Positions 1-64,000 of a DNA stretch of 64,000 nucleotides are shown piece after piece; position 1 is the first letter of the stretch, and each line of letters opens with the position of its first letter. The notes beneath the pieces were generated by a model that saw only the letters and a program-made list of their open reading frames with translations, was not told the origin of the DNA and ran no database searches. Source of the stretch: Rhizobacter sp. Root1238. GTDB taxonomy: Bacteria > Pseudomonadota > Gammaproteobacteria > Burkholderiales > Burkholderiaceae_C. Location: positions 428,213 through 492,212 of the forward strand of contig NZ_LMDM01000023.1 in the NCBI RefSeq assembly GCF_001425825.1, in the 5' to 3' direction. Both the position numbers and the translations under genes were made by a program.

Positions 1-859
1 CCCGCATCGAGTAGTCGGTGGCCCGCACGTCCTTGGTCAGCCGGCCGATCGAGATGCGGTCGACGCCGGTCTCGGCGATGCCGCGCACCTGGTCGAGCTG
101 CACGTTGCCCGAGACCTCGAGCAGCGCGCGCCCGGCCGTCACGGCCACCGCCTCGCGCATCAGCGCCTCGTCGAAGTTGTCGAGCAGCACGCTGACCGCG
201 CCGGCGTCCAGCGCCTCGCGCAGCTGTGCGATGTCCTCGACCTCGATCTGGATGTCGACGCCGGCCTTCAGCGCCTGCGCATTGCGCAACGCGGCCGCCA
301 CGCCGCCGGCCGCGGCGATGTGGTTCTCCTTGATCAGGATGCCGTGCCACAGCGCGAGCCGCTGGTTCTGGCCGCCGCCGATGCGCACCGCGTACTTCTG
401 CGCCAGGCGCAGCCCGGGCAGCGTCTTGCGGGTGTCGAGGATCGCGCAGCCGCGCGGGTTCGGCGACGCGCCGGCGATCGCGTCGACATGGCGGCGCGTG
501 ACCGTCGCGGTGGCCGACAGCAGCTGCAGGAAGTTCAGCGCCGGCCGCTCGGCCGACAGCAGCGCGCGCGCGTCGGCCTCGATGTGGCAGGCCAGCGTGT
601 CGGGCGCCATGCGCGCGCCTTCGTCGACGTGCCAGTCGATCGCGGCCTGCGGGTCGAGCGCACGCACGCAGCCGTCGAACCAGTCGCGGCCGCACAGCAC
701 CGCGTCCTCGCGCACCAGCACGCGGGCGCGCACGCGGCGGCCGGCCGGCACGAGCTGCGCGGTCCAGTCGCCGCGGCCGATGTCTTCGGCCAGCGCATCG
801 CGGATGTTGCGGGCGCGGGCCTGTTCCAGCGTTTCGTCGGATTCGAAGGCGATCGTCAT
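1..859 (-). CDS. nadC: Nicotinate-nucleotide pyrophosphorylase (quinolinate phosphoribosyltransferase), 3' end cut by window
   Basis: Converts quinolinate and PRPP to nicotinate mononucleotide, CO2 and PPi in de novo NAD synthesis. The readable 286 residues start [18 protein letters not shown] and end ...[13 protein letters not shown], the usual NadC C-terminus. E. coli NadC is about 297 residues, so only a few codons lie outside the window. The GDWTAQ segment near the N-terminus and the ISIGRLT segment near the C-terminus are family hallmarks. The ATG shares the 4-bp ATGA overlap with the nadA stop, which fixes the start and shows translational coupling to nadA. Confidence 0.95.
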
Positions 860-1965
860 GCGGCACCGATGTTCTTGACCATGCCGAGCTTCTGCGTGCT
901 CGACGGGTTGGCTTTCACGAAGTCGAGCATGCGGTCGATGCAGCCCAGCGCCTGGCTGCGCACCGGCTCGTCGACATGGATCTCGCCGCTGCCGTGCTCC
1001 AGGCACGCGACAACGCCTTGCAGCGCGTTCATTGCCATCCACGGGCAGTGCGCGCAGCTCTTGCAGGTGGCGCTGCTGCCGGCGGTCGGCGCTTCGACCA
1101 GCACCTTGCCGGGCGCGAGCTGGCGCATGCGGTGCAGGATGCCGTTGTCGGTGGCGACGATGAAGTGCTTCGCATCCATCTGCAGCACCGCGTTCAGCAG
1201 CTGCGACGTGGAGCCGACCACGTCGGCCTGCTCGACCACCGACTTCGGCGACTCCGGGTGCACCAGCACCTTCGCGCCGGGGTATTCGGCCTTCAGCAGG
1301 TCGAGTTCCAGGCCCTTGAACTCGTCGTGCACGATGCACGCGCCGTTCCACATCAGCATGTCGGCGCCGGTCTCTTCCTGGATGTAGCGGCCGAGGTGGC
1401 GGTCGGGCGCCCACAGCACCTTCTCGCCGCGGTCCTTCAGGTGGCGCACGATCGCGAGCGCGCAGGAGCTGGTGACCATCCAGTCGGCGCGCGCCTTCAC
1501 CGCGGCGCTGGTGTTGGCGTAGACGACGACCTTGCGGTCGGGGTGGGCGTCGCAGAAGCGGGCGAAGTCGTCGGGCGGGCAGCCGAGGTCGAGCGAGCAG
1601 GTCGCGTCGAGGTCGGGCATCAGCACGCGCTTGTCGGGGCTCAGGATCTTCGCGGTCTCGCCCATGAAGCGCACGCCGGCGACCACCAGCGTCTTGCTCG
1701 GGTGGTCGCGGCCGAAGCGCGCCATCTCGAGCGAATCGGCGACCAGGCCGCCGGTTTCGAGTGCCAGGTCCTGCAGGTCGCCGTCGACGTAGTAGTGGGC
1801 GACCAGCACCGCGTCGTGCTGGGCCAGCAGCGCTTTCGCGCGGGCCTTGTAATCGGCACGGCCGGCGGGCGTCAGCGGTTCGGGCACCTTGGCCCAGGCG
1901 TGGGCGGTGCAGGTGGCGCCGGCTGCGTCTTGCAGCGGGTAGTCGAAGAGGACGTCTTGGCTCAT
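856..1965 (-). CDS. nadA: Quinolinate synthase A, 369 aa
   Basis: A [4Fe-4S] enzyme that condenses iminoaspartate with dihydroxyacetone phosphate to give quinolinate. Cysteines fit cluster ligation: Cys123/Cys129 ([10 protein letters not shown]), Cys210 (NGACIVHDE) and the [13 protein letters not shown] motif at 301-313. HPESP (about 237-241) and EAPTAG (about 291-296) are typical of the long proteobacterial NadA form. It is the first gene of a nadA-nadC unit. No nadB follows within the window. Confidence 0.96.
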
Positions 1966-1997
1966 CCCCGGATGTTATCGAAGCCCCGCAACCCTTC

Positions 1998-3317
1998 TCA
2001 GGACAGGCTTTGCTCCGCCTCCATCAGCTTGTAGCGCGCCAGCGCCAGGTTGCTGCGCTGCTTGTCGAGCAGCGCGAACAGGAACAGCCCGCCGTGCCGC
2101 GACAGCGAGCGGATCAGGTGGTGGCGCGTCGGCGTGCTGGTCATGATCTCGTGCACCGCATCGGACAGGCCCATGTCGCGCGCGTGGCGGTCGTGCACGC
2201 GCAGCACCTGGGTGCAGGCGGCGGCGGCCAGCTCGATGTCGACCGGGTGCTCGTCGCGCACCTTGTGCGTGACGACCAGGCCGGTCGCGGTGTCGACGAC
2301 CGCGCAGCCCATCAGGCCGTCGACCAGCAGCATCGCGTCGAGCGCATGCGCCGCGCGCTGCGGGTCGAGCAGCGGGCGCACCGGCGCCTTCAGCACTGCA
2401 TTGCTGCGGGTCGCCTCGCTCGTTGCGGCCGCCGCGGCAGCCGCGTCGAGGTCGGCCACCTTGATCGGGAAGCCGTCCGGTCCCTGTACCGATGCCAGCG
2501 CGGCGACCGGCGGCGGGCCCCAGACCGGCTCGGTCTTCACGCGGTTCCACTGGCCCAGCAGCGCGTTCCACACCGCCGACGCGCTCGACAGCGATTCGTT
2601 GAGCACCTGCACCTTCAGCCGCTGCGGCCACTGGATCATGCCGATCTTGTTGGCGATCCAGACGCCGTTCGGCGGCAGCATGAAGAGCAGCGTCGGGCAG
2701 CGCCAGCCGGGCTGGTTCACCGCGCCGTACAGCGTGTTCAGCATGCCGTCGACCGCGTGCGGCTGCATCGCGCCGACGATCACCGCGGTCATGTGGCTGC
2801 GCTCCATCAGCGCGATCGGGATCGCCGCGTTGTCGGGGCCCGGCGCGCGCACGTCGGCGTGGTAGATGCGCAGCAGGCCTTCGTCGCGCCGTTCGAGCGT
2901 GGTGCGCTCGATCATCGCCAGCGTGCGCAGCGTGGTGTGCTCGCGCAGGTGCAGCCGCTCGATGGGCCGGCCGCTCGCGTCCGACAGCGCCTTCACGACC
3001 GCGCTGGCCCAGACGCCGGTCGGGTCGTGCAGCGCGATGTGGCGGGAGGCGGTCTCCAGGTCGGCGCGGGTGGCCGCGAAGTGCTCGCGGATCGCCTGGG
3101 CCGACGAGCCGGTGACGACCAGGTCGCGCAGGTGGCGGTCGACCATCTGCCCCTGGTCGTTCACCTCGGTCGCGATGGTCTCCATGATCGACGTGGCGGC
3201 GAAACCGGGGGAACGGGGCTCGCCGCCGTCGGACGCCACCACCTGGCCGGGCAGCGCGGGTTCGTCCCGGCCGTCGCCCTTGAGGTCTCGCAGGTCTCCG
3301 AACAGCGATGACAACAT
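1998..3317 (-). CDS. Unknown protein, 439 aa, possible roadblock/LC7-like C-terminal domain
   Basis: I do not recognise a characterised family. The ATG at 3317 is preceded by a GGGAG ribosome-binding site, and no signal peptide or membrane helix is visible. The middle (about 60-290) is alpha/beta-rich and contains LLFMLPPNGVWIANKIGMIQ. An alanine run (AAAAAAA) at about 300 forms a linker. The last 110 residues alternate hydrophobic strands and helices (CAVVDTATGLVVTHKV, then LFLFALLDKQRSNLALAR), a pattern resembling roadblock/LC7 dimerisation domains. That assignment is inferred from pattern only. It lies 32 bp upstream of nadA on the same strand but has no evident link to NAD synthesis. Confidence 0.6.
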   Translation of the reverse strand: MLSSLFGDLRDLKGDGRDEPALPGQVVASDGGEPRSPGFAATSIMETIATEVNDQGQMVDRHLRDLVVTGSSAQAIREHFAATRADLETASRHIALHDPTGVWASAVVKALSDASGRPIERLHLREHTTLRTLAMIERTTLERRDEGLLRIYHADVRAPGPDNAAIPIALMERSHMTAVIVGAMQPHAVDGMLNTLYGAVNQPGWRCPTLLFMLPPNGVWIANKIGMIQWPQRLKVQVLNESLSSASAVWNALLGQWNRVKTEPVWGPPPVAALASVQGPDGFPIKVADLDAAAAAAATSEATRSNAVLKAPVRPLLDPQRAAHALDAMLLVDGLMGCAVVDTATGLVVTHKVRDEHPVDIELAAAACTQVLRVHDRHARDMGLSDAVHEIMTSTPTRHHLIRSLSRHGGLFLFALLDKQRSNLALARYKLMEAEQSLS

Positions 3318-3427
3318 GGGTGCTCCCGGCAGTTGAGTGCTGTGCAGTCTAGGGTGCTGCCTGCCCGCGGGCATCCCCACATTGACTACCCCTTTCGAGG
3401 GCAGGGATTGCCCGCCCGTCGCCGGCG

Positions 3428-4264
3428 TCAGCTGAAGAAACGGCTCGGCGGCGCGCCGACCGAGCGCCGCACCATCGCGCTGAAGGCGCTCGCGCTCGCG
3501 TAGCCCAGTTCGGCGGCGATCACGCCCATCGGCTGCTTGCGCGCCGCCATCGACAAGGCCTTGGCCAGCAGCACCTGCTGGCGCCACTGCACGAAGGTCG
3601 TGCCGAGCTGCTGGCGGAACAGCCGCGCGACGGTGCGCGGGCTGGCGCCGGTGTCGCGCGCCCAGCCGTCGAGCGTGGCATGGCGGGTCGGATCGTCGAG
3701 CACCGCCTCGCACAGCGTGCGCAGCCGCTTGTCGGCCGGCAGGTCGACGCCCAGCCGCACCGGGCGGGCGCGCCGCAGCTCGTCCAGCACCAGCGCGCTG
3801 ATCCGCTGTTCGCGCCGCAGCGCGTCGGGGCCCAGCGGCGGGCCGCCGCCGTCGGGCTGCACGTTCATCTCGAGCACCAGCGCGCGCAGCAGCTCCGAAA
3901 CCTCCAGCACCCGGCATTGCCGCCACGGCGCCTGCTCGGCTGGCGCGACGCCCGGGCCGCTGCGCCCGCGCGGCTGCAGCAGGTACAGCGTGCGCAGGTC
4001 GGCATCCTCGACGACGCTGACGGCATGCTCCATGCCGGCCGGGATCCACAGCGCGCGCGACGGCGGCACGAGGTAGGTGCCGTGCTCCATCGTCAGCCGC
4101 ACGACGCCGGTCGACGACAGCGCGACCTGCGCCCACGGGTGGTCGTGCGGCACGACCCGGGTGTCGGTGCTCAGGTGGTGCTTCTTCGCGCGCAGCGGGC
4201 GCTGCGGCGTCGGCGTGTAGAGGTGCGGCGTCAGCGGACCGATCGGCGGCGTGGGGGTGGACAT
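3428..4264 (-). CDS. AraC-family transcriptional regulator with N-terminal cupin, 278 aa
   Basis: The N-terminal sensory half has a cupin signature (VPHDHPWAQVAL, about 38-49, then WIPAGMEHAV). The C-terminal 100 residues hold the two AraC helix-turn-helix motifs (ATLDGWARDTGASPRTVARLF and IAAELGYASASAFSAMVRR) and end in PPSRFF. This layout matches the AraC subfamily that usually controls an adjacent, divergently transcribed exporter. Here the divergent neighbour is the MFS gene starting at 4377, so local control of that exporter is inferred. The effector is unknown. Confidence 0.9.
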   Translation of the reverse strand: MSTPTPPIGPLTPHLYTPTPQRPLRAKKHHLSTDTRVVPHDHPWAQVALSSTGVVRLTMEHGTYLVPPSRALWIPAGMEHAVSVVEDADLRTLYLLQPRGRSGPGVAPAEQAPWRQCRVLEVSELLRALVLEMNVQPDGGGPPLGPDALRREQRISALVLDELRRARPVRLGVDLPADKRLRTLCEAVLDDPTRHATLDGWARDTGASPRTVARLFRQQLGTTFVQWRQQVLLAKALSMAARKQPMGVIAAELGYASASAFSAMVRRSVGAPPSRFFS

Positions 4265-4289
4265 GGGTGAGCGGCCCGGGTTGGCAGGA

Positions 4290-4310
4290 TCTCGACAGGG
4301 ATTGACAGGC
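4290..4310. promoter_or_regulatory. Direct repeat GACAGG x2 in the AraC/MFS divergent promoter
   Basis: The 112-bp gap between the AraC and MFS genes contains CGACAGGGATTGACAGG, two GACAGG hexamers 10 bp apart, one helical turn. This is the usual geometry of AraC-type direct-repeat sites. It is a candidate operator by position and spacing only. Confidence 0.35.
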
Positions 4311-4376
4311 TATCGCAATCCGGCCGCTTCGTCACTGCCTACCATCGGGGCTCGACTCCACCTGCCGAACTCCTGC

Positions 4377-5603
4377 ATGAACACCCTGGCCGCCCCGGCA
4401 CCCGCCTTGCGCAAGGACGCCACCGTCATCGGCCTCGTCGGCCTGGCGCACAGCATCAGTCACTTCAGCCAGCTGCTGCTGGCGCCGCTGTTCCCGTGGC
4501 TGAAGGACGCCTTCAACGTCGGCTATGCCGAGCTCGGGCTGCTGATGTCGATCTTCTTCGTCGTTTCGTGCATCACGCAGGCGCTGTCGGGCTTCATCGT
4601 CGACCGCTTCGGGCCGCGGCCGATCCTGTTCGCCGGGCTGGCGCTGCTGGGGCTGGCGGCCTTCGGCTTCTCGATCAGCACCGGCTGGTGGATGCTGGCG
4701 GCGTTCTCGGTGCTGGCGGGCATCGGCAACGGGGTGTTCCACCCGGTCGACTTCACGCTGCTGAACCGCAAGGTGCACCCGTCGCGGCTCGGCCATGCGT
4801 TCAGCGTGCACGGCATCACCGGCAGCCTGGGCTGGGCGCTCGCGCCGGCGATGCTGGTGCCGCTGACGCTGGCGTACTCGTGGCGCGTCGCGCTGGCCTG
4901 TGCCGGCGTGCTGGCGTTCGCGGTGCTGATCGTGCTGTGGTTCAACCGCGAGAAGCTGGCGCTCGACACGGTGGCGCCGGCGAAGGCGGCCGCAGCCCAG
5001 CCGGTGGGCGGCAGCCTCGACTTCCTGCAGATCCCGGCGGTCTGGATGTGCTTCGCGTTCTTCTTTTTCTATGCGATGGCGCTGAGCGGCGTGCAGGCCT
5101 TCGCGCCCGAGGCGGCCCGGCTGCTGCACGACGTGCCGACGCAGCTGGCGGCGATCTGCCTGACGGTCTACATGGTGTGCAGTGCCGGCGGCATGGTGGT
5201 CGGCGGCTTCCTGGTGACCGACCCGGCGCGCTGCGAGCGCATCGTCGGGGCCGGCTTCGGCGTCGCGGCGGCGCTCGCGCTGGTGCTGGGCTTCGCGACG
5301 ATCCCGGCGCTGGCGGTGCCGGTGCTGTTCGGTGCGATGGGCTTCGCGGCCGGCATCGCCGGGCCGTCGCGCGACCTGATCGTCAAGCGCTCGGCGCCCG
5401 ACAACGCGACCGGCCGCGTCTATGGCGTCGTTTACTCGGGCCTGGACATCGGCCAGGCGATTGCGCCGCTGCTGTTCGGCACGCTGATGGACCTGCACCG
5501 GCCGGCGCAGGTGTGGCTGGGCATCGCGGTGGTGCAGGGCGTGCTGATCGCGAGCGCGTTCAACGTGCGGCGGGTTCGGCGGACGGTGCTGGCGGCGGCC
5601 TGA
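4377..5603 (+). CDS. MFS transporter, fosmidomycin-resistance (Fsr)-like, 408 aa
   Basis: Twelve-helix major facilitator. The loop after helix 2 carries DRFGPRPILF, the MFS motif A region. The segment GHAFSVHGITGSLGWALAP in helix 5 resembles the Fsr/CynX type of exporter. The ATG at 4377 (MNTLAAPAPAL) places a short cytoplasmic tail before helix 1 (VIGLVGLAHSISHFSQLLLA), so longer in-frame reading upstream is discounted. It is transcribed divergently from an AraC regulator, which suggests an inducible efflux pair. The substrate cannot be deduced. The 3' end overlaps the convergent membrane-protein gene by 44 bp. Confidence 0.88.
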   Translation: MNTLAAPAPALRKDATVIGLVGLAHSISHFSQLLLAPLFPWLKDAFNVGYAELGLLMSIFFVVSCITQALSGFIVDRFGPRPILFAGLALLGLAAFGFSISTGWWMLAAFSVLAGIGNGVFHPVDFTLLNRKVHPSRLGHAFSVHGITGSLGWALAPAMLVPLTLAYSWRVALACAGVLAFAVLIVLWFNREKLALDTVAPAKAAAAQPVGGSLDFLQIPAVWMCFAFFFFYAMALSGVQAFAPEAARLLHDVPTQLAAICLTVYMVCSAGGMVVGGFLVTDPARCERIVGAGFGVAAALALVLGFATIPALAVPVLFGAMGFAAGIAGPSRDLIVKRSAPDNATGRVYGVVYSGLDIGQAIAPLLFGTLMDLHRPAQVWLGIAVVQGVLIASAFNVRRVRRTVLAAA

Positions 5604-6255
5604 GCTCGCGCGACAGCATCTGCGAGTGCGTGAGGAAGGCCTGCGCGTCCTGCGATGCCAGGTCGTCCGCGAGCTGCGCCACGTTCGCCTCCAGCTGCGC
5701 CAGCGTCTGCGCGAAGGTGTCGAGCGCGGTCTTGCCGTTCGACAACACGCGCGTGCGGGCATACGACGGTGGGATCGACAGGTAGGCGTTCAACGCCTCC
5801 GGCAGGTGGACGATCGCGATGCGGCGTGCGTCGAAGCCGTCGTCGAGCGACAGGTGGCCGCGCGAGCGCTCCCACTGCCGGCGCAGCGCGTCCAGCGCCT
5901 TGCACAGCTCCAGCACGCGGGTCTGCAGGCTCGCGGGCAGGCGGTCGTCGGGGTTGTACTGCGTCAGCCCGCGCACGCCCTGCAGCGCACGCTCCATCGC
6001 CTCGCGCGTATCACCGTCGTCGCTGAACTGCAGGGCCTCCCAGCCGGGCCGCGACAGCGACGGGAACCCCAGCCACAGCCCGCCGGCCACGAACCCGGCT
6101 GCGTAGCCGAGCACCGCCAGCGGCAGCGCGGCATGGCCGAGCAGGCCGAGCCCCTTCAGCACCAGCGCGATGCTTGCGAGCCCGAGACCGATCCAGTTCG
6201 GTGCCGACGCGAGCACGCCCAGCAGGCGGTTGCCGAGCGAGCTACTGGTAGGCAC
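5560..6255 (-). CDS. Two-helix membrane protein, possibly XpaC-like, 231 aa
   Basis: Third gene of a unit with the vWA lipoprotein and the binding-protein-like gene. The likely start is GTG at 6255, which overlaps the preceding stop (6242-6244) by 14 bp. Two hydrophobic segments (WIGLGLASIALVLKGLGLLG and AVLGYAAGFVAGGLWLGF, about 18-60) are followed by an all-helical cytosolic-type region of about 160 residues with LPEALNAYLSIPPSY and a C-terminal helix LEANVAQLADDLASQDAQAF. This order resembles XpaC-type proteins, but I cannot confirm homology by eye. Its location suggests a membrane partner of the vWA protein. Confidence 0.7.
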   Translation of the reverse strand: MPTSSSLGNRLLGVLASAPNWIGLGLASIALVLKGLGLLGHAALPLAVLGYAAGFVAGGLWLGFPSLSRPGWEALQFSDDGDTREAMERALQGVRGLTQYNPDDRLPASLQTRVLELCKALDALRRQWERSRGHLSLDDGFDARRIAIVHLPEALNAYLSIPPSYARTRVLSNGKTALDTFAQTLAQLEANVAQLADDLASQDAQAFLTHSQMLSRELRPPPAPSAEPAAR

Positions 6256-7906
6256 GGATGTCCTTGAACACGCCGTACAGCGGCGTCTTGCGCGCATCGA
6301 ACAGCCGGCCGCCGGTCACCTTCACCAGTTCGCGCAGCTGCTTCTCGTTGGCGTCGCCGAACAGCACCATGAAGACCGGGATCGACCGGGCGTCTTCCGG
6401 CAACTGCTCGTAGTCGCGCCTGAACTCCTCGAAGGTGCGGCCCTTGTTGCTCTCGCCGTCGGTGAACGCCACCACCGAATACTGGTAGCCGGGGTGCTTC
6501 TGCTTCTCGTCGGCCATGTTCTTCAGCGACTTCAGCACCGCGTCGAACAAGGCGGTGCCGCCGCGCATGTTCAAGCCGGCCGCGAAGGCTCGCACCTGCG
6601 CCAGCGCCTTCTGCTTGGCCTCGCTGTCCTCGATCACCTGCACGCCGCGGGCCGCCGGGGCGCCGGCCGGGATCTCGAAGCGCTGCAGGTCGTAGGGGTT
6701 GTCCGAGAACGGCTGCATCCACAGCCGCTCGCGGTTCGTCAGCCGCGCGATGCGCCCGGTCAGCGAGCGGTCGACGCCGGCGATGTAGTCGAGCGCCTGG
6801 ATCAGCTGTTGCTGGCGGCCGTCGCGCTCCATGCTGCCGCTGGTGTCCAGCACGAACGTCGACGCGATCGGCCGGCGGAACTCGTTCAGGTAGGCGTCGA
6901 TCAGGCCGTCGGCCAGCGCGCGGTCGGGCGAGAACGGCAGCTCGATGCGCATCGCGTCGCGCGGCAGGATGTCGGCCACTTTCTCGGCCACCTCGGGCAC
7001 CACCGGCCGCCGCAGCGTCTGGCGCGCGAGCCAGGTCTGCGCCGCCTCGCCCTTCAGGTACGCGACCACCTTCAGGTAGTCGTCGCGCCGGGCATCGTTC
7101 AGCAGCAGCAGCGGGTAGTCGGCGGTGCTCACCCCTTCGTGCGGGTAGACGAGCAGCAGTTTCTCGCGCAGCTTGCCCGATTGGTTCAGGCCCAGCAGCC
7201 AGCTCTCGTAGTTGATGAAGGCGTTGACGTCGACGCCCTGGCGCTCGATGAACTTCTCCGAGAGGTAGGTGGAGTTGTCGCCGGGCAGCCGGTAGCCCTT
7301 CAGGAAGGCTGCGATGGCGCCGCGGTCGACGTCGGCCGCGCCGAGTCCGTCGGTCTTCTGGGCGGCGCTCGCCACCACGCCCAGCAAGGCCATGAAACCC
7401 TGGTTCGAGGTGGCCGGGTTGGACAGCGCGTAGCTCAGCTTGCCGGCCTTCGCGGCGGCGGCGATGTCCTTCCAGGTCACCTTGGCGGCGCGCTCCGGCC
7501 GGTCCCAGCCCAGTTGGCGGGCCGCCGATTCGCTGAGGCCGAGCGCGATCGGCGACAACATGATCTTCTCCTGCAGCTTCACGCGCGACTGGCCCTGCGC
7601 GTCGGACAGCAGGTACTTGGCGTTGGCGAACCACGCGAGGTCGGCACCCGACTGGCCGTTCAGCACCGCCTCGGTGCTTTCCATCGTGCCGCCGAAGCGG
7701 AACTGCAGGTTCACGCCGGTCGCCTTCAGCACCATCTGCTGCAGCGGCTCGATGTCGCGCAGGTCGGTGGTGGCCAGCACCTGCAGCGCCGGGGCCGCGG
7801 GTGGTGGTGGTGGCGGCGCGGCCGCCGTGTCGACCGCGGGCCGGTCGCAGCCGGCCAGCGCCATGCACAACAGCGCCAGAAGCGAAACTCGCAGGGCAAA
7901 CCTCAT
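6242..7906 (-). CDS. Lipoprotein with solute-binding-like and von Willebrand A domains, 554 aa
   Basis: The signal peptide ends in the lipobox LAGC (Cys20) and is followed by a run of six prolines. Residues about 40-300 resemble an extracellular substrate-binding fold (FRFGGTMESTEAVLNGQSGADLAW and a TSNQGF segment). Residues about 345-554 are a vWA domain with an intact MIDAS site: DTSGS at 354-358, a Thr in RGGTALFDAV, and FTDGES. Such domains bind proteins through a metal ion. It is translationally coupled to the upstream binding-protein-like gene (ATGA overlap at 7903-7906) and to the downstream membrane protein. Fusion of a binding fold to a vWA domain on a lipoprotein suggests an envelope sensor or assembly factor. 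Its role is unknown. Confidence 0.85.
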   Translation of the reverse strand: MRFALRVSLLALLCMALAGCDRPAVDTAAAPPPPPPAAPALQVLATTDLRDIEPLQQMVLKATGVNLQFRFGGTMESTEAVLNGQSGADLAWFANAKYLLSDAQGQSRVKLQEKIMLSPIALGLSESAARQLGWDRPERAAKVTWKDIAAAAKAGKLSYALSNPATSNQGFMALLGVVASAAQKTDGLGAADVDRGAIAAFLKGYRLPGDNSTYLSEKFIERQGVDVNAFINYESWLLGLNQSGKLREKLLLVYPHEGVSTADYPLLLLNDARRDDYLKVVAYLKGEAAQTWLARQTLRRPVVPEVAEKVADILPRDAMRIELPFSPDRALADGLIDAYLNEFRRPIASTFVLDTSGSMERDGRQQQLIQALDYIAGVDRSLTGRIARLTNRERLWMQPFSDNPYDLQRFEIPAGAPAARGVQVIEDSEAKQKALAQVRAFAAGLNMRGGTALFDAVLKSLKNMADEKQKHPGYQYSVVAFTDGESNKGRTFEEFRRDYEQLPEDARSIPVFMVLFGDANEKQLRELVKVTGGRLFDARKTPLYGVFKDIRAYQ

Positions 7907-9018
7907 TGACCCATCTCCTTGGTCACCACGTCGATCATTTCCGCCATCAGTTCGAACGAGGGCGGATCCACCACCTGCGTGAGGCGGGTCTCCACCGCCA
8001 GGCCGGTCGGCTGCACGGCCTTCGCGAAGCGCTCGGCATCGGCGATGCGAAAGCCGTGCTGCAGTGCGATGCCCTGCAACTCGGCATCGTTCGACAACAG
8101 CGCACCGAGCGCCTTGGCACGTTCGCTGGTGGCGACGAACACCAGCTTGTTGGTGATGGTGGGCTGCGGGTACAGCAGCACCATGCCGCCGCCGATGCCG
8201 CCCTTGGCAAGCGCATGGCCGACGATCTGGTTCTCGTAGATCCACGCGAGCGGCGTCTTGCCGATGCCCTGGGACACGTAGTCCTCGAAATTGCCATTGA
8301 CGTAGTTCTCCTGGTAGCCCTGGCGCTTGAACAGCTCGGCCAGCCGCAGCGCGGTGCGGCGCGCGGTGTCGCGGTCGCTGACGGTGTCTCCGTTCACGGC
8401 GTTGCTGGCCAGCGCGAGGAACATCGCCGCCGAGTTGCTGCGCCGCACGTCGGTGGTCGATACCAGCACGCTGCGGCTCACGTCGTAGGCCGCGGCGTGC
8501 TTCAGGTCCTTCCAGCGCTTGCGCGCCAGCATCAGCTGCGTGAGCTTGTCCATGTCGACGCCGTACACCTGCGGCTGCAGCGGGCGGGCGATGCCGTTGT
8601 CGACCAGGATCTTCGCGATCGGCTCCCAGGAAGCGATCACCAGCGGCGTGTGGAACGGCGAGTACGACGCGGTGGCGATGCCGGCCTTGCGGCCCGCCTC
8701 GGTCACCTGGGTCGCCGCCACCACGCCGGACGGGAAGAAGAAATCGAGGGTGGCGCCGGGCAGCACCCGGGCGGCCATGTCGCGGCTGCCGATGCGGGTC
8801 ACCTGCACCGGCAAGCGGTGCGCGGCCAGCACCTGCACGACGCGCGGATTCTTGAAGAAGTCCTCGACGTCGACCGCGATCAGCCCGTTCAGCTCGGTCG
8901 CCGCGACCGCCTCGGCGGTGGCCTGCTGCGCCGGGTGGCCGCGCAGCGAGAACCAGAGTGCAGCGCCAAAACCTCCCAGCAGTGCGAGCGTGACCAGGAG
9001 CTTGGCCGTTTTGTTCAT
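7903..9018 (-). CDS. Periplasmic solute-binding-like protein, membrane-anchored, 371 aa
   Basis: An N-terminal hydrophobic segment (LLVTLALLGGFGAALWFSL, about 7-25) acts as a signal anchor or signal peptide. The rest has the two-lobe alternation of substrate-binding proteins (LDFFFPSGVVAATQVT, LVIASWEPIAKILVDNGIA, YPQPTITNKLVFVA). No classical ABC permease or ATPase is adjacent. Instead, the gene overlaps the vWA lipoprotein by 4 bp, so the two are probably made together. It may present a ligand or partner to the vWA protein rather than serve import. First gene of the unit. Confidence 0.75.
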   Translation of the reverse strand: MNKTAKLLVTLALLGGFGAALWFSLRGHPAQQATAEAVAATELNGLIAVDVEDFFKNPRVVQVLAAHRLPVQVTRIGSRDMAARVLPGATLDFFFPSGVVAATQVTEAGRKAGIATASYSPFHTPLVIASWEPIAKILVDNGIARPLQPQVYGVDMDKLTQLMLARKRWKDLKHAAAYDVSRSVLVSTTDVRRSNSAAMFLALASNAVNGDTVSDRDTARRTALRLAELFKRQGYQENYVNGNFEDYVSQGIGKTPLAWIYENQIVGHALAKGGIGGGMVLLYPQPTITNKLVFVATSERAKALGALLSNDAELQGIALQHGFRIADAERFAKAVQPTGLAVETRLTQVVDPPSFELMAEMIDVVTKEMGQ

Positions 9019-9085
9019 GAAGACGCAACCGTCAGTGCAGACGGCGCGAGTCTAGGGCACGCGCCCGGGCTTTCGATCCGGGTTT

Positions 9086-9952
9086 TCAGACGACGCTGCG
9101 GTGCCGCGCGATGCAGGTGTCCAGCACCTCGCCGCCCGGCCGCTTCCACCAGTCCTCGCTGGAGAAGATCTCGACCTCGCTGTAGCCCGCGTAGCCGGCG
9201 GCTTCGACCCAGCCGCGGATGCGCGGGATGTCGATCACGCCGTCGCCCATCATCGCGCGGTCGTTCAGCAGGTCGCGTGTCGGCAACCGCCAGTCGCAGA
9301 CGTGGAAGGCCATCAGCCGCTCGCGGCCGGCGCGTTCGACCTGCGATTGCAGCTTCGGGTCCCACCACACGTGGTAGACGTCGAGCGCCACCCCCAGCGC
9401 GCCGCTGCGGTCGGGGTCGAGCGCATCGCACAGGTCCAGCGCCTGCTCCATCGTGTTGACGCAGGCGCGGTCGGCCGCGTACATCGGGTGCAGCGGTTCG
9501 ATCGCCAGCGGCATGCCGGCACGGCGTGAATGCTCGAGCGTCGCGGCGATGCCGTCGTGCACCTCGGCCCGCGCGGCGCCGAGGTCCTTGTGCGCGGCCC
9601 GGCCCGCCAGCGCGCCCGGCAGCCCGCCGACCACCAGCACCAGGCAGCGGGCGTTCAGCGCCACGGCCTCGTCGATGGCACGCCGGTTGTCGTCCAGCGC
9701 GCGCTGCCGCCCCGGCGCGTCCTCCGCCGGGAACATGCCGCCGCGGCAGTACCCGGACAACTCGATGCCGGTGTCCCGCACCAGGCCCGCGACCTTGTCG
9801 AGCCCCGCCGCGGCCACCTGGTCGCGCCATGGCGAGATCGCGCGGATGCCCCGGGTCGCACACTCCAGCACGATGCGGTCGAGCGGCCACTGCGCCCGCA
9901 CCGTCGCGGTGTTGATCGACAGCCAGCGGTGGTCGGCGCTGAAGTCCCTCAT
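9086..9952 (-). CDS. Sugar phosphate isomerase/epimerase (xylose-isomerase-like TIM barrel), 288 aa
   Basis: AP-endonuclease-2-type TIM barrel. Metal-binding positions are visible in order: a Glu in LAIEPLHPMY, a Cys/His-rich VCDWRLP segment, an Asp/His pair in ALDVYHVWWDP, and a terminal EVEIFSSEDWW. The family covers sugar isomerases, epimerases, inosose dehydratases and some 3-keto-glycoside lyases. It is the last gene of the leftward operon with the DUF993 protein and the Gfo/Idh/MocA dehydrogenase, so it most likely acts on the dehydrogenase product. The substrate is unknown. Confidence 0.88.
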   Translation of the reverse strand: MRDFSADHRWLSINTATVRAQWPLDRIVLECATRGIRAISPWRDQVAAAGLDKVAGLVRDTGIELSGYCRGGMFPAEDAPGRQRALDDNRRAIDEAVALNARCLVLVVGGLPGALAGRAAHKDLGAARAEVHDGIAATLEHSRRAGMPLAIEPLHPMYAADRACVNTMEQALDLCDALDPDRSGALGVALDVYHVWWDPKLQSQVERAGRERLMAFHVCDWRLPTRDLLNDRAMMGDGVIDIPRIRGWVEAAGYAGYSEVEIFSSEDWWKRPGGEVLDTCIARHRSVV

Positions 9953-9964
9953 GCGGTGTTCACC

Positions 9965-11164
9965 TCAGGCATCCACGCCATGCAGGCCCAGCAGATACCG
10001 CATGCGCCGCGCCGCCAGCTCCGGCTGCTCGACCAGCCCGGCCGCGTCCGCCAGCCGCAGCAGCTCCGCCAGGTGCGGCAGCGAACGCGTGCTCTGCTGC
10101 CCGCCGACCATCGCGAAATGATCCTGGTGCCCGTTGATCCACGCCATGAAGACGACGCCGGTCTTGTAGAAGCGGGTCGGCGCCTTGAAGATGTGGCGCG
10201 ACAGCGGCACCGTCGGCGCGAGGATCGCGTGGAAGCGACTGCGGTCGTGCGCGGCCAGCGCGGCCAGCGCCGCGCTCGCGGCCGGCGCGATCGCGTCGAA
10301 GATGCCGAGCAGCGCATCGCTCTGCCGCTGCGTCGGCGCGCTGCCGACACCGTCGCCGGCGATCAGCTCCGCATAGTTGAAGTCGTCGCCGGTGTACATG
10401 CGCACGCCGGGCGGCAGGCGGCGCCGCATCGCGATCTCGCGGTCCTTGTCGAGCAGCGAGATCTTGATGCCGTCGACCTGGGCCGGGTTGGCCTCGATCA
10501 CCGCGAGCGCGGTGTCCATCGCGCGGTCGACGTCGGCGCTGCCCCAGTAGCCGGCCAGCGCCGGATCGAACATGTCGCCCAGCCAGTGCAGGATCACCGG
10601 CTCGCGCGCCTGGCGCAGCAGCCGGCCGTAGACCTGCAGGTAGTCGTCCGGGCCGCGCGCGACGCGGGCCAGCGCGCGGCTGGCCATCAGGATCAGCCGG
10701 CCTCCGAGCTTCTCGATCGCGGCCATCTGCTCCTCGTAGGCGCGGACCACGTCGTCGACGCCGCGCGCCGCGTCGGGCGCGAGCTGGTCGGTGCCGCAGC
10801 CGCTCGCGACGCGCGCGCCCGGCACGTCGCGCGCTGCATCGAGCGAGCGCGCGATCAGTTCCAGCGAGGTCGGCCAATCGAGCCCCATGCCGCGCTGCGC
10901 GGTGTCCATCGCCTCGGCCACGCCCAGCCCCATGCGCCACAGCCGCTGGCGGTACGCGATGGTGCGGTCCCAGTCGATCGCGCACTGCAGCCACGGGTCG
11001 ACCGGCGCGAGCGCATCGGCCACCACATGCGCCGCCGAGTACGCGATGCGGTTGAAGGCCGGTTGCTCCGGCGCGCGCCACGGCTCGCGCGCCGACAGCG
11101 TGTAACGCGCGAGGCCGCCGTCGGGCTGCGGCAGCTGCAGGGTCAAGTTCGGGGTCAGGCTCAT
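9965..11164 (-). CDS. DUF993 dihydrodipicolinate-synthase-family protein, 399 aa
   Basis: Begins MSLTPNLTLQLP. The whole length matches my memory of the DUF993 branch of class I (Schiff-base) aldolases: FNRIAYSAAHVVADAL at about 39-54, GLDWPTSLELIARSLD, a lysine in VDGIKISLLDK that could form the Schiff base, and YTGDDFNYAELIAGDG. DHDPS-family enzymes cleave or form pyruvate-type keto acids. The ATG at 11164 lies 18 bp after the dehydrogenase gene on the same strand. No member of this branch with a proven reaction is known to me. Confidence 0.85.
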   Translation of the reverse strand: MSLTPNLTLQLPQPDGGLARYTLSAREPWRAPEQPAFNRIAYSAAHVVADALAPVDPWLQCAIDWDRTIAYRQRLWRMGLGVAEAMDTAQRGMGLDWPTSLELIARSLDAARDVPGARVASGCGTDQLAPDAARGVDDVVRAYEEQMAAIEKLGGRLILMASRALARVARGPDDYLQVYGRLLRQAREPVILHWLGDMFDPALAGYWGSADVDRAMDTALAVIEANPAQVDGIKISLLDKDREIAMRRRLPPGVRMYTGDDFNYAELIAGDGVGSAPTQRQSDALLGIFDAIAPAASAALAALAAHDRSRFHAILAPTVPLSRHIFKAPTRFYKTGVVFMAWINGHQDHFAMVGGQQSTRSLPHLAELLRLADAAGLVEQPELAARRMRYLLGLHGVDA

Positions 11165-11181
11165 TGCGTTGCCTTTTGTCG

Positions 11182-12333
11182 TCAGAGCGCCAGCGCCGGC
11201 ACGTCGACCCAGCGCCGCTCCTTCCAGCTTTTCAGCGCCGCCTCCACCAGCTGCACACCCTTGGCCCCTTCGGGCAGCGTGAAGCGGTACGGCGCGTCCT
11301 CGGCCACGTGGCGCAGGAACTGCTCCCACTGCAGCTTGAAGCCGTTGTCGTACGGCTGGGTGTCGGGCACCTCCTGCCATTGATCGAGGAACGGCATGGT
11401 CTGGCGGGTGTCCGGGTTCCACACCGGGCGCGGCGTGTTGACGCGCGCCTGGCTGCGGCAATCGGTCAGCCCGGCCACCGCCGACCCGTGCGTGCCGTCG
11501 ACGTGGAAGGTCACCAGGTCGTCGCGCCGCACCCGCGTCACCCACGAGCTGTTGACCTGCGCGATCACGCCGCCGGCCAGCTGGAAGGTCGCGTAGACGG
11601 CGTCGTCGGCCGTCGCGCGGTAGGGCTGGCCGGCTTCGTCGAAGCGCTCGGGGATGTGCGTGGTGCCGAGGCACGACACCGACTGCACCTCGCCGAACAG
11701 GTTGTCCAGCACGTAGCGCCAGTGGCAGACCATGTCGAGGATGATGCCGCCGCCGTCTTCCTGCCGGTAGTTCCACGACGGCCGCTGGATCGGCTGCAGG
11801 TCGCCTTCGAACACCCAGTAGCCGAACTCGATGCGCACCGACAGGATGCGGCCGAAGAAGCCGGCGCGCTTCAGCATCTCGAGCTTGCGCAGCCCGGGCA
11901 GGAACAGCTTGTCCTGCACGGCGCCGTGCTTCACGCCGGCCGCTTGCGCGAGCCGGCACACCTCCAGCGCCTCGGACAGGTTGGTCGCGATCGGCTTCTC
12001 GCAGTAGACGTGCTTGCCGGCGCGGATCGCCTGCGCCAGCAGCGTCGGGCGCATCTGCGTCGTGCCGGCGTCGAAGAACACCGTGTCGTTGCGGTCGGCC
12101 ATCGCGCCGTCGAGGTTGGTGCCCCAGCGCGCGATGCCGTGCGCCTTCGCGAGCGCCTCGATCTTGCCGGCATCGCGGCCGATCAGCACCGGGTCCGGCA
12201 TCAGCCGGTCGCCGTTGGCAAGCGCCACGCCGCCCTGCTGGCGGATCGCGACGATGGAGCGGATCAGGTGCTGGTTCATGCCCATGCGGCCGGTGACGCC
12301 GTGCATGATCAGACCGAGTCGTTGGGTGGCCAT
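11182..12333 (-). CDS. Gfo/Idh/MocA-family NAD(P)-dependent dehydrogenase, 383 aa
   Basis: The N-terminal Rossmann start MATQRLGLIMHGVTGRMG carries the glycine-rich motif. The EKP motif of the family (HVYCEKPIATN) lies at about 109-119, its lysine being catalytic. The C-terminal alpha/beta domain contains GGGIILDMVCHWRYVLD, with the His expected in the active site. The family oxidises sugars and cyclitols, often at C3. Its place between an enolase-superfamily enzyme and a DUF993/TIM-barrel pair suggests it oxidises the imported compound. Confidence 0.92.
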   Translation of the reverse strand: MATQRLGLIMHGVTGRMGMNQHLIRSIVAIRQQGGVALANGDRLMPDPVLIGRDAGKIEALAKAHGIARWGTNLDGAMADRNDTVFFDAGTTQMRPTLLAQAIRAGKHVYCEKPIATNLSEALEVCRLAQAAGVKHGAVQDKLFLPGLRKLEMLKRAGFFGRILSVRIEFGYWVFEGDLQPIQRPSWNYRQEDGGGIILDMVCHWRYVLDNLFGEVQSVSCLGTTHIPERFDEAGQPYRATADDAVYATFQLAGGVIAQVNSSWVTRVRRDDLVTFHVDGTHGSAVAGLTDCRSQARVNTPRPVWNPDTRQTMPFLDQWQEVPDTQPYDNGFKLQWEQFLRHVAEDAPYRFTLPEGAKGVQLVEAALKSWKERRWVDVPALAL

Positions 12334-12348
12334 GGAAATCCTTGCGGG

Positions 12349-13773
12349 TCAGACGAGTGAAGTGGCTTGCGACAGCGGCTGCATCGCCGACCCGTCCGGC
12401 GTGGCGGTGTGCGCGTAGCCGGGCGCGGCGAGCGAATGGAGGTCGATGCGGCCGCCGGCGATGCGCAGGCGGCCGTCGGCGTCGTACAGGTCGGGATGGG
12501 CCCGCACGAAGGCCTGGCGTTCGACGTCGGGTGCGGCCCCGAAGCCATCGGCATAGTGGTGGCCATTGCGCTCGGCATGCGACAGGCCGAGCAGCGCGGC
12601 CAGCGCCAGGTCCTGCTGCACCGCGAGGCCGGCCTGGCAGGTCAGGTCCTCGGCCGACATGAACCATGCGGGCTCCTGGCCGTCGCGCTGTGCCGCCTGG
12701 TTCCAGCGCTCGCAGCGCGCGCGGTTGACCAGCGACTTGTAGAAGCCCTTGCAGCCCTTGCTCGACACGCCGTGCCAGCCGGCGTCGCGGCCGCGCACGA
12801 AGGCATCGAGCGTGCCGTCGGCCTCGTCCATCAACAAGGGACAGGGCAGTGAGGGCAATGGGCCGTCGAACGAGCGGTCGCGCGGCAGCGGTTGTTCGAG
12901 GTACAGCAGCGCATCCGGCCGCGCGGCGTAGGCCGGCAGCGACGCGAGCCGCGCGAACAGGTCGGACAGCGCCGCGCCATCGCCGTACTGCTCGTTGCCG
13001 TCCAGCGTGTAGCGGTGGCCGGGCGCGTCGCGGTCGAGCACCGACAGCACCTCGGCCAGGCGTTGCACATCGGCCTGCGGATCGCCGCCGAGCTTGATCT
13101 TGAAGACGCGGTGTCCGTGGCGCGCGATCACCGCCGGCAGGCTCACCGGCAGCGCGCCGGCGTCGTCGGGCACGGGCTGCAGTGCATCGAGCAGGCCGAC
13201 GGTGTGGCGGGCTTCGATGTGTTGCCGCGGCACCAGCGTCGGCAGCCAGCCGTTCCAGTCGAAGCCGCGCAGGTCGGGCAGCAGCGGACTCGGCTGCAGG
13301 CCGATTGCGTTGCGCGCGACCGCATCGAACATCGACAGGCCGAGCGCACGGCACAGCGCGTCGATCACCGCGCGATCGACCACCGCCGGGCCGAAGGCGC
13401 TCGCCAGCTCGGTCGCGCCGGCGCGGCGGCCGGCCTCCGCCAGCGCGGTCGCATGGCGCTGGAACAGCTCGAACGCGCTGGCCGACGCATCGCCGGCATA
13501 GGCCTGCACCGTGCGCTCGACCGCGGCGGCGAGCTGGCCGACGTTGTCGGCATGCGTCAGGCCAGGGCGCTTGTCGAACCACTTCGGCACCATCAGCTCG
13601 GCTGCATGGCCTTGCCAGCTGCCGCGGCCGGCCACCTCGACGGTGGCGCGCACGAACAGCTGCGGGCAGCGTGCCAGCGTGACCGCGCCGAAGCGGAACG
13701 GCAGGCGCAGCGACACCGGCCGCACGCCGCAGTCGACCGCCCGCACGACCAGCAGGATGCCTTCGCTTCTCAC
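12349..13773 (-). CDS. Enolase-superfamily (mandelate racemase/muconate cycloisomerase-like) enzyme, 474 aa
   Basis: The C-terminal barrel carries superfamily landmarks: KIKLGGD (the KxK base, about 225), YTLDGNEQYGD (first metal Asp), LYLEQPLPRD (second, Glu), LLMDEADGT (third), and GVSSKGCKG near the other catalytic position. At 474 residues it is longer than typical (about 370-400), with an extended N-terminal capping domain. The start is GTG at 13773, supported by a GGAAAG ribosome-binding site and the 15-bp gap after the ATPase stop. Likely a dehydratase or racemase of an acid sugar, inferred. Confidence 0.82.
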   Translation of the reverse strand: MRSEGILLVVRAVDCGVRPVSLRLPFRFGAVTLARCPQLFVRATVEVAGRGSWQGHAAELMVPKWFDKRPGLTHADNVGQLAAAVERTVQAYAGDASASAFELFQRHATALAEAGRRAGATELASAFGPAVVDRAVIDALCRALGLSMFDAVARNAIGLQPSPLLPDLRGFDWNGWLPTLVPRQHIEARHTVGLLDALQPVPDDAGALPVSLPAVIARHGHRVFKIKLGGDPQADVQRLAEVLSVLDRDAPGHRYTLDGNEQYGDGAALSDLFARLASLPAYAARPDALLYLEQPLPRDRSFDGPLPSLPCPLLMDEADGTLDAFVRGRDAGWHGVSSKGCKGFYKSLVNRARCERWNQAAQRDGQEPAWFMSAEDLTCQAGLAVQQDLALAALLGLSHAERNGHHYADGFGAAPDVERQAFVRAHPDLYDADGRLRIAGGRIDLHSLAAPGYAHTATPDGSAMQPLSQATSLV

Positions 13774-13788
13774 GCGCGCTTTCCGGGT

Positions 13789-14604
13789 TCAATGCGCATC
13801 GAGCGACCCCTGCGCGTAGAAGTGCGCGCGCAGCGTCTTCGCGTACGCGGCGAAGGCCTCGCTGCCCATCACGTCGAGCGAGCGCGGCCGCGGCAGCGCG
13901 ATGTCGTACACCGCGGCGATGGCGCCCGGCCGTTCGGTCATCACGACCACCCGGTCCGACAGGAAGATCGCCTCCGGGATGCTGTGCGTGATCAGCAGCA
14001 CCGTCTTGCCGGACGCGCCCCAGATGCGCTGCAGCTCGAGGTTCATGCGCTCGCGCGTCATCGCGTCGAGCGCGCCGAAGGGCTCGTCCATCAGCAGCAC
14101 CGGCGGGTCGTGCAGCAGCGCGCGCAGGATGGCCACCCGCTGCTGCATGCCGCCCGACAGCTGCCACGGGTACTTGTTCTCGAAGCCGCGCAGCCCGGCC
14201 ATCTCGATCAGCTGCTGCGCGCGCTCGCGGGCCGCCGCCATCGGCAGGCCGCGGATCTCGGCCTGCAGCAGGATGTTGTCGATGACGCGCCGCCACGGCA
14301 GCAGCAGCGCGTTCTGGAACACGATGCCGACATCGGTCTGCGGGCCGTGCACCGCGCGGCCGGACAGCGTCAGTTCACCACCGCTGGCCGGCAGCAGCCC
14401 GGCCACCAGCTTCATCAGCGTGCTCTTGCCGCAGCCCGACGGGCCGACCACCGAGACGAACTCGCCGGCGCGGATCGCGAGGTCGAGCGGGCGCAGCGTC
14501 TCGACGTCGCCATCCTGCGTGCGGTAGGTCTTGCGCAGCCCGCGCACCTCGATCAGCACCGGCGACGTTGCGGCCGACTCGACGGGTTTCAGCACGGCGC
14601 TCAT
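13789..14604 (-). CDS. ABC transporter ATP-binding protein, NitT/TauT (SsuB/TauB) type, 271 aa
   Basis: Walker A GPSGCGKST, signature LSGGMQQR, Walker B VLLMDEPFGALD and the switch His in LLITHSIPEA are all intact. FQNALLLPWRRVIDN is typical of the nitrate/taurine/sulfonate subfamily. The ATG at 14604 is preferred, but an in-frame GTG at 14613, immediately after the binding-protein stop, is possible and adds three residues. It energises the permease at 15639-16421. Confidence 0.93.
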   Translation of the reverse strand: MSAVLKPVESAATSPVLIEVRGLRKTYRTQDGDVETLRPLDLAIRAGEFVSVVGPSGCGKSTLMKLVAGLLPASGGELTLSGRAVHGPQTDVGIVFQNALLLPWRRVIDNILLQAEIRGLPMAAARERAQQLIEMAGLRGFENKYPWQLSGGMQQRVAILRALLHDPPVLLMDEPFGALDAMTRERMNLELQRIWGASGKTVLLITHSIPEAIFLSDRVVVMTERPGAIAAVYDIALPRPRSLDVMGSEAFAAYAKTLRAHFYAQGSLDAH

Positions 14605-14614
14605 CGGCGGCACA

Positions 14615-15610
14615 TCACGGCAGGTGGTCCAGCGAGACGTAGTCTTCCGGCTTGCCGCGGGTGGCCGGGTCCATGCCGCCGTACTGCACCAGCAGGTCCA
14701 GCGATTCGCCGACGTTCTTCATCGACACCCGCAGCGGCCGCAGCGCCCGCGTGTCGTCGGTGTGGTACAGCGCGGTCGTCAGCTTCAGGCCCACCAGCAT
14801 CGTGTCGCGCTGGCCCGACTTCGGGTTGGCCTTCAGCGTTGCGTCGACCGCGGCCTCGGGGTTCTTCTCGGCCTCTTCGAGCGCGCGCGTGGTGGCGCGC
14901 AGGAAGCGCTTCACCAGGTCGGGCTTGGCGGCCAGCGTGTCCTTGTGGGCGACGATGCCGGAGCTGATCAGGTTGACGCCGTAGTCGGCGAAGCGCACCA
15001 GCTGCACCGGCTTCTTCGTCGCGTCCTGCAGCTTGATGTTCTGGTCCATCACATAGCCGAGCAGCAGGTCGGCCTGGCCGTTGATCACCGCGTTCAGCTT
15101 GGTCTGCGCATCGCCCGAGACGGTCTTGAACTGGCCTTCCTGCAGCCCGGTCTTCTTCAGGAACAGCGGCCAGATCTGGCTCATCGAATCGCCCGGCGTC
15201 ATCGCGACGGTCTTGCCGGCGATGTCCTTCGCGGCCTTCACGCCCTTGTCGGCGAAGCCCATCACCGACATCGGGCTCACCTGCAGCGCGACGCCGACCG
15301 CCTTCACCGGCGCACCCTTGGCGGCGGCCTTCATCATCGTCGGCACGTCGACATACCCGAAGGTGGCCGAGCCCGCCGCCACCGCCTGGATCGACACCGC
15401 CGAGCCGCGGCCTTCCTGGATCTCCAGGTCGATGTTCTCGGCCTCGTAGAAGCCTTTCTCCTTGCCGATGAAGAAGGGCGCGTGCTCGCTGTACACGTAC
15501 CAGTTCAGCAGCAGCACGACCTTGTCGCGCGACTGGGCGAAGGCCGGCAGCGCCAGCGTGGCGCCCAGCGCGGAAAGTGCTGCAGCGCGGGCCAGGGTGC
15601 GTCGTCTCAT
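14615..15610 (-). CDS. ABC transporter substrate-binding protein, NMT1/THI5-like, 331 aa
   Basis: Signal peptide MRRRTLARAAALSALGATLALPAFA with cleavage after AFA. The mature part opens DKVVLLLNWYVYSEHAPFFIGKEKGFYE, the hallmark of the NMT1/THI5/SsuA family. The ATG at 15610 is preceded by AAGGAGA 7 bp upstream, so longer in-frame reading is rejected. Members bind pyrimidines, sulfonates or aromatic acids. The ligand cannot be read from sequence, but the attached catabolic genes suggest a carbon source rather than thiamine precursors. Confidence 0.92.
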   Translation of the reverse strand: MRRRTLARAAALSALGATLALPAFAQSRDKVVLLLNWYVYSEHAPFFIGKEKGFYEAENIDLEIQEGRGSAVSIQAVAAGSATFGYVDVPTMMKAAAKGAPVKAVGVALQVSPMSVMGFADKGVKAAKDIAGKTVAMTPGDSMSQIWPLFLKKTGLQEGQFKTVSGDAQTKLNAVINGQADLLLGYVMDQNIKLQDATKKPVQLVRFADYGVNLISSGIVAHKDTLAAKPDLVKRFLRATTRALEEAEKNPEAAVDATLKANPKSGQRDTMLVGLKLTTALYHTDDTRALRPLRVSMKNVGESLDLLVQYGGMDPATRGKPEDYVSLDHLP

Positions 15611-15638
15611 GCGTGTCTCCTTCGTTGTGTGTGTAGCG

Positions 15639-16421
15639 TCAGTGCATCGGCTGCTGCCCGCTGCGCTGCGACGCATGCCACGGCATCAGCCAGCGTTCGA
15701 CCCCTTCGATCGCGAGGAACAGCAGCACGCCGACCAGCGACAGCAGCACCAGCGCGGCGAACATCAGCGGCAGGTCGAAGCTGCCGGTGGCCTTCTGCAG
15801 CACGTAGCCGATGCCGGAGTTCGAGCCGACGAACTCGCCGACCACCGCGCCCACCACCGCCAGCGTCACCGACACCTTCAGGCCGCTGAAGATCGACGGC
15901 AGCGCGGTCGGCAGCCGGAACTTGATGAACACCTTCCACGGGCTCGCGCCCATCGAGCGCGCCAGGTCGATCACGTCGGCCTCGACCGACTTGAAGCCCT
16001 GCACCGTGGCCACCACCACCGGGAAGAAGCCGAGCAGGAAGGCCGCGATCACCTTGGGCACGATGCCGAAGCCGAACCACACGACGAACAGCGGCGCCAC
16101 CGCGACCTTCGGGATCGACTGCGAGAACACCAGCAGCGGGTACACGAAGCTCTCGACCAGCCGCGACGACGCGATCCACATCGCGATCGGCACGCCGAAC
16201 AGCGCCGACAGCGCGAAGCCGGCCAGCGTGGCGGCCAATGTCGGCAGCGTCTCGCGCAGCAGCATCGGCCCTTCGGCGACCAGCTGGTGGGCCACCGACC
16301 ACGGCGTCGGGATCAGGTAGGGCGGGATGCGGAACACCCGCACCGCCAGGTCCCACAGCACCAGCAACGCCAGCAGCAGCCAGGCCGGGCGCAGCGCGGG
16401 AGACAGGAGCCAGCGTTTCAT
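15639..16421 (-). CDS. ABC transporter permease, NitT/TauT type, 260 aa
   Basis: Binding-protein-dependent transport permease with about six helices. The EAA loop reads EADVIDLARSMGASPWKVFIKFRLPTALP, where the conserved Gly of the ATPase docking site is present. The ATG at 16421 is chosen over the in-frame GTG at 16439 because AAGGA lies 7 bp before it. First gene of the leftward transporter-catabolic operon. A palindrome (16435-16450) sits 14 bp before the start. Confidence 0.92.
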   Translation of the reverse strand: MKRWLLSPALRPAWLLLALLVLWDLAVRVFRIPPYLIPTPWSVAHQLVAEGPMLLRETLPTLAATLAGFALSALFGVPIAMWIASSRLVESFVYPLLVFSQSIPKVAVAPLFVVWFGFGIVPKVIAAFLLGFFPVVVATVQGFKSVEADVIDLARSMGASPWKVFIKFRLPTALPSIFSGLKVSVTLAVVGAVVGEFVGSNSGIGYVLQKATGSFDLPLMFAALVLLSLVGVLLFLAIEGVERWLMPWHASQRSGQQPMH

Positions 16422-16434
16422 CGTGCCGTCCTTC

Positions 16435-16450
16435 TTCACCAGTTGGTGAA
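16435..16450. promoter_or_regulatory. Palindrome TTCACC-N4-GGTGAA, candidate TetR operator of the ABC/catabolic operon
   Basis: A perfect 6-bp inverted repeat with spacer AGTT lies in the 45-bp gap between the tetR stop and the permease start. The same half-sites recur at 17129-17144 at the tetR start, with one mismatch. Spacing and sharing by a regulator and its adjacent operon make a TetR operator likely. Confidence 0.7.
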
Positions 16451-16466
16451 TTGTGTGGGCCTGCAG

Positions 16467-17126
16467 TCAGTCCCGCAGGACATAGCCCATCACCACCTCG
16501 GTGATGTGCGACAGGCGCTCCGACAAGGCCTTCGGCGCCATCAGGTCGCGCCCGAAGATGGTCGACAGCGTGTGGTTGTTCGACAGGTAGAAGTACGCGA
16601 GGCCGGCGATCGAGATGTAGAGCTGCACCGCGTCGACGCCGCCGCGGAACACGCCGTCGCGGCGGCCGCGCTCGAGCACCTCGCCGAGCGTCTGCACCAG
16701 CGGCGAGTTCATCTCGAGGATGCGCTTCGACGCCTTCAGGTGGCGGGCGCGGTGCAGGTTCTCGCTGTTCAGCAGCGTCAGGAATTCCGGGTGCGCGAGG
16801 TAGTGTTCCCAGGTGAACGACACCAGCCGGCGCACCGCGTCGGGCGGGCTCAGGCGTTCGAGGTGCAGTTCGCGCTCGGCGTCGCGGATGTCGGCATAGG
16901 TCTGCTCGAGCACCGCGAGGAACAGCTCGTCCTTGCCGCCGAAGTAGTAGTAGATCAGTCGCTTGTTGACGCCGGCGCGCTCGGCGATGCCGTCGATGCG
17001 GGCGCCGCCCAGGCCGCGCTCGGCGAACTCGTGCATCGCGGCGCGCAGGATCTCCTGCTGCGTGCGCTCGGCGTCACGCGTGCGCAGCTCGACGACGTTG
17101 GTGGCAGGCGACGGCATGGCGCCCAT
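16467..17126 (-). CDS. TetR-family transcriptional regulator, RutR/YcdC-like, 219 aa
   Basis: N-terminal helix-turn-helix at about 25-70 (RTQQEILRAAMHEFAERGLG, then ERAGVNKRLIYYYFGGKDELF). The C-terminal region (SFTWEHYLAHPEFLTLLNSEN) resembles the RutR-type ligand domain. The ATG at 17126 sits inside the left arm of a perfect 12-bp inverted repeat, and an alternative ATG lies at 17117. It is upstream of and co-oriented with the ABC/catabolic operon. Matching palindromes at both places suggest it represses both itself and the operon. Confidence 0.9.
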   Translation of the reverse strand: MGAMPSPATNVVELRTRDAERTQQEILRAAMHEFAERGLGGARIDGIAERAGVNKRLIYYYFGGKDELFLAVLEQTYADIRDAERELHLERLSPPDAVRRLVSFTWEHYLAHPEFLTLLNSENLHRARHLKASKRILEMNSPLVQTLGEVLERGRRDGVFRGGVDAVQLYISIAGLAYFYLSNNHTLSTIFGRDLMAPKALSERLSHITEVVMGYVLRD

Positions 17127-17152
17127 AATTCAACGGACGGTGAATTATGGGC
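17121..17152. promoter_or_regulatory. Perfect 12-bp inverted repeat over the tetR start codon
   Basis: GCCCATAATTCA (17121-17132) and TGAATTATGGGC (17141-17152) flank the 8-bp spacer ACGGACGG. The inner part reads TTCAAC-N4-GGTGAA, one base from the palindrome at 16435. The tetR ATG (17124-17126) lies within the left arm, so an occupied site would block transcription and, as RNA, could hide the start codon. Confidence 0.75.
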
Positions 17153-17197
17153 ATCCGGTTGAACCCCTAGATGGTATTGCGAGCCTGGATGGCGGTC

Positions 17198-18679
17198 TCA
17201 CTTCGGCAGGCGCAGCCCCATCAGGCTGTCGATCGCGCTGCGGCCGATGGTGTTCGGCAGTGCCGGCACGATGGCCTTCAACGCCGCCGGGATCGCGCCG
17301 GGGTGGACCATCGCCACCTGCACCGCGCGCGACTGCTCGTCGAGCAGCACCAGGTAGTAGCGGTCGTCCACCGGCCGGCGCCACACCGGGCCGGCACTGC
17401 CGCGGTTGTTGGCGTCGATCACGGCACCCTGCTTCATCACCGTCAGGCTGTTGGCGTCGAGCAGGTCGGCATCGGCCGCGAAGTGGTCCATCGTGCAGCC
17501 CTTGACGCCGCAGGTGGAACCGCCCAGCGAGCCCACCTGGTACGAGCGGATGCCGGTGCTGATGATGTCGCGGTTGCCGTACTGCGTGCCTTGCGATTCG
17601 GAGACGACCTCGAGGATGTTGATCTGGCCGCAGCCGTCGCCGAGCCCGGCGTTGCCCGGGGTGTTGCTGAAGCAGTGGCAGGGGCTGTAGCCGGACCAGC
17701 CGTCGCGGTACAGCTCCGACGGAGCGACGGCCAGCCACGGCGAGTCTTCGGCCTTCTCGTCCTTGCCGTCGGTGACGCAGCTCAGCGGCTTCATCGACGG
17801 GTCGTCGGCGTAGGGCATGCCGGCCAGCATCACGACCAGCTTCGAGCCCTTCCAGCCGACGAAGTCGAGGTCGGAGCCGGGGCAGTACGGGTCGCTGCCG
17901 GGGCCGCACTTGAACGGCTTCTCCTGCGAAGCGAAGACGGTGCAGCTGTTGCCGAGCTCACTGGGCAGCACCAAGGACTTGTTGGGGCCGGAGAAGTGGA
18001 AGTTGTACGGCTTGTCGGGCGTGCGACGGTCCCAGAACGAGCGGATCGCCCAGTTGCCGTCGGTGGTGGTCAGCGGCTGGTAGACGACCAGCTGCTTGAT
18101 GCGCAACGGGCCGTCGAGCACCAGCCCGAGCTCTTCGTTGAACGGGCTGATCCTGTCGCTGGTCACCTCGTGCTTCGTGCGGCAGCAGGATTCGTCGCCC
18201 CACGGGAACTTGATGACCTCCGACTGCACGTTGCAGCTCGCGCTGCCGGCCTGCGCCTCGATGCGGCGGCCCCAGTAGCCCTTGGCGCCGATGTTGGTGA
18301 AGGTCAGCGTGCCGCCGAGCGTCGGCGTGCCGTTGTTGCTCGTCGGCGACGCGGTGTGGGCCGGCGCCTGGGTGTTGCCGAGGTCGGGCCAGGTGTTGGC
18401 CGACGGGGCCGGTGCGGGGGCCGGGCTGGGTGCGGGGGCGGGGGCCGGTGCCGGGGAGGGCGCCGGGCTCGGTGCGGGACTGGGTGCCGGGGCCGGGCTC
18501 GGCGCGGGTGCAGGACTGGGTGACGGGCTCGGTGCGGGCGCCGGCGCGGGAGCCGGGGCCGGCGAGGGTGCGGCCCCGACGGGCGAAGGGGCGGCGCTGT
18601 CGCCACCGCTGCCGCTGCCGCTGCAGGCGGCGAGGGCAGCGGTCGCGAAGAGGGCGGCCAGCAGGGAGGTCTTTGTCAT
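17198..18679 (-). CDS. TOS1-like (DUF2401/DUF2403) lipoprotein with Pro/Ala/Ser linker, 493 aa
   Basis: The signal peptide ends ALAAC with Cys19 as lipidation site. Residues about 30-95 are a low-complexity alternation of Pro with Ala or Ser, likely an extended wall-spanning linker. The folded part (about 100-493) is cysteine-rich and resembles fungal cell-wall TOS1: NEELGLVLDGPLRIKQLVVYQP recalls its conserved segment, and CHCFSN...GDGCGQINILEV recalls the Cys-rich acidic motif of TOS1 and GH16-type folds. The E of NILEV is a candidate catalytic residue. The function is inferred as surface polysaccharide binding or cleavage. No paired gene is evident. Confidence 0.72.
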   Translation of the reverse strand: MTKTSLLAALFATAALAACSGSGSGGDSAAPSPVGAAPSPAPAPAPAPAPSPSPSPAPAPSPAPAPSPAPSPAPSPAPAPAPAPSPAPAPAPSANTWPDLGNTQAPAHTASPTSNNGTPTLGGTLTFTNIGAKGYWGRRIEAQAGSASCNVQSEVIKFPWGDESCCRTKHEVTSDRISPFNEELGLVLDGPLRIKQLVVYQPLTTTDGNWAIRSFWDRRTPDKPYNFHFSGPNKSLVLPSELGNSCTVFASQEKPFKCGPGSDPYCPGSDLDFVGWKGSKLVVMLAGMPYADDPSMKPLSCVTDGKDEKAEDSPWLAVAPSELYRDGWSGYSPCHCFSNTPGNAGLGDGCGQINILEVVSESQGTQYGNRDIISTGIRSYQVGSLGGSTCGVKGCTMDHFAADADLLDANSLTVMKQGAVIDANNRGSAGPVWRRPVDDRYYLVLLDEQSRAVQVAMVHPGAIPAALKAIVPALPNTIGRSAIDSLMGLRLPK

Positions 18680-18929
18680 GCCGCGAAACGGGCAAGTTGC
18701 GGACCATCCCGGTGGGCCGCCACCGTGTGATGGCGCGGCCCGGGAGCGTGCCGTCAGCCCGCACCGGCGCTGCGTTCGCGCGACCCATCGGCGCGGCGCA
18801 TGCCCACCATTCGTGCCAACGCAGACGCCGATTGCGTCGCCGACGGACACTTCCTGTTCGACGCTGCCGCGAATCGTCAGCGCACGAGGCACACTGGGCG
18901 CTTCATTCCGCTTCCCGTGCCGCGCCGAC

Positions 18930-20660
18930 ATGACCGACTCTCCGTCCCATTCGCCACGCCCGCAACGACTGGCCGGCCACGTGCTGGTCGAAGCGCTGAT
19001 CGCGCAAGGCATCGACACCGTCTTCGGCGTGCCCGGCGAGAGCTACCTGGCCGTGCTCGACGGCTTCCACGAGCACGCCGACAAGATCCGCTTCATCGCC
19101 TGCCGGCAGGAGGGCGGTGCCGCCTTCATGGCCGAGGCGCAGGGCAAGCTGACCGGCCGCCCGGGCGTCTGCTTCGTGACGCGCGGCCCCGGCGCCACCA
19201 ACGCCAGCATCGGGCTGCACACGGCCTTCCAGGACAGCACGCCGATGGTGCTGTTCATCGGCCAGGTGGCCAGCGACCAGCGCGACCGCGAGGCCTTCCA
19301 GGAGCTGGACTACCGGCAGGTGTTCGGCCCCGGCACGCTCGGGTTCGCGAAGTGGGTCGGCGAGGTGCACGACCCGGCGCGGCTGCCCGAATACATCTCG
19401 CGCGCCTTCCACACCGCGCTGCAGGGCCGGCCCGGGCCGGTGGTGCTGGTGCTGCCGGAAGACATGCTGACGCAGGCCACCGACGCACCGGTGCTGCCGC
19501 GCGCCGAGCCGGCCCACGCCTGGCCCGCGCCGGGCGGCCTGCGCGACCTGCGGGCGTTGCTGATGGCCGCCGAGCGGCCGTTCGTGATCGCCGGCGGCAG
19601 CGGCTGGGATGCGGCCGCCTGCGCCGCGCTGCAGCGCTTCGCCGAGAACTGGAACCTGCCGGTCGGCTGCGCGTTCCGCTTCCAGGACCTGTTCGACAAC
19701 CGGCATGCCAACTACGCCGGCGATGTCGGCATCGGCATCAACCCAGCGCTCGCGCGGCGCATCGGCGAAGCCGACCTGGTGATCGCCGTCGGCGCGCGGC
19801 TGGGCGAGATGACGACCGGGGGCTACACGCTGCTGAAGGCGCCGCGGCCGCTGCAGAAGCTGGTGCACATCCACGCCGGGCCGGAGGAACTCGGCCGCGT
19901 CTATGTCGCCGACCTGCTGCTGCAGTCGTCGATGGCCGCCGCGGCGAAGGCGCTCGAAGCGCTGGCCGCGCCCACCCGGCCCGCCTGGGGCGACTGGACG
20001 GCCGCCGCGCATGCCGACTACGAAGCGAATCACGTCGCCGCCGCGGTGCAGCCGCTCGACATGGCCGAGGTCATCAAGACCATCCAGCGCCTCGCACCGG
20101 CCGACACCGTCTACACCAACGGCGCCGGCAACTACAGCGGCTGGCTGCACCGCTTCTGCCGCTACCACGGCCTGCAGCACGCCGGCCGCACGCAGCTCGC
20201 GCCGACCGCCGGTGCGATGGGCTACGGCGTGCCGGCGGCGGTGGCCGCGGCGCTGCTGTACCCCGAGCGCACCGTCGTCAACATTGCCGGCGACGGCGAT
20301 TTCCTGATGACCGGGCAGGAGCTCGCGACCGCCACCGGCTACGGCGCGAAGCGGCTGATCAGCGTCGTCGTCGACAACGGCACCTACGGGACGATCCGCA
20401 TGCACCAGGAGCGCGAGTACCCCGGGCGCGTCAGCGGCAGCGACCTGTTCAACCCGGACTTCGCGGCGCTGGCCGAAGCCTTCGGCTGGCGCGCGGCGCG
20501 TGTCTCGGACACTGCCGGCTTCGAGCCGGCGTTTGCCGCCGCGCTCGACAGCGGCCGCCCGACGCTGCTGCACCTGAAGCTCGATGCCGACGTCAGCACC
20601 AGCCGCAGCAGCCTGCAGGCGATCCGCGACGCGGCAAAGCGCCGGCTGGGCCAGGCATGA
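18930..20660 (+). CDS. Thiamine-diphosphate enzyme, acetolactate synthase-like, 576 aa
   Basis: Three-domain ThDP-dependent enzyme. The N-terminal catalytic Glu lies in FGVPGESYLAVLDG (about 31-44). The central Rossmann domain contains FVIAGGSGWD. The C-terminal ThDP/Mg motif starts GDGDFLMTGQEL and ends VVDNGTYG. It is close in length to acetolactate synthase large subunits, but no small subunit is adjacent and several such paralogues act in benzoylformate, glyoxylate or sulfonate metabolism. The ATG at 18930 lacks a clear ribosome-binding site. The specific reaction is not assigned. Confidence 0.85.
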   Translation: MTDSPSHSPRPQRLAGHVLVEALIAQGIDTVFGVPGESYLAVLDGFHEHADKIRFIACRQEGGAAFMAEAQGKLTGRPGVCFVTRGPGATNASIGLHTAFQDSTPMVLFIGQVASDQRDREAFQELDYRQVFGPGTLGFAKWVGEVHDPARLPEYISRAFHTALQGRPGPVVLVLPEDMLTQATDAPVLPRAEPAHAWPAPGGLRDLRALLMAAERPFVIAGGSGWDAAACAALQRFAENWNLPVGCAFRFQDLFDNRHANYAGDVGIGINPALARRIGEADLVIAVGARLGEMTTGGYTLLKAPRPLQKLVHIHAGPEELGRVYVADLLLQSSMAAAAKALEALAAPTRPAWGDWTAAAHADYEANHVAAAVQPLDMAEVIKTIQRLAPADTVYTNGAGNYSGWLHRFCRYHGLQHAGRTQLAPTAGAMGYGVPAAVAAALLYPERTVVNIAGDGDFLMTGQELATATGYGAKRLISVVVDNGTYGTIRMHQEREYPGRVSGSDLFNPDFAALAEAFGWRAARVSDTAGFEPAFAAALDSGRPTLLHLKLDADVSTSRSSLQAIRDAAKRRLGQA

Positions 20661-20757
20661 CAGACCGGATCGCCCTGCAGGCCGAAGGGTGCCGTCGGAT
20701 GACTTGTTCAAGACAATGTCATCCCCGCGGTGTCGTACCAACGATATATTGCCGACG

Positions 20758-21324
20758 ATGAACAAAGTGCTTCCCGTCAATCCCGTGCCGGCGCCGACGC
20801 CGGCAGAGCGCTGGGTGTGGCGGGCCTGCCTCGCGGTGTCGCTGGTGTGGCTGGCGGCGGCCTGGGCCGGGCAGGCGCGCTGGTGGCCGGGGGCCTTGCT
20901 GCTCGCGTTGAGCCTGTTGCCGCCGCTGCTGCGATCGCAGCGCCGCCAGGTGGCGATGCCGGGCTACGACACGCTGGACGTCGGTCCGTGGGGCCTGGTG
21001 CACCGCAGCGGCCTGCCCGACGATCCGCAGGAGCCGTCGACCCGGCGCCTGGCCTGGTCCGACATCCGTCAGGTCGACGTGCTGACCACCGAAGACGGCC
21101 CGCTCGGCGAAGACCTGTTCTTCGTGCTGATGACGCAGCCCGACAGCGACGCCGATGCGCTGGCCGTCTCGAACGCGCAGGCGGTGCCGACCAGGCTGCT
21201 CGATGCGATGGCGCAGCACCTCGGGCCGCTGGACCAGGCGCAATTGCTGAAGGCCGTCAGCACGCGCGAGCTGAAGCGGTTCACGCTGTGGCGGCGCGAG
21301 GCTGCTGCCATCGCGCAGCGCTAG
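20758..21324 (+). CDS. Two-helix membrane protein of unknown function, 188 aa
   Basis: Two hydrophobic segments (ACLAVSLVWLAAAWAG and WWPGALLLALSLLPPLL, about 24-57) are followed by a soluble domain of about 125 residues with alternating strands (YDTLDVGPWGLVHRSG, FFVLMTQPDSDADALAVS). The architecture resembles bacterial PH-like membrane proteins, but I do not recognise the family. The ATG at 20758 places the helices near the N-terminus. Confidence 0.7.
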   Translation: MNKVLPVNPVPAPTPAERWVWRACLAVSLVWLAAAWAGQARWWPGALLLALSLLPPLLRSQRRQVAMPGYDTLDVGPWGLVHRSGLPDDPQEPSTRRLAWSDIRQVDVLTTEDGPLGEDLFFVLMTQPDSDADALAVSNAQAVPTRLLDAMAQHLGPLDQAQLLKAVSTRELKRFTLWRREAAAIAQR

Positions 21325-21330
21325 CCGGCG

Positions 21331-21663
21331 TCAGGGCATGTCCTGAAGGGGCCAGACTTCAACGACGCCGTGTGCAACGGCGCAGGGCGTCTTCGACACC
21401 AACGCAATGGCTTCCTGCAGGCTCGTCGCGTCGATCACGGCAAACCCCGCAATCGGCAGGTCGCTTCGCAGGAAGGGGCCGGCAGTCGTCTGAACACCCG
21501 CGGCGTCGTGGTTTCGCACCTGCACCGGCGTGCCCGCCACGCCGATCAATGCACCACCGGCACGCATCGATGCGTCGTGAGCGTGCGCCGCGTCTCTCAC
21601 CGCGGCGGCGGTCCGGTCGTAGCCGGCTTCATCGCCATATCCGATCGTGATGAACTTGGCCAT
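21331..21663 (-). CDS. YCII-related domain protein, 110 aa
   Basis: Small single-domain ferredoxin-like fold: MAKFITIGYGDEAGYD, then the GPF motif in TTAGPFLRSDLPIAGFAVIDA, and helix SLQEAIALVSKTP. This matches YCII-related (DGPF) proteins, many of which are uncharacterised. The ATG at 21663 is the natural start, shortly before the EamA gene on the same strand. Confidence 0.8.
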   Translation of the reverse strand: MAKFITIGYGDEAGYDRTAAAVRDAAHAHDASMRAGGALIGVAGTPVQVRNHDAAGVQTTAGPFLRSDLPIAGFAVIDATSLQEAIALVSKTPCAVAHGVVEVWPLQDMP

Positions 21664-21742
21664 GTCGGCTCTCCTGTTCCAGGAACATGCCGTCACGGCG
21701 GGCAAACGGGGCGCCCGCCTGATGGCAAGGCGGCGCGTCTCG

Positions 21743-22645
21743 TCACCTTGCCTTCTTCCAGAGCAGCAGCACGACCCCGGCGAGCACCACGCCGGCCGCG
21801 GCCCACTCGTAGTGCGTGACGGTCTCGCCGGCCACCGCGACGCCCAGCAGCATCGCGATCACCGGGTTGACGAAGGTGTAGCTCGACGCGAGCCCGGCGC
21901 TCGCCTTCGACAGCAGCACCATGTAGGCGTTGAACGCGATCAGCGAGCCGAACACCACCAGGTAGAACCAGGCGCCGACCGCCTTCGGCTCGGGCGGCCA
22001 CTGCATCTGCTCGCCGGTCACGGCGGCCAGCAGCAACAGCACCACGCCGCCGCAGATCATCTCGCTCGCGAAGCCGGTCGCGCCCGGGGCCAGCGGCAGG
22101 CTGCGCTGGCTCAGCACGCTGCCGATCGACCAGGTCAGGCAGGCGGTGGCGATGGCGGCCAGGCCGATCGGCGAGGCCTGGAAGCCGGCGCCCTGCGTCA
22201 GCATCAGCACGCCGGCCAGGCCGACGGCGATGCCGAGCAGTTCGATGCGGCTCGGCACCACGCGCCACAGCAGGTTCAGCCCGGCGATCATCAGCGGCAC
22301 CACCGCGATGAACGCGACCACCAGGCCCGAGCCCACCGTCTGTTCCGAGTAGGCGGTGCAGCCCATGCCGCCGCCCAGCATCAGCGCGCCGACGACCAGC
22401 GCATTGCGCCATTGCACGCGGCTCGGCCACGGCGCACCGCGCCAGCGCATCCAGGCCATCAGCAGCACGCCGGCGAACAGGAAGCGCGAGCCCATCTGCA
22501 GGAAGGGCGGGAAGCTGACCAGCGCGAACTTGATCGCGAGGTAGGTGGAGCCCCAGACCAGCCAGGTGGCGGCCAGGCACAGCAGGATCAGCGCTTGCGG
22601 GCCGCGGTCGGGCTGCATCGCGACGGTGGGTGAAGAGGCGGACAT
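21743..22645 (-). CDS. EamA/DMT-family exporter, YedA-like, 300 aa
   Basis: Ten predicted helices in two EamA repeats. The N-terminal WGSTYLAIKFAL motif and the second repeat SLIAFNAYMVLLSKASAGLASSYTFVNPVIAMLLG are typical of the YedA/RhaT drug/metabolite group. It is divergent from an Lrp/AsnC regulator (22767). Such pairs usually control export of an amino acid, so amino-acid or related efflux is inferred. Confidence 0.9.
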   Translation of the reverse strand: MSASSPTVAMQPDRGPQALILLCLAATWLVWGSTYLAIKFALVSFPPFLQMGSRFLFAGVLLMAWMRWRGAPWPSRVQWRNALVVGALMLGGGMGCTAYSEQTVGSGLVVAFIAVVPLMIAGLNLLWRVVPSRIELLGIAVGLAGVLMLTQGAGFQASPIGLAAIATACLTWSIGSVLSQRSLPLAPGATGFASEMICGGVVLLLLAAVTGEQMQWPPEPKAVGAWFYLVVFGSLIAFNAYMVLLSKASAGLASSYTFVNPVIAMLLGVAVAGETVTHYEWAAAGVVLAGVVLLLWKKAR

Positions 22646-22766
22646 GGCAGGCTCGATGAAAAATCAGCTCGACATCGTACGAAGGCAAGCGCTGCAATGG
22701 AATGCGAAAAGCAATGTCGTCCGATGCGCCGCATGCTATGTTTGAAGGACTTTCGGAGGTTTTGCC

Positions 22767-23249
22767 TTGAACGCTGAAATCGATGCCCACGACACGCGCA
22801 TCCTCGCCGAACTGCAGGCCGATGCGCGGCTGACGATGGCCGAACTGGGCCGCCGCGTGCACCTGAGCCAGCCGGCGGTGACCGAACGGGTGCGCAAGCT
22901 GGAGGCGGCCGGCGTGATCACCGGCTACCGCGCGACGGTCGACCTCGGCAAGCTCGGCTACGGCATCCGCGCGGTGATGCGGGTCGGGCGCGCCGAGTAC
23001 GCGCGGGTCGTGAAGCTGGTGCAGCAGAGCCCCGAGGTCGTCAATGCCTACAACGTGACCGGCGAGGACAGCTGGATGCTGGAGATCGCGGTGATCGACG
23101 TGGCCCACCTCGACGCCGTCGTCACCAAGTTCTGCCTGCTGACCGAAACCTCGACCGCGATCATCCTGAACACCCCGCGCGAGCACCAGACCATGCTGCC
23201 GCCGCGGCGCGAAGATGTGAAACCCCCGATCAAGAAGGTCACTGCATGA
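22767..23249 (+). CDS. Lrp/AsnC-family transcriptional regulator, 160 aa
   Basis: N-terminal winged helix ([41 protein letters not shown]) and C-terminal RAM ligand domain ([22 protein letters not shown]). The start is TTG at 22767, supported by a strong GGAGG at 22755-22759 with 7-bp spacing. Its stop overlaps the next gene by 4 bp (ATGA). It probably regulates the divergent EamA exporter, by the usual organisation of such pairs. Confidence 0.92.
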
Positions 23250-23746
23250 GCACCGAGCACACGATCGATTTCGCCACCTGCGACCTGTGCGATGCGCACA
23301 AGAACGACACCGACGGCGCGTTCCGCGTGCTGCCGCCGGTGTTCCGCGATTTCGGCGGCCGGGCTAAGTTCAGCGGGCTGGTCAGCACGGTGAAGTGCTT
23401 CGAGGACAACTCGCTGGTGAAGGCGGCGGTCGATTCGCCGGGGCAGGGCCGGGTGCTGGTGGTCGACGGCGGTGGCTCGCTGCGGCGCGCGCTGGTCGGC
23501 GGCAACCTCGCGGCGGCCGCGGCGCGCAACGGCTGGGCCGGGCTGGTGGTCGACGGTTGCGTGCGCGACGTGGCGGAACTGGCGGCCTGCGATGTCGGCA
23601 TCCGCGCGCTGGCGCCTATGCCGCTGCCGACCGAGAAGCGCAACGAAGGGCAGCGCGACGTCGCGGTGCAGGTGCAGGGTGTGTGGGTGCGGCCGGGCGA
23701 GTGGCTTTATGCGGATGCGGACGGGATCGTGGTGATGCCGGCGTAG
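23246..23746 (+). CDS. rraA: RraA-family protein (4-hydroxy-4-methyl-2-oxoglutarate aldolase / RNase E inhibitor type), 166 aa
   Basis: RraA fold: the N-terminal TCDLCDAH, the core [22 protein letters not shown], and [14 protein letters not shown] (about 100-113), whose Arg and Asp are the catalytic positions in HMG aldolases. RraA proteins inhibit RNase E in E. coli, and homologues are aldolases. Translational coupling to an Lrp-type regulator instead of menA makes a metabolic role possible. It converges with the fic gene and overlaps it by 40 bp. Confidence 0.9.
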
Positions 23747-24867
23747 GGGTCGACGCGGTTGGTGTCGTCGGCGAGCAGGCGCATCAGGCGTGGGTGGATG
23801 AACAGCCGTTCCTTGCCGGCGTGAACCTCTCTCAGCACACCGATGTCGACGAGGGCCTTCAGGTAGCGAGACGCCGCCTGGCGCTGCGCGACGTCCTTGT
23901 CGATCAGGTTGGCGATGCGGCAATACGGCTGTTCGAAGATGACGTCGACCAACTCTCGGCTGTAGATCTTCGGGAGCCGCGCTCGCACATGGGCTGCGGT
24001 GACTTCCGACAGCGCGCGGATCGCCGCGATCTTGGCGGTCGTCCAGTTCGCCGTTTCTTCGACGGCACGCAGCATGTACAGCAGCCACGGCTCCCAGGCC
24101 TGCTTCCGCGTCACATCGAGCAGCAGCCGGTAGTAGTCGGCCTTGTTCCTGATGACGTAGCGGCTCAGGTAGAGGATCGGCAACGTCAGCAGCTCCTCCT
24201 GGATCAGGAACAGGATGTTGAGTACGCGCCCGGTCCGGCCGTTGCCGTCGCTGAACGGGTGGATGGCTTCGAATTGGTAGTGGCCCGCGGCCATGCGAAC
24301 CAGTGGATCGAGATCGCGCTGCTCGTGCAGGAAGCGTTCCCAATTGGCCAGCAGGTCGCGCAGCCGGCTCTCGCCATCGGGCGGTGTGTAAACGACGGCG
24401 CCAGAATTCGCATGGGCCAGCTTGGTCCCGGGCACACGGCGCACGTCGATGTCGGCTGCCTTGATGGTTTGACAGATCTCGACTGCAGTTGCCGTCGACA
24501 GAGGACGTATCGCCAGCGATTTGAAGCCCGCATACAGCGCGGTGCGATAGCGCAATGCCTCCTTCGTTGCTGGATCGGCGCCTGCGTCGCCGCCCTGGGC
24601 GTACTGGAACAAGCGGTCGGCTGTGGTGACGATGTTCTCGATCTCCGAGCTGTCCTTTGCCTCCAGCAGCGGCAACGTGTTGATCAGCATCGTCTGGTTC
24701 GGGATCAACGCCGCAGCCTGTTTCAAGGCCGCCAGCGCCGACCGTGCCAGCACGCACTGCTTCAGGACCGGCTTGGTTTCAAGCTCGACCGCTGGAGGCA
24801 GTGGCGGCAGACCGTTGAAAGGCTGATCTGCCTGCCACGTGTACTCAAAACTCGATTCTTGCGACAT
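23707..24867 (-). CDS. Fic-domain AMPylase-type protein with C-terminal winged helix, 386 aa
   Basis: The active-site motif [12 protein letters not shown] (203-214) is complete, with the catalytic His. An N-terminal inhibitory motif of the S-x3-E-N type (SSEIEN, 73-78) is present, so this is a self-inhibited class II Fic. Residues about 315-360 ([28 protein letters not shown]) form a winged-helix DNA-binding region, the layout of the widespread Fic/DUF4172-less proteins with a transcriptional tail. The ATG at 24867 is preferred over the in-frame GTG at 24897, which lies inside a palindrome. It probably autoregulates through the repeats upstream. No separate antitoxin gene is seen. Confidence 0.92.
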
Positions 24868-24879
24868 GTTTTGAGGATA

Positions 24880-24935
24880 TGTCGCTGGCAGCGACACGTC
24901 AACGAAACGCGTCGCTGAAATCGATTTTCAGCGAC
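24880..24935. promoter_or_regulatory. Palindromes TGTCGCTG/CAGCGACA in the fic promoter
   Basis: Two inverted repeats occupy the 73-bp gap between serB and fic. TGTCGCTG-G-CAGCGACA lies at 24880-24896. GTCGCTGAAA-TCGAT-TTTCAGCGAC lies at 24911-24935 as a perfect 10-bp repeat. A related half-site, TCGATTCTTGCGACATG, covers the fic start codon at 24852-24868. They are candidate operators for the winged helix of Fic. Confidence 0.6.
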
Positions 24936-24940
24936 ATGAG

Positions 24941-25645
24941 TCAGAAAACTTCCAGCAACCGGTCCAATCCGCCCGCATTGATCGCCACCATCGCCTGCGC
25001 CCGCACCGCCGGCTTCGCGTGGTAGGCCACCGAGAGCCCGGCCACGCCCATCATCGGCAGGTCGTTTGCGCCGTCGCCCATCGCGATGGCTTGTGATGGC
25101 GCAATACCCAGTTGCGCGCAGGTCGCGAGCAGCATGCGGCGCTTCTCGTCGCCGTCGCAGATGTCGCCCCACGGTTGATCAACCATGCGGCCGGTCAGCG
25201 CGCCGTCGGCGACCTCCAGCACGTTGGAGCGGGTGAAGTCGATCTTCAGGCGGTCGCGCACGTGGTCGGTGAAAAAGGTGAAGCCCCCCGACACCAGCAG
25301 CGTCTTCATCCCCACCGCCTGGCAGGCCTGCACCAGCGACGCGGCACCGGGGTTCAGCTGCAGCCGCTGGTCGAGCACCAGCTGCATCGCGGCCACCGGC
25401 ACGCCCTTCAGCAGCGCGACGCGCCGGCGCAGGCTGTCCTTGTAGTCGGCGATCTCGCCGCGCATCGCGGCCTCGGTGATCGCCGCCACCTCGGCCTTGC
25501 GGCCGGCCGCGTCGGCGATCTCGTCGACGCATTCGATGTTGATCAGCGTCGAATCCATGTCGAACGCGATCAGCTTGAAGTCCGCGAGCCGCAGCGGCGG
25601 CGTGAAGCGCTGGAGGACGAGGCCGGGGGCGAATTCAGAGGTCAT
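24941..25645 (-). CDS. serB: Phosphoserine phosphatase, 234 aa
   Basis: HAD-family enzyme that hydrolyses O-phosphoserine in the last step of serine synthesis. Motif I FDMDSTLI (about 28-35) has the nucleophilic Asp, motif II is the SGG of LLVSGGFTFF, and motif IV is GDGANDLPMM. The short N-terminus lacks an ACT domain, as in many betaproteobacteria. It is 3 bp from the mfd gene on the same strand. Confidence 0.96.
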   Translation of the reverse strand: MTSEFAPGLVLQRFTPPLRLADFKLIAFDMDSTLINIECVDEIADAAGRKAEVAAITEAAMRGEIADYKDSLRRRVALLKGVPVAAMQLVLDQRLQLNPGAASLVQACQAVGMKTLLVSGGFTFFTDHVRDRLKIDFTRSNVLEVADGALTGRMVDQPWGDICDGDEKRRMLLATCAQLGIAPSQAIAMGDGANDLPMMGVAGLSVAYHAKPAVRAQAMVAINAGGLDRLLEVF

Positions 25646-25648
25646 GGG

Positions 25649-28600
25649 TCAGGCAGGTTGCTTCGGGGTGCCGAGCGAACGCAGCACGTCGCGGATCAGC
25701 TGCGCGCGGTCCTTCGGCTCGGGGGTCTGGCGCTCGATGCGCAGCTTGTCGTTGCCGGCCAGCTTGATGTGGCGATTCTTCTGCACCAGCTCGATGATGC
25801 GCATCGCGTCGACCGGCGGGTTGGGCCGGAAGCTGATCACCATCAACCCCGGCGCCGCATCGATCTTCATCACGCCGTACGGCTTGGCCAGCACGCGCAG
25901 CCGGTGCACGTCGAACAGCGTCTGGCCCTGCGGCGGCAGCTTGCCGAAGCGGTCGGTGATCTCCTCGAGCATGGTGTCGATCTGCTCCGGCTTCTCGGCC
26001 GTGCCCAGGCGCTTGTACAGGCTGAGGCGGGTGTGCACATCGCCGCAGTAGGCGTCGGGCAGCAGGGCAGGGGCGTGCAGGTTGATCTCGGTGGTGGCCG
26101 ACAGCGGCGACAGCAGGTCGGGCTCGCGCCCGGCCTTCAGCGAACGCACCGCTTCGCTCAGCATCTCGTTGTAGAGCTGGAAGCCGACCTCCATCATGTT
26201 GCCGCTCTGGTTGTCGCCCAGCACCTCGCCGGCGCCGCGGATCTCCAGGTCGTGCATCGCGAGGTAGAAGCCCGAGCCGAGCTCCTCCATGTTCTGGATC
26301 GCCTCCAGCCGCATCGCCGCCTGCTTGGTCAGGCCTTCGACCTCGGGCACCAGCAGGTAGGCATACGCCTGGTGGTGCGAGCGGCCGACGCGTCCGCGCA
26401 GCTGGTGCAGCTGCGCCAGGCCGAACTTGTCGGCGCGGCTGATCACGATGGTGTTCGCGCTCGGCACGTCGATGCCGGTCTCGATGATGGTCGAGCACAG
26501 CAGCACGTTGTGGCGCTGCGCGACGAAATCGCGCATCACGTGTTCCAGCTGCCGCTCGGCCATCTGGCCGTGCGCGACCGCGATGCGCGCCTCGGGCAGC
26601 AGCTCCTGCAGCTTCTCGCGCCGGTTCTCGATCGTCTCGACCTCGTTGTGCAGGAAGTAGACCTGCCCGCCGCGCTTCAGCTCGCGCAGCACCGCCTCGC
26701 GGATGGTACCGGTGCTCTCGTTGCGCACGAAGGTCTTGATCGCCAGGCGCCGCTGCGGGGCGGTCGCGATCACGCTCAGGTCGCGCAGGCCTTCGAGCGC
26801 CATGCCCAGGGTTCTCGGGATCGGCGTGGCCGTCAACGTCAGCACGTCGACCTCGGCGCGCATCGCCTTGATCGCCTCCTTGTGGCGCACGCCGAAGCGG
26901 TGCTCCTCGTCGATCACCAGCAGCCCGAGGCGCTTGAACTTGACGCTCTGGCTGATCAGCTTGTGGGTGCCGATCACGATGTCGACCGTGCCGTCCTCGA
27001 TGCCTTCGAGCGCCGCCTTCACCTCCTTCGGCGAGCGGAAGCGCGACAGCTCGGCCACCTTCACCGGCCACTTGCCGAAGCGGTCGGAGATGTTCTGGAA
27101 ATGCTGCTCGGCCAGCAGCGTGGTCGGCGCGAGGATCGCCACCTGCTTGCCGCCGGTCACCGCGACGAAGGCCGCGCGCAACGCGACTTCGGTCTTGCCG
27201 AAGCCGACGTCGCCGCACACGAGGCGATCCATCGGCTTCGGGCTCACCATGTCCTGGATCACCGCATGGATCGCGGCCTTCTGGTCGGGCGTCTCCTCGA
27301 AGCCGAAGCTCGCGGCGAAGGCCTCGTAGTCGTGCGGCGAGAAGCGGAACGCGAAGCCCTCGCGCGCGGCGCGGCGGGCGTACAGGTTCAGCAGCTCGGC
27401 CGCGGTGTCGCGCACCTGCTCGGCGGCCTTGCGCTTCGCCTTGTCCCACTGGCCGGAACCGAGCCGGTGCAGCGGCGCCTCTTCGGCGCTGACACCGGTG
27501 TAGCGGCTGATCAGGTGCAGCTGCGCGACCGGCACGTACAGCGTCGCCTTGTCGGCGTATTCGAGGTGCAGGAATTCGCTCGGGCCCTCGCCGAGGTCGA
27601 TGTTCATCAGCCCCACGTAGCGCCCGATGCCGTGGTTCACATGCACCACCGGGTCGCCGACCTTCAGCTCCGACAGGTCCTTGATCAGCGCATTGACGTC
27701 GCTGACCTGCTCCTGCTTGCGCTTGCGCCGGCCGGTGGGCGAGGTCGCGAACAGCTCGGTCTCGGTGATGAACTGGATCGCCTTGCCGTGCTCGGTGTCG
27801 TGCCAGAAGAAGCCCTCGGCCAGCGGCGCGACCGCGATCGCGAAGCGCTCGTCGCCTTGCTCGAACTCCACCAGGCTCTTGACCGACGGTGGCTCGATGC
27901 GGTTGTCGCGCAGCAACTCGAGCAGGCTTTCGCGCCGGCCTTCGCTTTCGGCGACGATCAGCACGCGGTGGGCCGTGGTGCCGACGTGCAGCTGCAGCTT
28001 CTTCAGCGGTTCCGGCGCGCCGCGGTCGACGCTCAGGTCGGGCAGCGGGCGGGCCCAGTCTGTCTCTTCCTTGCCGCGCACCGACAGCACCGGGTGTGCA
28101 TTCGCGATCGCGAAGAAGTCTTCGGCGCGCAGGAAGATGTCTTCCGGCGGCAGGATCGGCCGTTCCTTGTCGTGCTGGAGAAAGCGGTGCCGTTCGCGGG
28201 TGTCGACCCAGAAGCGCTTCAGTGCGTCGTCGACCTCGCCGTGCAGCGCGATCGCGGCGTGCTCGCCCAGGTAGTCGAAGATGGTCGCGACGCTGTCGAA
28301 GAACAGCGGCAGGTAGTACTCGATGCCGGCGGTGGCGATGCCGCTGCCGATGTCCTTGTAGAGCCGCACCTTGGTCGGGTCGCCGTCCACCTTCTCGCGC
28401 CAGCGGGCGCGGAATGCGGTGCGCGAATCCTCGTCCATCGGGAACTCGCGGCCCGGCAGCAGCCGCACCTCGGGCACCGGGAACAGGCTGCGCTGGCTGT
28501 CGGGGTCGAAGGTGCGGATGCTGTCGACCTCGTCGCCGAACAGGTCGACGCGGTACGGCACCAGCGAGCCCATCGGGAACAGGTCGATCAGCCCGCCGCG

Positions 28601-29089
28601 CACCGCGTACTCGCCGGGCGACACCACCTGGCTCACATGGGTGTAGCCGGCCAAGGTGAGCTGGGCCTTCAGCGCGGCTTCGTTGAGCTTTTCCTTCTGG
28701 CGGAAATTGAAGGTGTAGGCCGCGAGGAAGCTGGGAGGCGCGAGCCGCACCAGCGCGGTCGAGGCCGGCAGCAGCACCACGTCGACCTCGCCGCGCTGGA
28801 TGCGCCACAGCGTGGCCAGCCGCTCGGAGATCAGGTCCTGGTGCGGCGAGAAGGTGTCGTAGGGCAGCGTTTCCCAGTCGGGGAACACCGCGATGCGCAG
28901 CTCGGGCGCGAAGAACGCGAGCTCGCCTTCGAGGCGCTGCGTGTCGGCCGGCTCCGCGCTGACGATCGCGGTGAGCTGCTTCTGGGCCGTGCGTGCCTGC
29001 GCAAAGCGGGCCAGCAGCAGCGCATCAGCCGAACCGATCGGACGGGGCAGCGTGAAGCGTTTTCCGGGAGACAGGCTGGGAAGGTGCAT
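25649..29089 (-). CDS. mfd: Transcription-repair coupling factor, 1146 aa
   Basis: Mfd removes stalled RNA polymerase and recruits UvrA. Domains in order: UvrB-like region (about 1-350), RNA-polymerase interaction domain (about 470-550, with VNHGIGRYVGL), superfamily-2 helicase (Walker A GDVGFGKTEVALR, Walker B VIDEEHRFG, motif VI with the RGRVGRS arginines), and the C-terminal TRCF domain. The length matches the family. The ATG at 29089 (MHLPSLSPGKRF) fits, while the longer in-frame reading upstream is low-complexity and overlaps the divergent ispD. Confidence 0.96.
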   Translation of the reverse strand: MHLPSLSPGKRFTLPRPIGSADALLLARFAQARTAQKQLTAIVSAEPADTQRLEGELAFFAPELRIAVFPDWETLPYDTFSPHQDLISERLATLWRIQRGEVDVVLLPASTALVRLAPPSFLAAYTFNFRQKEKLNEAALKAQLTLAGYTHVSQVVSPGEYAVRGGLIDLFPMGSLVPYRVDLFGDEVDSIRTFDPDSQRSLFPVPEVRLLPGREFPMDEDSRTAFRARWREKVDGDPTKVRLYKDIGSGIATAGIEYYLPLFFDSVATIFDYLGEHAAIALHGEVDDALKRFWVDTRERHRFLQHDKERPILPPEDIFLRAEDFFAIANAHPVLSVRGKEETDWARPLPDLSVDRGAPEPLKKLQLHVGTTAHRVLIVAESEGRRESLLELLRDNRIEPPSVKSLVEFEQGDERFAIAVAPLAEGFFWHDTEHGKAIQFITETELFATSPTGRRKRKQEQVSDVNALIKDLSELKVGDPVVHVNHGIGRYVGLMNIDLGEGPSEFLHLEYADKATLYVPVAQLHLISRYTGVSAEEAPLHRLGSGQWDKAKRKAAEQVRDTAAELLNLYARRAAREGFAFRFSPHDYEAFAASFGFEETPDQKAAIHAVIQDMVSPKPMDRLVCGDVGFGKTEVALRAAFVAVTGGKQVAILAPTTLLAEQHFQNISDRFGKWPVKVAELSRFRSPKEVKAALEGIEDGTVDIVIGTHKLISQSVKFKRLGLLVIDEEHRFGVRHKEAIKAMRAEVDVLTLTATPIPRTLGMALEGLRDLSVIATAPQRRLAIKTFVRNESTGTIREAVLRELKRGGQVYFLHNEVETIENRREKLQELLPEARIAVAHGQMAERQLEHVMRDFVAQRHNVLLCSTIIETGIDVPSANTIVISRADKFGLAQLHQLRGRVGRSHHQAYAYLLVPEVEGLTKQAAMRLEAIQNMEELGSGFYLAMHDLEIRGAGEVLGDNQSGNMMEVGFQLYNEMLSEAVRSLKAGREPDLLSPLSATTEINLHAPALLPDAYCGDVHTRLSLYKRLGTAEKPEQIDTMLEEITDRFGKLPPQGQTLFDVHRLRVLAKPYGVMKIDAAPGLMVISFRPNPPVDAMRIIELVQKNRHIKLAGNDKLRIERQTPEPKDRAQLIRDVLRSLGTPKQPA

Positions 29090-29174
29090 GGACACAGGCA
29101 ACACGGGCGGCGCGGGCGGCGCGACAAAATCAAATCGCCCCGCGCGGCGTGGCGGCGGGGCGATCAAGCAGTGC

Positions 29175-29190
29175 CGATTATAGAATTCGG
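29175..29190. promoter_or_regulatory. Divergent mfd/ispD promoter region
   Basis: ATTATA at 29177-29182 reads as a perfect TATAAT on the minus strand, facing mfd. The overlapping TATAGA at 29180-29185 is a possible -10 for ispD on the plus strand. No good -35 elements are visible for either, so both calls are tentative. Confidence 0.35.
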
Positions 29191-29207
29191 CCACTTTTTC
29201 GCGCCCC

Positions 29208-29900
29208 ATGCCGACTTCATCTCCCTCCAGGTTGTTCGCCCTCGTGCCCTGCGCCGGTGTCGGCGAACGCGCCGCGGCCAACGGGCCGAAGCAGTACGCG
29301 GCGCTGGCCGGTGCGAGCGTCGTCTCGCACACGCTGGCGGCACTCGCGCAGGTGGTGCGGCTCACGCAGGTGCTGGTGGTGCTGAGCCCGTCCGACGACG
29401 CGTTCGAATCGCATGCGCCGGCCTTCACCGGCTGGGCCGCGCGCGTCGGTGGCGAGACCCGCGCGCAGACCGTTGCCAACGGCCTGGCCGAACTGCTGGC
29501 GCGCGGTGCTCATGCCGACGACTGGGTGCTGGTGCACGACGCCGCGCGCTGCCTGGTGCGCCCGGAATGGATCGACCGGCTGATCGACGTGTGCCTGCAC
29601 GATGCCGTCGGCGGGCTGCTCGCGCTGCCGCTGGCCGACACGCTGAAGCACGAGGTGCAGGGCCGCAGCGAGGCCACGCTCGAGCGCCGCCACAAGTGGC
29701 AGGCGCAGACGCCGCAGATGTTCCGCATCGGCCGGCTGCGCGACGCGCTGGCGCAGGCCGGCGACCATGTCACCGATGAAGCGAGCGCGATCGAGGCGCT
29801 GGGCCGCTCGCCGCTGCTGGTGCGCGGCGCGCTGGAGAACCTGAAGATCACCTACCCGGACGACTTCGCGTTGGCCGAACGACTGCTGAGGACGCGCTGA
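29208..29900 (+). CDS. ispD: 2-C-methyl-D-erythritol 4-phosphate cytidylyltransferase, 230 aa
   Basis: MEP-pathway enzyme that transfers CMP to methylerythritol phosphate. The nucleotide-binding motif is [20 protein letters not shown] (about 14-33). [13 protein letters not shown] and the QTPQMFR motif ([10 protein letters not shown]) are conserved. The next gene, ispF, begins within its stop codon. Confidence 0.95.
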
Positions 29901-30403
29901 TGAACCCGAACCGCAACAAGCTGCCGGAGATGCGCGTCGGCGAAGGCTGGGACACGCACCAGCTGGTGGCCGACCGCAAGCTGGTGCTGGGCGGCGTCGA
30001 GATCCCGCACACGCACGGGCTGCTCGGCCATTCCGATGCCGACGCGCTGTGCCATGCGCTGACCGATGCACTGTTCGGCGCGGCCGCGCTGGGCGACATC
30101 GGCAAGCATTTCCCCGACACCGATCCGCAATTCCACGGCGCCGATTCGCTGGCGCTGCTGGCCGAGGCGGCGCGCCGCGTGCGGCTGGCCGGCTGGGAGA
30201 TCGCCAACGTCGACAGCACCATCGTCGCGCAGCAGCCGAAGATGGCGCCGCACATCCTGACGATGCGCCAGCGGCTGGCCGGCGCGCTCGGCCTCGACGT
30301 CGACCGCGTCAACGTGAAGGCCAAGACGGCCGAGAAGATGGGCCCGGTCGGCCGCCTCGAAGCCATCGAGGCGCGCGCCGTCTGCCTGCTGGTCAAGCCT
30401 TGA
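29900..30403 (+). CDS. ispF: 2-C-methyl-D-erythritol 2,4-cyclodiphosphate synthase, 167 aa
   Basis: Zinc enzyme cyclising the IspE product. GEGWDTHQL carries the DxH metal motif (Asp20, His22), [11 protein letters not shown] supplies the third ligand, and [12 protein letters not shown] is the C-terminal signature. The ATG shares its A with the ispD TGA, so the two are coupled. The 3' end overlaps the convergent PEP-CTERM gene by 11 bp. Confidence 0.96.
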
Positions 30404-31643
30404 GGTTGGCGCGGCGGCGCCACACCACCCACCCCAACCCGCACGCCATCATCAGCACGACGGCCGGCTCCGGCACCGGCGTCACCAGGAACGCGCGGCT
30501 GCCGAGCGTCGTGACGACGAACTGCCCGCGGTCGTTGATTTCGCTCGCGTACAGGAAGAGGTCGTTGAACGACGGATCGGCATTGACGAACGTCAGGTCG
30601 TTGACGTCGACCGGGTCGCTGCCGTTCGGGCCGGTGATGAAGGCGTGGGAGAAGAGGTTGGGCGAGTACGTGAATCTGCCCGCGATCTGGCCGAGGTTGT
30701 TGATCGCGCTGGCTCCGGCATAGAACTCCGTTCGCTCTCCCCCCGTGGGGAACTTGACCAGCTGCCCCAGCTCGATCTTCTTCACGGCACCGCTGGCTTC
30801 AGTGAGGTAGACGCCACCGTCCGGGCCATAGAAGCGCGCGGCACCGCTCAGCACCTGACCGCGGTCGTTGATGTCCGCAACGCCCGAGATCGTGTCGATG
30901 TTGTCGTAGTCGTAGCCGGGAACCTTCACCTCGGTCAGCGCCTGGTTGCTCGCGTCGGCCAGCGCACCGCGCGAGCGCACCGGCTCCGTCGGGTCGCCGC
31001 GCATGCGGTTCTCTGCATTGACCGCCACCGTGCCGGCGGCATTGATGCCGTTGGCCGTCGAGGTCGCGCCGCCCAGCGTGCCGATCGGCTGGAGGGCGCC
31101 GGCGCCCGGCTTGGTGACGAATCCGCGCTGCAGCCCGTCGGCGTTGATGAAGCTGCCGGTGACCTGGCCGCCGGCATTGATCTTCGACGCCGTGCTGTTG
31201 CCGGCCGACCCGAGGCTGCGCGGCGTGGCGCCGGCGCCCGGCATCACGAAGGCGCGGGTGTCGTCCGGTGCGTCGCCGTTGTCGGGGCTGATCGACGAGG
31301 TGCCGACGACCCAGCCCTGGTCGTTGATGGCGGTCGCCCTGTTCCAGCTGCCGCCCAGCGTCGGGATGCTGGTCAGGCCGACGCCGTTGGCGCCGGTCAC
31401 GAAGGCCATGTAGGTGTCGTCGGACGACCAGCCGTTGTTGCCGCGCGCATAGGCATAGCCGACCACCTGGCCGCTGTTGTTCAGGCCGGCGGCGACCATG
31501 CCGATCCAGTCGCCGCCGAAGCCGCCGAGGTCGGTGAGCTTGTATTCGACGGCCTGCGCGAGCGGCGCGGCGGCCAGCAAGGCGCCGGAGGTGCCCAGTG
31601 CCGCCAGCAGGCGGACCAGGTGGTGCTTCATCGTGTGCTTCAT
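30393..31643 (-). CDS. HAF-repeat PEP-CTERM protein (copy 3), 416 aa
   Basis: Secreted protein with signal peptide ([10 protein letters not shown]), a body of HAF-type repeats, and the PEP-CTERM sorting tail [23 protein letters not shown]. The repeats run as GQVVG...AFVTG...LTSIPTLGG...[11 protein letters not shown]. The tail directs the protein to an exosortase-type membrane sorting system. The ATG at 31643 has AAGGAG 5 bp upstream and overlaps the previous stop by 4 bp. Last of three paralogous genes, which may be one operon. Function unknown. Confidence 0.88.
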
Positions 31644-32863
31644 GGGATCTCCTTTCGTGGGGACTGCTTCTGCCGCCAGGCCAGCAGGCCCAGGCCTGCC
31701 AGCAGCATCGAGACGACGGCCGGCTCGGGCACCGGCGAGATCAGGTAGACGTGGCCATTGCTGCTGGCACTCGCGATGATCTGCCCCGCATCGTTGATGG
31801 CGAGCGCATCGCCGAACTGCGGCAGCGGCGCGCCGAGCCCGGTGAAGGCCTGCTGGTCCAGCAGCATCGGGTTGCTGCCGTCGGGTCCGGTGACGAACAG
31901 CCCCATCTCGAGACCCATGAAGTAGTAGCCGACGGCCTGGCCCGACGCGTTCAGCCCGGTGGCCCAGCTGTTCAGGTAGGGCGGTGCCTCGCCGCCCGGC
32001 GGCGCGATGGGCAGATGCAGGAGCCGGCCGCTGCCGTCGGCCTCGGCGAAGAACGCATCGCGGTAGTAGTGGAATGGCGTCATCTGCCCGACCGTCTGCC
32101 CGCGCGCGTTGATGGCGAAGACCTGGCCGGGGGTGCCCGGATCCGCGCCGGCGACGGTGATCTCGCGCATCGACGTGCCGTTCGGTCCGGTGATGAAGGG
32201 GCGCTCCGTGTCGTCCAGCCCCTGGTTGGTCGCGCGGCTCATCCCGGCGACCTGCCCGGCCGCGTTGATGGCCGTGGGGACGCTCATCGCGGTGGGGCTG
32301 CTTTCGTGCAGGCTGCCCAGGTCGTGCAGGTTGCCGGCCTGCGCATCGCTGATGTAGCCGCGCTGCAGGCCAGCGGCCGTCGTGCTGGTGCCCACCACCT
32401 GGCCGCTGGCGTTGATGGCCGCTGCGGTGCTGGTGGTACCGCCCAGCGTGCCGAGCTCGCGCGGCGACGTGCTGCCCGGACCCGTCACGAACGCACGCTC
32501 GTTGCCGCCGGCGTTCAGCGACGTGCCGACCACCCACCCTGCATCGTTGATGCCGGTGGCCCGGTTCCAGGCGCCGCCCAGTGTCGGGATGGCGGTCATG
32601 CCGATGCCGTTGGCACCGGTGACCCAGGCCTGCGTCGTCTCGATCCATTCGCCCTGGGCGTCCATCGAGAAGTGGGACGCATAGCCGACCACCTGGCCGC
32701 TGTTGTTGAGGCCGGTGGCGTGCAGCGTCTGCCACTGGCCGGGCGGGCCCAGCGTGCCCAGGTCGAACAGCGTGTACAAGGTGGCGTTCGCCACCGCAGG
32801 CGTGCCGGCCAGGCCCGCAACGGCGCACAGCGCCGCGAAGAAGCGCATCAGTGTCTTGTCCAT
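31640..32863 (-). CDS. HAF-repeat PEP-CTERM protein (copy 2), 407 aa
   Basis: Same plan as its neighbours: signal peptide, repeats (GQVVGYAS, AWVTGANGIGMTAIPTLGGAWNRATGIND, GWVVGTS), and the tail VPEPAVVSMLLAGLGLLAWRQKQ. The tail's basic end is weaker and less compact than in copies 1 and 3. The ATG at 32863 follows copy 1 by 15 bp. The ATGA overlap with copy 3 shows coupling. Confidence 0.87.
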   Translation of the reverse strand: MDKTLMRFFAALCAVAGLAGTPAVANATLYTLFDLGTLGPPGQWQTLHATGLNNSGQVVGYASHFSMDAQGEWIETTQAWVTGANGIGMTAIPTLGGAWNRATGINDAGWVVGTSLNAGGNERAFVTGPGSTSPRELGTLGGTTSTAAAINASGQVVGTSTTAAGLQRGYISDAQAGNLHDLGSLHESSPTAMSVPTAINAAGQVAGMSRATNQGLDDTERPFITGPNGTSMREITVAGADPGTPGQVFAINARGQTVGQMTPFHYYRDAFFAEADGSGRLLHLPIAPPGGEAPPYLNSWATGLNASGQAVGYYFMGLEMGLFVTGPDGSNPMLLDQQAFTGLGAPLPQFGDALAINDAGQIIASASSNGHVYLISPVPEPAVVSMLLAGLGLLAWRQKQSPRKEIP

Positions 32864-32878
32864 GCTCGACTCCTTCGG

Positions 32879-34111
32879 TCAACCATGGATGCTCGCGCGG
32901 CGACGCCACACGAGCCAGCCCAGTCCGCACACCATCATCAGCACCGCCGCCGGCTCGGGCACCGGCGTCACCAGGTAGGCGTGGCCGTTGCTGCCGTTGG
33001 TGATGAACTGGCCCGAATCGTTGATGCCGGTGGCGTCGAAGAACAGCCAGTCGCGCGCACCGGCCGCGAGGTTCGTGAAGCTCAGCGTGTTGACGTCGAC
33101 CAGCCCGAAGCCGTCGGCGCCGGTGATGAACGCATGGCTCATCATGTTGCTGGTGAAGTAGTAGCTGCCGACGACCTGGCCGAGGCGGTTGAGTCCGAGC
33201 GCCTGGCTCGTCAGCTGCCACGCGCCATGCATCTCGAACGTGCCCATGTCGTACAGGTTCAGCACGCGCCCGATGCCGTCGCGCCCGGCGATGAACGCCC
33301 GCCCGGCGTCGCCGACGAACGCGGACGACCGGCCGACCACCGTGCCCTCCTCGTTGATCGCGTAGGCCACCGAATTGGTGTCGCGGTCCGTCATGTCGTA
33401 GCCGGCCACCGCGATGGGCATCATCACGTCGCCGGCGCGGCCGGTCATGAAGGCACGTTCGCGTGGCGTGTCGACGCTGTTGTAGCTGCGGTACTCGGCG
33501 CTGCCGACCACCTGGCCGGCCTGGTTGACGCCGTAGGCGGTCGAGCTGGAGCCGCCCAGCGTGCCGATGTCGTGCATCGCGCCGCCGTTCGCATCGGTCA
33601 GGTAGGCGCGCTGCGTGCTGGCCGGGCTGGTGTAGGCGCCGACGATGCGGCCGTCGGCGCCGATGCCGTTCGCGGTGCTCGGCCCGGCCAGCGTGCCGAG
33701 GCTGCGCGGCGCCGCGCCGGCGCGTTCCATCACGAAGCCGCGGGTGTCGCCGCCCGGTGTCGAGGTGGTGGTGGCCGAGGTGCCGACGACCCAGCCGTTG
33801 TCGTTGATGCCGGTCGCCTTGTTCCAGCTGCCGCCGAGCGTCGGGATCGCCGTCATGCCGTGGCCGTCGGCACCGGTGACGAAGGCCTGGTAGCGGTCGG
33901 TGAACGAGGTGCCGTTGTAGCCGTCGTTGAAGGCATGGCCGACCACCTGCCCGCTGGCGTTGATGCCGGTCGCGTAGGTGTTGCTCCAACCGCTGCCGAG
34001 CAGGCCGAGGTCGGTGAGGCTGTACTCGGTGGCGTGGGCGGGAGCGAGGGCGCCCCACAGGCAGGCGCTGGTGCCCAGCGCCGCGAGGGCGCGTGCGATG
34101 CGAGTCTTCAT
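32879..34111 (-). CDS. HAF-repeat PEP-CTERM protein (copy 1), 410 aa
   Basis: First gene of the triplet. Signal peptide (CLWGALAPAHA), repeats with the shared block [26 protein letters not shown] at about 90-115, several GTLGGSSSTAYGVN segments, and a PEP-CTERM tail VPEPAAVLMMVCGLGWLVWRRRA. Preceded by an AGGGGGA ribosome-binding site, so the triplet is probably led from the 143-bp gap upstream. A surface or extracellular-matrix role is inferred from the tail only. Confidence 0.88.
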   Translation of the reverse strand: MKTRIARALAALGTSACLWGALAPAHATEYSLTDLGLLGSGWSNTYATGINASGQVVGHAFNDGYNGTSFTDRYQAFVTGADGHGMTAIPTLGGSWNKATGINDNGWVVGTSATTTSTPGGDTRGFVMERAGAAPRSLGTLAGPSTANGIGADGRIVGAYTSPASTQRAYLTDANGGAMHDIGTLGGSSSTAYGVNQAGQVVGSAEYRSYNSVDTPRERAFMTGRAGDVMMPIAVAGYDMTDRDTNSVAYAINEEGTVVGRSSAFVGDAGRAFIAGRDGIGRVLNLYDMGTFEMHGAWQLTSQALGLNRLGQVVGSYYFTSNMMSHAFITGADGFGLVDVNTLSFTNLAAGARDWLFFDATGINDSGQFITNGSNGHAYLVTPVPEPAAVLMMVCGLGWLVWRRRASIHG

Positions 34112-34254
34112 GGTGTCCCCCTGGCATGCGACGAGAACCGTCGACGCAGCTTTTGTACGGCCGCTGTGTGACGTTTGATGTCGTTTTCACGCACACCCGC
34201 GAGAAGCGCAGGGGCATGCGGCCACCATCCGTCGGATGGGCCGCGCGCGGGATG

Positions 34255-35289
34255 TCAGAAGCTCAGCACGTCGATGGTCGGCGGCACGCGAAAGCGGATC
34301 GGCAGCTTGTCGATGCCGACGCCCGGGGTCACGTAGACGCGGGCGTTCTTCAGCTCGTACAGGCCCTGGCGGAAACCGCCGTCGGTGGCATGCGCCAGCA
34401 GGTGCGCCGTGAAGACCGGGATGTCGATCTGCCCGCCGTGCGTGTGGCCGGCCAGCAGCAGTGCGGCCTCGTCGGGTTCGAGGTCGAACACCGTGTCGGG
34501 GTTGTGCGTCAGCATCACGCGGTGCGCGCGGTCGACGCGCCACGGCTCGCGGCGCGAGCCGGCGAGGTCGCGCTCGGCCGAACCGGCGCTGCGGTCGCCG
34601 AGGCCTTGCAGCTCGCAGCGGCCGAGCGGCACGCGCCTGCCGTCGATCGGCTCGACATGCGCGGCCGCCAGCGCCTGCTGCAGGGCATCGCGCAGCGGCG
34701 GGCCGGGCCGCTGCTCGTCGTGGTTGCCCAGCACCGACAGCGTGCGGTGGCGCAGCCCGGCCAGCGGCGCGAAGGTGCTGCGCAGGTCGTGGTCCGGCTC
34801 GAAGGTCCAGTCGCCGGCCACCAGCACCGCGTCGACCTGCAGCGTGTTGAGGCGGTCGACCAGGCGCTGCAGGTCGGGTTCGCGCACGAACAGGCCGACG
34901 TGCAGGTCGGAGATCAGCGCGACCCGCACGCCGCAGGCGGTGCCGAGCGTGGTCTCGCGCACCTGCAGCGCGTTCGGCTCGATGAAGCGGGCCCAGGTGA
35001 AGCAGCCGCACAGAGCGACGGCGACGATGCCGGCGACGGTGGCCGCCGGCTTGCGGCGGCGCGCGGTGCGCCAGGTCTCGCGCGCGAGCAGCAGCAGCGC
35101 CGGCCACAGCAGCCACGAGAACCAGTAGATCGCGAGCTTGGCGATCACGCGATGGCGGTCGCCTTCTTCGTACCACGCGCCCTGGAAATCGTGCGCCACC
35201 AGCGCGCCGAACAGCACGACGATGGCGACGCCCGACAGCACGCGCCACCCGCGGCTGCCGGCGCGGGCGATCGGAAACCCGAGCTTCAT
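34255..35289 (-). CDS. Membrane-anchored metallophosphoesterase, 344 aa
   Basis: Three N-terminal helices (about 13-33, 48-66 and 82-98) precede a calcineurin-type phosphoesterase whose metal motifs are all present: ISDLHVG (about 126), GDWTF, LGNHDEQ, and GHTHGGQ with the final histidines. The family cleaves UDP-diacylglucosamine-like or other phosphodiesters at the membrane. The ATG overlaps the sensor-kinase stop by 4 bp, so it is produced with the two-component system. Confidence 0.88.
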   Translation of the reverse strand: MKLGFPIARAGSRGWRVLSGVAIVVLFGALVAHDFQGAWYEEGDRHRVIAKLAIYWFSWLLWPALLLLARETWRTARRRKPAATVAGIVAVALCGCFTWARFIEPNALQVRETTLGTACGVRVALISDLHVGLFVREPDLQRLVDRLNTLQVDAVLVAGDWTFEPDHDLRSTFAPLAGLRHRTLSVLGNHDEQRPGPPLRDALQQALAAAHVEPIDGRRVPLGRCELQGLGDRSAGSAERDLAGSRREPWRVDRAHRVMLTHNPDTVFDLEPDEAALLLAGHTHGGQIDIPVFTAHLLAHATDGGFRQGLYELKNARVYVTPGVGIDKLPIRFRVPPTIDVLSF

Positions 35290-36614
35290 GGCGCGCGCTT
35301 CAGCCTGACGTGCGCGACGAGGCCGCCGTCGGACGCATTCGACAGCTCGAAGTTGCCGCCCATGCGCTGCACGGCTTTCTCGACGATGGCCAGGCCCAGG
35401 CCGGCGCCGGTGGCGGCGGTGCGCGCGGCATCGCCGCGGAAGAAGGGGGTGGTGAGCTGCTTCAATTTGTCGTGCGAGACGCCGGGTCCATGGTCGCGAA
35501 CGCTCAGGATCACCCACGGGCCGGTGCGCGCGTAGCTGACATGCACGCGGGCGACGCCGGAGTCGGTGGAGCGGCCGTAGCGGCGTGCATTCTCGAACAG
35601 GTTCTGGAACACGCGGCCGAGCTCGATCTCGTCGGCCATCACCTTGGTGTCGATCGCCACCCGCGAGACGATGCGGATCTGGCTCGGGTCGCGGAAGCCC
35701 TGCATCTCGCGCTCGACCAGGCTGCTGACGTGCACCGGCACCAGCTTGGTCTCGCCGGGGCGGGCGTAGTCCATGAACTTGTCGATGATGGCGTCGAGCT
35801 GGTCGATGTCGAGCGCCATGTTGCGCTTGGCTTCCTCATCGTGCACGCTCATCTCGGCCTCGAGCCGCAGCCGCGCGAGCGGGGTGCGCAGGTCGTGCGA
35901 GATGCCGGCGAGCATCACCGCGCGGTCTTCTTCCACCTTGGCCAGTTCGCGCGCCATGCGGTTGAAGCCCATGTTGACCTGGCGGATCTCGCTGGTCAGC
36001 GTGTTCTCGTCGAGCTGCGATTCGTATTCGCCGTCGCGGATGCGGCTGGCGGCGAACGACAGATCGCGCAGCGGCTGGTTGATCAGCCGCGCGATCGCGG
36101 CCGAGCCGACCACGGTGGCCAGCAGCGCGATGCTGACCCACAGCAGCCAGGTGCTGCCAGCCAGCGGGCGCACGCGGGTCGGGTCGGCCTGCAGCCAGTA
36201 CGGATCCTTCTCGATCGAGAAGCCGACCCACAGGCCGCCGTTGCCGTTGACCGAGGTCGCGACGATGGTGTCGGGGCCGAGGCGGGTGCGCAGCTCCTGG
36301 CCGATCGCGCGCGAGAAGCGGTCGACCTCGAAGGCCTCCCACTTGTCGCCGGGCTCGCGCGGCAGCACGCGCACCGCTTCCTGGTCGGACATGGTCTTGA
36401 CCAGCGTGACGCGGTTGATGCCGTCGGCATAGCGCAGCGCGGCGCGCGACAGGTTCACCAGGCTCGCGATCTGCTGCGCCGCCTGCACCGCGCGCGGCTC
36501 GAATTCGAGCGCGCGGAAGGTCTGCACCCACGCGAAGATGCCGCCGGTCAGCAGCACGGCCAGCAGGAAGAAGGTGCGCCAGAAAAGGCTCAGCGCTACC
36601 GCATTGCGCGCCAT
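35286..36614 (-). CDS. envZ: EnvZ-type sensor histidine kinase, 442 aa
   Basis: Two membrane helices (about 10-28 and 156-176) bracket a periplasmic domain of about 125 residues, then HAMP, a HisKA with the phospho-accepting His in AGISHDLRTPLARLRLEAEM (about 239), and a HATPase with N-box LFENARRYG, G1 DHGPGVS and G2 GAGLGLAIV. The helix around the His closely resembles E. coli EnvZ. It is 6 bp from the response-regulator gene and translationally coupled to the phosphoesterase. Confidence 0.92.
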   Translation of the reverse strand: MARNAVALSLFWRTFFLLAVLLTGGIFAWVQTFRALEFEPRAVQAAQQIASLVNLSRAALRYADGINRVTLVKTMSDQEAVRVLPREPGDKWEAFEVDRFSRAIGQELRTRLGPDTIVATSVNGNGGLWVGFSIEKDPYWLQADPTRVRPLAGSTWLLWVSIALLATVVGSAAIARLINQPLRDLSFAASRIRDGEYESQLDENTLTSEIRQVNMGFNRMARELAKVEEDRAVMLAGISHDLRTPLARLRLEAEMSVHDEEAKRNMALDIDQLDAIIDKFMDYARPGETKLVPVHVSSLVEREMQGFRDPSQIRIVSRVAIDTKVMADEIELGRVFQNLFENARRYGRSTDSGVARVHVSYARTGPWVILSVRDHGPGVSHDKLKQLTTPFFRGDAARTAATGAGLGLAIVEKAVQRMGGNFELSNASDGGLVAHVRLKRAP

Positions 36615-36620
36615 CCAGTA

Positions 36621-37355
36621 TCAGGCCGTGCCGTCCGGAACGAAGACGTAGCCGACGCCCCACACGGTCTGGATGTAGCGCGGTTGGGCCGGATCGGGTT
36701 CGATCATTTTCCGCAGGCGCGAGATCTGCACGTCGAGGCTGCGGTCGAAGGGTTCGAATTCGCGCCCGCGGGCCAGCTGGGCCAGCTTGTCGCGCGACAG
36801 CGGCTGGCGCGGGTGGCGGACCAGCGCCTTCAGCATCGAGAACTCGCCGGTCGTCAGCGCGATCTGCTCGCCGTCCTTCGACAGGCGGCGCAGCGCGAGG
36901 TCGAACTCGAACGGGCCGAAGGTGACGGTCTGCGCGTCCTTCGCCGGGGCGCCCGGGGCTTCCATCGCCGGGCGGCGGCGCAGCACCGCGTGGATGCGGG
37001 CCAGCAGTTCTCGCGGGTTGAACGGCTTCGGCAGGTAGTCGTCGGCACCGACCTCCAGGCCGACGATGCGGTCGACGTCTTCGACCTTGGCCGTCAGCAT
37101 GATGATCGGCGTCACGTCGCTCGCGGCCCGCAGCCGGCGGCAGATCGACAGGCCGTCTTCGCCCGGCAGCATCAGGTCCAGCACGATCAGGTCGACGGTC
37201 TCGCGCGTCAGCACGCGGTTCAGGGCCTTCGCGTCTTCCGCCAGCAGGACTTCGAAGCCTTCCTGGGTCAGATAACGGCGCAGCAGGTCGCGGATCCGGG
37301 CATCGTCATCGACCACGACAACACGGTCGGGACGGGCAGTGGCAGTGGGCGTCAT
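36621..37355 (-). CDS. ompR: OmpR-type response regulator, 244 aa
   Basis: Receiver domain with acidic pocket VVDDDAR (about 14), phospho-acceptor Asp in VLDLMLPGEDG (about 57) and conserved Lys in LPKPFNPRELLARI, followed by a winged helix with RQPLSRDKLAQLA and DRSLDVQISRLRKMIEPDP. It precedes envZ and partners it. The ATG at 37355 gives a standard-length OmpR. A long inverted repeat lies just upstream. Confidence 0.93.
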   Translation of the reverse strand: MTPTATARPDRVVVVDDDARIRDLLRRYLTQEGFEVLLAEDAKALNRVLTRETVDLIVLDLMLPGEDGLSICRRLRAASDVTPIIMLTAKVEDVDRIVGLEVGADDYLPKPFNPRELLARIHAVLRRRPAMEAPGAPAKDAQTVTFGPFEFDLALRRLSKDGEQIALTTGEFSMLKALVRHPRQPLSRDKLAQLARGREFEPFDRSLDVQISRLRKMIEPDPAQPRYIQTVWGVGYVFVPDGTA

Positions 37356-37368
37356 CGACGGCTCCGTT

Positions 37369-37440
37369 GATTTGTAACAGCCGAGATTGTGCGCAGGTTC
37401 GGTCGAGGATTTCGAGCGCCGGGACCATCTGTTACAAATC
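37369..37440. promoter_or_regulatory. 12-bp inverted repeat GATTTGTAACAG ... CTGTTACAAATC upstream of ompR
   Basis: Perfect 12-bp arms at 37369-37380 and 37429-37440, separated by 48 bp, lie in the 196-bp divergent gap between ompR and the DUF1800 gene. The TGTAACA core resembles OmpR half-sites (GTTACA type), so autoregulation is plausible. Confidence 0.5.
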
Positions 37441-37551
37441 TTGCGACACGCCTTTTCCGGTTTGGCAAGTGAAGGTTTGTGAAGGGCGGCAAGAGTTGTC
37501 GGCGAAGCTCGCGGCCGGTTCGTTGGGGACCGAGCGCCCTCGGAGACACGC

Positions 37552-38892
37552 ATGACGTTGAACGAAAGCGATGCCCGCCACCTGCTGACCCGCACCGGTT
37601 TCGCGCCGTCGCCGCAGCAGCTCGCCCCGTGGGTCGGCCTGAGTGCCGAGGCCGCGGTCGACCGGCTGATCGATGCGGCGCGCGCGGCCCGCTTCATGCA
37701 CCCGCCGCCCGACTTCACCCGCGAGCCGATCCGCACGCCGCTCGGCCAGCTGCCCGACGACGATGCGCGCAAGGCCGCGCGGCAGCAGGCGCGGCGCGAC
37801 ACGCTCGACCTCGCGGCCTGGTGGCTGCAGGAGATGCGCGACACGCCGGCGCCGCTGGCCGAGCGCATGGTGCTGTTCTGGCACAACCACTTCGCGACCT
37901 CGGTGCAGAAGGTGCAGAACCCGCAGGGCATGTTCATCCAGCAGCAGCTGTTTCGCACGCATGCACTCGGGTCGTTCTCCGAGCTGCTGCACGGCATCGC
38001 GCGCGATCCGGCGATGCTGATCTACCTCGACGGCGCGGCCAACAAGGCGCAGGCGCCGAACGAGAACTTCGCGCGCGAGGTGATGGAGCTGTTCACGCTC
38101 GGCGAAGGGCAGTACCGCGAGCAGGACATCAAGGAAGCGGCGCGGGCCTTCTCGGGCTGGACCGTCGACCGCGCCGACTGGAGTGCCCGGCCGCGCCCGC
38201 GGCTGCATGACGGCGGCAGCAAGACGCTGCTCGGCCGCAGCGCGGCCTTCGACAGCGACGGCGCGCTCGACCAGATGCTCGCGCAGCCGGCCGCGGCGCG
38301 CTTCATCGCCGGCAAGCTGTGGCGCGAGTTCGTCTCGCCGGTGCCGGAGGCGGCGGCACTCGATCGCGTGGCGGCCCGGCTGCGCGACAGCGGCTGGCGC
38401 ATCGACGCGGCGCTGCGCGAGCTGCTGCTGGCCGATGCATTCTGGGCGCCGGCCACGCGCGCGGCGCTGATCAAGTCGCCGGTGGAGTTGACGGTCGGCA
38501 CGCTGCGCCAGTTCGACGTGCAGCTCGATTCGATGCTGCCGATCGCACGCGCCAGCGCGAAACTCGGCCAGAGCCTGTTCGTGCCACCGAACGTGAAGGG
38601 TTGGCCGGGCTACACCAACTGGATCGACAGCACGACGCTGCTCGAGCGCAAGCGCTTCACCGAGCGCTTGTTCCGCGGGGTCGAGATGGGGAACGGCGGA
38701 CTGCGCTTCGATGCGGATGCCTGGCTGTCGCCGCTCGGCGCGCATGCCGACCGCGAGCCGGATGCCGCGACGAAGGTGCGCATCGAGATGGCGGTGCTGG
38801 CCGCGCCGCCGGTCAATCCGCTGCCGGCCGGCACGGTCGGGCTGTCGATGCTGCGGGCGCTGAGCCTGGACCCTGCGTTTCAACTGAAGTGA
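37552..38892 (+). CDS. DUF1800 domain protein, 446 aa
   Basis: Matches the DUF1800 family: it opens SDARHLLTRTGFAPSP, then MVLFWHNHFATSVQKVQNP (about 104-122), NENFAREVMELFTLGEG, and GWPGYTNWIDSTTLLERKRF near the C-terminus. Members are usually encoded beside a DUF1501 protein, as here with a 13-bp gap. The role of the pair is not established. No signal peptide is visible in this copy. Confidence 0.9.
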   Translation: MTLNESDARHLLTRTGFAPSPQQLAPWVGLSAEAAVDRLIDAARAARFMHPPPDFTREPIRTPLGQLPDDDARKAARQQARRDTLDLAAWWLQEMRDTPAPLAERMVLFWHNHFATSVQKVQNPQGMFIQQQLFRTHALGSFSELLHGIARDPAMLIYLDGAANKAQAPNENFAREVMELFTLGEGQYREQDIKEAARAFSGWTVDRADWSARPRPRLHDGGSKTLLGRSAAFDSDGALDQMLAQPAAARFIAGKLWREFVSPVPEAAALDRVAARLRDSGWRIDAALRELLLADAFWAPATRAALIKSPVELTVGTLRQFDVQLDSMLPIARASAKLGQSLFVPPNVKGWPGYTNWIDSTTLLERKRFTERLFRGVEMGNGGLRFDADAWLSPLGAHADREPDAATKVRIEMAVLAAPPVNPLPAGTVGLSMLRALSLDPAFQLK

Positions 38893-38905
38893 CCCGGAGG
38901 CCACG

Positions 38906-40120
38906 ATGCAATCCACCCGCCGAGAATTCATGCGCCTGTCGGGCGCGGTCGCCGCCTGCAGCGGCCTCGCGCTGCCGGGCATCCCGGGCGCCGCGTGGGC
39001 GCAGGGCCGCAACGGGCTGCTGCAGCCCGCCGCATCGGCCGCCGACCGCGTGCTGGTGCTGGTCGAGCTGAAGGGCGGCAACGACGGGCTGAACACCGTC
39101 GTGCCGTATGCCGACCCGGCCTATGCGGCGCTGCGGCCGACGCTCGCGCTGCCGGCCACCGACCTGCTGCGGCTCGACGGCGCGCTCGGGCTGCACCCGT
39201 CGCTCGCGCCGCTGCTGCCGCTGTGGGAGAAGCGCGAACTCGCGCTGCTGCTCGGTCTCGGCTATCCGCAGCCCAACCTGTCGCACTTCCGCTCGATCGA
39301 GATCTGGGACACCGCGTCGGCGTCGCGCGAGTACCTCGACGAAGGCTGGGTCGCGCGCGCCTTCGATGCCGGGCTGCGCGAGCGCGGCCGCTTCACCGCC
39401 GAGGGCGTCGCGGTCGGCACCGCGGGGCTCGGCGCGCTGAGCGGCGCGCGCGCGGTGTCGCTGACCAGCGCCGAGGCCTTCGTCAACGAATCGCGGCTGG
39501 CGCGGCCGGCGGCGCTGCAGGGCAATGCGGCGCTCGCGCATGTGCTGAAGGTCGAGGCCGGCGTGCTGCAGGCGGCCGAAGGCCTGCGCAACCCGGGCGC
39601 GCCGGCGTTGCGCACCGAGTTCCCGACGCACGGCTTCGGCCAGGCGGTGCGCGCCTGCTGCGCGATCGTCGCCGGCCAGGCCGGGCGCGGCGGCGTGCCG
39701 GTGTTCCACCTGACGCACGGCAGCTTCGACACGCACCGCGGCCAGTTGCCGACGCATGCGGCGCTGCTGAAGCAACTGGCCGAAGGCCTGGCCGCGTTGC
39801 GCGAAGGCCTGGTCGAGGCCGGCGCGTGGGACCGCACGCTGGTGCTGACGTATTCGGAGTTCGGCCGCCGCGCGCGCCAGAACCAGAGCGGCGGCACCGA
39901 CCACGGCACCGCGGCGCCGCACTTCGCACTGGGCGGTGCGGTGCGCGGCGGCGTGATCGGCCGCATGCCCGACCTGCAGCGGCTCGACGAGAGCCAGAAC
40001 CTGGTGCACACAGCCGATTTCCGCCAGGTCTATGCGACCATCGCGCAGCGCTGGTGGGGTGTCGACGCGCAGGCGGTGCTGAACGGGCGCTTCGATGCGC
40101 TGCCGTTCATTGCTGCCTGA
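38906..40120 (+). CDS. DUF1501 (sulfatase-like) exported protein, 404 aa
   Basis: The N-terminal Tat-type signal (STRREFMRLSGAVAACSGLALP) has the twin Arg. The body reads VLVELKGGNDGLNTVVPYADP, then THGSFDTHRGQLPTHAALL and YSEFGRRARQNQSGGTDHGT near the C-terminus, where His and Asp residues form a putative metal site related to alkaline phosphatase/sulfatase folds. Works with the upstream DUF1800 protein by gene pairing. The substrate is unknown. Confidence 0.9.
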   Translation: MQSTRREFMRLSGAVAACSGLALPGIPGAAWAQGRNGLLQPAASAADRVLVLVELKGGNDGLNTVVPYADPAYAALRPTLALPATDLLRLDGALGLHPSLAPLLPLWEKRELALLLGLGYPQPNLSHFRSIEIWDTASASREYLDEGWVARAFDAGLRERGRFTAEGVAVGTAGLGALSGARAVSLTSAEAFVNESRLARPAALQGNAALAHVLKVEAGVLQAAEGLRNPGAPALRTEFPTHGFGQAVRACCAIVAGQAGRGGVPVFHLTHGSFDTHRGQLPTHAALLKQLAEGLAALREGLVEAGAWDRTLVLTYSEFGRRARQNQSGGTDHGTAAPHFALGGAVRGGVIGRMPDLQRLDESQNLVHTADFRQVYATIAQRWWGVDAQAVLNGRFDALPFIAA

Positions 40121-40161
40121 ACGACGACACGCCGACGGCGCGCCACTCACAAGGAGGATCC

Positions 40162-40878
40162 ATGACGATTCAATCGAAGCTCTCGCCCCTGGCCGCCGTG
40201 GCGGCCTTTGCCGCCGCGCTGGCGGCCGAACCCGCGCTCGCCAACGAGCCGCCGCTGCAGAACGTGGTGAGCCTGTCGGCCAGCGCCACCGTCGAGGTCA
40301 ACAAGGACTTGTTGAACGTGACGCTCAGCACCACCCGCGAGGGCACCGATGCCGGCGCCGTGCAGGCGCAACTGAAGCAGGCGCTCGACGCCGCGCTGGC
40401 CGAAGCCAAGCGCGTCGCGAAGCCGGGCGACATCGAGGTGCACACCGGCAACTTCTCGCTGTTCCCGCGCTACAGCCAGAAGGGCGGCATCAACGGCTGG
40501 CAGGGCACGGCCGAGCTGGTGGTCGAGGGCAAGGACATCCCCGGCATCGCCGCGCTGACCGCGAAGATCAGCACGCTGACGATCGCCCGCGTCGGCAGCA
40601 ACCTGTCGCGCGAGCAGCGCGAGAAGGTCGAGGCCGACGTCGCCGCGCAGGCCATCGCGCGCTACCGCGCGAAGGCGGCCGAATACGCGAAGCAGTTCGG
40701 TTTCAGCAGCTACATGCTGCGCGAGGTCAACATCGGCAGCAACGAGCCGGTGATGTACGCCGCCGCGCCGATGGCCCGCATGAAGACGATGGGCGCGGCC
40801 GACGAGTCGCTGCCGGTCGAGCTGGGCAAGGGCAGCGTGACGGTCAGCGTCAACGGCTCGGTGCAGATGACCAAATAG
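40162..40878 (+). CDS. SIMPL (DUF541) domain periplasmic protein, 238 aa
   Basis: Signal peptide ending PALA, then a SIMPL/DUF541 domain (VSLSASATVEVNKDLLNVTLST at about 35-56) typical of YggE-like oxidative-stress-related proteins. AAGGAGG lies 4 bp before the ATG. The final codons ATGACCAAATAG are tandemly duplicated, so a second in-frame MTK-stop follows the real stop. The protein is otherwise ordinary. Confidence 0.9.
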   Translation: MTIQSKLSPLAAVAAFAAALAAEPALANEPPLQNVVSLSASATVEVNKDLLNVTLSTTREGTDAGAVQAQLKQALDAALAEAKRVAKPGDIEVHTGNFSLFPRYSQKGGINGWQGTAELVVEGKDIPGIAALTAKISTLTIARVGSNLSREQREKVEADVAAQAIARYRAKAAEYAKQFGFSSYMLREVNIGSNEPVMYAAAPMARMKTMGAADESLPVELGKGSVTVSVNGSVQMTK

Positions 40879-40888
40879 ATGACCAAAT
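40865..40888 (+). repeat. Tandem 12-bp duplication AGATGACCAAAT x2 across the SIMPL stop codon
   Basis: Two perfect copies at 40865-40876 and 40877-40888 are followed by AG. Because the unit is 12 bp, the duplication keeps frame and supplies two successive TAG stops. It is a local slippage-type duplication. Confidence 0.9.
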
Positions 40889-40890
40889 AG

Positions 40891-41661
40891 TCACTGCGCC
40901 GTCCAGCCGCCGTCCACGGCCCAGGCCACGCCGCGCACGTTGTCGGCGGCGGCCGAGCACAGGAACACCGCCAGGTCGCCCAGCTGCTGCGGCGTGACGA
41001 ACTGCAGCGACGGCTGCTTCTCGCCGAGCAGCTCGCGCTGCGCCTGCTCCACCGCAATGCCTTCGCGCGCCGCGCGGTCGTCGATCTGCTTCTGCACCAG
41101 CGGCGTCAGCACCCAGCCCGGGCAGATCGCGTTCGACGTGATGCCGGTCTGCGCGGTCTCCAGCGCGATCGACTTGGTGAAGCCGACGATGCCGTGCTTG
41201 GCCGCCACGTAGGCCGATTTCTGCGCCGACGCGACCAGCCCGTGCGCCGACGCGATGTTGACGATGCGGCCCCAGTTGCGCGCGCGCATGCCGGGGATCG
41301 CGAGCCGCGTGGTGTGGAAGGCCGAGCTCAGGTTGATCGCGATGATCGCGTCCCATTTGGCGGCCGGGAATTCCTCGACCGCGGCCACGTGCTGGATGCC
41401 GGCGTTGTTGACCAGGATGTCGACGCCGCCGAACTCGGCCTGCGCATAGGCCATCATCGCCTCGATCTCGGCCGGCTTGCTCATGTCGGCTCCGTGGTAG
41501 CCGGTCTTCACGCCCAGCGCGGCCACCTCGGCGCGCGCCGCCTCGGCTTCTCCGAAGCCGTTGAGCACCACATTGGCGCCCTGGCGCGCCAGGCACAGCG
41601 CGATGCCGTGGCCGATGCCGCTGGTGGAGCCGGTGACGAGGGCGGTTTTTCCTTTGAGCAC
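40891..41661 (-). CDS. bdhA: 3-Hydroxybutyrate dehydrogenase, SDR family, 256 aa
   Basis: Classical short-chain dehydrogenase: cofactor motif TGSTSGIGHGIAL (TGxxxGIG), NNAGIQHV, active-site Ser in NIASAHGLVAS, and YxxxK in YVAAKHG. The AHGLVASAQKSAYVAAKHGI block is characteristic of D-3-hydroxybutyrate dehydrogenases of polyhydroxybutyrate breakdown. The GTG at 41661 (VLKGKTALVTGS) has GGAGG upstream and gives the standard N-terminus. An ATG at 41691 would add ten residues. Divergent from an alpha/beta hydrolase. Confidence 0.9.
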   Translation of the reverse strand: MLKGKTALVTGSTSGIGHGIALCLARQGANVVLNGFGEAEAARAEVAALGVKTGYHGADMSKPAEIEAMMAYAQAEFGGVDILVNNAGIQHVAAVEEFPAAKWDAIIAINLSSAFHTTRLAIPGMRARNWGRIVNIASAHGLVASAQKSAYVAAKHGIVGFTKSIALETAQTGITSNAICPGWVLTPLVQKQIDDRAAREGIAVEQAQRELLGEKQPSLQFVTPQQLGDLAVFLCSAAADNVRGVAWAVDGGWTAQ

Positions 41662-41713
41662 GGTGGAGACCTCCAGGTTGATACAGTCCATTATCGAAGA
41701 GGAAGCCCGGCCC

Positions 41714-42592
41714 ATGCATGAACCCCGCCTGAACCACGTGCAATGCCTCGACACCCGCGGCCTGCACCGCATGGCGTGGTGGGAGTGGGGCGACGCCGCC
41801 AACCCGCGCGTGCTGGTCTGCGTGCACGGCCTGTCGCGCCAGGGCCGCGACTTCGACACCTTCGCGCAGGCGATGCAGGGCGACTACCGCGTGGTGTGCC
41901 CCGACGTCGTCGGCCGCGGCGAATCCGACCGGCTCGCCGACCCGATGGGCTACCAGATCCCCGCCTACGTGGCCGACATGGTCACGCTGCTGGCGCGGCT
42001 GAACGCCGGCACGCTGCACTGGGTCGGCACCTCGATGGGCGGACTGATCGGCCTCGGGCTCGCGGCGCTGAAGAATTCCCCGGTGTCGAAGCTGGTGCTG
42101 AACGACGTCGGTCCGAGCATCGAGCCGTCGGCGCTGGCGCGCATCGGCACCTACCTCGGCCAGCCGGCCCGCTGGCGCAGCCTCGAGGAGGCGGCCGATG
42201 CGCTGTGGAGCATCTCGCAGGGTTTCGGCCCGCACACCCGCGAGCAATGGCTTGCGCTGACGCGGCCGATGCTGCGCCCCGACCCTGACGCGAGCGGCAG
42301 CGGCTTCGTGCCGCACTACGACCCGCAGATCGCGCTGCCGTTCCGCGCGATTACGCCCGAGGCGGCGCGCGCCGGCGAGGCGGTGCTGTGGGGCATGTAC
42401 GACGCCATCGCGTGCCCGACGCTGCTGCTGCGCGGCGCCGACTCCGACCTGCTGAACCGCGCCACCGCGCAGGCGATGACGCAGCGCGGCCCGCGCGCGC
42501 TGCTGCGCGAGTTTGCCGGCGTGGGCCATGCGCCGATGCTGACCTCGCCGGAGCAGATCGCGGCCGTCCGGGAGTTCCTGCTCGCGGCATGA
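41714..42592 (+). CDS. Alpha/beta hydrolase, 292 aa
   Basis: Alpha/beta-hydrolase fold with oxyanion region VCVHGLSRQGRDF (about 36), nucleophile elbow GTSMGG (about 109-114), acid Asp in LLRGADSDLL and the final His in AGVGHAPML. The elbow and length fit esterase/lipase or hydroxybutyrate-oligomer-type hydrolases. Placed opposite bdhA and coupled by ATGA overlap to relA, so its substrate is open. GAGGAAG lies 9 bp before the ATG. Confidence 0.88.
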   Translation: MHEPRLNHVQCLDTRGLHRMAWWEWGDAANPRVLVCVHGLSRQGRDFDTFAQAMQGDYRVVCPDVVGRGESDRLADPMGYQIPAYVADMVTLLARLNAGTLHWVGTSMGGLIGLGLAALKNSPVSKLVLNDVGPSIEPSALARIGTYLGQPARWRSLEEAADALWSISQGFGPHTREQWLALTRPMLRPDPDASGSGFVPHYDPQIALPFRAITPEAARAGEAVLWGMYDAIACPTLLLRGADSDLLNRATAQAMTQRGPRALLREFAGVGHAPMLTSPEQIAAVREFLLAA

Positions 42593-44871
42593 AGACCGGA
42601 CTGCTTTCGACACCGGACCCGCAGCACGACGCGGCACCCATCGTCCAGCTGGCCGACGAGTCCGGCCGCCAGGACGACCGCGACGCCGAACTCGCGCAGC
42701 TCGCCCGCGCGCGCGCTTTCGCCGAGCCGCTGCTCGACGGCCAGGGCCTCGACACCGGCGAGGACGCGCTCGTGCATGCCGATGGCGTGGCGGCGATCCT
42801 GCAGGGCATCGGCGCGGCGCCGTCGATGCGCGCCGCCGCCTACCTGGTCTACGCGAGCGACTACCTCAGCAAGCCGGAAGAGGTCGTCAGCAAGGCCTTC
42901 GGCGCGTCGTACGCCAGCCTGGTGCTGCACACCCGCAAGCTGGTGCAGATCCAGCGCGCGGCGCGCGAGGCCCGGGTGCATGCCGAACAGCGCGCCGAGC
43001 AGACCGAGCGGGTGCGCAAGATGCTGCTGGCGTTCTCGCGCGACCTGCGCGTCGTGCTGCTGCGGCTGGCGTCGCGGCTGCAGACGCTGCGCCACTTCGC
43101 GAGCAGCAAGCAGCCGTGCCCGGCGGTGCTGGCGCGCGAATCGCTGCAGGTGTTCGCGCCACTCGCCAACCGGCTCGGCATCTGGCAGATCAAGTGGGAG
43201 ATGGAAGACCTGTCGTTCCGCTTCCTCGAGCCGGTGCAGTACAAGACCGTCGCGCACCTGCTCGACGAGAAGCGCGTCGAGCGCGAGCAGGGCGTCGAGG
43301 CCTTCCGCTGCCGGCTCGGCGACGCGCTGGCCGCCGCCGGGCTGCGCGCCGAGGTGCAGGGCCGGCCCAAGCACCTGTACAGCATCTGGAAGAAGATGCG
43401 CGGCAAGGGGCTGGACATCGACCGGGTGTTCGACGTGCGCGCGATGCGCGTGATCGTCGCCGACGTGCCCGACTGCTATGCGGTGCTGAGCCGCGTGCAC
43501 GAGCTGTGGCCGCCGGTGCCGGGCGAGTTCGACGACTACATTGCGCGGCCCAAGGTGAACGGCTACCAGTCGCTGCACACCGTGGTGCAGGACGAGCAGG
43601 GGCGGGCGGTCGAGGTGCAGATCCGCACCCGCGCGATGCACGAGCATGCCGAGCACGGCGTGGCGGCGCACTGGGCCTACAAGGAGGCCGGCACCAAGGG
43701 CTATGCCGGCGTCAGCGCGAGCGGCGATTTCGATGCGCAGGTGGCCGAGGCGCGCAAGGCGGTGCTGCGGCAGCTGCTGGCGTGGGAGCGCGAGTTCGTC
43801 GAAAGCGGCGACGAGGGCGGTGTCGAGCAGCGCAGCGAGCGGGCGGCGCCCGGTGCGGTGTTCGACGACCGCATCTACGTCTTCACGCCCGATGCCGCGG
43901 TGATCGAGCTGCCGGCCGGCGCGACGCCGATCGACTTCGCCTACACCGTGCACACCGACCTCGGCCACCGCTGCCGCGGCGCCAAGGTCGACGGCACGAT
44001 GGTGCCGCTGAACACCCCGCTGCAGAGCGGCCAGACCGTCGAGGTGACGACGATCAAGGAAGGCGGGCCGTCGCTCGACTGGCTGAACGACAACCTCGGC
44101 TACCTGCAGAGTTCGCGCTCGAAGGCCAAGGTGCGGGCCTGGTTCAACGCGCTCGCGCTGCGCGACACCATCGCGCGCGGCCGCGAGGCGGTCGAGAAGC
44201 TGCTGCAGCGCGAAGGCCGCACGTCGATGAAGCTCGACGACCTGGCGGCGCAGCTCGGCTTCCGCCATGCCGAGGCGCTGTTCGAGGTGGTCGGCAAGGA
44301 CGAGTTCTCGCTGCGCAACATCGAGGCGCTGCTGCGCCCGCCCGAGCCGCAGCCCGACCCCGATGCGGTGATCACGCAGCGCCTGACGCGCCCCGAGGGC
44401 GAGGCGCCGAAGGGCGGCGTGCTGGTGGTCGGGGTCGAGTCGCTGATGACCAGCCTGTCGCGCTGCTGTCGGCCGGCGCCGCCGGACGCGATCGGCGGCT
44501 ACGTGACGCGCGGCCGCGGCGTGGCCATCCACCGCGGCGACTGCAGCAACTTCCGGCAGATGGCGGCGCGCAGCCCCGAGCGGGTGATCCCCGTCGCGTG
44601 GGGCGAGCGGCGCGGCGACAAGCCCTCGCTTTACCCGGTCGACGTGCTGGTCGAGGCGGCCGACCGGCAGGGCCTGCTGCGCGACATCTCCGAGGTGTTC
44701 GCGAAGGAGAAGATGAACGTGACCGGCGTCAACACGCAGACGGTGAAGGACGCGCGCGGCGGCACCGCGTGGATGACCTTCACGGTCGAGGTCGCCGATT
44801 CGGCGCGGCTGAGCCAGGTGCTGGTCGCGGTGGACCGCATCGGCGGCGTGCGAAGCGCACGCCGGAAGTGA
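42589..44871 (+). CDS. relA: (p)ppGpp synthetase I, RelA type, 760 aa
   Basis: Stringent-response synthetase. The N-terminal HD hydrolase domain is degenerate: the region aligned to the HD/ED metal site reads RAAAYLVYASDYLS (81-94), so hydrolysis is not expected. The synthetase has the acidic EFDDYIA (313-319) and GYQSLHT (325-331). A TGS domain begins at DDRIYVFTPDAAVIELPAG (about 426), and an ACT domain ends the protein. The EFDD motif is typical of monofunctional RelA rather than bifunctional SpoT. Coupled to the hydrolase gene by 4-bp overlap. Confidence 0.93.
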   Translation: MKTGLLSTPDPQHDAAPIVQLADESGRQDDRDAELAQLARARAFAEPLLDGQGLDTGEDALVHADGVAAILQGIGAAPSMRAAAYLVYASDYLSKPEEVVSKAFGASYASLVLHTRKLVQIQRAAREARVHAEQRAEQTERVRKMLLAFSRDLRVVLLRLASRLQTLRHFASSKQPCPAVLARESLQVFAPLANRLGIWQIKWEMEDLSFRFLEPVQYKTVAHLLDEKRVEREQGVEAFRCRLGDALAAAGLRAEVQGRPKHLYSIWKKMRGKGLDIDRVFDVRAMRVIVADVPDCYAVLSRVHELWPPVPGEFDDYIARPKVNGYQSLHTVVQDEQGRAVEVQIRTRAMHEHAEHGVAAHWAYKEAGTKGYAGVSASGDFDAQVAEARKAVLRQLLAWEREFVESGDEGGVEQRSERAAPGAVFDDRIYVFTPDAAVIELPAGATPIDFAYTVHTDLGHRCRGAKVDGTMVPLNTPLQSGQTVEVTTIKEGGPSLDWLNDNLGYLQSSRSKAKVRAWFNALALRDTIARGREAVEKLLQREGRTSMKLDDLAAQLGFRHAEALFEVVGKDEFSLRNIEALLRPPEPQPDPDAVITQRLTRPEGEAPKGGVLVVGVESLMTSLSRCCRPAPPDAIGGYVTRGRGVAIHRGDCSNFRQMAARSPERVIPVAWGERRGDKPSLYPVDVLVEAADRQGLLRDISEVFAKEKMNVTGVNTQTVKDARGGTAWMTFTVEVADSARLSQVLVAVDRIGGVRSARRK

Positions 44872-44902
44872 GCCGCTCGATGAAGAAAATTGCGCGGCCG
44901 GA

Positions 44903-44930
44903 CTGAACCCGAAAAAAGTAATGCTATAGT
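44903..44930 (+). promoter_or_regulatory. Putative promoter of tRNA-Val
   Basis: The -10 TATAGT lies at 44925-44930, and a weak -35 CTGAAC at 44903-44908 has 16-bp spacing. The predicted start is 3-5 bp before the tRNA, giving a short leader. Confidence 0.5.
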
Positions 44931-44939
44931 CACAGGCTC

Positions 44940-45014
44940 GGGCGATTAGCTCAGTGGTAGAGCGCCTCTTTGACGTGGAGGATGTCGGGAGTTCGACCCT
45001 CTCATCGCCCACCA
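44940..45014 (+). tRNA. tRNA-Val (anticodon GAC)
   Basis: A 75-nt cloverleaf: acceptor GGGCGAT pairs with ATCGCCC, the D-arm is TAGCTCAGTGGTAGAGC, the anticodon stem CCTCT/GGAGG encloses the loop TTGACGT with GAC, and the T-arm reads GGGAGTTCGACCCTC. The discriminator A and CCA are encoded. The GAC anticodon reads GUC and GUU valine codons. Confidence 0.97.
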
Positions 45015-45030
45015 AAAACGTCTGGAAATC

Positions 45031-45062
45031 AGGGCCTGTCTCGAAAGGGACAGGCCCTTTTT
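45031..45062 (+). terminator. Intrinsic terminator after tRNA-Val
   Basis: A 12-bp stem (AGGGCCTGTCTC with GGGACAGGCCCT) closes a GAAA tetraloop, followed by four T residues at 45059-45062 after the stem. It isolates the tRNA from the downstream genes. Confidence 0.93.
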
Positions 45063-45099
45063 CCATGGGTTTTTCCAATCTGCCCCAGGAGAATCCGTC

Positions 45100-45402
45100 A
45101 TGGAGATGACTCCCCGCCGTCGCGAGCTGATCGATGCGCACGTCGCCGACACGCACGCGCAGATGACCGAGCTGGCATTCGAGCTGAACGACCTCGTGCG
45201 CTTCACGCTGTCGGCTGCGAAGCCGAAGGGCAACAAGGTCTACTACCCGATGGACCCGGTGAACGAGGGCATCCGCAACTGGCGCGACCTGCAGCGCAAG
45301 CTCGCGAAGCTGACCGCGCGCGTCGACCAGGCCGCAGCGCGGCTGGGCGTGCAGCCCTTCGATCCGGAAGCGCCGGCGCAGGACGACGTGCCGGCGGGTT
45401 GA
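45100..45402 (+). CDS. Small helical protein of unknown function, 100 aa
   Basis: The ATG is preceded by AGGAGA 8 bp upstream. The sequence is largely helical with two amphipathic stretches (THAQMTELAFELNDLVRF and NWRDLQRKLAKLTARVDQAAARL) and an acidic C-terminus (EAPAQDDVPAG). No signal peptide, membrane helix or recognisable family. It may be a coiled-coil binding protein. Confidence 0.72.
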   Translation: MEMTPRRRELIDAHVADTHAQMTELAFELNDLVRFTLSAAKPKGNKVYYPMDPVNEGIRNWRDLQRKLAKLTARVDQAAARLGVQPFDPEAPAQDDVPAG

Positions 45403-45473
45403 GCGGCGCCGGCGTGCGTGAAGGGCCGCATGAACCCGCGGTATCCTCGCCCTCTTTACTCCAAAGGATCGAC

Positions 45474-45620
45474 ATGGCACTGTCAAAGAAGAAGCGCGTG
45501 GGCAAGAGAACCATTTCTGCCAAGCAGGTCAGGAAGACGGCAAGCGGCAGGAAGCGCCGCAAGTCCGACGGCACCCAGCCGCCGAAGGCGGTGACTACCT
45601 CGACGCCAGCGGCGTCCTGA
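45474..45620 (+). CDS. Very basic 48-residue protein
   Basis: The ATG at 45474 follows AAAGGA with suitable spacing. It encodes MALSKKKRVGKRTISAKQV..., with about a third Lys or Arg and no acidic residue except one Asp, then a Thr/Pro-rich tail. This could be a nucleoid- or RNA-binding peptide. The composition is unlike neighbouring shadow frames, but short length and lack of a recognised family keep confidence moderate. Confidence 0.55.
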   Translation: MALSKKKRVGKRTISAKQVRKTASGRKRRKSDGTQPPKAVTTSTPAAS

Positions 45621-45637
45621 CGGTTCGGGCCAGCTCT

Positions 45638-46234
45638 TTGCCAGACCCCTCGCCACTTGCGGCGCTGCGCGAACGCCGCTTCGGCCAGCGCCCGGCCACG
45701 GTGTGGATGACCGGGCTGAGCGGTGCCGGAAAGTCGACGCTTGCGGCCGCGCTCGAACACGCGCTGCTGCTGGCCGGCCGGCCGGTGCTGGTGCTCGACG
45801 GCGATGTCGTGCGCGAAGGGCTGAACCGCGGGCTCGGCTTCTCGACCGCCGACCGCGAAGAGAACGTCCGCCGCGTCGCCGAGGTCGCGCGGCTCGCCAA
45901 CGAGGCCGGGCTGCTGGTGCTGGCCGCGCTGATCTCGCCGCTGGCCGCGCAGCGCGCGCTGGCGCGTGGCATCGTCGGCGGCGAACGCTTCGTCGAGGTG
46001 CACCTCAGCACCACGCTGGCGGTGTGTGCCGGACGCGATCCGAAGGGGCTGTACGCGAAGGCGATGGCCGGCGGGCTCGCGGACTTCACCGGCATCGGGG
46101 CCGCGTACGAGCCGCCGCAGCAGCCCGACCTGCGCATCGATGCCGGCAGCGCCAGCCCCGCGGCGGCGGCATCGGCGGTGCTGGACCTGCTGCATGCGCG
46201 CGGCTTCCTGCTCGATCAGGGCCGCGACGGGTAG
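45638..46234 (+). CDS. cysC: Adenylylsulfate (APS) kinase, 198 aa
   Basis: Phosphorylates APS to PAPS. The P-loop TGLSGAGKSTLA lies at about 25-36. VLDGDVVREGLNRGLGFSTADREENVRRVAEVA is the APS-binding segment with Asp/Arg conserved, and FVEVHLSTTLAVCAGRDPKGLYAKA matches the family. The TTG start at 45638 is chosen because it restores the normal N-terminus and no ATG precedes it. There is no clear ribosome-binding site. Not accompanied by cysD/N in this window. Confidence 0.9.
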   Translation: MPDPSPLAALRERRFGQRPATVWMTGLSGAGKSTLAAALEHALLLAGRPVLVLDGDVVREGLNRGLGFSTADREENVRRVAEVARLANEAGLLVLAALISPLAAQRALARGIVGGERFVEVHLSTTLAVCAGRDPKGLYAKAMAGGLADFTGIGAAYEPPQQPDLRIDAGSASPAAAASAVLDLLHARGFLLDQGRDG

Positions 46235-46326
46235 AGGCCTTCCATCGCGTTGCAGACGCCGACCGGGCTGCGGCCCTGCAGGTCCGGCAGGTTGAAGGTG
46301 GTGGTGCCGTTGCCGCCGTACCTTCA
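46216..46326 (-). pseudogene. Relic of a phage tail-collar / microcystin-dependent-type gene
   Basis: The minus strand from 46320 to 46231 translates to a 30-residue segment starting YGGNGTTTFNLPDLQGRSP and continuing VGVCNAMEGLY, the hallmark of tail-collar domains (compare YGGDGRTTFALPDLRGR). A TGA stop (46324-46326) lies two codons upstream, and a TGA at 46216-46218 ends the frame. No start codon or remaining domain is present, so this is a decayed fragment that overlaps the 3' end of cysC. Confidence 0.78.
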
Positions 46327-46371
46327 GGCCGTGCTGCGCGGTCGCGGCCCCGCCGGTAACATTCGCGCCGC

Positions 46372-48528
46372 ATGGACGTCCCCCACGAGAGTGCCGAGCC
46401 CGGCAACGCATCCCCGTCGACGCTGCCGGAAACGCCGCTGACGCGTTTCCTGCGCGCGGTGCTGTGGGGCGCCGCGATCCTGCCGCTGGCGGGTTTCATC
46501 GCCGCCAGCTGGTGGGCCTGGCGGCACGCCGATGACGACGTGCACGACACTCTGGTGCGCACCAGCGATGTCGCGGCGCGGCACGCGTTGCGGGTGTTCG
46601 AGTCGTCGCAGCGGGTGGGCGAGAAATCGCTGGCCTTCCTCGGCGTATCCGACGACGAGGTGCGGGCGAACGAAGCCGCGCTGCGCGTGCGCCTGCAAGA
46701 CATCGTCATCGGCATGACCGGCGTGCGCTCGATCTCGCTGTGGGATGCGCAGGGGCGCCACCTGGTCGGCACCGGCTTCCCGGTCGGGTCGGGCGATGTC
46801 TCGATCGCCGACCGCAACTACTTCCAGCAGATGAAGGCCACGCAGGCGCCGCTGGTGATCGGCGACATCGTGCTCGGCCGCGCCTCCGGCATGCCGGCGT
46901 TGAGCATCGCGGTGCGCCGCACCTTGCCCGACGGCCGCTTCGGCGGCGCGGTCGTGATCGCGCTGCAGCCGGCGGTGTTCGAGGAGTTCTACCGCTCGAT
47001 CTCGCTCGAGGAGGCGGGTGTCAGCACCTTCAACCTGTTCAAGGCCGACGGCACGCTGCTGACGCGCTGGCCGGTGCTGCCGGACGGCCGGGCGCGCCTG
47101 CCGGACGACAGCCCGGTGCTGGCCGCGGTGCGGCGCGGTGAGCATGCGGGCGTGCTGAGTTTTCGTTCCAGCTTCGACGGCATGCTGCGCACGGTGAGCT
47201 TCCAGCAGGTGCACGACCTGCCGGTCTACGTCAGCAGCTCGCTGCGCAACGACGCGGTGCTGGCCGACTGGAAACGCTTCGTGATGCTGCTCGCGGCGAT
47301 CACGCTGCCGGTGACGATCGGCCTGGTGTCGGTGGCCTGGCTGGCGCTGCGCAAGACGCAGCTCGAACAGCGCATGGCGAACGAGTTCAATGCCGAGGCG
47401 CGCAAGCGGGCGCTGGCCGAGAAGGCGCTGCTGCAATCGCAGAAGCTGGAGGCGCTGGCCCAGCTGACCGGCGGCGTCGCGCACGACTTCAACAACCTGC
47501 TGGCGATCGTCAACAGCAACCTGCACGTCGTGAAGAAGCTGCGGCCCGATGTGGCCGAGATGAAGCAGATCGGCGCGATCTCGCGCGCGGTCGGCTCGGG
47601 CGCGCGGCTGACGCGCCAGCTGCTGTCGTTCTCGCGGCGCCAGGCGCTGAAGCCTGAGCGGGTCGACCTCGCGACCTGGCTGCCGGCGGTGGAGGAGCTG
47701 CTGAAGGCGACGCTGGGCAGCAGCGTCGCGCTGTCGCTCGAAGTGGCGCCGGAGGTGCCGCCGATCCGCGTCGATGTCGGCGAACTGGAGCTTGCGCTGA
47801 TCAACCTCGCGTCGAATGCGCGCGATGCGATGCCGGGCGGTGGCCGCCTGACGATCGAGGCGAGCCGGGAGCCGGTGGGCGACGGCGAGCCGGAACGCGT
47901 GCTGATCCGGGCCACCGACACCGGCACCGGCATCGACCCGGCGCTGCTCGGCAAGGTGCTCGAACCCTTCTTCACGACCAAGCCGGCCAGCAAGGGCAGC
48001 GGCCTCGGCCTGAGCCAGGTGCATGGCTTCTGCGTGCAGGCGGGCGGCAGCGTCGAGGTGCGCTCCGAGCCGGGGCAGGGCACGTCGATCCTGATGCGGC
48101 TGCCGGCGCGGCCCGGTACCCCGTCGGACACGGTGCCGGCGTCGCTGGCCGAGCCGGCGGTCGTCAGCGGCCGGGTGCTGCTGGTCGACGACAACGCCGA
48201 AGTCGTCGACGCCACCGCCGAAATGCTGCAGGCCTGCGGGCTGCAGGTGCACAGCGTGCGCTCGGCCATTGCCGCGCTCGATGCGCTTGCCGGCGCGTCG
48301 CAGCCGCCCGACCTGGTGTTCTCCGATGTCTCGATGCCCGGCGAGATGGACGGCATCCAGCTCGCCCACGAGATCCGCCGCCGCTGGCCCGCACTGCCGG
48401 TCGTCCTGCTGACGGGCTACGCGACGCGCGTGCACGACGCGACCGAAGCGGGCTTTCGCGTGCTCGGCAAGCCGGTCGGCGCGCAGGCGCTGCTCGACGA
48501 GTTCATGCGCGCGACGCGCGGCGGCTGA
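46372..48528 (+). CDS. Hybrid histidine kinase with Cache sensor and receiver domain, 718 aa
   Basis: Two helices (about 28-50 and 302-325) bracket a periplasmic Cache-type sensor with GMTGVRSISLWDAQGRHL and RNYFQQMKATQAP. The HisKA-type GGVAHDFNNLLAIV puts the phospho-His at 371, a variant without HWE. The HATPase has NLASNARDAMPGGG and GSGLGLSQVHG. A C-terminal receiver follows with LLVDDNAEVVDATAEML and phospho-acceptor Asp in VFSDVSMPGEMDG. No separate response regulator is adjacent, so the output partner is unknown. Confidence 0.9.
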   Translation: MDVPHESAEPGNASPSTLPETPLTRFLRAVLWGAAILPLAGFIAASWWAWRHADDDVHDTLVRTSDVAARHALRVFESSQRVGEKSLAFLGVSDDEVRANEAALRVRLQDIVIGMTGVRSISLWDAQGRHLVGTGFPVGSGDVSIADRNYFQQMKATQAPLVIGDIVLGRASGMPALSIAVRRTLPDGRFGGAVVIALQPAVFEEFYRSISLEEAGVSTFNLFKADGTLLTRWPVLPDGRARLPDDSPVLAAVRRGEHAGVLSFRSSFDGMLRTVSFQQVHDLPVYVSSSLRNDAVLADWKRFVMLLAAITLPVTIGLVSVAWLALRKTQLEQRMANEFNAEARKRALAEKALLQSQKLEALAQLTGGVAHDFNNLLAIVNSNLHVVKKLRPDVAEMKQIGAISRAVGSGARLTRQLLSFSRRQALKPERVDLATWLPAVEELLKATLGSSVALSLEVAPEVPPIRVDVGELELALINLASNARDAMPGGGRLTIEASREPVGDGEPERVLIRATDTGTGIDPALLGKVLEPFFTTKPASKGSGLGLSQVHGFCVQAGGSVEVRSEPGQGTSILMRLPARPGTPSDTVPASLAEPAVVSGRVLLVDDNAEVVDATAEMLQACGLQVHSVRSAIAALDALAGASQPPDLVFSDVSMPGEMDGIQLAHEIRRRWPALPVVLLTGYATRVHDATEAGFRVLGKPVGAQALLDEFMRATRGG

Positions 48529-48549
48529 GCACCGCGCATCGCGCCGGCG

Positions 48550-48954
48550 TCAATGGCGCCGCGCGTCATCCTCCGCGGTTTCGTCTTCGTCCTCTTCGGC
48601 GTCGTCGGCGATCCCCTCGACGTCGTCGGAGGCGAACGGCCGGCCCGCCGCATTGGTGTCCCACGTCGGATTCGCCACCAGGTGGTCGGGCAGGATGTCG
48701 GCCGCATCGTCGCGACCGTCGCCGGTGGCCGAGCCGCGCTCGCCGGTGCCGCTCGCATCGCTGTCGCTGTCGCTGTCGCGGTTCACCGGCAGCGCGCCGA
48801 GTTCGCCCGGGTTGTCGGCATCGGTGGGCATCGTGCGTTCGCCTTGCACGTCGCTGCCGCTGTCGGAACTGTCGCTCGGACCGAGCGCGTCCACGTCGCG
48901 CCCGATGGCACGGGGGGCGGCGCGTTCGCCGCCGAGGATGCTGCTGTTCGACAT
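48550..48954 (-). CDS. Acidic disordered protein of unknown function, 134 aa
   Basis: The ATG at 48954 has AAAGGA with good spacing. The composition is extremely acidic and Ser/Asp/Gly-rich, including the DSDSDSDASGTGERGS segment and an EEDEDETAEDDARRH tail. No fold or family is recognised, and it is likely intrinsically disordered. Convergent with the hybrid kinase gene, 21 bp apart. Confidence 0.62.
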   Translation of the reverse strand: MSNSSILGGERAAPRAIGRDVDALGPSDSSDSGSDVQGERTMPTDADNPGELGALPVNRDSDSDSDASGTGERGSATGDGRDDAADILPDHLVANPTWDTNAAGRPFASDDVEGIADDAEEDEDETAEDDARRH

Positions 48955-49118
48955 GGGGTCCTTTCGAAGCGGTGGCGCGGGGTGCGCCACCCATGGGTCC
49001 AGACTAGGCTGCACACCGCGTGGCGTCTGTAGGGCAGGGCGTGGCGGGCCGTAGGACATGGTCGTGCCTTCGAGCGGGAAAACCCTTCGCGGCCCCCGGC
49101 AGCGCGCTCCTAGAATCG

Positions 49119-49134
49119 TTGTGCACCCGCACAA
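49119..49134. promoter_or_regulatory. Palindrome TTGTGC-N4-GCACAA upstream of phaR
   Basis: A perfect 6-bp inverted repeat with spacer ACCC lies 45 bp before the phaR ATG. Its position fits an autoregulatory site for the PhaR repressor, though no known consensus is confirmed here. Confidence 0.45.
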
Positions 49135-49179
49135 TGACCCATCACGCGACCCCACCGGGTCCCACAAGGAGTTTGCCGA

Positions 49180-49776
49180 ATGGCCCCGACTCGCCGCCCT
49201 TCCGCCAAGACGGAAGGCGCCTCTCCCGACGCTGCCGACGAGTCCGCCAAGGCCGCCGGCAAGGGGGCCGGCAGCACGACGCGCGTGCTGAAGAAGTACC
49301 CGAACCGCCGCCTCTACGACACGCAGAACAGCAGCTACATCACGCTGGCCGACGTGAAGGCGATGGTGCTGGCCGCGCAGGATTTCGTCGTGCGCGACGC
49401 GAAGACCTCCGAAGACCTGACGCGCAGCATCCTGCTGCAGATCATCCTCGAGGAAGAGACCGGCGGCGTGCCGATGTTCTCGTCGCAGATGCTGGCGCAG
49501 ATCATCCGGTTCTACGGCCACTCGATGCAGGGGATGATGGGCAGCTACCTCGAGAAGAACCTGCAGGCCTTCGCCGACATGCAGGCCCGCGTGGCCGAGC
49601 AGTCGAAGGGCCTGAACCCCGAGCTGTGGACGCAGTTCCTGAACGGCCAGGCGCCGGGCATGCAGGGGGTGATGGGCAACTACCTGGAGCAATCGCGCCA
49701 CATGTTCGAGCAGATGGCCAAGCAAGCCGAGGCCTTGTTCCCGGGAATGCCCGGTTTCGTGCCCCCGAAGCGCTGA
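49180..49776 (+). CDS. phaR: Polyhydroxyalkanoate synthesis repressor PhaR, 198 aa
   Basis: N-terminal DNA/PHB-binding domain VLKKYPNRRLYDTQNSSYITLADVKAMV (about 36-63) is diagnostic of PhaR. SILLQIILEEETGGVPMFSSQMLAQIIRFYG follows, and two MMGSYLE/VMGNYLEQ repeats are in the C-terminal half. It senses PHB and represses phasin and its own gene. An N-terminal disordered stretch of about 33 residues is longer than usual. AAGGAG lies 9 bp before the ATG. Confidence 0.95.
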   Translation: MAPTRRPSAKTEGASPDAADESAKAAGKGAGSTTRVLKKYPNRRLYDTQNSSYITLADVKAMVLAAQDFVVRDAKTSEDLTRSILLQIILEEETGGVPMFSSQMLAQIIRFYGHSMQGMMGSYLEKNLQAFADMQARVAEQSKGLNPELWTQFLNGQAPGMQGVMGNYLEQSRHMFEQMAKQAEALFPGMPGFVPPKR

Positions 49777-49827
49777 TTCGAGCCCGTCCGGGCCCGCGGG
49801 CCTTCGCCAATCGGCGAAAATCCGCGG

Positions 49828-51225
49828 ATGACACAAGACACCCTGGCGCCAGCCACCCCTTCGGCCGCTGCGTCCCCCAAGATCGGCTTCGTCTCCCTCG
49901 GCTGCCCGAAGGCGCTGACCGATTCCGAGCTGATCCTCACGCAACTGCGCGCCGAGGGCTACGACACCTCGAAGACCTTCGCCGGCGCCGACCTGGTGAT
50001 CGTCAACACCTGCGGCTTCATTGACGACGCCGTCAAGGAAAGCCTGGACACCATCGGCGAGGCGCTGGCCGAGAACGGCAAGGTCATCGTGACCGGCTGC
50101 CTGGGTGCCAAGGCCGGCGACGGCGGCGGCAACCTGGTGCGCCAGATGCACCCGAGCGTGCTGGCCGTCACCGGGCCGCATGCCACGAACGAGGTGATGG
50201 ACGCGGTGCACCTGCACGTGCCGAAGCCGCACGACCCGTTCATCGACCTGGTGCCGGCGCAAGGCATCAAGCTGACGCCGCGCCACTACGCCTACCTGAA
50301 GATCAGCGAAGGCTGCAACCACCGCTGCAGCTTCTGCATCATCCCGAGCATGCGCGGCGACCTGGTCTCGCGCCCGGTCGGCGATGTGCTCGGCGAGGCG
50401 CAGCGGCTGTTCGAATCCGGCGTCAAGGAGCTGCTGGTGATCAGCCAGGACACCAGCGCCTATGGCGTCGACGTGAAGTACCGCACCGGCTTCTGGGACG
50501 GCAAGCCGGTGCGCACCCGCATGCTCGACTTGTGCGAGAAGCTCGGCGAGCTGGCCGAGCGCCACGGGGCCTGGGTGCGGTTGCATTACGTGTACCCGTA
50601 TCCGCATGTCGACGAGGTGCTGCCGCTGATGGCCCAGGGCCGCGTGCTGCCCTACCTCGACGTGCCGTTCCAGCATTCGCACCCCGACGTGCTGAAGCGC
50701 ATGAAGCGCCCGGCCAACGGCGAGAAGAACCTCGACCGCCTGCAGCGCTGGCGCGAGATCTGCCCCGAGCTGGTGGTGCGCAGCACCTTCATCGCCGGCT
50801 TCCCGGGCGAGACCGAGTCCGAGTTCGAGCACCTGCTCGACTTCATGCGAGAAGCGCGCATCGACCGCGCCGGCTGCTTCGCCTATTCGCCGGTCGAGGG
50901 CGCGACGGCCAATGCGCTGCCCGACGCGGTGCCGGCCGAGCTGCGCGAAGAGCGCCGCGCCCGCTTCATGGCGGTGGCCGAGGAGGTGTCGGCCGCCAAG
51001 CTGCGCGAGCGCGTCGGCGCGACGATGCAGGTGCTGGTCGATTCGGCGCCGGCGCTCGGCCGCAAGGGCGGTGTCGGCCGCAGCTATGCCGATGCGCCCG
51101 AGATCGATGGCGTCGTGAAGCTGCTGCCGCCCGAGAAGGCGTCGAAGACGCTGAAGGTCGGCGAGTTCACGAAGGCGCGCATCGTCGGCACGCAGGGCCA
51201 CGACCTCGTCGCGCAACCGATCTGA
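49828..51225 (+). CDS. rimO: Ribosomal protein S12 methylthiotransferase, 465 aa
   Basis: Radical-SAM MTTase that thiomethylates Asp89 of S12. The N-terminal UPF0004 domain cysteines occur in [20 protein letters not shown] and VTGCLG. The radical-SAM motif is CNHRCSFC (about 171-178), and a C-terminal TRAM domain spans about 395-460. The length matches the family. A small hairpin (TTCGCC-AATC-GGCGAA) lies at 49803-49818 before the start. Confidence 0.96.
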
Positions 51226-51226
51226 G

Positions 51227-52411
51227 ATGGCCGGCGACGACAGCAAGCTCGATCAACGCACCGCGCTGATCCACCACCCGTACACGCCGCCGGCCGGCTT
51301 CGACGCGGTGGCGCCGGGCGTCCACAAGGCGTCGACGGTGATCTTCCCGAGCACCGCGGCGCTGCATGCACGCACCTGGCGCGAGAAGACCGGCTACACC
51401 TATGGCCTGCACGGCACGCCGACCAGCTTCACGCTGGAAGAGCGCATCGCGACGCTCGAAGGCGGGCTGCAGACGCTGTTGGTGCCGAGCGGCCTCGCGG
51501 CGATCACGCTGGTCGACCTGGCCTTGCTGAAGACCGGCGACGAGCTGCTGATCCCCGACAACGCCTACGGGCCCAGCAAGGAGCTGGCGCGCAACGAGCT
51601 GGCGCGCTGGGGCATTGCGCACCGCTTCTACGATGCGATGGACCCGGCCTCGCTGAAGGCCGCGATCGGCCCGGCGACGAAACTGGTGTGGCTGGAGGCC
51701 GCCGGTTCGGTGACGATGGAGTTCCCGGACCTGCCGGCGCTGATCGGCATCGCGCGAGACGCCGGCGTGCCGTGCGCGCTCGACAACACCTGGGGCGCCG
51801 GGCTGGCCTTCGATCCGTTCGCGCTCGGCGTCGACATCTCGATCCAGGCGCTGACCAAGTACCCGTCCGGCGGGGCCGACGTGCTGATGGGCTCGGTCAC
51901 CACCCGCGACGAGCCGCTGCACCTGAAGCTGAAGTTCGCGCACATGCGCATGGGCTGGGGCGTCGGCGCGAACGATGTGGAGTTCGTGCTGCGTGCGCTG
52001 CCGTCGCTCGCGCTGCGCTACGACGCGCAGGACCAGGCGAGCCGCACGCTCGCGCGCTGGTGGGCGGCGCGGCCGGAGGTGGCGCAGGTGCTGCACCCGG
52101 CGCTGCCGGGGTCGCCCGGGCACGCGGCCTGGCAGGCGCTGTGCACGCGGGCGGCGGGGCTCTTCTCGGTGGTGTTCGACGCGCGGTATTCGATCGCGCA
52201 GGTCGAGGCGGTGGCCGATGCGCTGCGGCTGCACAAGATCGGCTATTCGTGGGCCGGGCCGGTCAGCCTGGTGGTGCCGTACGACCTGGCGGCGATCCGC
52301 GCGAAGCCGGCCTGGCAGGGCGCCCTGCTGCGCTTCTCGGTGGGGCTGGAGGCGGTCGACGACCTGATCGCCGACTGCGCGCAGGCGCTCGCGGCGCTGA
52401 AGACCGACTGA
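51227..52411 (+). CDS. metC: Cystathionine beta-lyase, 394 aa
   Basis: PLP-dependent Cys/Met-metabolism enzyme. TYGLHGTPTSFTLEERIATLEGG is the N-terminal signature, PSGLAAI binds phosphate, and the Schiff-base Lys lies in ALTKYPSGGADVLMG (about 207). YGPSKE and the Trp of AWQGALLRFSVGLE fit the beta-lyase branch. Starts 1 bp after the rimO stop. Confidence 0.93.
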   Translation: MAGDDSKLDQRTALIHHPYTPPAGFDAVAPGVHKASTVIFPSTAALHARTWREKTGYTYGLHGTPTSFTLEERIATLEGGLQTLLVPSGLAAITLVDLALLKTGDELLIPDNAYGPSKELARNELARWGIAHRFYDAMDPASLKAAIGPATKLVWLEAAGSVTMEFPDLPALIGIARDAGVPCALDNTWGAGLAFDPFALGVDISIQALTKYPSGGADVLMGSVTTRDEPLHLKLKFAHMRMGWGVGANDVEFVLRALPSLALRYDAQDQASRTLARWWAARPEVAQVLHPALPGSPGHAAWQALCTRAAGLFSVVFDARYSIAQVEAVADALRLHKIGYSWAGPVSLVVPYDLAAIRAKPAWQGALLRFSVGLEAVDDLIADCAQALAALKTD

Positions 52412-52430
52412 CGGACTGGCGAACCGACGC

Positions 52431-52892
52431 TCAGTCCCTGGGCGACGAGACCTTGTGCCGCATCAGCCGGCCCTTCTCGCGCTCCCAGTCCTTTTCCTTC
52501 TCGGCGTGGCGCTTGTCGTGCTCGGCCTTGCCCTTGGCCAGCGCGATCTCGGCCTTCACGAGGCCGCCCTTGTAGTGCAGGTTCAGCGGCACCAGCGTGA
52601 AGCCGCGCTGCTCGACCTTGCCGACCAGGCGCTTGATCTCTTCCTTGCGCATCAGCAGCTTCTTCGTGCGGTCGGCCTCGGGGTTCACGTGGGTCGACGC
52701 GCTGCGCAGCGCATTGATGCGGCAGCCGATCAGGTAGAGCTCGCCGTCGCGGATCAGCACGTAGCCGTCGGTCAGCTGGACCTGGCCGGCGCGGATCGCC
52801 TTGATCTCCCAGCCGTGCAGCACCATGCCGGCCTCGTAGCGTTCCTCGAGGTGGTAGTCGTGATGGGCTCGGCGGTTTTCGGCAATCGACAT
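52431..52892 (-). CDS. smpB: SsrA-binding protein SmpB, 153 aa
   Basis: Binds tmRNA in trans-translation. [27 protein letters not shown] (about 21-47) is diagnostic, and a long basic C-terminal helix ends the protein. The ATG at 52892 ([13 protein letters not shown]) gives the normal 150-residue length. Divergent from ratA and rnfH, a conserved arrangement in proteobacteria. Confidence 0.96.
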
Positions 52893-52920
52893 GGCGTCCA
52901 GATGAGGCGCGTGGCGCTCA

Positions 52921-52940
52921 ATACAATCCGGCGATTGTAT
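52921..52940. promoter_or_regulatory. Palindrome ATACAATC-N4-GATTGTAT between smpB and ratA, over the ratA start
   Basis: A perfect 8-bp inverted repeat whose arms each contain TACAAT, one base from a -10 consensus, on opposite strands (52922-52927 plus, 52934-52939 minus). The right arm runs into the ratA ATG (52939). It could be a face-to-face pair of overlapping -10 elements or an operator. Confidence 0.5.
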
Positions 52941-53394
52941 GAAGCATGTCAAGAAGTCCGTCCTCCTTTGGTATTCGCCGCACGAGATGTATTCGCTCGT
53001 GACCGATATTCCGAGCTATCCGCAGTTCCTGCCGTGGTGCGAACGCGCCGAGGTGCTGAGCGAGGACGCCGGCGGCGTGACCGCCCGGCTCCAGCTGTCG
53101 TTCGCCGGTGTCGGCCAGGCGTTCACCACCCGCAATGAGCACGTGCCCGACGAAAGCGTCCACATGACGCTGGTCGACGGCCCGTTCTCGACCCTCGACG
53201 GCACCTGGCGCTTCCTGCCGCTGGCCGCGCCGGGCCAGAACGGGCAGGCGGCCTGCAAGATCGAGTTCGAGTTGCGCTACGAGTTCGCCAACGGCGCGCT
53301 CGAGCTGGTGATCAGCCCGGTGTTCGACCGCATCGCCAACACGCTGGTCGATTCCTTCGTCAAGCGGGCGGAACAGGTGCATGGCGCCCGCTGA
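52939..53394 (+). CDS. ratA: RatA / START-domain protein, 151 aa
   Basis: Coenzyme Q-binding/START-like protein. [29 protein letters not shown] is the family hallmark, and [24 protein letters not shown] forms the C-terminal helix. Homologues are reported as a ribosome-associated toxin in E. coli and as ubiquinone-binding proteins elsewhere. Coupled to rnfH by 14-bp overlap. Confidence 0.93.
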
Positions 53395-53689
53395 ACCTGC
53401 CGGACCCGCTGCCATGCTCGCGATCGAGGTGGCCTGGAGCCCGCAGGCAGGCGAGGTGAGGGTGGTGCCGCTGCAACTGCCCGCCGGCAGCACGGTGCGC
53501 GAGGCGCTGCGGCAGGCCGGGGTGCTGGAAGCGAGTGCGGGGCTGGACCTGACGCAATGCCGCGTCGGCGTGTGGGGGCACCTGCGCGAGCTGTCCGACG
53601 GCTTGCGGGACCGCGACCGGGTGGAGGTCTGGCGCGCGCTGCGCGTCGATCCGAAGGAGGCCCGGCGGCAGCGTTCCCGCCGGGGGTGA
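53381..53689 (+). CDS. rnfH: RnfH/RatB ubiquitin-fold protein, 102 aa
   Basis: Small beta-grasp protein. It reads IEVAWSPQAGEVRVVPLQLPAGSTVREALRQAG, then CRVGVWGHLRELSDGLRDRDRVEVWRALRVDPKEARRQR, the RnfH signature. Located after ratA, as in other proteobacteria. Its biochemical role is not established. An internal ATG at 53414 is possible but less likely. Confidence 0.92.
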   Translation: MAPAEPAGPAAMLAIEVAWSPQAGEVRVVPLQLPAGSTVREALRQAGVLEASAGLDLTQCRVGVWGHLRELSDGLRDRDRVEVWRALRVDPKEARRQRSRRG

Positions 53690-53708
53690 ACCCGAGCTGC
53701 AGTCCGCC

Positions 53709-54233
53709 TTACTTGCAGTCCGACGCGACGATGTCGCGGGTGCGCCTGGTTTCTTCGGCGCGGGCCTTGTCGTCGAGGATCTCGTGCTCGCCGCTGGCCG
53801 ACGTGCGCGACATGCGGATGCCGTCTTCGAGCGCCTTCAACTGGCCCTTGGCCCGGTTGCAGTTGTCGGCGCGCGCGGCAGCGACCTTGTCCTCTTCGGC
53901 CTTGCGCTTGGCCGCTTCGTCCTGCTCGGTCTTGCGGCGCTTGGCTTCGAGGTCCGGATCGACCAGCTTCGGGCCGCTGGCCGCGCCGGAGGCCGGTGCA
54001 GCTTCGGCCGGCGCGCCCTGCATCGGCGCGCGGCGGGCGCTGCCGGCCGGGCGCTGCAGGATGTCCGAGTCGGCGACGTTGCCCGGCGGCGGGATGTCGC
54101 TGTACTGCACGTGGCCTTTGCCGTCGCGCCACTTCCATTGGGCGAATGCGGCGTTGTGCAGGCCGATCGACAACAGCGCGAGGAGGGCGCAGGCACCGAG
54201 CCTGGCGGACGTGCGGGAAGGAAGAAATTGCAT
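53709..54233 (-). CDS. DUF4124 domain periplasmic protein, 174 aa
   Basis: Signal peptide (LGACALLALLSIGLHNAAFA), then the DUF4124 motif QWKWRDGKGHVQYSDIPPPG (about 33-52). The C-terminal half is a charged coiled coil (EAKRRKTEQDEAAKRKAEEDKVAAAR). Start set at 54233. The family is common in betaproteobacteria and uncharacterised. Confidence 0.88.
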   Translation of the reverse strand: MQFLPSRTSARLGACALLALLSIGLHNAAFAQWKWRDGKGHVQYSDIPPPGNVADSDILQRPAGSARRAPMQGAPAEAAPASGAASGPKLVDPDLEAKRRKTEQDEAAKRKAEEDKVAAARADNCNRAKGQLKALEDGIRMSRTSASGEHEILDDKARAEETRRTRDIVASDCK

Positions 54234-54389
54234 GGCCGAAAGTGTAGTTGCCTTGACATGTGTGCAGGCGCGGTGCTCTGTCACCTTTTGTATGGCGACG
54301 CCCGGTTGGCCGAAGATGGCCGTGAACTATTACCGCTTTGGCGCGACTCGCTCCGGCCGCCCCGATCGCTCGCGGCGAGACCCGCGCCG

Positions 54390-55913
<1,524 letters not shown>

Positions 55914-55996
55914 CGCCCGCACCCCGGGCGCCAGCACCCTTGACGACGAGTCCCACGACTTCGCCTGCGCAGCCGCCCGTCGGCCGCCCGGCGGCG

Positions 55997-57223
55997 ATGC
56001 GCTTCATCCTGCTGACGGTGCTGATCGACATGATGGCGATCGGCCTGATCGTGCCGGTGCTGCCGGTGCTGGTCGGCGGCTTCACCGCCAACCCGGCCGA
56101 GCAGGCGTTCTGGTACGGCGCGGTCGCGTTCACCTTCGGCTTCGCGAACTTCTTCAGTTCGCCGGTGCTCGGGGCGCTGTCCGACCGCTACGGCCGCCGG
56201 CCGGTGCTGCTGCTCGGCTTCTGCGGCTTCGCGTTCAGCTTCTTCGCGACTGCGCTCGCGACGCAGCTGTGGGTGCTGGTCGCGGTGCGGCTGGTCAGCG
56301 GCGCGCTGCAGGCCAACGCGGCAGTCGCCAACGCCTACGTGGCCGACATCACGGCGCCGCAAGACCGCGCGAAGCGCTTCGGCCAGCTGGGCGCGATGTT
56401 CGGCATCGGCTTCATCCTCGGGCCGGTGATGGGCGGGCTGCTCGGTGCCATCGACATCCACTACCCGTTCTTCGCGGCCGGCACGCTGGCGCTGGTGAAC
56501 CTGGTCTACGGGTACTTCGTGCTGCCGGAATCGCTGCCGCCGGAGCGCCGCAACAAGGCGTCGATGCGCTCGCTGAACCCGGTGGCCGCGCTGATGCACC
56601 TGGGCAGCCTGAAGGGCGTCGGCGGGCTGATCGCGGTGTCGGGCCTGTGCACGCTGGCGCAGTTCGTGTTGCACACCTCGTGGGTGCTGTACACCGGGCT
56701 GCGCTTCGACTGGGGCCCGCGCGAGAACGGCTGGTCGCTGTTCACCGTCGGTGTCGCGTCGGCCATCGTGCAGGGCATGCTGCTGCAGCGGCTGCTGAAG
56801 CGCTTCGGCGCGACGCGTCTGGCCACCATCGGCCTGGTGTCGAGCACGCTGGCCAACCTGGGCTGGGCGCTCGCGACCGAGGGCTGGATGATGTACGCGG
56901 TGATCGGCTTCAACCTGTTCGGCTTCACGGTGGCGGCGGCCATCCAGAGCATCGTTTCGAACGCGGCCGACCAGCGCACGCAAGGCCAGACCATGGGCGC
57001 GATGGCCGCGCTGACCAGCCTGACCGCGGTGATCGCACCGGTGATCGGCGCGCCGCTGCTGGGCGTCGTGTCGCACCTGCCGCACAACGACTGGCGCGTC
57101 GGTGCGCCGTTCTTCTTCTGCAGCGCGTTGCTGGCCGCGGCCACCGTCGTCGCGATCCGCCATTTCTCTCGCCAGACCCTGTCGACCGCGCCGGCCACCG
57201 CCGCGCCGGCCGATGCCACCTGA
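55997..57223 (+). CDS. MFS transporter, tetracycline-resistance (TCR/Tet) type, 408 aa
   Basis: Twelve-helix facilitator opening [25 protein letters not shown], with motif [18 protein letters not shown] and GPVMGGLLG in helix 5, typical of Tet/multidrug exporters. Alternative in-frame starts are GTG at 55910, which overlaps the guaB stop, and TTG at 55940. The ATG at 55997 puts helix 1 at the N-terminus as in relatives. It lies between guaB and guaA, an unusual place. The substrate is unknown. Confidence 0.86.
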
Positions 57224-57246
57224 AGACACCCGACATCCGCTTCACC

Positions 57247-58830
57247 ATGCACGACAAGATCCTCATCCTCGATTTCGGCTCCCAGGTCACGCAGCTGATT
57301 GCGCGCCGCGTGCGCGAGGCCCACGTGTACTGCGAGATCCACCCGAACGATGTCAGCGACGCGTTCATCCGCGAGTTCGCGCCGAAGGGCATCATCCTGT
57401 CGGGCAGCCACGCCAGCACCTACGAAGAGCACGAGCTGCGCGCGCCGCAGGCGGTGTGGGACCTGGGCGTGCCGGTGCTGGGCATCTGCTACGGCATGTT
57501 CACGATGGCGGTGCAGCAGGGCGGCCAGGTCGAGGCCAGCACGCACCGCGAGTTCGGCTATGCCGAGGTGAGGGCGCATGGCCACACCGCACTGCTGAAG
57601 GGCATCGAGGACTTCAGCACCCCCGAAGGCCACGGCATGCTGAAGGTGTGGATGAGCCACGGCGACAAGATCACCGCGCTGCCGCCCGGCTTCAAGCTGA
57701 TGGCGTCGACGCCGAGCTGCCCGATCGCCGGCATGGCCGACGAATCGCGCGGCTACTACGGCGTGCAGTTCCACCCCGAGGTCACGCACACCGTGCAGGG
57801 CCGCGAGCTGCTGAACCGCTTCGTGCTCGACATCGCGAAGGCGAAGCAGGACTGGGTGATGGGCGACTACATCACCGAAGCGGTGGCGCGCATCCGCGAG
57901 CAGGTCGGCCGCGAAGAGGTGATCCTCGGGCTGTCGGGCGGTGTCGATTCGAGCGTGGCCGCGGCGCTGATCCACCGTGCCATCGGCGACCAGCTGACCT
58001 GCGTGTTCGTCGACCACGGCCTGCTGCGGCTCGCCGAAGGCCGCATGGTGATGGAGATGTTTGCCGGCCGGCTGCATGCGAAGGTGATCCATGTCGATGC
58101 GAGCGAGCAGTTCCTCGGCCACCTGAAGGGCGTGACCGACCCCGAAGCCAAGCGCAAGATCATCGGCCGTGAGTTCGTCGAGGTGTTCCAGGCCGAGGCG
58201 AAGAAGCTGAAGAGCGCCAAGTGGCTGGCGCAGGGCACGATCTACCCCGACGTGATCGAGAGCGGCGGCGCCAAGACGAAGAAGGCGGTGACGATCAAGA
58301 GCCACCACAACGTCGGCGGGCTGCCCGAGACGCTGGGGCTGAAGCTGCTGGAGCCGCTGCGCGAGCTGTTTAAGGATGAAGTGCGCGAGCTGGGCGTGGC
58401 GCTCGGCCTGCCGCCCGAGATGGTGTACCGCCACCCGTTCCCCGGGCCGGGGCTGGGCGTGCGCATCCTCGGCGAGGTGAAGAAGGAGTTTGCCGACCTG
58501 CTGCGCAGGGCGGACGCGATCTTCATCGAAGAGCTGCGCAACGCGCGCGATGCCGAGACCGGCAAGACCTGGTACGAGCTGACGAGCCAGGCCTTCACGG
58601 TGTTCCTGCCGGTGAAGAGCGTCGGCGTGATGGGCGACGGCCGCACCTACGACTACGTGGTGGCGCTGCGCGCGGTGCAGACCAGCGACTTCATGACGGC
58701 CGACTGGGCCGAGCTGCCGTACAGCCTGCTGAAGAAGGTGTCGGGGCGAATCATCAACGAGGTGCGCGGCATCAACCGGGTGACGTACGACGTGTCGAGC
58801 AAGCCGCCGGCGACGATCGAGTGGGAGTGA
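57247..58830 (+). CDS. guaA: GMP synthase (glutamine-hydrolysing), 527 aa
   Basis: XMP to GMP. The N-terminal class I amidotransferase has GICYGM with the nucleophilic Cys (about 78) and GVQFHPEV. The ATP-pyrophosphatase has [14 protein letters not shown] (about 228). The C-terminal dimer domain ends PATIEWE. The intact C-terminus shows the downstream insertion did not remove guaA sequence. Confidence 0.97.
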
Positions 58831-59120
58831 TTCGGGGCGGATTGGTGTGCTCTTGAACTGTTCGCGATTCGTTGGATTTCCTGAGTGATATCAAGGGCTT
58901 ATGTGCGTTGATCGTTCATCGAAGGCCGGCTTGAGCGGTGCCTTGAAGTCGGTATTGGCGACGGTCTAAAAGTTGGTACTCTGCGCCGCTTGAGAATGTA
59001 CCGTCAGAGGGGCTGACGGTATCTATCGATGGCACGGAGACCAACATAGCAGCCACCACTGAATCCGCTGCGGGCGGCGCAGCTCGAAGGACAGACCTCA
59101 CCGATCTCAAGCTCAGAGGG
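58831..59120. other. Less GC-rich gap between guaA and integrase
   Basis: 290 bp with no gene found. The base composition is visibly more AT-rich than the flanking genome (for example 58861-58960). The integrase frame remains open back to 58947, so part of this stretch may encode its N-terminus. This is where a left attachment site would be expected. Confidence 0.5.
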
Positions 59121-60437
59121 TTGAGGCCGCGCGACAAGACATACAAGGTGACGGACCGAGATGGGATGTACGTCGCCGTCTCCCCTGCCGGCGCACTGTC
59201 CTTTCGATACGACTACCGGATGAGCGGTCGACGCGAGACGCTCACGATCGGTCGATACGACCCTGACATCGGCGCGAAGCGCGGTCGCGATCCCGACGAC
59301 CTCGACTACGGCATGAGCTTGTCACTGGCGGAAGCGCGGCTGTTGCTCGCGCGCGCCAGGCGCCTTGTCGAGCATGGTGAATCACCGTCGCGTGCAAAGG
59401 TCGAAAAGCGGACCGAGGCCGCTGACGCGCTCACTTTCGGCGCGTGGGCCGACAAGTACTTCGAGTTCAAGGCCGATCCAAAGAGTGGGGGACTCCAGCT
59501 GGCGGATAGCACGCTGACGATGCGAAAGTCCACCTACCGCCGCGCGCTCTCTGAGCCGTTTGGCAAGCAGCTGCTCCATGAGATCTCGCATCAGCGGTTG
59601 GCGGCCCTTTGCGACAAGCTGAAGGCTGAGCGAGGACCTGCTGTGGCGGTGCATGCCCGTGAGATCGTCCTTCTCGTCTACCGCTTCGCGATCAGTAAGG
59701 GCGCGGATGTCTCCAACCCGGCCGAGAAAATCAGGCCAGGGGACATCGCAACCTTCAAGCCGCGGGATCGTTGTCTTGGTCCGGGAGAGCTGCGCACGTT
59801 TTTCAATGCGCTGGATGCCACAGCGACCACACCAACGCTGCGACTTGCAGTCAAGTTCGTGCTCCTCACGATGGTGCGCAAGAGCGAGTTCACGGGTGCC
59901 CAATGGAGCGAGATTGACTGGGAGACGGAGACTTGGCTCATCGGCAAGGAGCGCATGAAGGCCGATGTTCCCCATGCGATTCCGCTGTCGCAGCAAGCGC
60001 TCGACATCTTGACGACGTTCAAGACCTGTTTCGCGTCCAGCACACACCTGCACCCCGGACGCTATGAGACGGAAGTGCCGATCTCCGATGCGACGCTCAA
60101 CAGGGTGATCGATGCAACGATCGAGCGGATCAACAAGTCAATGCCTGAAGGGGCTGAGCCCTTCGCGGCATTCTCGGTGCACGACCTGCGGCGGACTGCC
60201 TCCTCGCTGCTGAATGAGGCCGGGTTTGACGAGCGGTGGATCGAGATGTCCCTCGCACACAGCCGCAAGAACACGATTGCCGGGGTCTACAACCACGCGC
60301 AATATCTCGCGCCGAGGCGTGTGATGCTTCAGTGCTGGGCCGACATGCTCGATGCATGGATCGCTGGCAGGTCTGCCGACGAGATCCGGATCAAAGGCCG
60401 GCGTGCAGCGCTCGACGCTGAGTTGGAGATGGCCTGA
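59121..60437 (+). CDS. Tyrosine-type site-specific integrase, 438 aa (start uncertain)
   Basis: Phage-integrase family. N-terminal Arm-binding domain (KTYKVTDRDGMYVAVSPAG, about 6-24) and a SAM-like core-binding domain. The catalytic domain has RKSEFTGAQWSEIDW (first Arg), SVHDLRRTASSLLNEAG (HxxR) and the nucleophile Tyr in AGVYNHAQY. The only standard in-frame start is TTG at 59121, but TDLTDLKLRGLRPRDK immediately upstream continues the expected family N-terminus, with no ATG, GTG or TTG before it. The real start may be a nonstandard codon upstream. Located directly downstream of guaA, a known integration hotspot. Confidence 0.9.
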   Translation: MRPRDKTYKVTDRDGMYVAVSPAGALSFRYDYRMSGRRETLTIGRYDPDIGAKRGRDPDDLDYGMSLSLAEARLLLARARRLVEHGESPSRAKVEKRTEAADALTFGAWADKYFEFKADPKSGGLQLADSTLTMRKSTYRRALSEPFGKQLLHEISHQRLAALCDKLKAERGPAVAVHAREIVLLVYRFAISKGADVSNPAEKIRPGDIATFKPRDRCLGPGELRTFFNALDATATTPTLRLAVKFVLLTMVRKSEFTGAQWSEIDWETETWLIGKERMKADVPHAIPLSQQALDILTTFKTCFASSTHLHPGRYETEVPISDATLNRVIDATIERINKSMPEGAEPFAAFSVHDLRRTASSLLNEAGFDERWIEMSLAHSRKNTIAGVYNHAQYLAPRRVMLQCWADMLDAWIAGRSADEIRIKGRRAALDAELEMA

Positions 60438-60457
60438 CGGGCCGTATCAAGGCAATC

Positions 60458-60485
60458 GGGGTGGTGCATTCCCATGCACCACCCC
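60458..60485. terminator. Hairpin between convergent integrase and alpA genes
   Basis: A perfect 12-bp stem GGGGTGGTGCAT / ATGCACCACCCC encloses the loop TCCC. It lies 21 bp after the integrase stop and 6 bp before the alpA stop. There is no long T-tract, so it is probably a weak bidirectional terminator. Confidence 0.65.
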
Positions 60486-60490
60486 TCTAC

Positions 60491-60781
60491 TCACATGCTC
60501 TTGCCGCGGCCCGGCGTGGATCGTCGCAGCGCAACGTTCGGCAGCGGGGCATATGCCGCAGGTGAGGCCAGGCGATCGAGCAACCACTGGTCCACTTCGC
60601 TCTCAATCCAAACTGCGCAACGCGGGGTGAGGAGTCGATGTTGAGGGAACTTGCCGGCGGCTTCGAGGTTGTGGAGCGTCGTGCGGCTGAGCCCTGTCTT
60701 GCTCATGACCTCGCGCCGTCGGATCGCACGCAGTGGTTGGGACGCGGCCTGCTGCCGCTGCGTGTAGATCGACTGCGCCAA
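60491..60781 (-). CDS. AlpA-family helix-turn-helix regulator, 96 aa
   Basis: Compact HTH protein: RRREVMSKTGLSRTTLHNLEAAGKFPQHRLLT (about 21-52) and WIESEVDQWLLDRL fit the AlpA/excisionase-type fold of mobile elements. These proteins control integrase expression or assist excision. The ATG at 60781 is 35-40 bp from where homology to the broken TolC-like gene ends, so it is the inner edge of the element. Convergent with the integrase. Confidence 0.85.
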   Translation of the reverse strand: MAQSIYTQRQQAASQPLRAIRRREVMSKTGLSRTTLHNLEAAGKFPQHRLLTPRCAVWIESEVDQWLLDRLASPAAYAPLPNVALRRSTPGRGKSM

Positions 60782-61700
60782 TGCGTCCCGGCCAGTGAAC
60801 GGAGGATGGGCGCTCGTGGTTCTGGGCCAGTGCCTGGTCTTCCATCTCCTCGTCCGGCACCGACAGCGGATCCTTGGCGGACGGCATCTCGTCGGCGAGG
60901 AGTTCGACCTCCTGCCCGATCGGCGCGTTGATCAGCGCGGCCAGCTCGAAGCGGGCGGTTGCCAGGTCCTGCTCGATGTATTCGAGCAGACGCATGTTCT
61001 CGGTGAGCTGGCGCTGGTAGCGCAGGGTGTCCAGCGGAGAGCGCAGGTTTTCCTGCTGGGCGGCGCGCGAGTCGCTCATCGCCTCGTCAGCGAGCGTCAA
61101 TGCATCCCGCACGTCCTGGCGCAGCTTCTGCGCGCTTGCGGCACGCCAGTAGGCGCCACGCACATCCTGCACCAGCAGGTGCGTGGCCTTGCGCCGGCGC
61201 TCGGCGGCGGCCAGCAGCCGGTCGCCGGCCTGGCGCGCGTTGTACGACGCGAGGCCGTAGTCGAGCAGGCTCCAGCTCAGCGTCAGGGAGCTCAGCGTGT
61301 GGTTGCGATCCTGCGAGATCGACGGATTGGCCAGCGACGGAGCACCCGTGACGGAATCGATGCTGTTGGCGACACGGTCCTTGTCGCGCGACGTGTAGCC
61401 CGCCGCGGCCACGAGCTTGGGCAGGCGGTCATGTCCGGCCTCCTCGAATTGGCGCAGTGCGAGGGCTTCCTCGAACTGGCGGGCACGGCGGTCCAGGTTG
61501 TACTTGAGTGCGCGCGCAATGGCTTCGTCCAGGCCGAGACGGCTGCCCAGGGGTTCGACGTCCTGTCGAATCGCCTGGCGGTCAGCGCGGCTGGTCTGGG
61601 CGAGGTCGAGAGGTTCCAGGCGGGCCGGCGGCGTCGAGCAAGCGGACAGGATTCCCAGTTGCAGGAAGAGGGCAGGCAGGATACAGGCGCGGATGTTCAT
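60603..61700 (-). pseudogene. TolC-family outer-membrane lipoprotein truncated at its 3' end
   Basis: Signal peptide with lipobox LSAC (Cys21), then TolC-family repeat sequence (GLDEAIARALKYNLDRRARQFE, ADEAMSDSRAAQQENLRSPLDTL, DLATARFELAALINAPIG) through about residue 294 (position about 60819). The expected remainder, including the second structural repeat, is absent. The frame then runs through non-homologous sequence antisense to alpA and stops at 60603. Full relatives are about 470 residues. The gene was cut when the integrase/alpA segment arrived, so a working outer-membrane channel is unlikely. Start at ATG 61700. Confidence 0.82.
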
Positions 61701-61893
61701 GCAGGATCTGGTGGGCTGGCCCGGGCTGGCAGCCGCCACACACGAACCCGTATCGCATGCAGCGTGCACGGCGCGAAGAACCGCGACGTGCCGATGGGCA
61801 TATCGGCACTATGTCCCGTGGCCTGGAGGCATGACCCGGCGAGTAGTCGAGACAAAGCGCCGCTTTTCTCTTGCATGACCGCATCGGATTCGA

Positions 61894-61930
61894 TTGACTC
61901 ATTTGAGATTTGGGATAAAAATCCCAAATA
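61894..61930 (+). promoter_or_regulatory. Promoter and perfect palindrome abutting the DUF6502 start codon
   Basis: ATTTGGGAT-AAAA-ATCCCAAAT at 61908-61929 is a perfect 9-bp inverted repeat ending one base before the ATG at 61930. A -35 TTGACT at 61894-61899 is followed 16-17 bp later by TAAAAA inside the repeat. Transcription would then start at or next to the ATG, so the message may be leaderless. The repeat is a candidate operator. Confidence 0.6.
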
Positions 61931-62775
61931 TGAACCAGACGATTGCCGTGCAGAACGCGGTCGCCAGCGCCATCACCCGCGTCTTGCGGCCCTTGGTGCG
62001 GCTGCTGCTTCGCCATTCGATCCCCTTTGCGGCCTTCCAGGAGCTGGCGAAGCACGTCTACGTCGAGGTGGTACTCCAGGAGTTCGCGCTGCCGGGCAAG
62101 AAGGCGTCGATCTCTCGCGCGTCGATCCTGACGGGCCTCTCCCGCAAGGATGTCCAGCGGCTGCTGGAAAGCGACGGCCCGGACAGTGCCGCCACCGCGC
62201 AGGAATACAACCGCGCGGCCCGCGTTCTCACAGGGTGGATCCGGGATGCGGAATACCTCGACCGCTCTGGCGAGCCCTTGCCCATCGAATTCGAGGGAGA
62301 GCGTAGCTTTGCCACGCTGGTCAAGCGATACAGCGGCGACATGCCGGCCCGCGCCGTGCTCGATGAGCTGCTGCGCGTCGGTGCGATCGGCAGGCGCGAA
62401 GACGGGCTCATCGAGCCGTTGCAGCGCGCCTACGTGCCGCAGGCCGGCGTGCTGGAAAAACTGAGCATCCTCGGGCGCGACACGTCCGACCTGATTGACA
62501 CCATCGACCACAACATCCAGCACGGCTCGACCGACCCGCGGTACCAGCGCAAGGTCATGTACGACGGCATTCCGTCCCGCGACCTGGGGGCGTTCCGCAA
62601 GCTCAGTGCGGCGAAGGCGCAAGCCTTGCTCGAGACCTTGGACAGCTGGCTCGCCGCGCACGACGTCGACGATGAGCCCGGGGAACCCTCCGTCCCTCGA
62701 TCTCGCGTCGGGCTGGGCATCTACTACTTCGAGGAGCCGCTGACGGCTCCCGACACGCAAAGAGGTTCGACATGA
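61930..62775 (+). CDS. DUF6502 family protein, 281 aa
   Basis: Matches the uncharacterised family by its N-terminal RPLVRLLLRHSIPFAAFQELAKHVYVEV (about 18-45), then a region like a winged helix, SISRASILTGLSRKDVQRLLES (about 57-78). The latter suggests DNA binding. The ATG at 61930 directly follows the palindrome, with no ribosome-binding site. The stop overlaps the DUF4382 gene by 4 bp. Divergent from the truncated TolC-like gene. Confidence 0.82.
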   Translation: MNQTIAVQNAVASAITRVLRPLVRLLLRHSIPFAAFQELAKHVYVEVVLQEFALPGKKASISRASILTGLSRKDVQRLLESDGPDSAATAQEYNRAARVLTGWIRDAEYLDRSGEPLPIEFEGERSFATLVKRYSGDMPARAVLDELLRVGAIGRREDGLIEPLQRAYVPQAGVLEKLSILGRDTSDLIDTIDHNIQHGSTDPRYQRKVMYDGIPSRDLGAFRKLSAAKAQALLETLDSWLAAHDVDDEPGEPSVPRSRVGLGIYYFEEPLTAPDTQRGST

Positions 62776-63953
62776 AGACACTCAGAATCGCTGGCGCCAG
62801 TCTTGTGGCATCTGTCCTGATCGCCGCGGGCTGTGGCGGCAGTGGCGGTGGCATCGGCGGAACGGGACAGGACGAGGGCACGATGCGGGTGTCGATAGGC
62901 GATGCACCGGCGTGCGGGTACGACGCGGTGAACGTCACCATAGAGCGGGTTCGGGTGAACAAGAGCGCAACTGCAGGGGATGACGATGCCGGCTGGTCGG
63001 AGGTGGTGCTGTCGCCGGCACGCCGCATCGATTTGCTCACGCTGACCAACGGCGTGCTGGAAGACCTTGGGCAGACCTCGTTGCCGGCGGGCAAGTACAC
63101 CCAGCTTCGGCTGGTGCTGGCGTCGAACGACGCGGCGCTTCCGCTTGCCAATTCGGTGGTGCCGACAGGTGGCCACGAGACCGCGCTCGAGACGCCGAGC
63201 GCCCAGCAGACCGGCCTCAAGCTGAACCTCGATGTGGATGTTCCCGCCGGGAAGGTGGTCGACGTCGCCCTCGACTTCGACGCATGCAGGTCCGTCGTTC
63301 GACTCGGCAACTCCGGCCGCTACAACCTGAAGCCTGTGTTGTCCGCGACGACGGTGTTGTCGGACGCCGGGCAGCGGGTGGTGGGCTACGTGGACCCGAC
63401 CATCTCGGTCGCCGGGACGATCGTGTCGCTGCAAAGCGGCGGCACCGTGGTCAAGGCCACCGCGGCGGACACGACCGGAAAGTTCGTGCTGTACCCCGTC
63501 CCCACCGGAAGCTACGACCTCGTGGTCAGCACCACGGGACGTGTGACGGCAGTGATGACCGGCGTGCCCGTGAGCACCACGGCATACACCTACGTCGGCA
63601 GCGCCAGTGCCCCGCTTGCTCCGCCCGTCTCGACGCCCGCAGACCGGCTCGTGAGCGGAACGGTGACGCCGGCCACGGCCGCCGTTCGCGCGCTCCAGAC
63701 GCTCGGCGGCAACGTCACCGTCGAGGTGCGCAGCGGCATCGTCGACGGTCTCAACGGTGGCTTCCAACTGCTGTTGCCCAACGGCGCCCCTGTCGTGTCG
63801 CCGTATGCCGCAGATCCCCTTTTGCTGAACTTCAAGGCGGACGCAGGAGCGGCAAGCCGTTACGTCGTGGAAGCCACTTCCTCTGGCGTCTCGAAGACAC
63901 AGGCGGTGGATACGTCCGCACCCGTCGCTGACTTGAACTTCACATTCCCCTGA
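62772..63953 (+). CDS. DUF4382 domain lipoprotein, 393 aa
   Basis: Lipobox IAAGC (Cys21) followed by a Gly/Ser-rich linker (GGSGGGIGGTG). The DUF4382-like domain begins MRVSIGDAPACGYDAVNVTIERVRVN (about 38-63). Later beta-rich segments (GYVDPTISVAGTIVSLQSG, VPTGSYDLVVSTTGRV) resemble carboxypeptidase-regulatory repeats. Probably a surface-exposed outer-membrane lipoprotein. Translationally coupled to DUF6502 by ATGA. AGAGG lies 8 bp upstream. Confidence 0.86.
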   Translation: MKTLRIAGASLVASVLIAAGCGGSGGGIGGTGQDEGTMRVSIGDAPACGYDAVNVTIERVRVNKSATAGDDDAGWSEVVLSPARRIDLLTLTNGVLEDLGQTSLPAGKYTQLRLVLASNDAALPLANSVVPTGGHETALETPSAQQTGLKLNLDVDVPAGKVVDVALDFDACRSVVRLGNSGRYNLKPVLSATTVLSDAGQRVVGYVDPTISVAGTIVSLQSGGTVVKATAADTTGKFVLYPVPTGSYDLVVSTTGRVTAVMTGVPVSTTAYTYVGSASAPLAPPVSTPADRLVSGTVTPATAAVRALQTLGGNVTVEVRSGIVDGLNGGFQLLLPNGAPVVSPYAADPLLLNFKADAGAASRYVVEATSSGVSKTQAVDTSAPVADLNFTFP

Positions 63954-63964
63954 AGCCTGCAAAG

Positions 63965-64000
63965 ATGTCGAAGCCCAAGACAACCGCCCAGCGATTGCAA
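63965..64000 (+). CDS. Possible next gene, first 12 codons only
   Basis: An ATG at 63965 opens MSKPKTTAQRLQ and runs to the window edge with no stop. No family can be assigned from 12 residues, and a ribosome-binding site is weak (GCAAAG). Confidence 0.3.
   Translation, partial: MSKPKTTAQRLQ

Follow-up and report, generated by a model that had tools for sequence, protein, structure and literature searches.

Within the window, a stretch of 64,000 nucleotides from Rhizobacter sp. Root1238, seven genes lie on the minus strand between positions 9086 and 16421. All of them stand where a preliminary description, made from the sequence alone, had placed them, and our comparisons bear out the roles it had given: permease, NMT1 binding protein, ATPase, enolase-like enzyme, Gfo/Idh/MocA dehydrogenase, DUF993 protein and TIM barrel (Table 1). 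The intergenic gaps from permease to TIM barrel measure 1 to 28 bp. That list was correct for its seven members, although it overlooked an eighth gene, tetR, together with two 20-bp palindromes.

Table 1. Genes and likely operators of the unit, in window positions
Feature	Position	Strand	Remarks
Likely TetR operator 1	17127..17146	.	AATTCAACGGACGGTGAATT; 0 mismatches to pattern AATTMAMYNNNNRGTKAATT; directly before tetR
tetR, TetR-family regulator	16467..17126	-	First gene of unit; PF00440 and PF17938; alternative start ATG 17117
Likely TetR operator 2	16433..16452	.	2 mismatches to pattern AATTMAMYNNNNRGTKAATT; just upstream of permease ATG
ABC importer permease	15639..16421	-	PF00528, 121.8 bits; start ATG 16421
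NMT1/THI5-type periplasmic binding protein	14615..15610	-	PF09084, 157.4 bits; start ATG 15610
ABC importer ATPase, taurine/nitrate-type	13789..14613	-	PF00005, 106.5 bits
Enolase-superfamily enzyme, muconate-lactonising/dipeptide-epimerase-like, own clade	12349..13773	-	GTG start; PF13378 sub-threshold; predicted structure
Gfo/Idh/MocA dehydrogenase	11182..12333	-	PF22725, 85.1 bits; solved homologue 3oqb
DUF993 protein	9965..11164	-	ATG 11164; PF06187, 611 bits (scored from 11110); solved homologue 4dnh
Xylose-isomerase-like TIM barrel	9086..9952	-	PF01261, 130 bits; epimerase-type metal tetrad E152, D191, H217, E261

Gene order and limits of the unit

The locus was compared with 80 related loci, which rank highest among 594 confirmed matches and are hence near relatives, several of them short contigs. 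Presence of a gene was scored by identity thresholds of our own choosing, and the reading frames behind the gene clusters were selected with our own script, which sets some starts too early. The eight-gene order including tetR recurs in 27 of the 80 loci, which argues that the arrangement is not due to chance and agrees with the earlier proposal of a single catabolic operon. Four loci outside this count also have the seven genes in order: tetR lies downstream of them in three (L081, L101 and L107), and in the fourth (L038) it stands in front, with a span beyond the 10 kb limit of the order script. By our thresholds, and with several contigs short, the dehydrogenase is absent from nine loci and the TIM barrel from eight; a second TIM barrel is present in nine.

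The gene immediately downstream (7903-9018), considered as a member, has a homologue in none of the 80 loci, so the conserved unit ends at position 9086. A TPP-dependent enzyme on the plus strand (18930-20660) was rejected as a ninth member: 17 of the 80 loci have a homologue in the opposite orientation, which adjoins tetR in at least 13, and matches at E 1e-100 or better occur in 142 of 399 genomes from the order, against 28 of 399 for DUF993, so that it represents a shared neighbourhood rather than a dedicated part of the operon.

Regulator, palindromes and importer

A TetR homologue occurs in 62 of the 80 loci, and the sequence and placement of the palindromes at the tetR and permease starts make them likely operators of this regulator. 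The first is embedded as the core in an extended, imperfect palindrome that reads CCCATAATTCACCGTCCGTTGAATTATGGG on the minus strand. When up to two mismatches are allowed, the pattern occurs four times in the window (strands counted separately), where shuffled sequence gives 0.01 on average; with up to one mismatch it marks 50 sites in 27 of the 80 loci and none in three shuffles. The counts were made in the very loci and window that had supplied the pattern, and independent support comes from the shuffle control and from position at gene starts, 42 of the 50 sites lying just before a tetR (16), TctC (24) or dehydrogenase (2) gene. None is found at one mismatch in the Bradyrhizobium loci among the 80.

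Elsewhere in the strain's own genome the pattern finds a single further place, at two mismatches, which is no better than a reversed-pattern control and was rejected as a sign of additional regulon members. Among 27 other DUF993-bearing genomes of the order, 16 have sites at one mismatch and 11 have none, the reversed control again being empty; in four of them (G171, G255, G294 and G350) a palindrome lies no more than about 8 kb from DUF993, and many sites in the 16 genomes lie away from it. This scatter, set beside the empty control, suggests that the palindrome may also serve other genes, in a wider regulon, or another regulator.

The NMT1 binding protein has an apparent signal peptide, judged by eye, and its sequence relatives in the PDB are the solute-binding protein 4nmy, THI5/THI13 and a formylaminopyrimidine-binding protein; the best NCBIfam model for the ATPase is the taurine ATPase, at 225 bits and under its cut-off of 357. 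Importers of two kinds replace one another across the related loci, the NMT1 type being found in 31 of 80, a TctA-type tricarboxylate transporter in 18 and both together in none; the 57 loci with long flanks give 29, 12 and none respectively, with neither importer in 16. Where the dehydrogenase follows TctC in place of TctA/B, the TctC gene stands behind a palindrome. The enolase is tied to the importer: an NMT1 or TctA importer is encoded in 38 of the 40 long-flank loci that have the enolase. Enolase-superfamily chemistry requires a carboxylate. Because the NMT1 importer is exchanged for TctA/TctC carboxylate importers and the enolase accompanies the importer, the acid substrate suggested in the preliminary description is supported. 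The compound is probably a polyhydroxylated (sugar-like) carboxylate, and a sugar-acid route is possible.

Catalytic residues and candidate routes

Membership of the enolase-superfamily is supported by the predicted structure of the protein (pLDDT 94), which reaches Z 33.1 to 3dg6 and Z of at least 29 among the 50 matches listed, while its score against Pfam MR_MLE_C (PF13378) is 27.2 bits, below the gathering threshold of 29.4. A plain sequence search of the PDB matched no enolase; enolase matches appear in a profile search, the best at only 2e-6. The elements KxK, DxN, E, DE and K are invariant in all 27 enolase-like sequences, with K210 and K212 as the KxK pair and D243, E278 and D301 as the three acidic metal ligands (numbering of window:12349-13728); K324, also invariant and a candidate for the catalytic Lys that closes strand 6, stands just past E320-323, and profile alignment to 2p88 puts it two residues off. 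Fold and the KxK, DxN, E and DE elements are common to the muconate cycloisomerase, NSAR and dipeptide epimerase group, from which the operon enzyme differs in its length (about 460-474 residues, against about 370) and its sub-threshold Pfam score. When its limit is set, by our choice, at E < 1e-80, the clade occurs in 15 of 399 genomes from the order, 14 of which carry DUF993 on the same contig; it is nearly private to DUF993 genomes.

Fold and an aligned lysine favour the earlier placing of DUF993 in the aldolase family. The AlphaFold model (pLDDT 86.7) is a (beta/alpha)8 barrel with a C-terminal helical domain and resembles DHDPS-family structures (Z about 29, rmsd 2.3, 285 residues, 11-18% identity among the matches listed), a comparison that cannot exclude families outside those matches. 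In an hhalign alignment and in five of its six reruns, K216 (numbering of window:9965-11110; Lys234 in the full-length protein) pairs with the Schiff-base lysine of DHDPS, at a probability of 63% with five template sequences and of 2-42% with fewer; it sits in strand E212-217, and all 40 sequences compared have it. The fold, this lysine and an SGDD/TGDD motif align with the DHDPS/N-acetylneuraminate lyase family (PF00701), yet two features set DUF993 apart. The catalytic Tyr of strand 5 is replaced by H175 in the same alignment and in four of six reruns, again invariant in 40 of 40 sequences, and the GTTGE stretch, of the pyruvate-binding motif GxTGE, by D-T-A-Q-R in that alignment and in both of the two reruns of six that cover the region. 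The PF00701 profile gives six matches in the strain's genome, and the place of DUF993 is not among them. DUF993 is likely to be aldolase-like with Lys234 as its Schiff-base residue, to judge from alignment and model, and the absence of the catalytic Tyr and of GTTGE means that its reaction may be other than aldol cleavage. Its solved homologue 4dnh (SMc04132 of Sinorhizobium meliloti, released in 2012) is 65% identical and is titled hypothetical protein, and the records searched give DUF993 no reaction. The family is found in 28 of 399 genomes from the order and 36 of 398 from the phylum, with six genomes shared by the two samples, and its carriers are Burkholderiales, Bradyrhizobium, Rhizobiaceae and some Actinomycetota.

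The Dahms and De Ley-Doudoroff pathways, non-phosphorylative sugar-acid routes that proceed via cleavage of a 2-keto-3-deoxy acid, offer a parallel for an operon that combines an enolase-superfamily enzyme with a DHDPS-fold protein. The enolase-like protein would here be an acid-sugar dehydratase forming such an acid, which DUF993 would split into pyruvate and an aldehyde, and the best 50 Foldseek rows for the enolase do include tartrate, talarate/galactarate and glucarate dehydratases. However, DUF993 lacks both the GTTGE motif for the pyruvate carboxylate and the catalytic Tyr, MLE, dipeptide-epimerase and NSAR structures head the VIA ranking (with Z differing little between many of its rows), and after a dehydratase no dehydrogenase or epimerase would be needed; we regard this pathway as improbable.

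In the dehydrogenase, K113 (of EKP), D200 and H204 align with the catalytic Lys, Asp and His of 1,5-anhydrofructose reductase; its close homologue 3oqb (670 bits) is named only as an oxidoreductase, with no substrate in the name. In the TIM barrel the metal tetrad is intact, E152, D191, H217 and E261 aligning with IolI, of which we take the E-D-H-E positions to be the metal ligands, and with TM_0416, presumably IolO. A profile into which four sequences of another, remote TIM family had entered matches IolI (4e-26), TM_0416 (1e-19), ketose 3-epimerases (8e-18) and 3-keto-glucoside 4-epimerase (5e-16), whereas the window protein alone matches IolI only at 2e-4. The close homologues 3ju2 and 3qc0 (SMc04130; sugar isomerase; 352 and 351 bits) also have names without a substrate. 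IolI is the best profile match after three close homologues that are unassigned or named as isomerases, and among NCBIfam models the dehydrogenase scores best with IolG, as might be expected if a cyclitol carboxylate underwent IolG-like oxidation, IolI/IolE-like isomerisation and then cleavage. The IolG score of 67.4 bits is, however, far below the cut-off of 355, and the Pfam and NCBIfam results for the eight genes include no iolB, iolC, iolD or iolJ; such an inositol-like pathway seems to us very improbable.

The preliminary description had considered 3-keto-glycoside breakdown. On such a route the dehydrogenase would act on a glycoside or uronoside by oxidising its C3, the TIM barrel would eliminate or hydrolyse the glycosidic bond, and DUF993 would cleave the released keto sugar. 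We know of no NMT1 or TctA/TctC importer that takes up glycosides, which counts against it. The operon does share a Gfo/Idh/MocA enzyme and an isomerase-like TIM barrel with glycoside beta-elimination operons (A. tumefaciens GlycDH/OGE, dgp, lgd), as far as the available parts of PMC7676230 and PMC10628242 describe them. Moreover, the dehydrogenase is weakly like levoglucosan dehydrogenase (54 of 650 bits, NCBIfam), the TIM profile reaches 3-keto-glucoside 4-epimerase, and the strand-5 metal-position Glu is, in the source sections available, also present in C-glycoside eliminases. In contrast to these operons, ours has an acid importer, an enolase and DUF993, and, by sequence, no eliminase His in place: the catalytic His of glycoside eliminases stands two residues past the strand-5 metal ligand (His132/His134 in AtOGE, His143 in PuCGE, in the excerpts available), where the stretch E152-P153-L154-H155 has Leu154 and places a His only at the next, third position. 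The described oxidation-elimination-hydration-reduction operons have a second isomerase-like enzyme and a reductase, and the operons of A. tumefaciens and of levoglucosan breakdown contain a pair of isomerase-like enzymes plus another oxidoreductase (PMC10628242, in the part available), as opposed to a single isomerase-like enzyme and a single dehydrogenase here. The same descriptions, within those parts, include no DUF993-like aldolase, and the word aldolase is absent from the main text of PMC10628242. The route is weakened by Leu154 and by the lack of a second isomerase-like enzyme and of a reductase, although His155 adjoins that Leu, and we give it a small chance.

Neighbourhoods of DUF993 on plasmids suggest a different or wider chemistry, as a CoA-transferase is present in ten of 14 and the gene right before DUF993 encodes a short-chain dehydrogenase in eight of 14; glycerate kinase is found in seven of 14 and sugar-type ABC importers in some. 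These 14 annotated regions were hand-picked among 40 listed matches of 147 records, four of them (L110, L116, L132 and L133) are versions of one cluster, a fifteenth was dropped as it had no annotation, and PLSDB annotation is incomplete. On this pattern, DUF993 and the TIM barrel could act on acyl-CoA oxidation products of an alicyclic or hydroxylated acid, with the dehydrogenase replacing the short-chain dehydrogenase in the Burkholderiales version. Yet the window operon has no CoA gene, the palindrome search of its own genome gave no further convincing target, and the supporting regions are that hand-picked set; a CoA-linked pathway is accordingly of low probability.

A proposed acid-linked pathway

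The reading we prefer, at somewhat less than an even chance, is a TetR-controlled operon for the uptake of an organic acid and its breakdown through an enolase step, oxidation, epimerisation and class-I retro-aldol cleavage; its computed basis is the gene order, the palindromes at gene starts, the importer exchange, the folds and the retained catalytic residues. TetR would sit on the two palindromes and be released once the acid or one of its products is present, and the NMT1-type ABC importer would take the acid up. The enolase-superfamily enzyme would remove the proton next to the carboxylate, so that the acid is epimerised, dehydrated or opened, the Gfo/Idh/MocA enzyme would convert one hydroxyl to a ketone, and the TIM-barrel metalloenzyme would epimerise or isomerise next to it. 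DUF993 could then bind this ketone as a Schiff base on Lys234 and break a C-C bond by retro-aldol cleavage. The order is tentative for the enolase step and for epimerisation relative to cleavage. One or more of the products may be a C3 unit, glycerate or glyceraldehyde, given that some other genomes have a glycerate kinase alongside DUF993. A more specific version, which we hold to be rather unlikely, makes DUF993 a new branch of class-I aldolases, with a ketose-like ketone rather than pyruvate as Schiff-base partner and His in place of Tyr, and would form with the private enolase clade an undescribed non-phosphorylating route that oxidises, epimerises and cleaves a common plant- or soil-derived acid.

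No described pathway matching this gene set was found in our searches, in keeping with the earlier suggestion that it may be undescribed. The open-licence literature searched holds no paper mentioning DUF993, PF06187 or IPR009334, nothing relevant under SMa gene names, and only chance strings for PDB accessions. SMc04132, SMc04133, SMc04135, SMc04138 and SMc04139 occur in one table of PMC12542648, without a function in the part available, and SMc04134 is a transcription factor in the available part of PMC11387232. The gene set recurs in many soil and plant-associated bacteria, and three of its four catabolic enzymes have solved homologues whose names give no substrate. If they belong to a single acid-linked route, whose likely operator can report on the inducer, three orphan structures and an enolase clade come together as one testable pathway.

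Gene content and conservation

The genes of the operon (Table) lie on the minus strand, with spacings of 1 to 28 bp among the seven that follow the TetR regulator and 45 bp downstream of the regulator itself. The preliminary description had delimited these seven genes at their correct coordinates and on this strand, omitting the regulator; its observation is sound and has support beyond what its author could know.

Table. Coordinates of the operon, candidate operators and neighbouring genes
Feature	Position	Strand	Remark
TetR regulator	17126-16467	-	first in transcription order
ABC permease	16421-15639	-	second
NMT1-type binding protein	15610-14615	-	third
ATPase	14613-13789	-	fourth
Enolase-like enzyme	13773-12349	-	fifth
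Gfo/Idh/MocA dehydrogenase	12333-11182	-	sixth
DUF993	11164-9965	-	seventh
Xylose-isomerase-like TIM barrel	9952-9086	-	eighth
Candidate operator, 20-bp palindrome	17127-17146		directly before tetR; 0 mismatches to AATTMAMYNNNNRGTKAATT
Candidate operator, 20-bp palindrome	16433-16452		directly before permease; 2 mismatches to AATTMAMYNNNNRGTKAATT
Gene next downstream	7903-9018		
Lipoprotein-like protein	17198-18679	-	between TetR and TPP enzyme
TPP enzyme	18930-20660	+	opposite TetR; NCBIfam PRK08199, 823 bits

Among the best 80 of 594 related loci, from organisms including Ramlibacter, Variovorax, Pseudacidovorax, Bradyrhizobium, Microvirga and Azospirillum, the TIM barrel occurs in 72, the dehydrogenase in 71, TetR in 62, the enolase in 52 and the NMT1 binding protein in 31. 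All eight genes keep the order and strand of the window, within a limit of 10 kb, in 27 of these 80; four further loci have the seven genes in order without the full eight-gene match, TetR lying downstream in three, while in locus L038 TetR stands in front of the seven ordered genes yet past the limit. The next gene downstream has a homologue in none of these best 80 loci. On the other side, the thiamine-pyrophosphate (TPP) enzyme has a homologue in 17 of the 80 and is common in genomes without DUF993, and the lipoprotein-like protein carries a long proline/alanine/serine repeat near its N-terminus, its NCBIfam model matching only the first 82 residues.

Predicted enzymes

The enolase-like protein falls below the Pfam cut-off (27.2 of 29.4 bits), and a PDB search with the single sequence gave no enolase match. 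When 27 relatives are combined in a profile, the search reaches dipeptide epimerases and muconate cycloisomerases, at E-values of 2e-6 and weaker; the structural model (pLDDT 94) scores Z 33 to 29 against that group among the 50 entries listed, and the KxK, DxN, E and DE residues are invariant in the relatives. Of 399 genomes from the order, 15 have matches below 1e-80, which mark its clade; at 0.001 the number grows to 46, the rest being weak matches of the wider superfamily. Fourteen of the 15 carry DUF993, itself found in 28 of the 399, on the same contig, and in the exception (G271) the enolase gene is split across two contigs.

The dehydrogenase retains the K-D-H set and lies near 3oqb, titled merely oxidoreductase. 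The TIM barrel, near 3ju2/3qc0 (SMc04130) and 7vpf, whose PDB names give no substrate, has an intact metal tetrad; a profile that included four rows from a distant second TIM family matches IolI (4e-26), TM_0416 (1e-19), ketose 3-epimerases (8e-18) and a 3-keto-glucoside 4-epimerase (5e-16), and the window sequence alone matches IolI at 2e-4. In 3-keto-glycoside eliminases, according to PMC10628242, a catalytic His stands two residues past the strand-5 metal ligand, whereas the window protein has Leu154 there and a His one place later; the operon also lacks the second isomerase and the reductase of the glycoside operons described there. Together these differences make a simple glycoside-elimination route less likely, and the glycoside reading of the preliminary description is weakened.

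The solved homologue of DUF993 is 4dnh (SMc04132 of Sinorhizobium meliloti, titled hypothetical protein). The DUF993 model (pLDDT 86.7) aligns with dihydrodipicolinate synthases (DHDPS) at Z about 29 and rmsd 2.3 over about 285 residues, with 11-18% identity. An hhalign comparison in which five DHDPS-family proteins from this genome served as template (probability 63%, E 7e-5) pairs Lys216 (Lys234 in the full protein) with the Schiff-base lysine and TGDD with SGDD, and sets His175 against the catalytic tyrosine and D-T-A-Q-R against the GTTGE motif. Six reruns with fewer templates gave probabilities of 2-42% and repeated the lysine pairing in five, His-Tyr in four and the motif in two, the other alignments not spanning these residues; both the lysine and the histidine are conserved without exception in 40 sequences. 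Judged by this lysine, DUF993 may work like a class-I aldolase; its other defining residues place it outside the pyruvate-dependent family, and the altered motif for binding raises the possibility of a ketone partner other than pyruvate.

Importer, substrate and candidate operators

Loci without the NMT1 ABC importer often have a TctA/TctB/TctC importer (families assigned from one representative each) at the same position; 57 long-flank loci divide into 29 with NMT1, 12 with TctA, none with both and 16 with neither. Proteins of the TctC type bind carboxylates, and the chemistry of the enolase superfamily requires a carboxylate on the substrate. The enolase accompanies the importer, since 38 of 40 enolase-bearing long-flank loci also have one. 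The exchange of importers, the binding habit of TctC and the enolase chemistry thus point to an acid, and the acid substrate proposed earlier is supported.

Several loci carry additional genes. A second xylose-isomerase-like TIM barrel, only a distant relative of the first, occurs in L042, L044, L047, L052, L058, L070, L091, L096 and L106, in most cases next to genes for TctABC and the enolase; TctC, a short-chain dehydrogenase and a 3-hydroxyisobutyrate-dehydrogenase-like gene lie between DUF993 and the TIM barrel in L038, L047, L054 and L057; and in Bradyrhizobium loci (e.g. L072, L073, L075, L076) a VOC/glyoxalase protein, its family assigned from one member, directly precedes TetR.

Counted by strand, the window contains four matches to the palindrome pattern where 0.01 would be expected. 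If no more than one mismatch is allowed, 27 of the 80 loci have 50 sites between them and three shuffled sets have none, and 42 of the 50 lie just before a gene start (tetR 16, TctC 24, dehydrogenase 2); many loci have a lone TctC gene preceded by a palindrome. Because the pattern was derived from the same 80 loci and window in which it was counted, it is the position of the sites that provides independent evidence. The genome from which the window comes has a single further place, with two mismatches and at the level of the reversed-pattern control, so that the pathway looks self-contained here. Other results count against this: the Bradyrhizobium loci show no palindrome at one mismatch, 11 of the 27 further genomes in the order that carry DUF993 have none, and the remaining 16 have many sites away from DUF993 (control 0). 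These distant sites may mark further regulon genes or another regulator. Examples, without reversed-pattern control matches, are G023:C9:113828-113863 (two in tandem), G137:C64:5529-5548 and G052:C86:4690-4709.

Proposed pathway and other contexts of DUF993

From the computed folds, residues, gene linkage and palindromes we infer a series of reactions in which an acid would be taken up, acted on by the enolase-like enzyme, oxidized to a ketone, epimerized and cleaved by a Schiff-base retro-aldol step, all under TetR control. This whole scheme is tentative, its chances a little short of even; that the genes form one acid-catabolic operon is held with greater confidence. The terms DUF993, PF06187 and IPR009334 were not found in the open-licence literature searched, and a table of PMC12542648 lists SMc04132 as an uncharacterised protein and SMc04133 as a putative oxidoreductase. 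The pathway may be described elsewhere, for example in subscription journals; none of the systems compared matches the gene set in full.

In 14 hand-picked annotated plasmid regions, from hosts including Paracoccus, Rhizobium, Sinorhizobium, Caballeronia and Rhodococcus, the TIM barrel follows DUF993 in 10, a short-chain dehydrogenase (SDR) is directly upstream of DUF993 in eight, and a CoA-transferase and a glycerate kinase are nearby in 10 and seven respectively. One cluster is conserved between L110 (S. meliloti pSymA), L116, L132 and L133, comprising aldo/keto reductases, CoA-transferase, enoyl-CoA hydratase, glycerate kinase, acyl-CoA dehydrogenase, SDR, DUF993, TIM barrel and electron-transfer flavoproteins. 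The nearby glycerate kinase may point to a product of three carbons, and these plasmid contexts keep CoA-linked chemistry open as an alternative. Given such varied neighbourhoods, the pair of DUF993 and TIM barrel looks like a portable module, one able to draw its ketone from different dehydrogenases.
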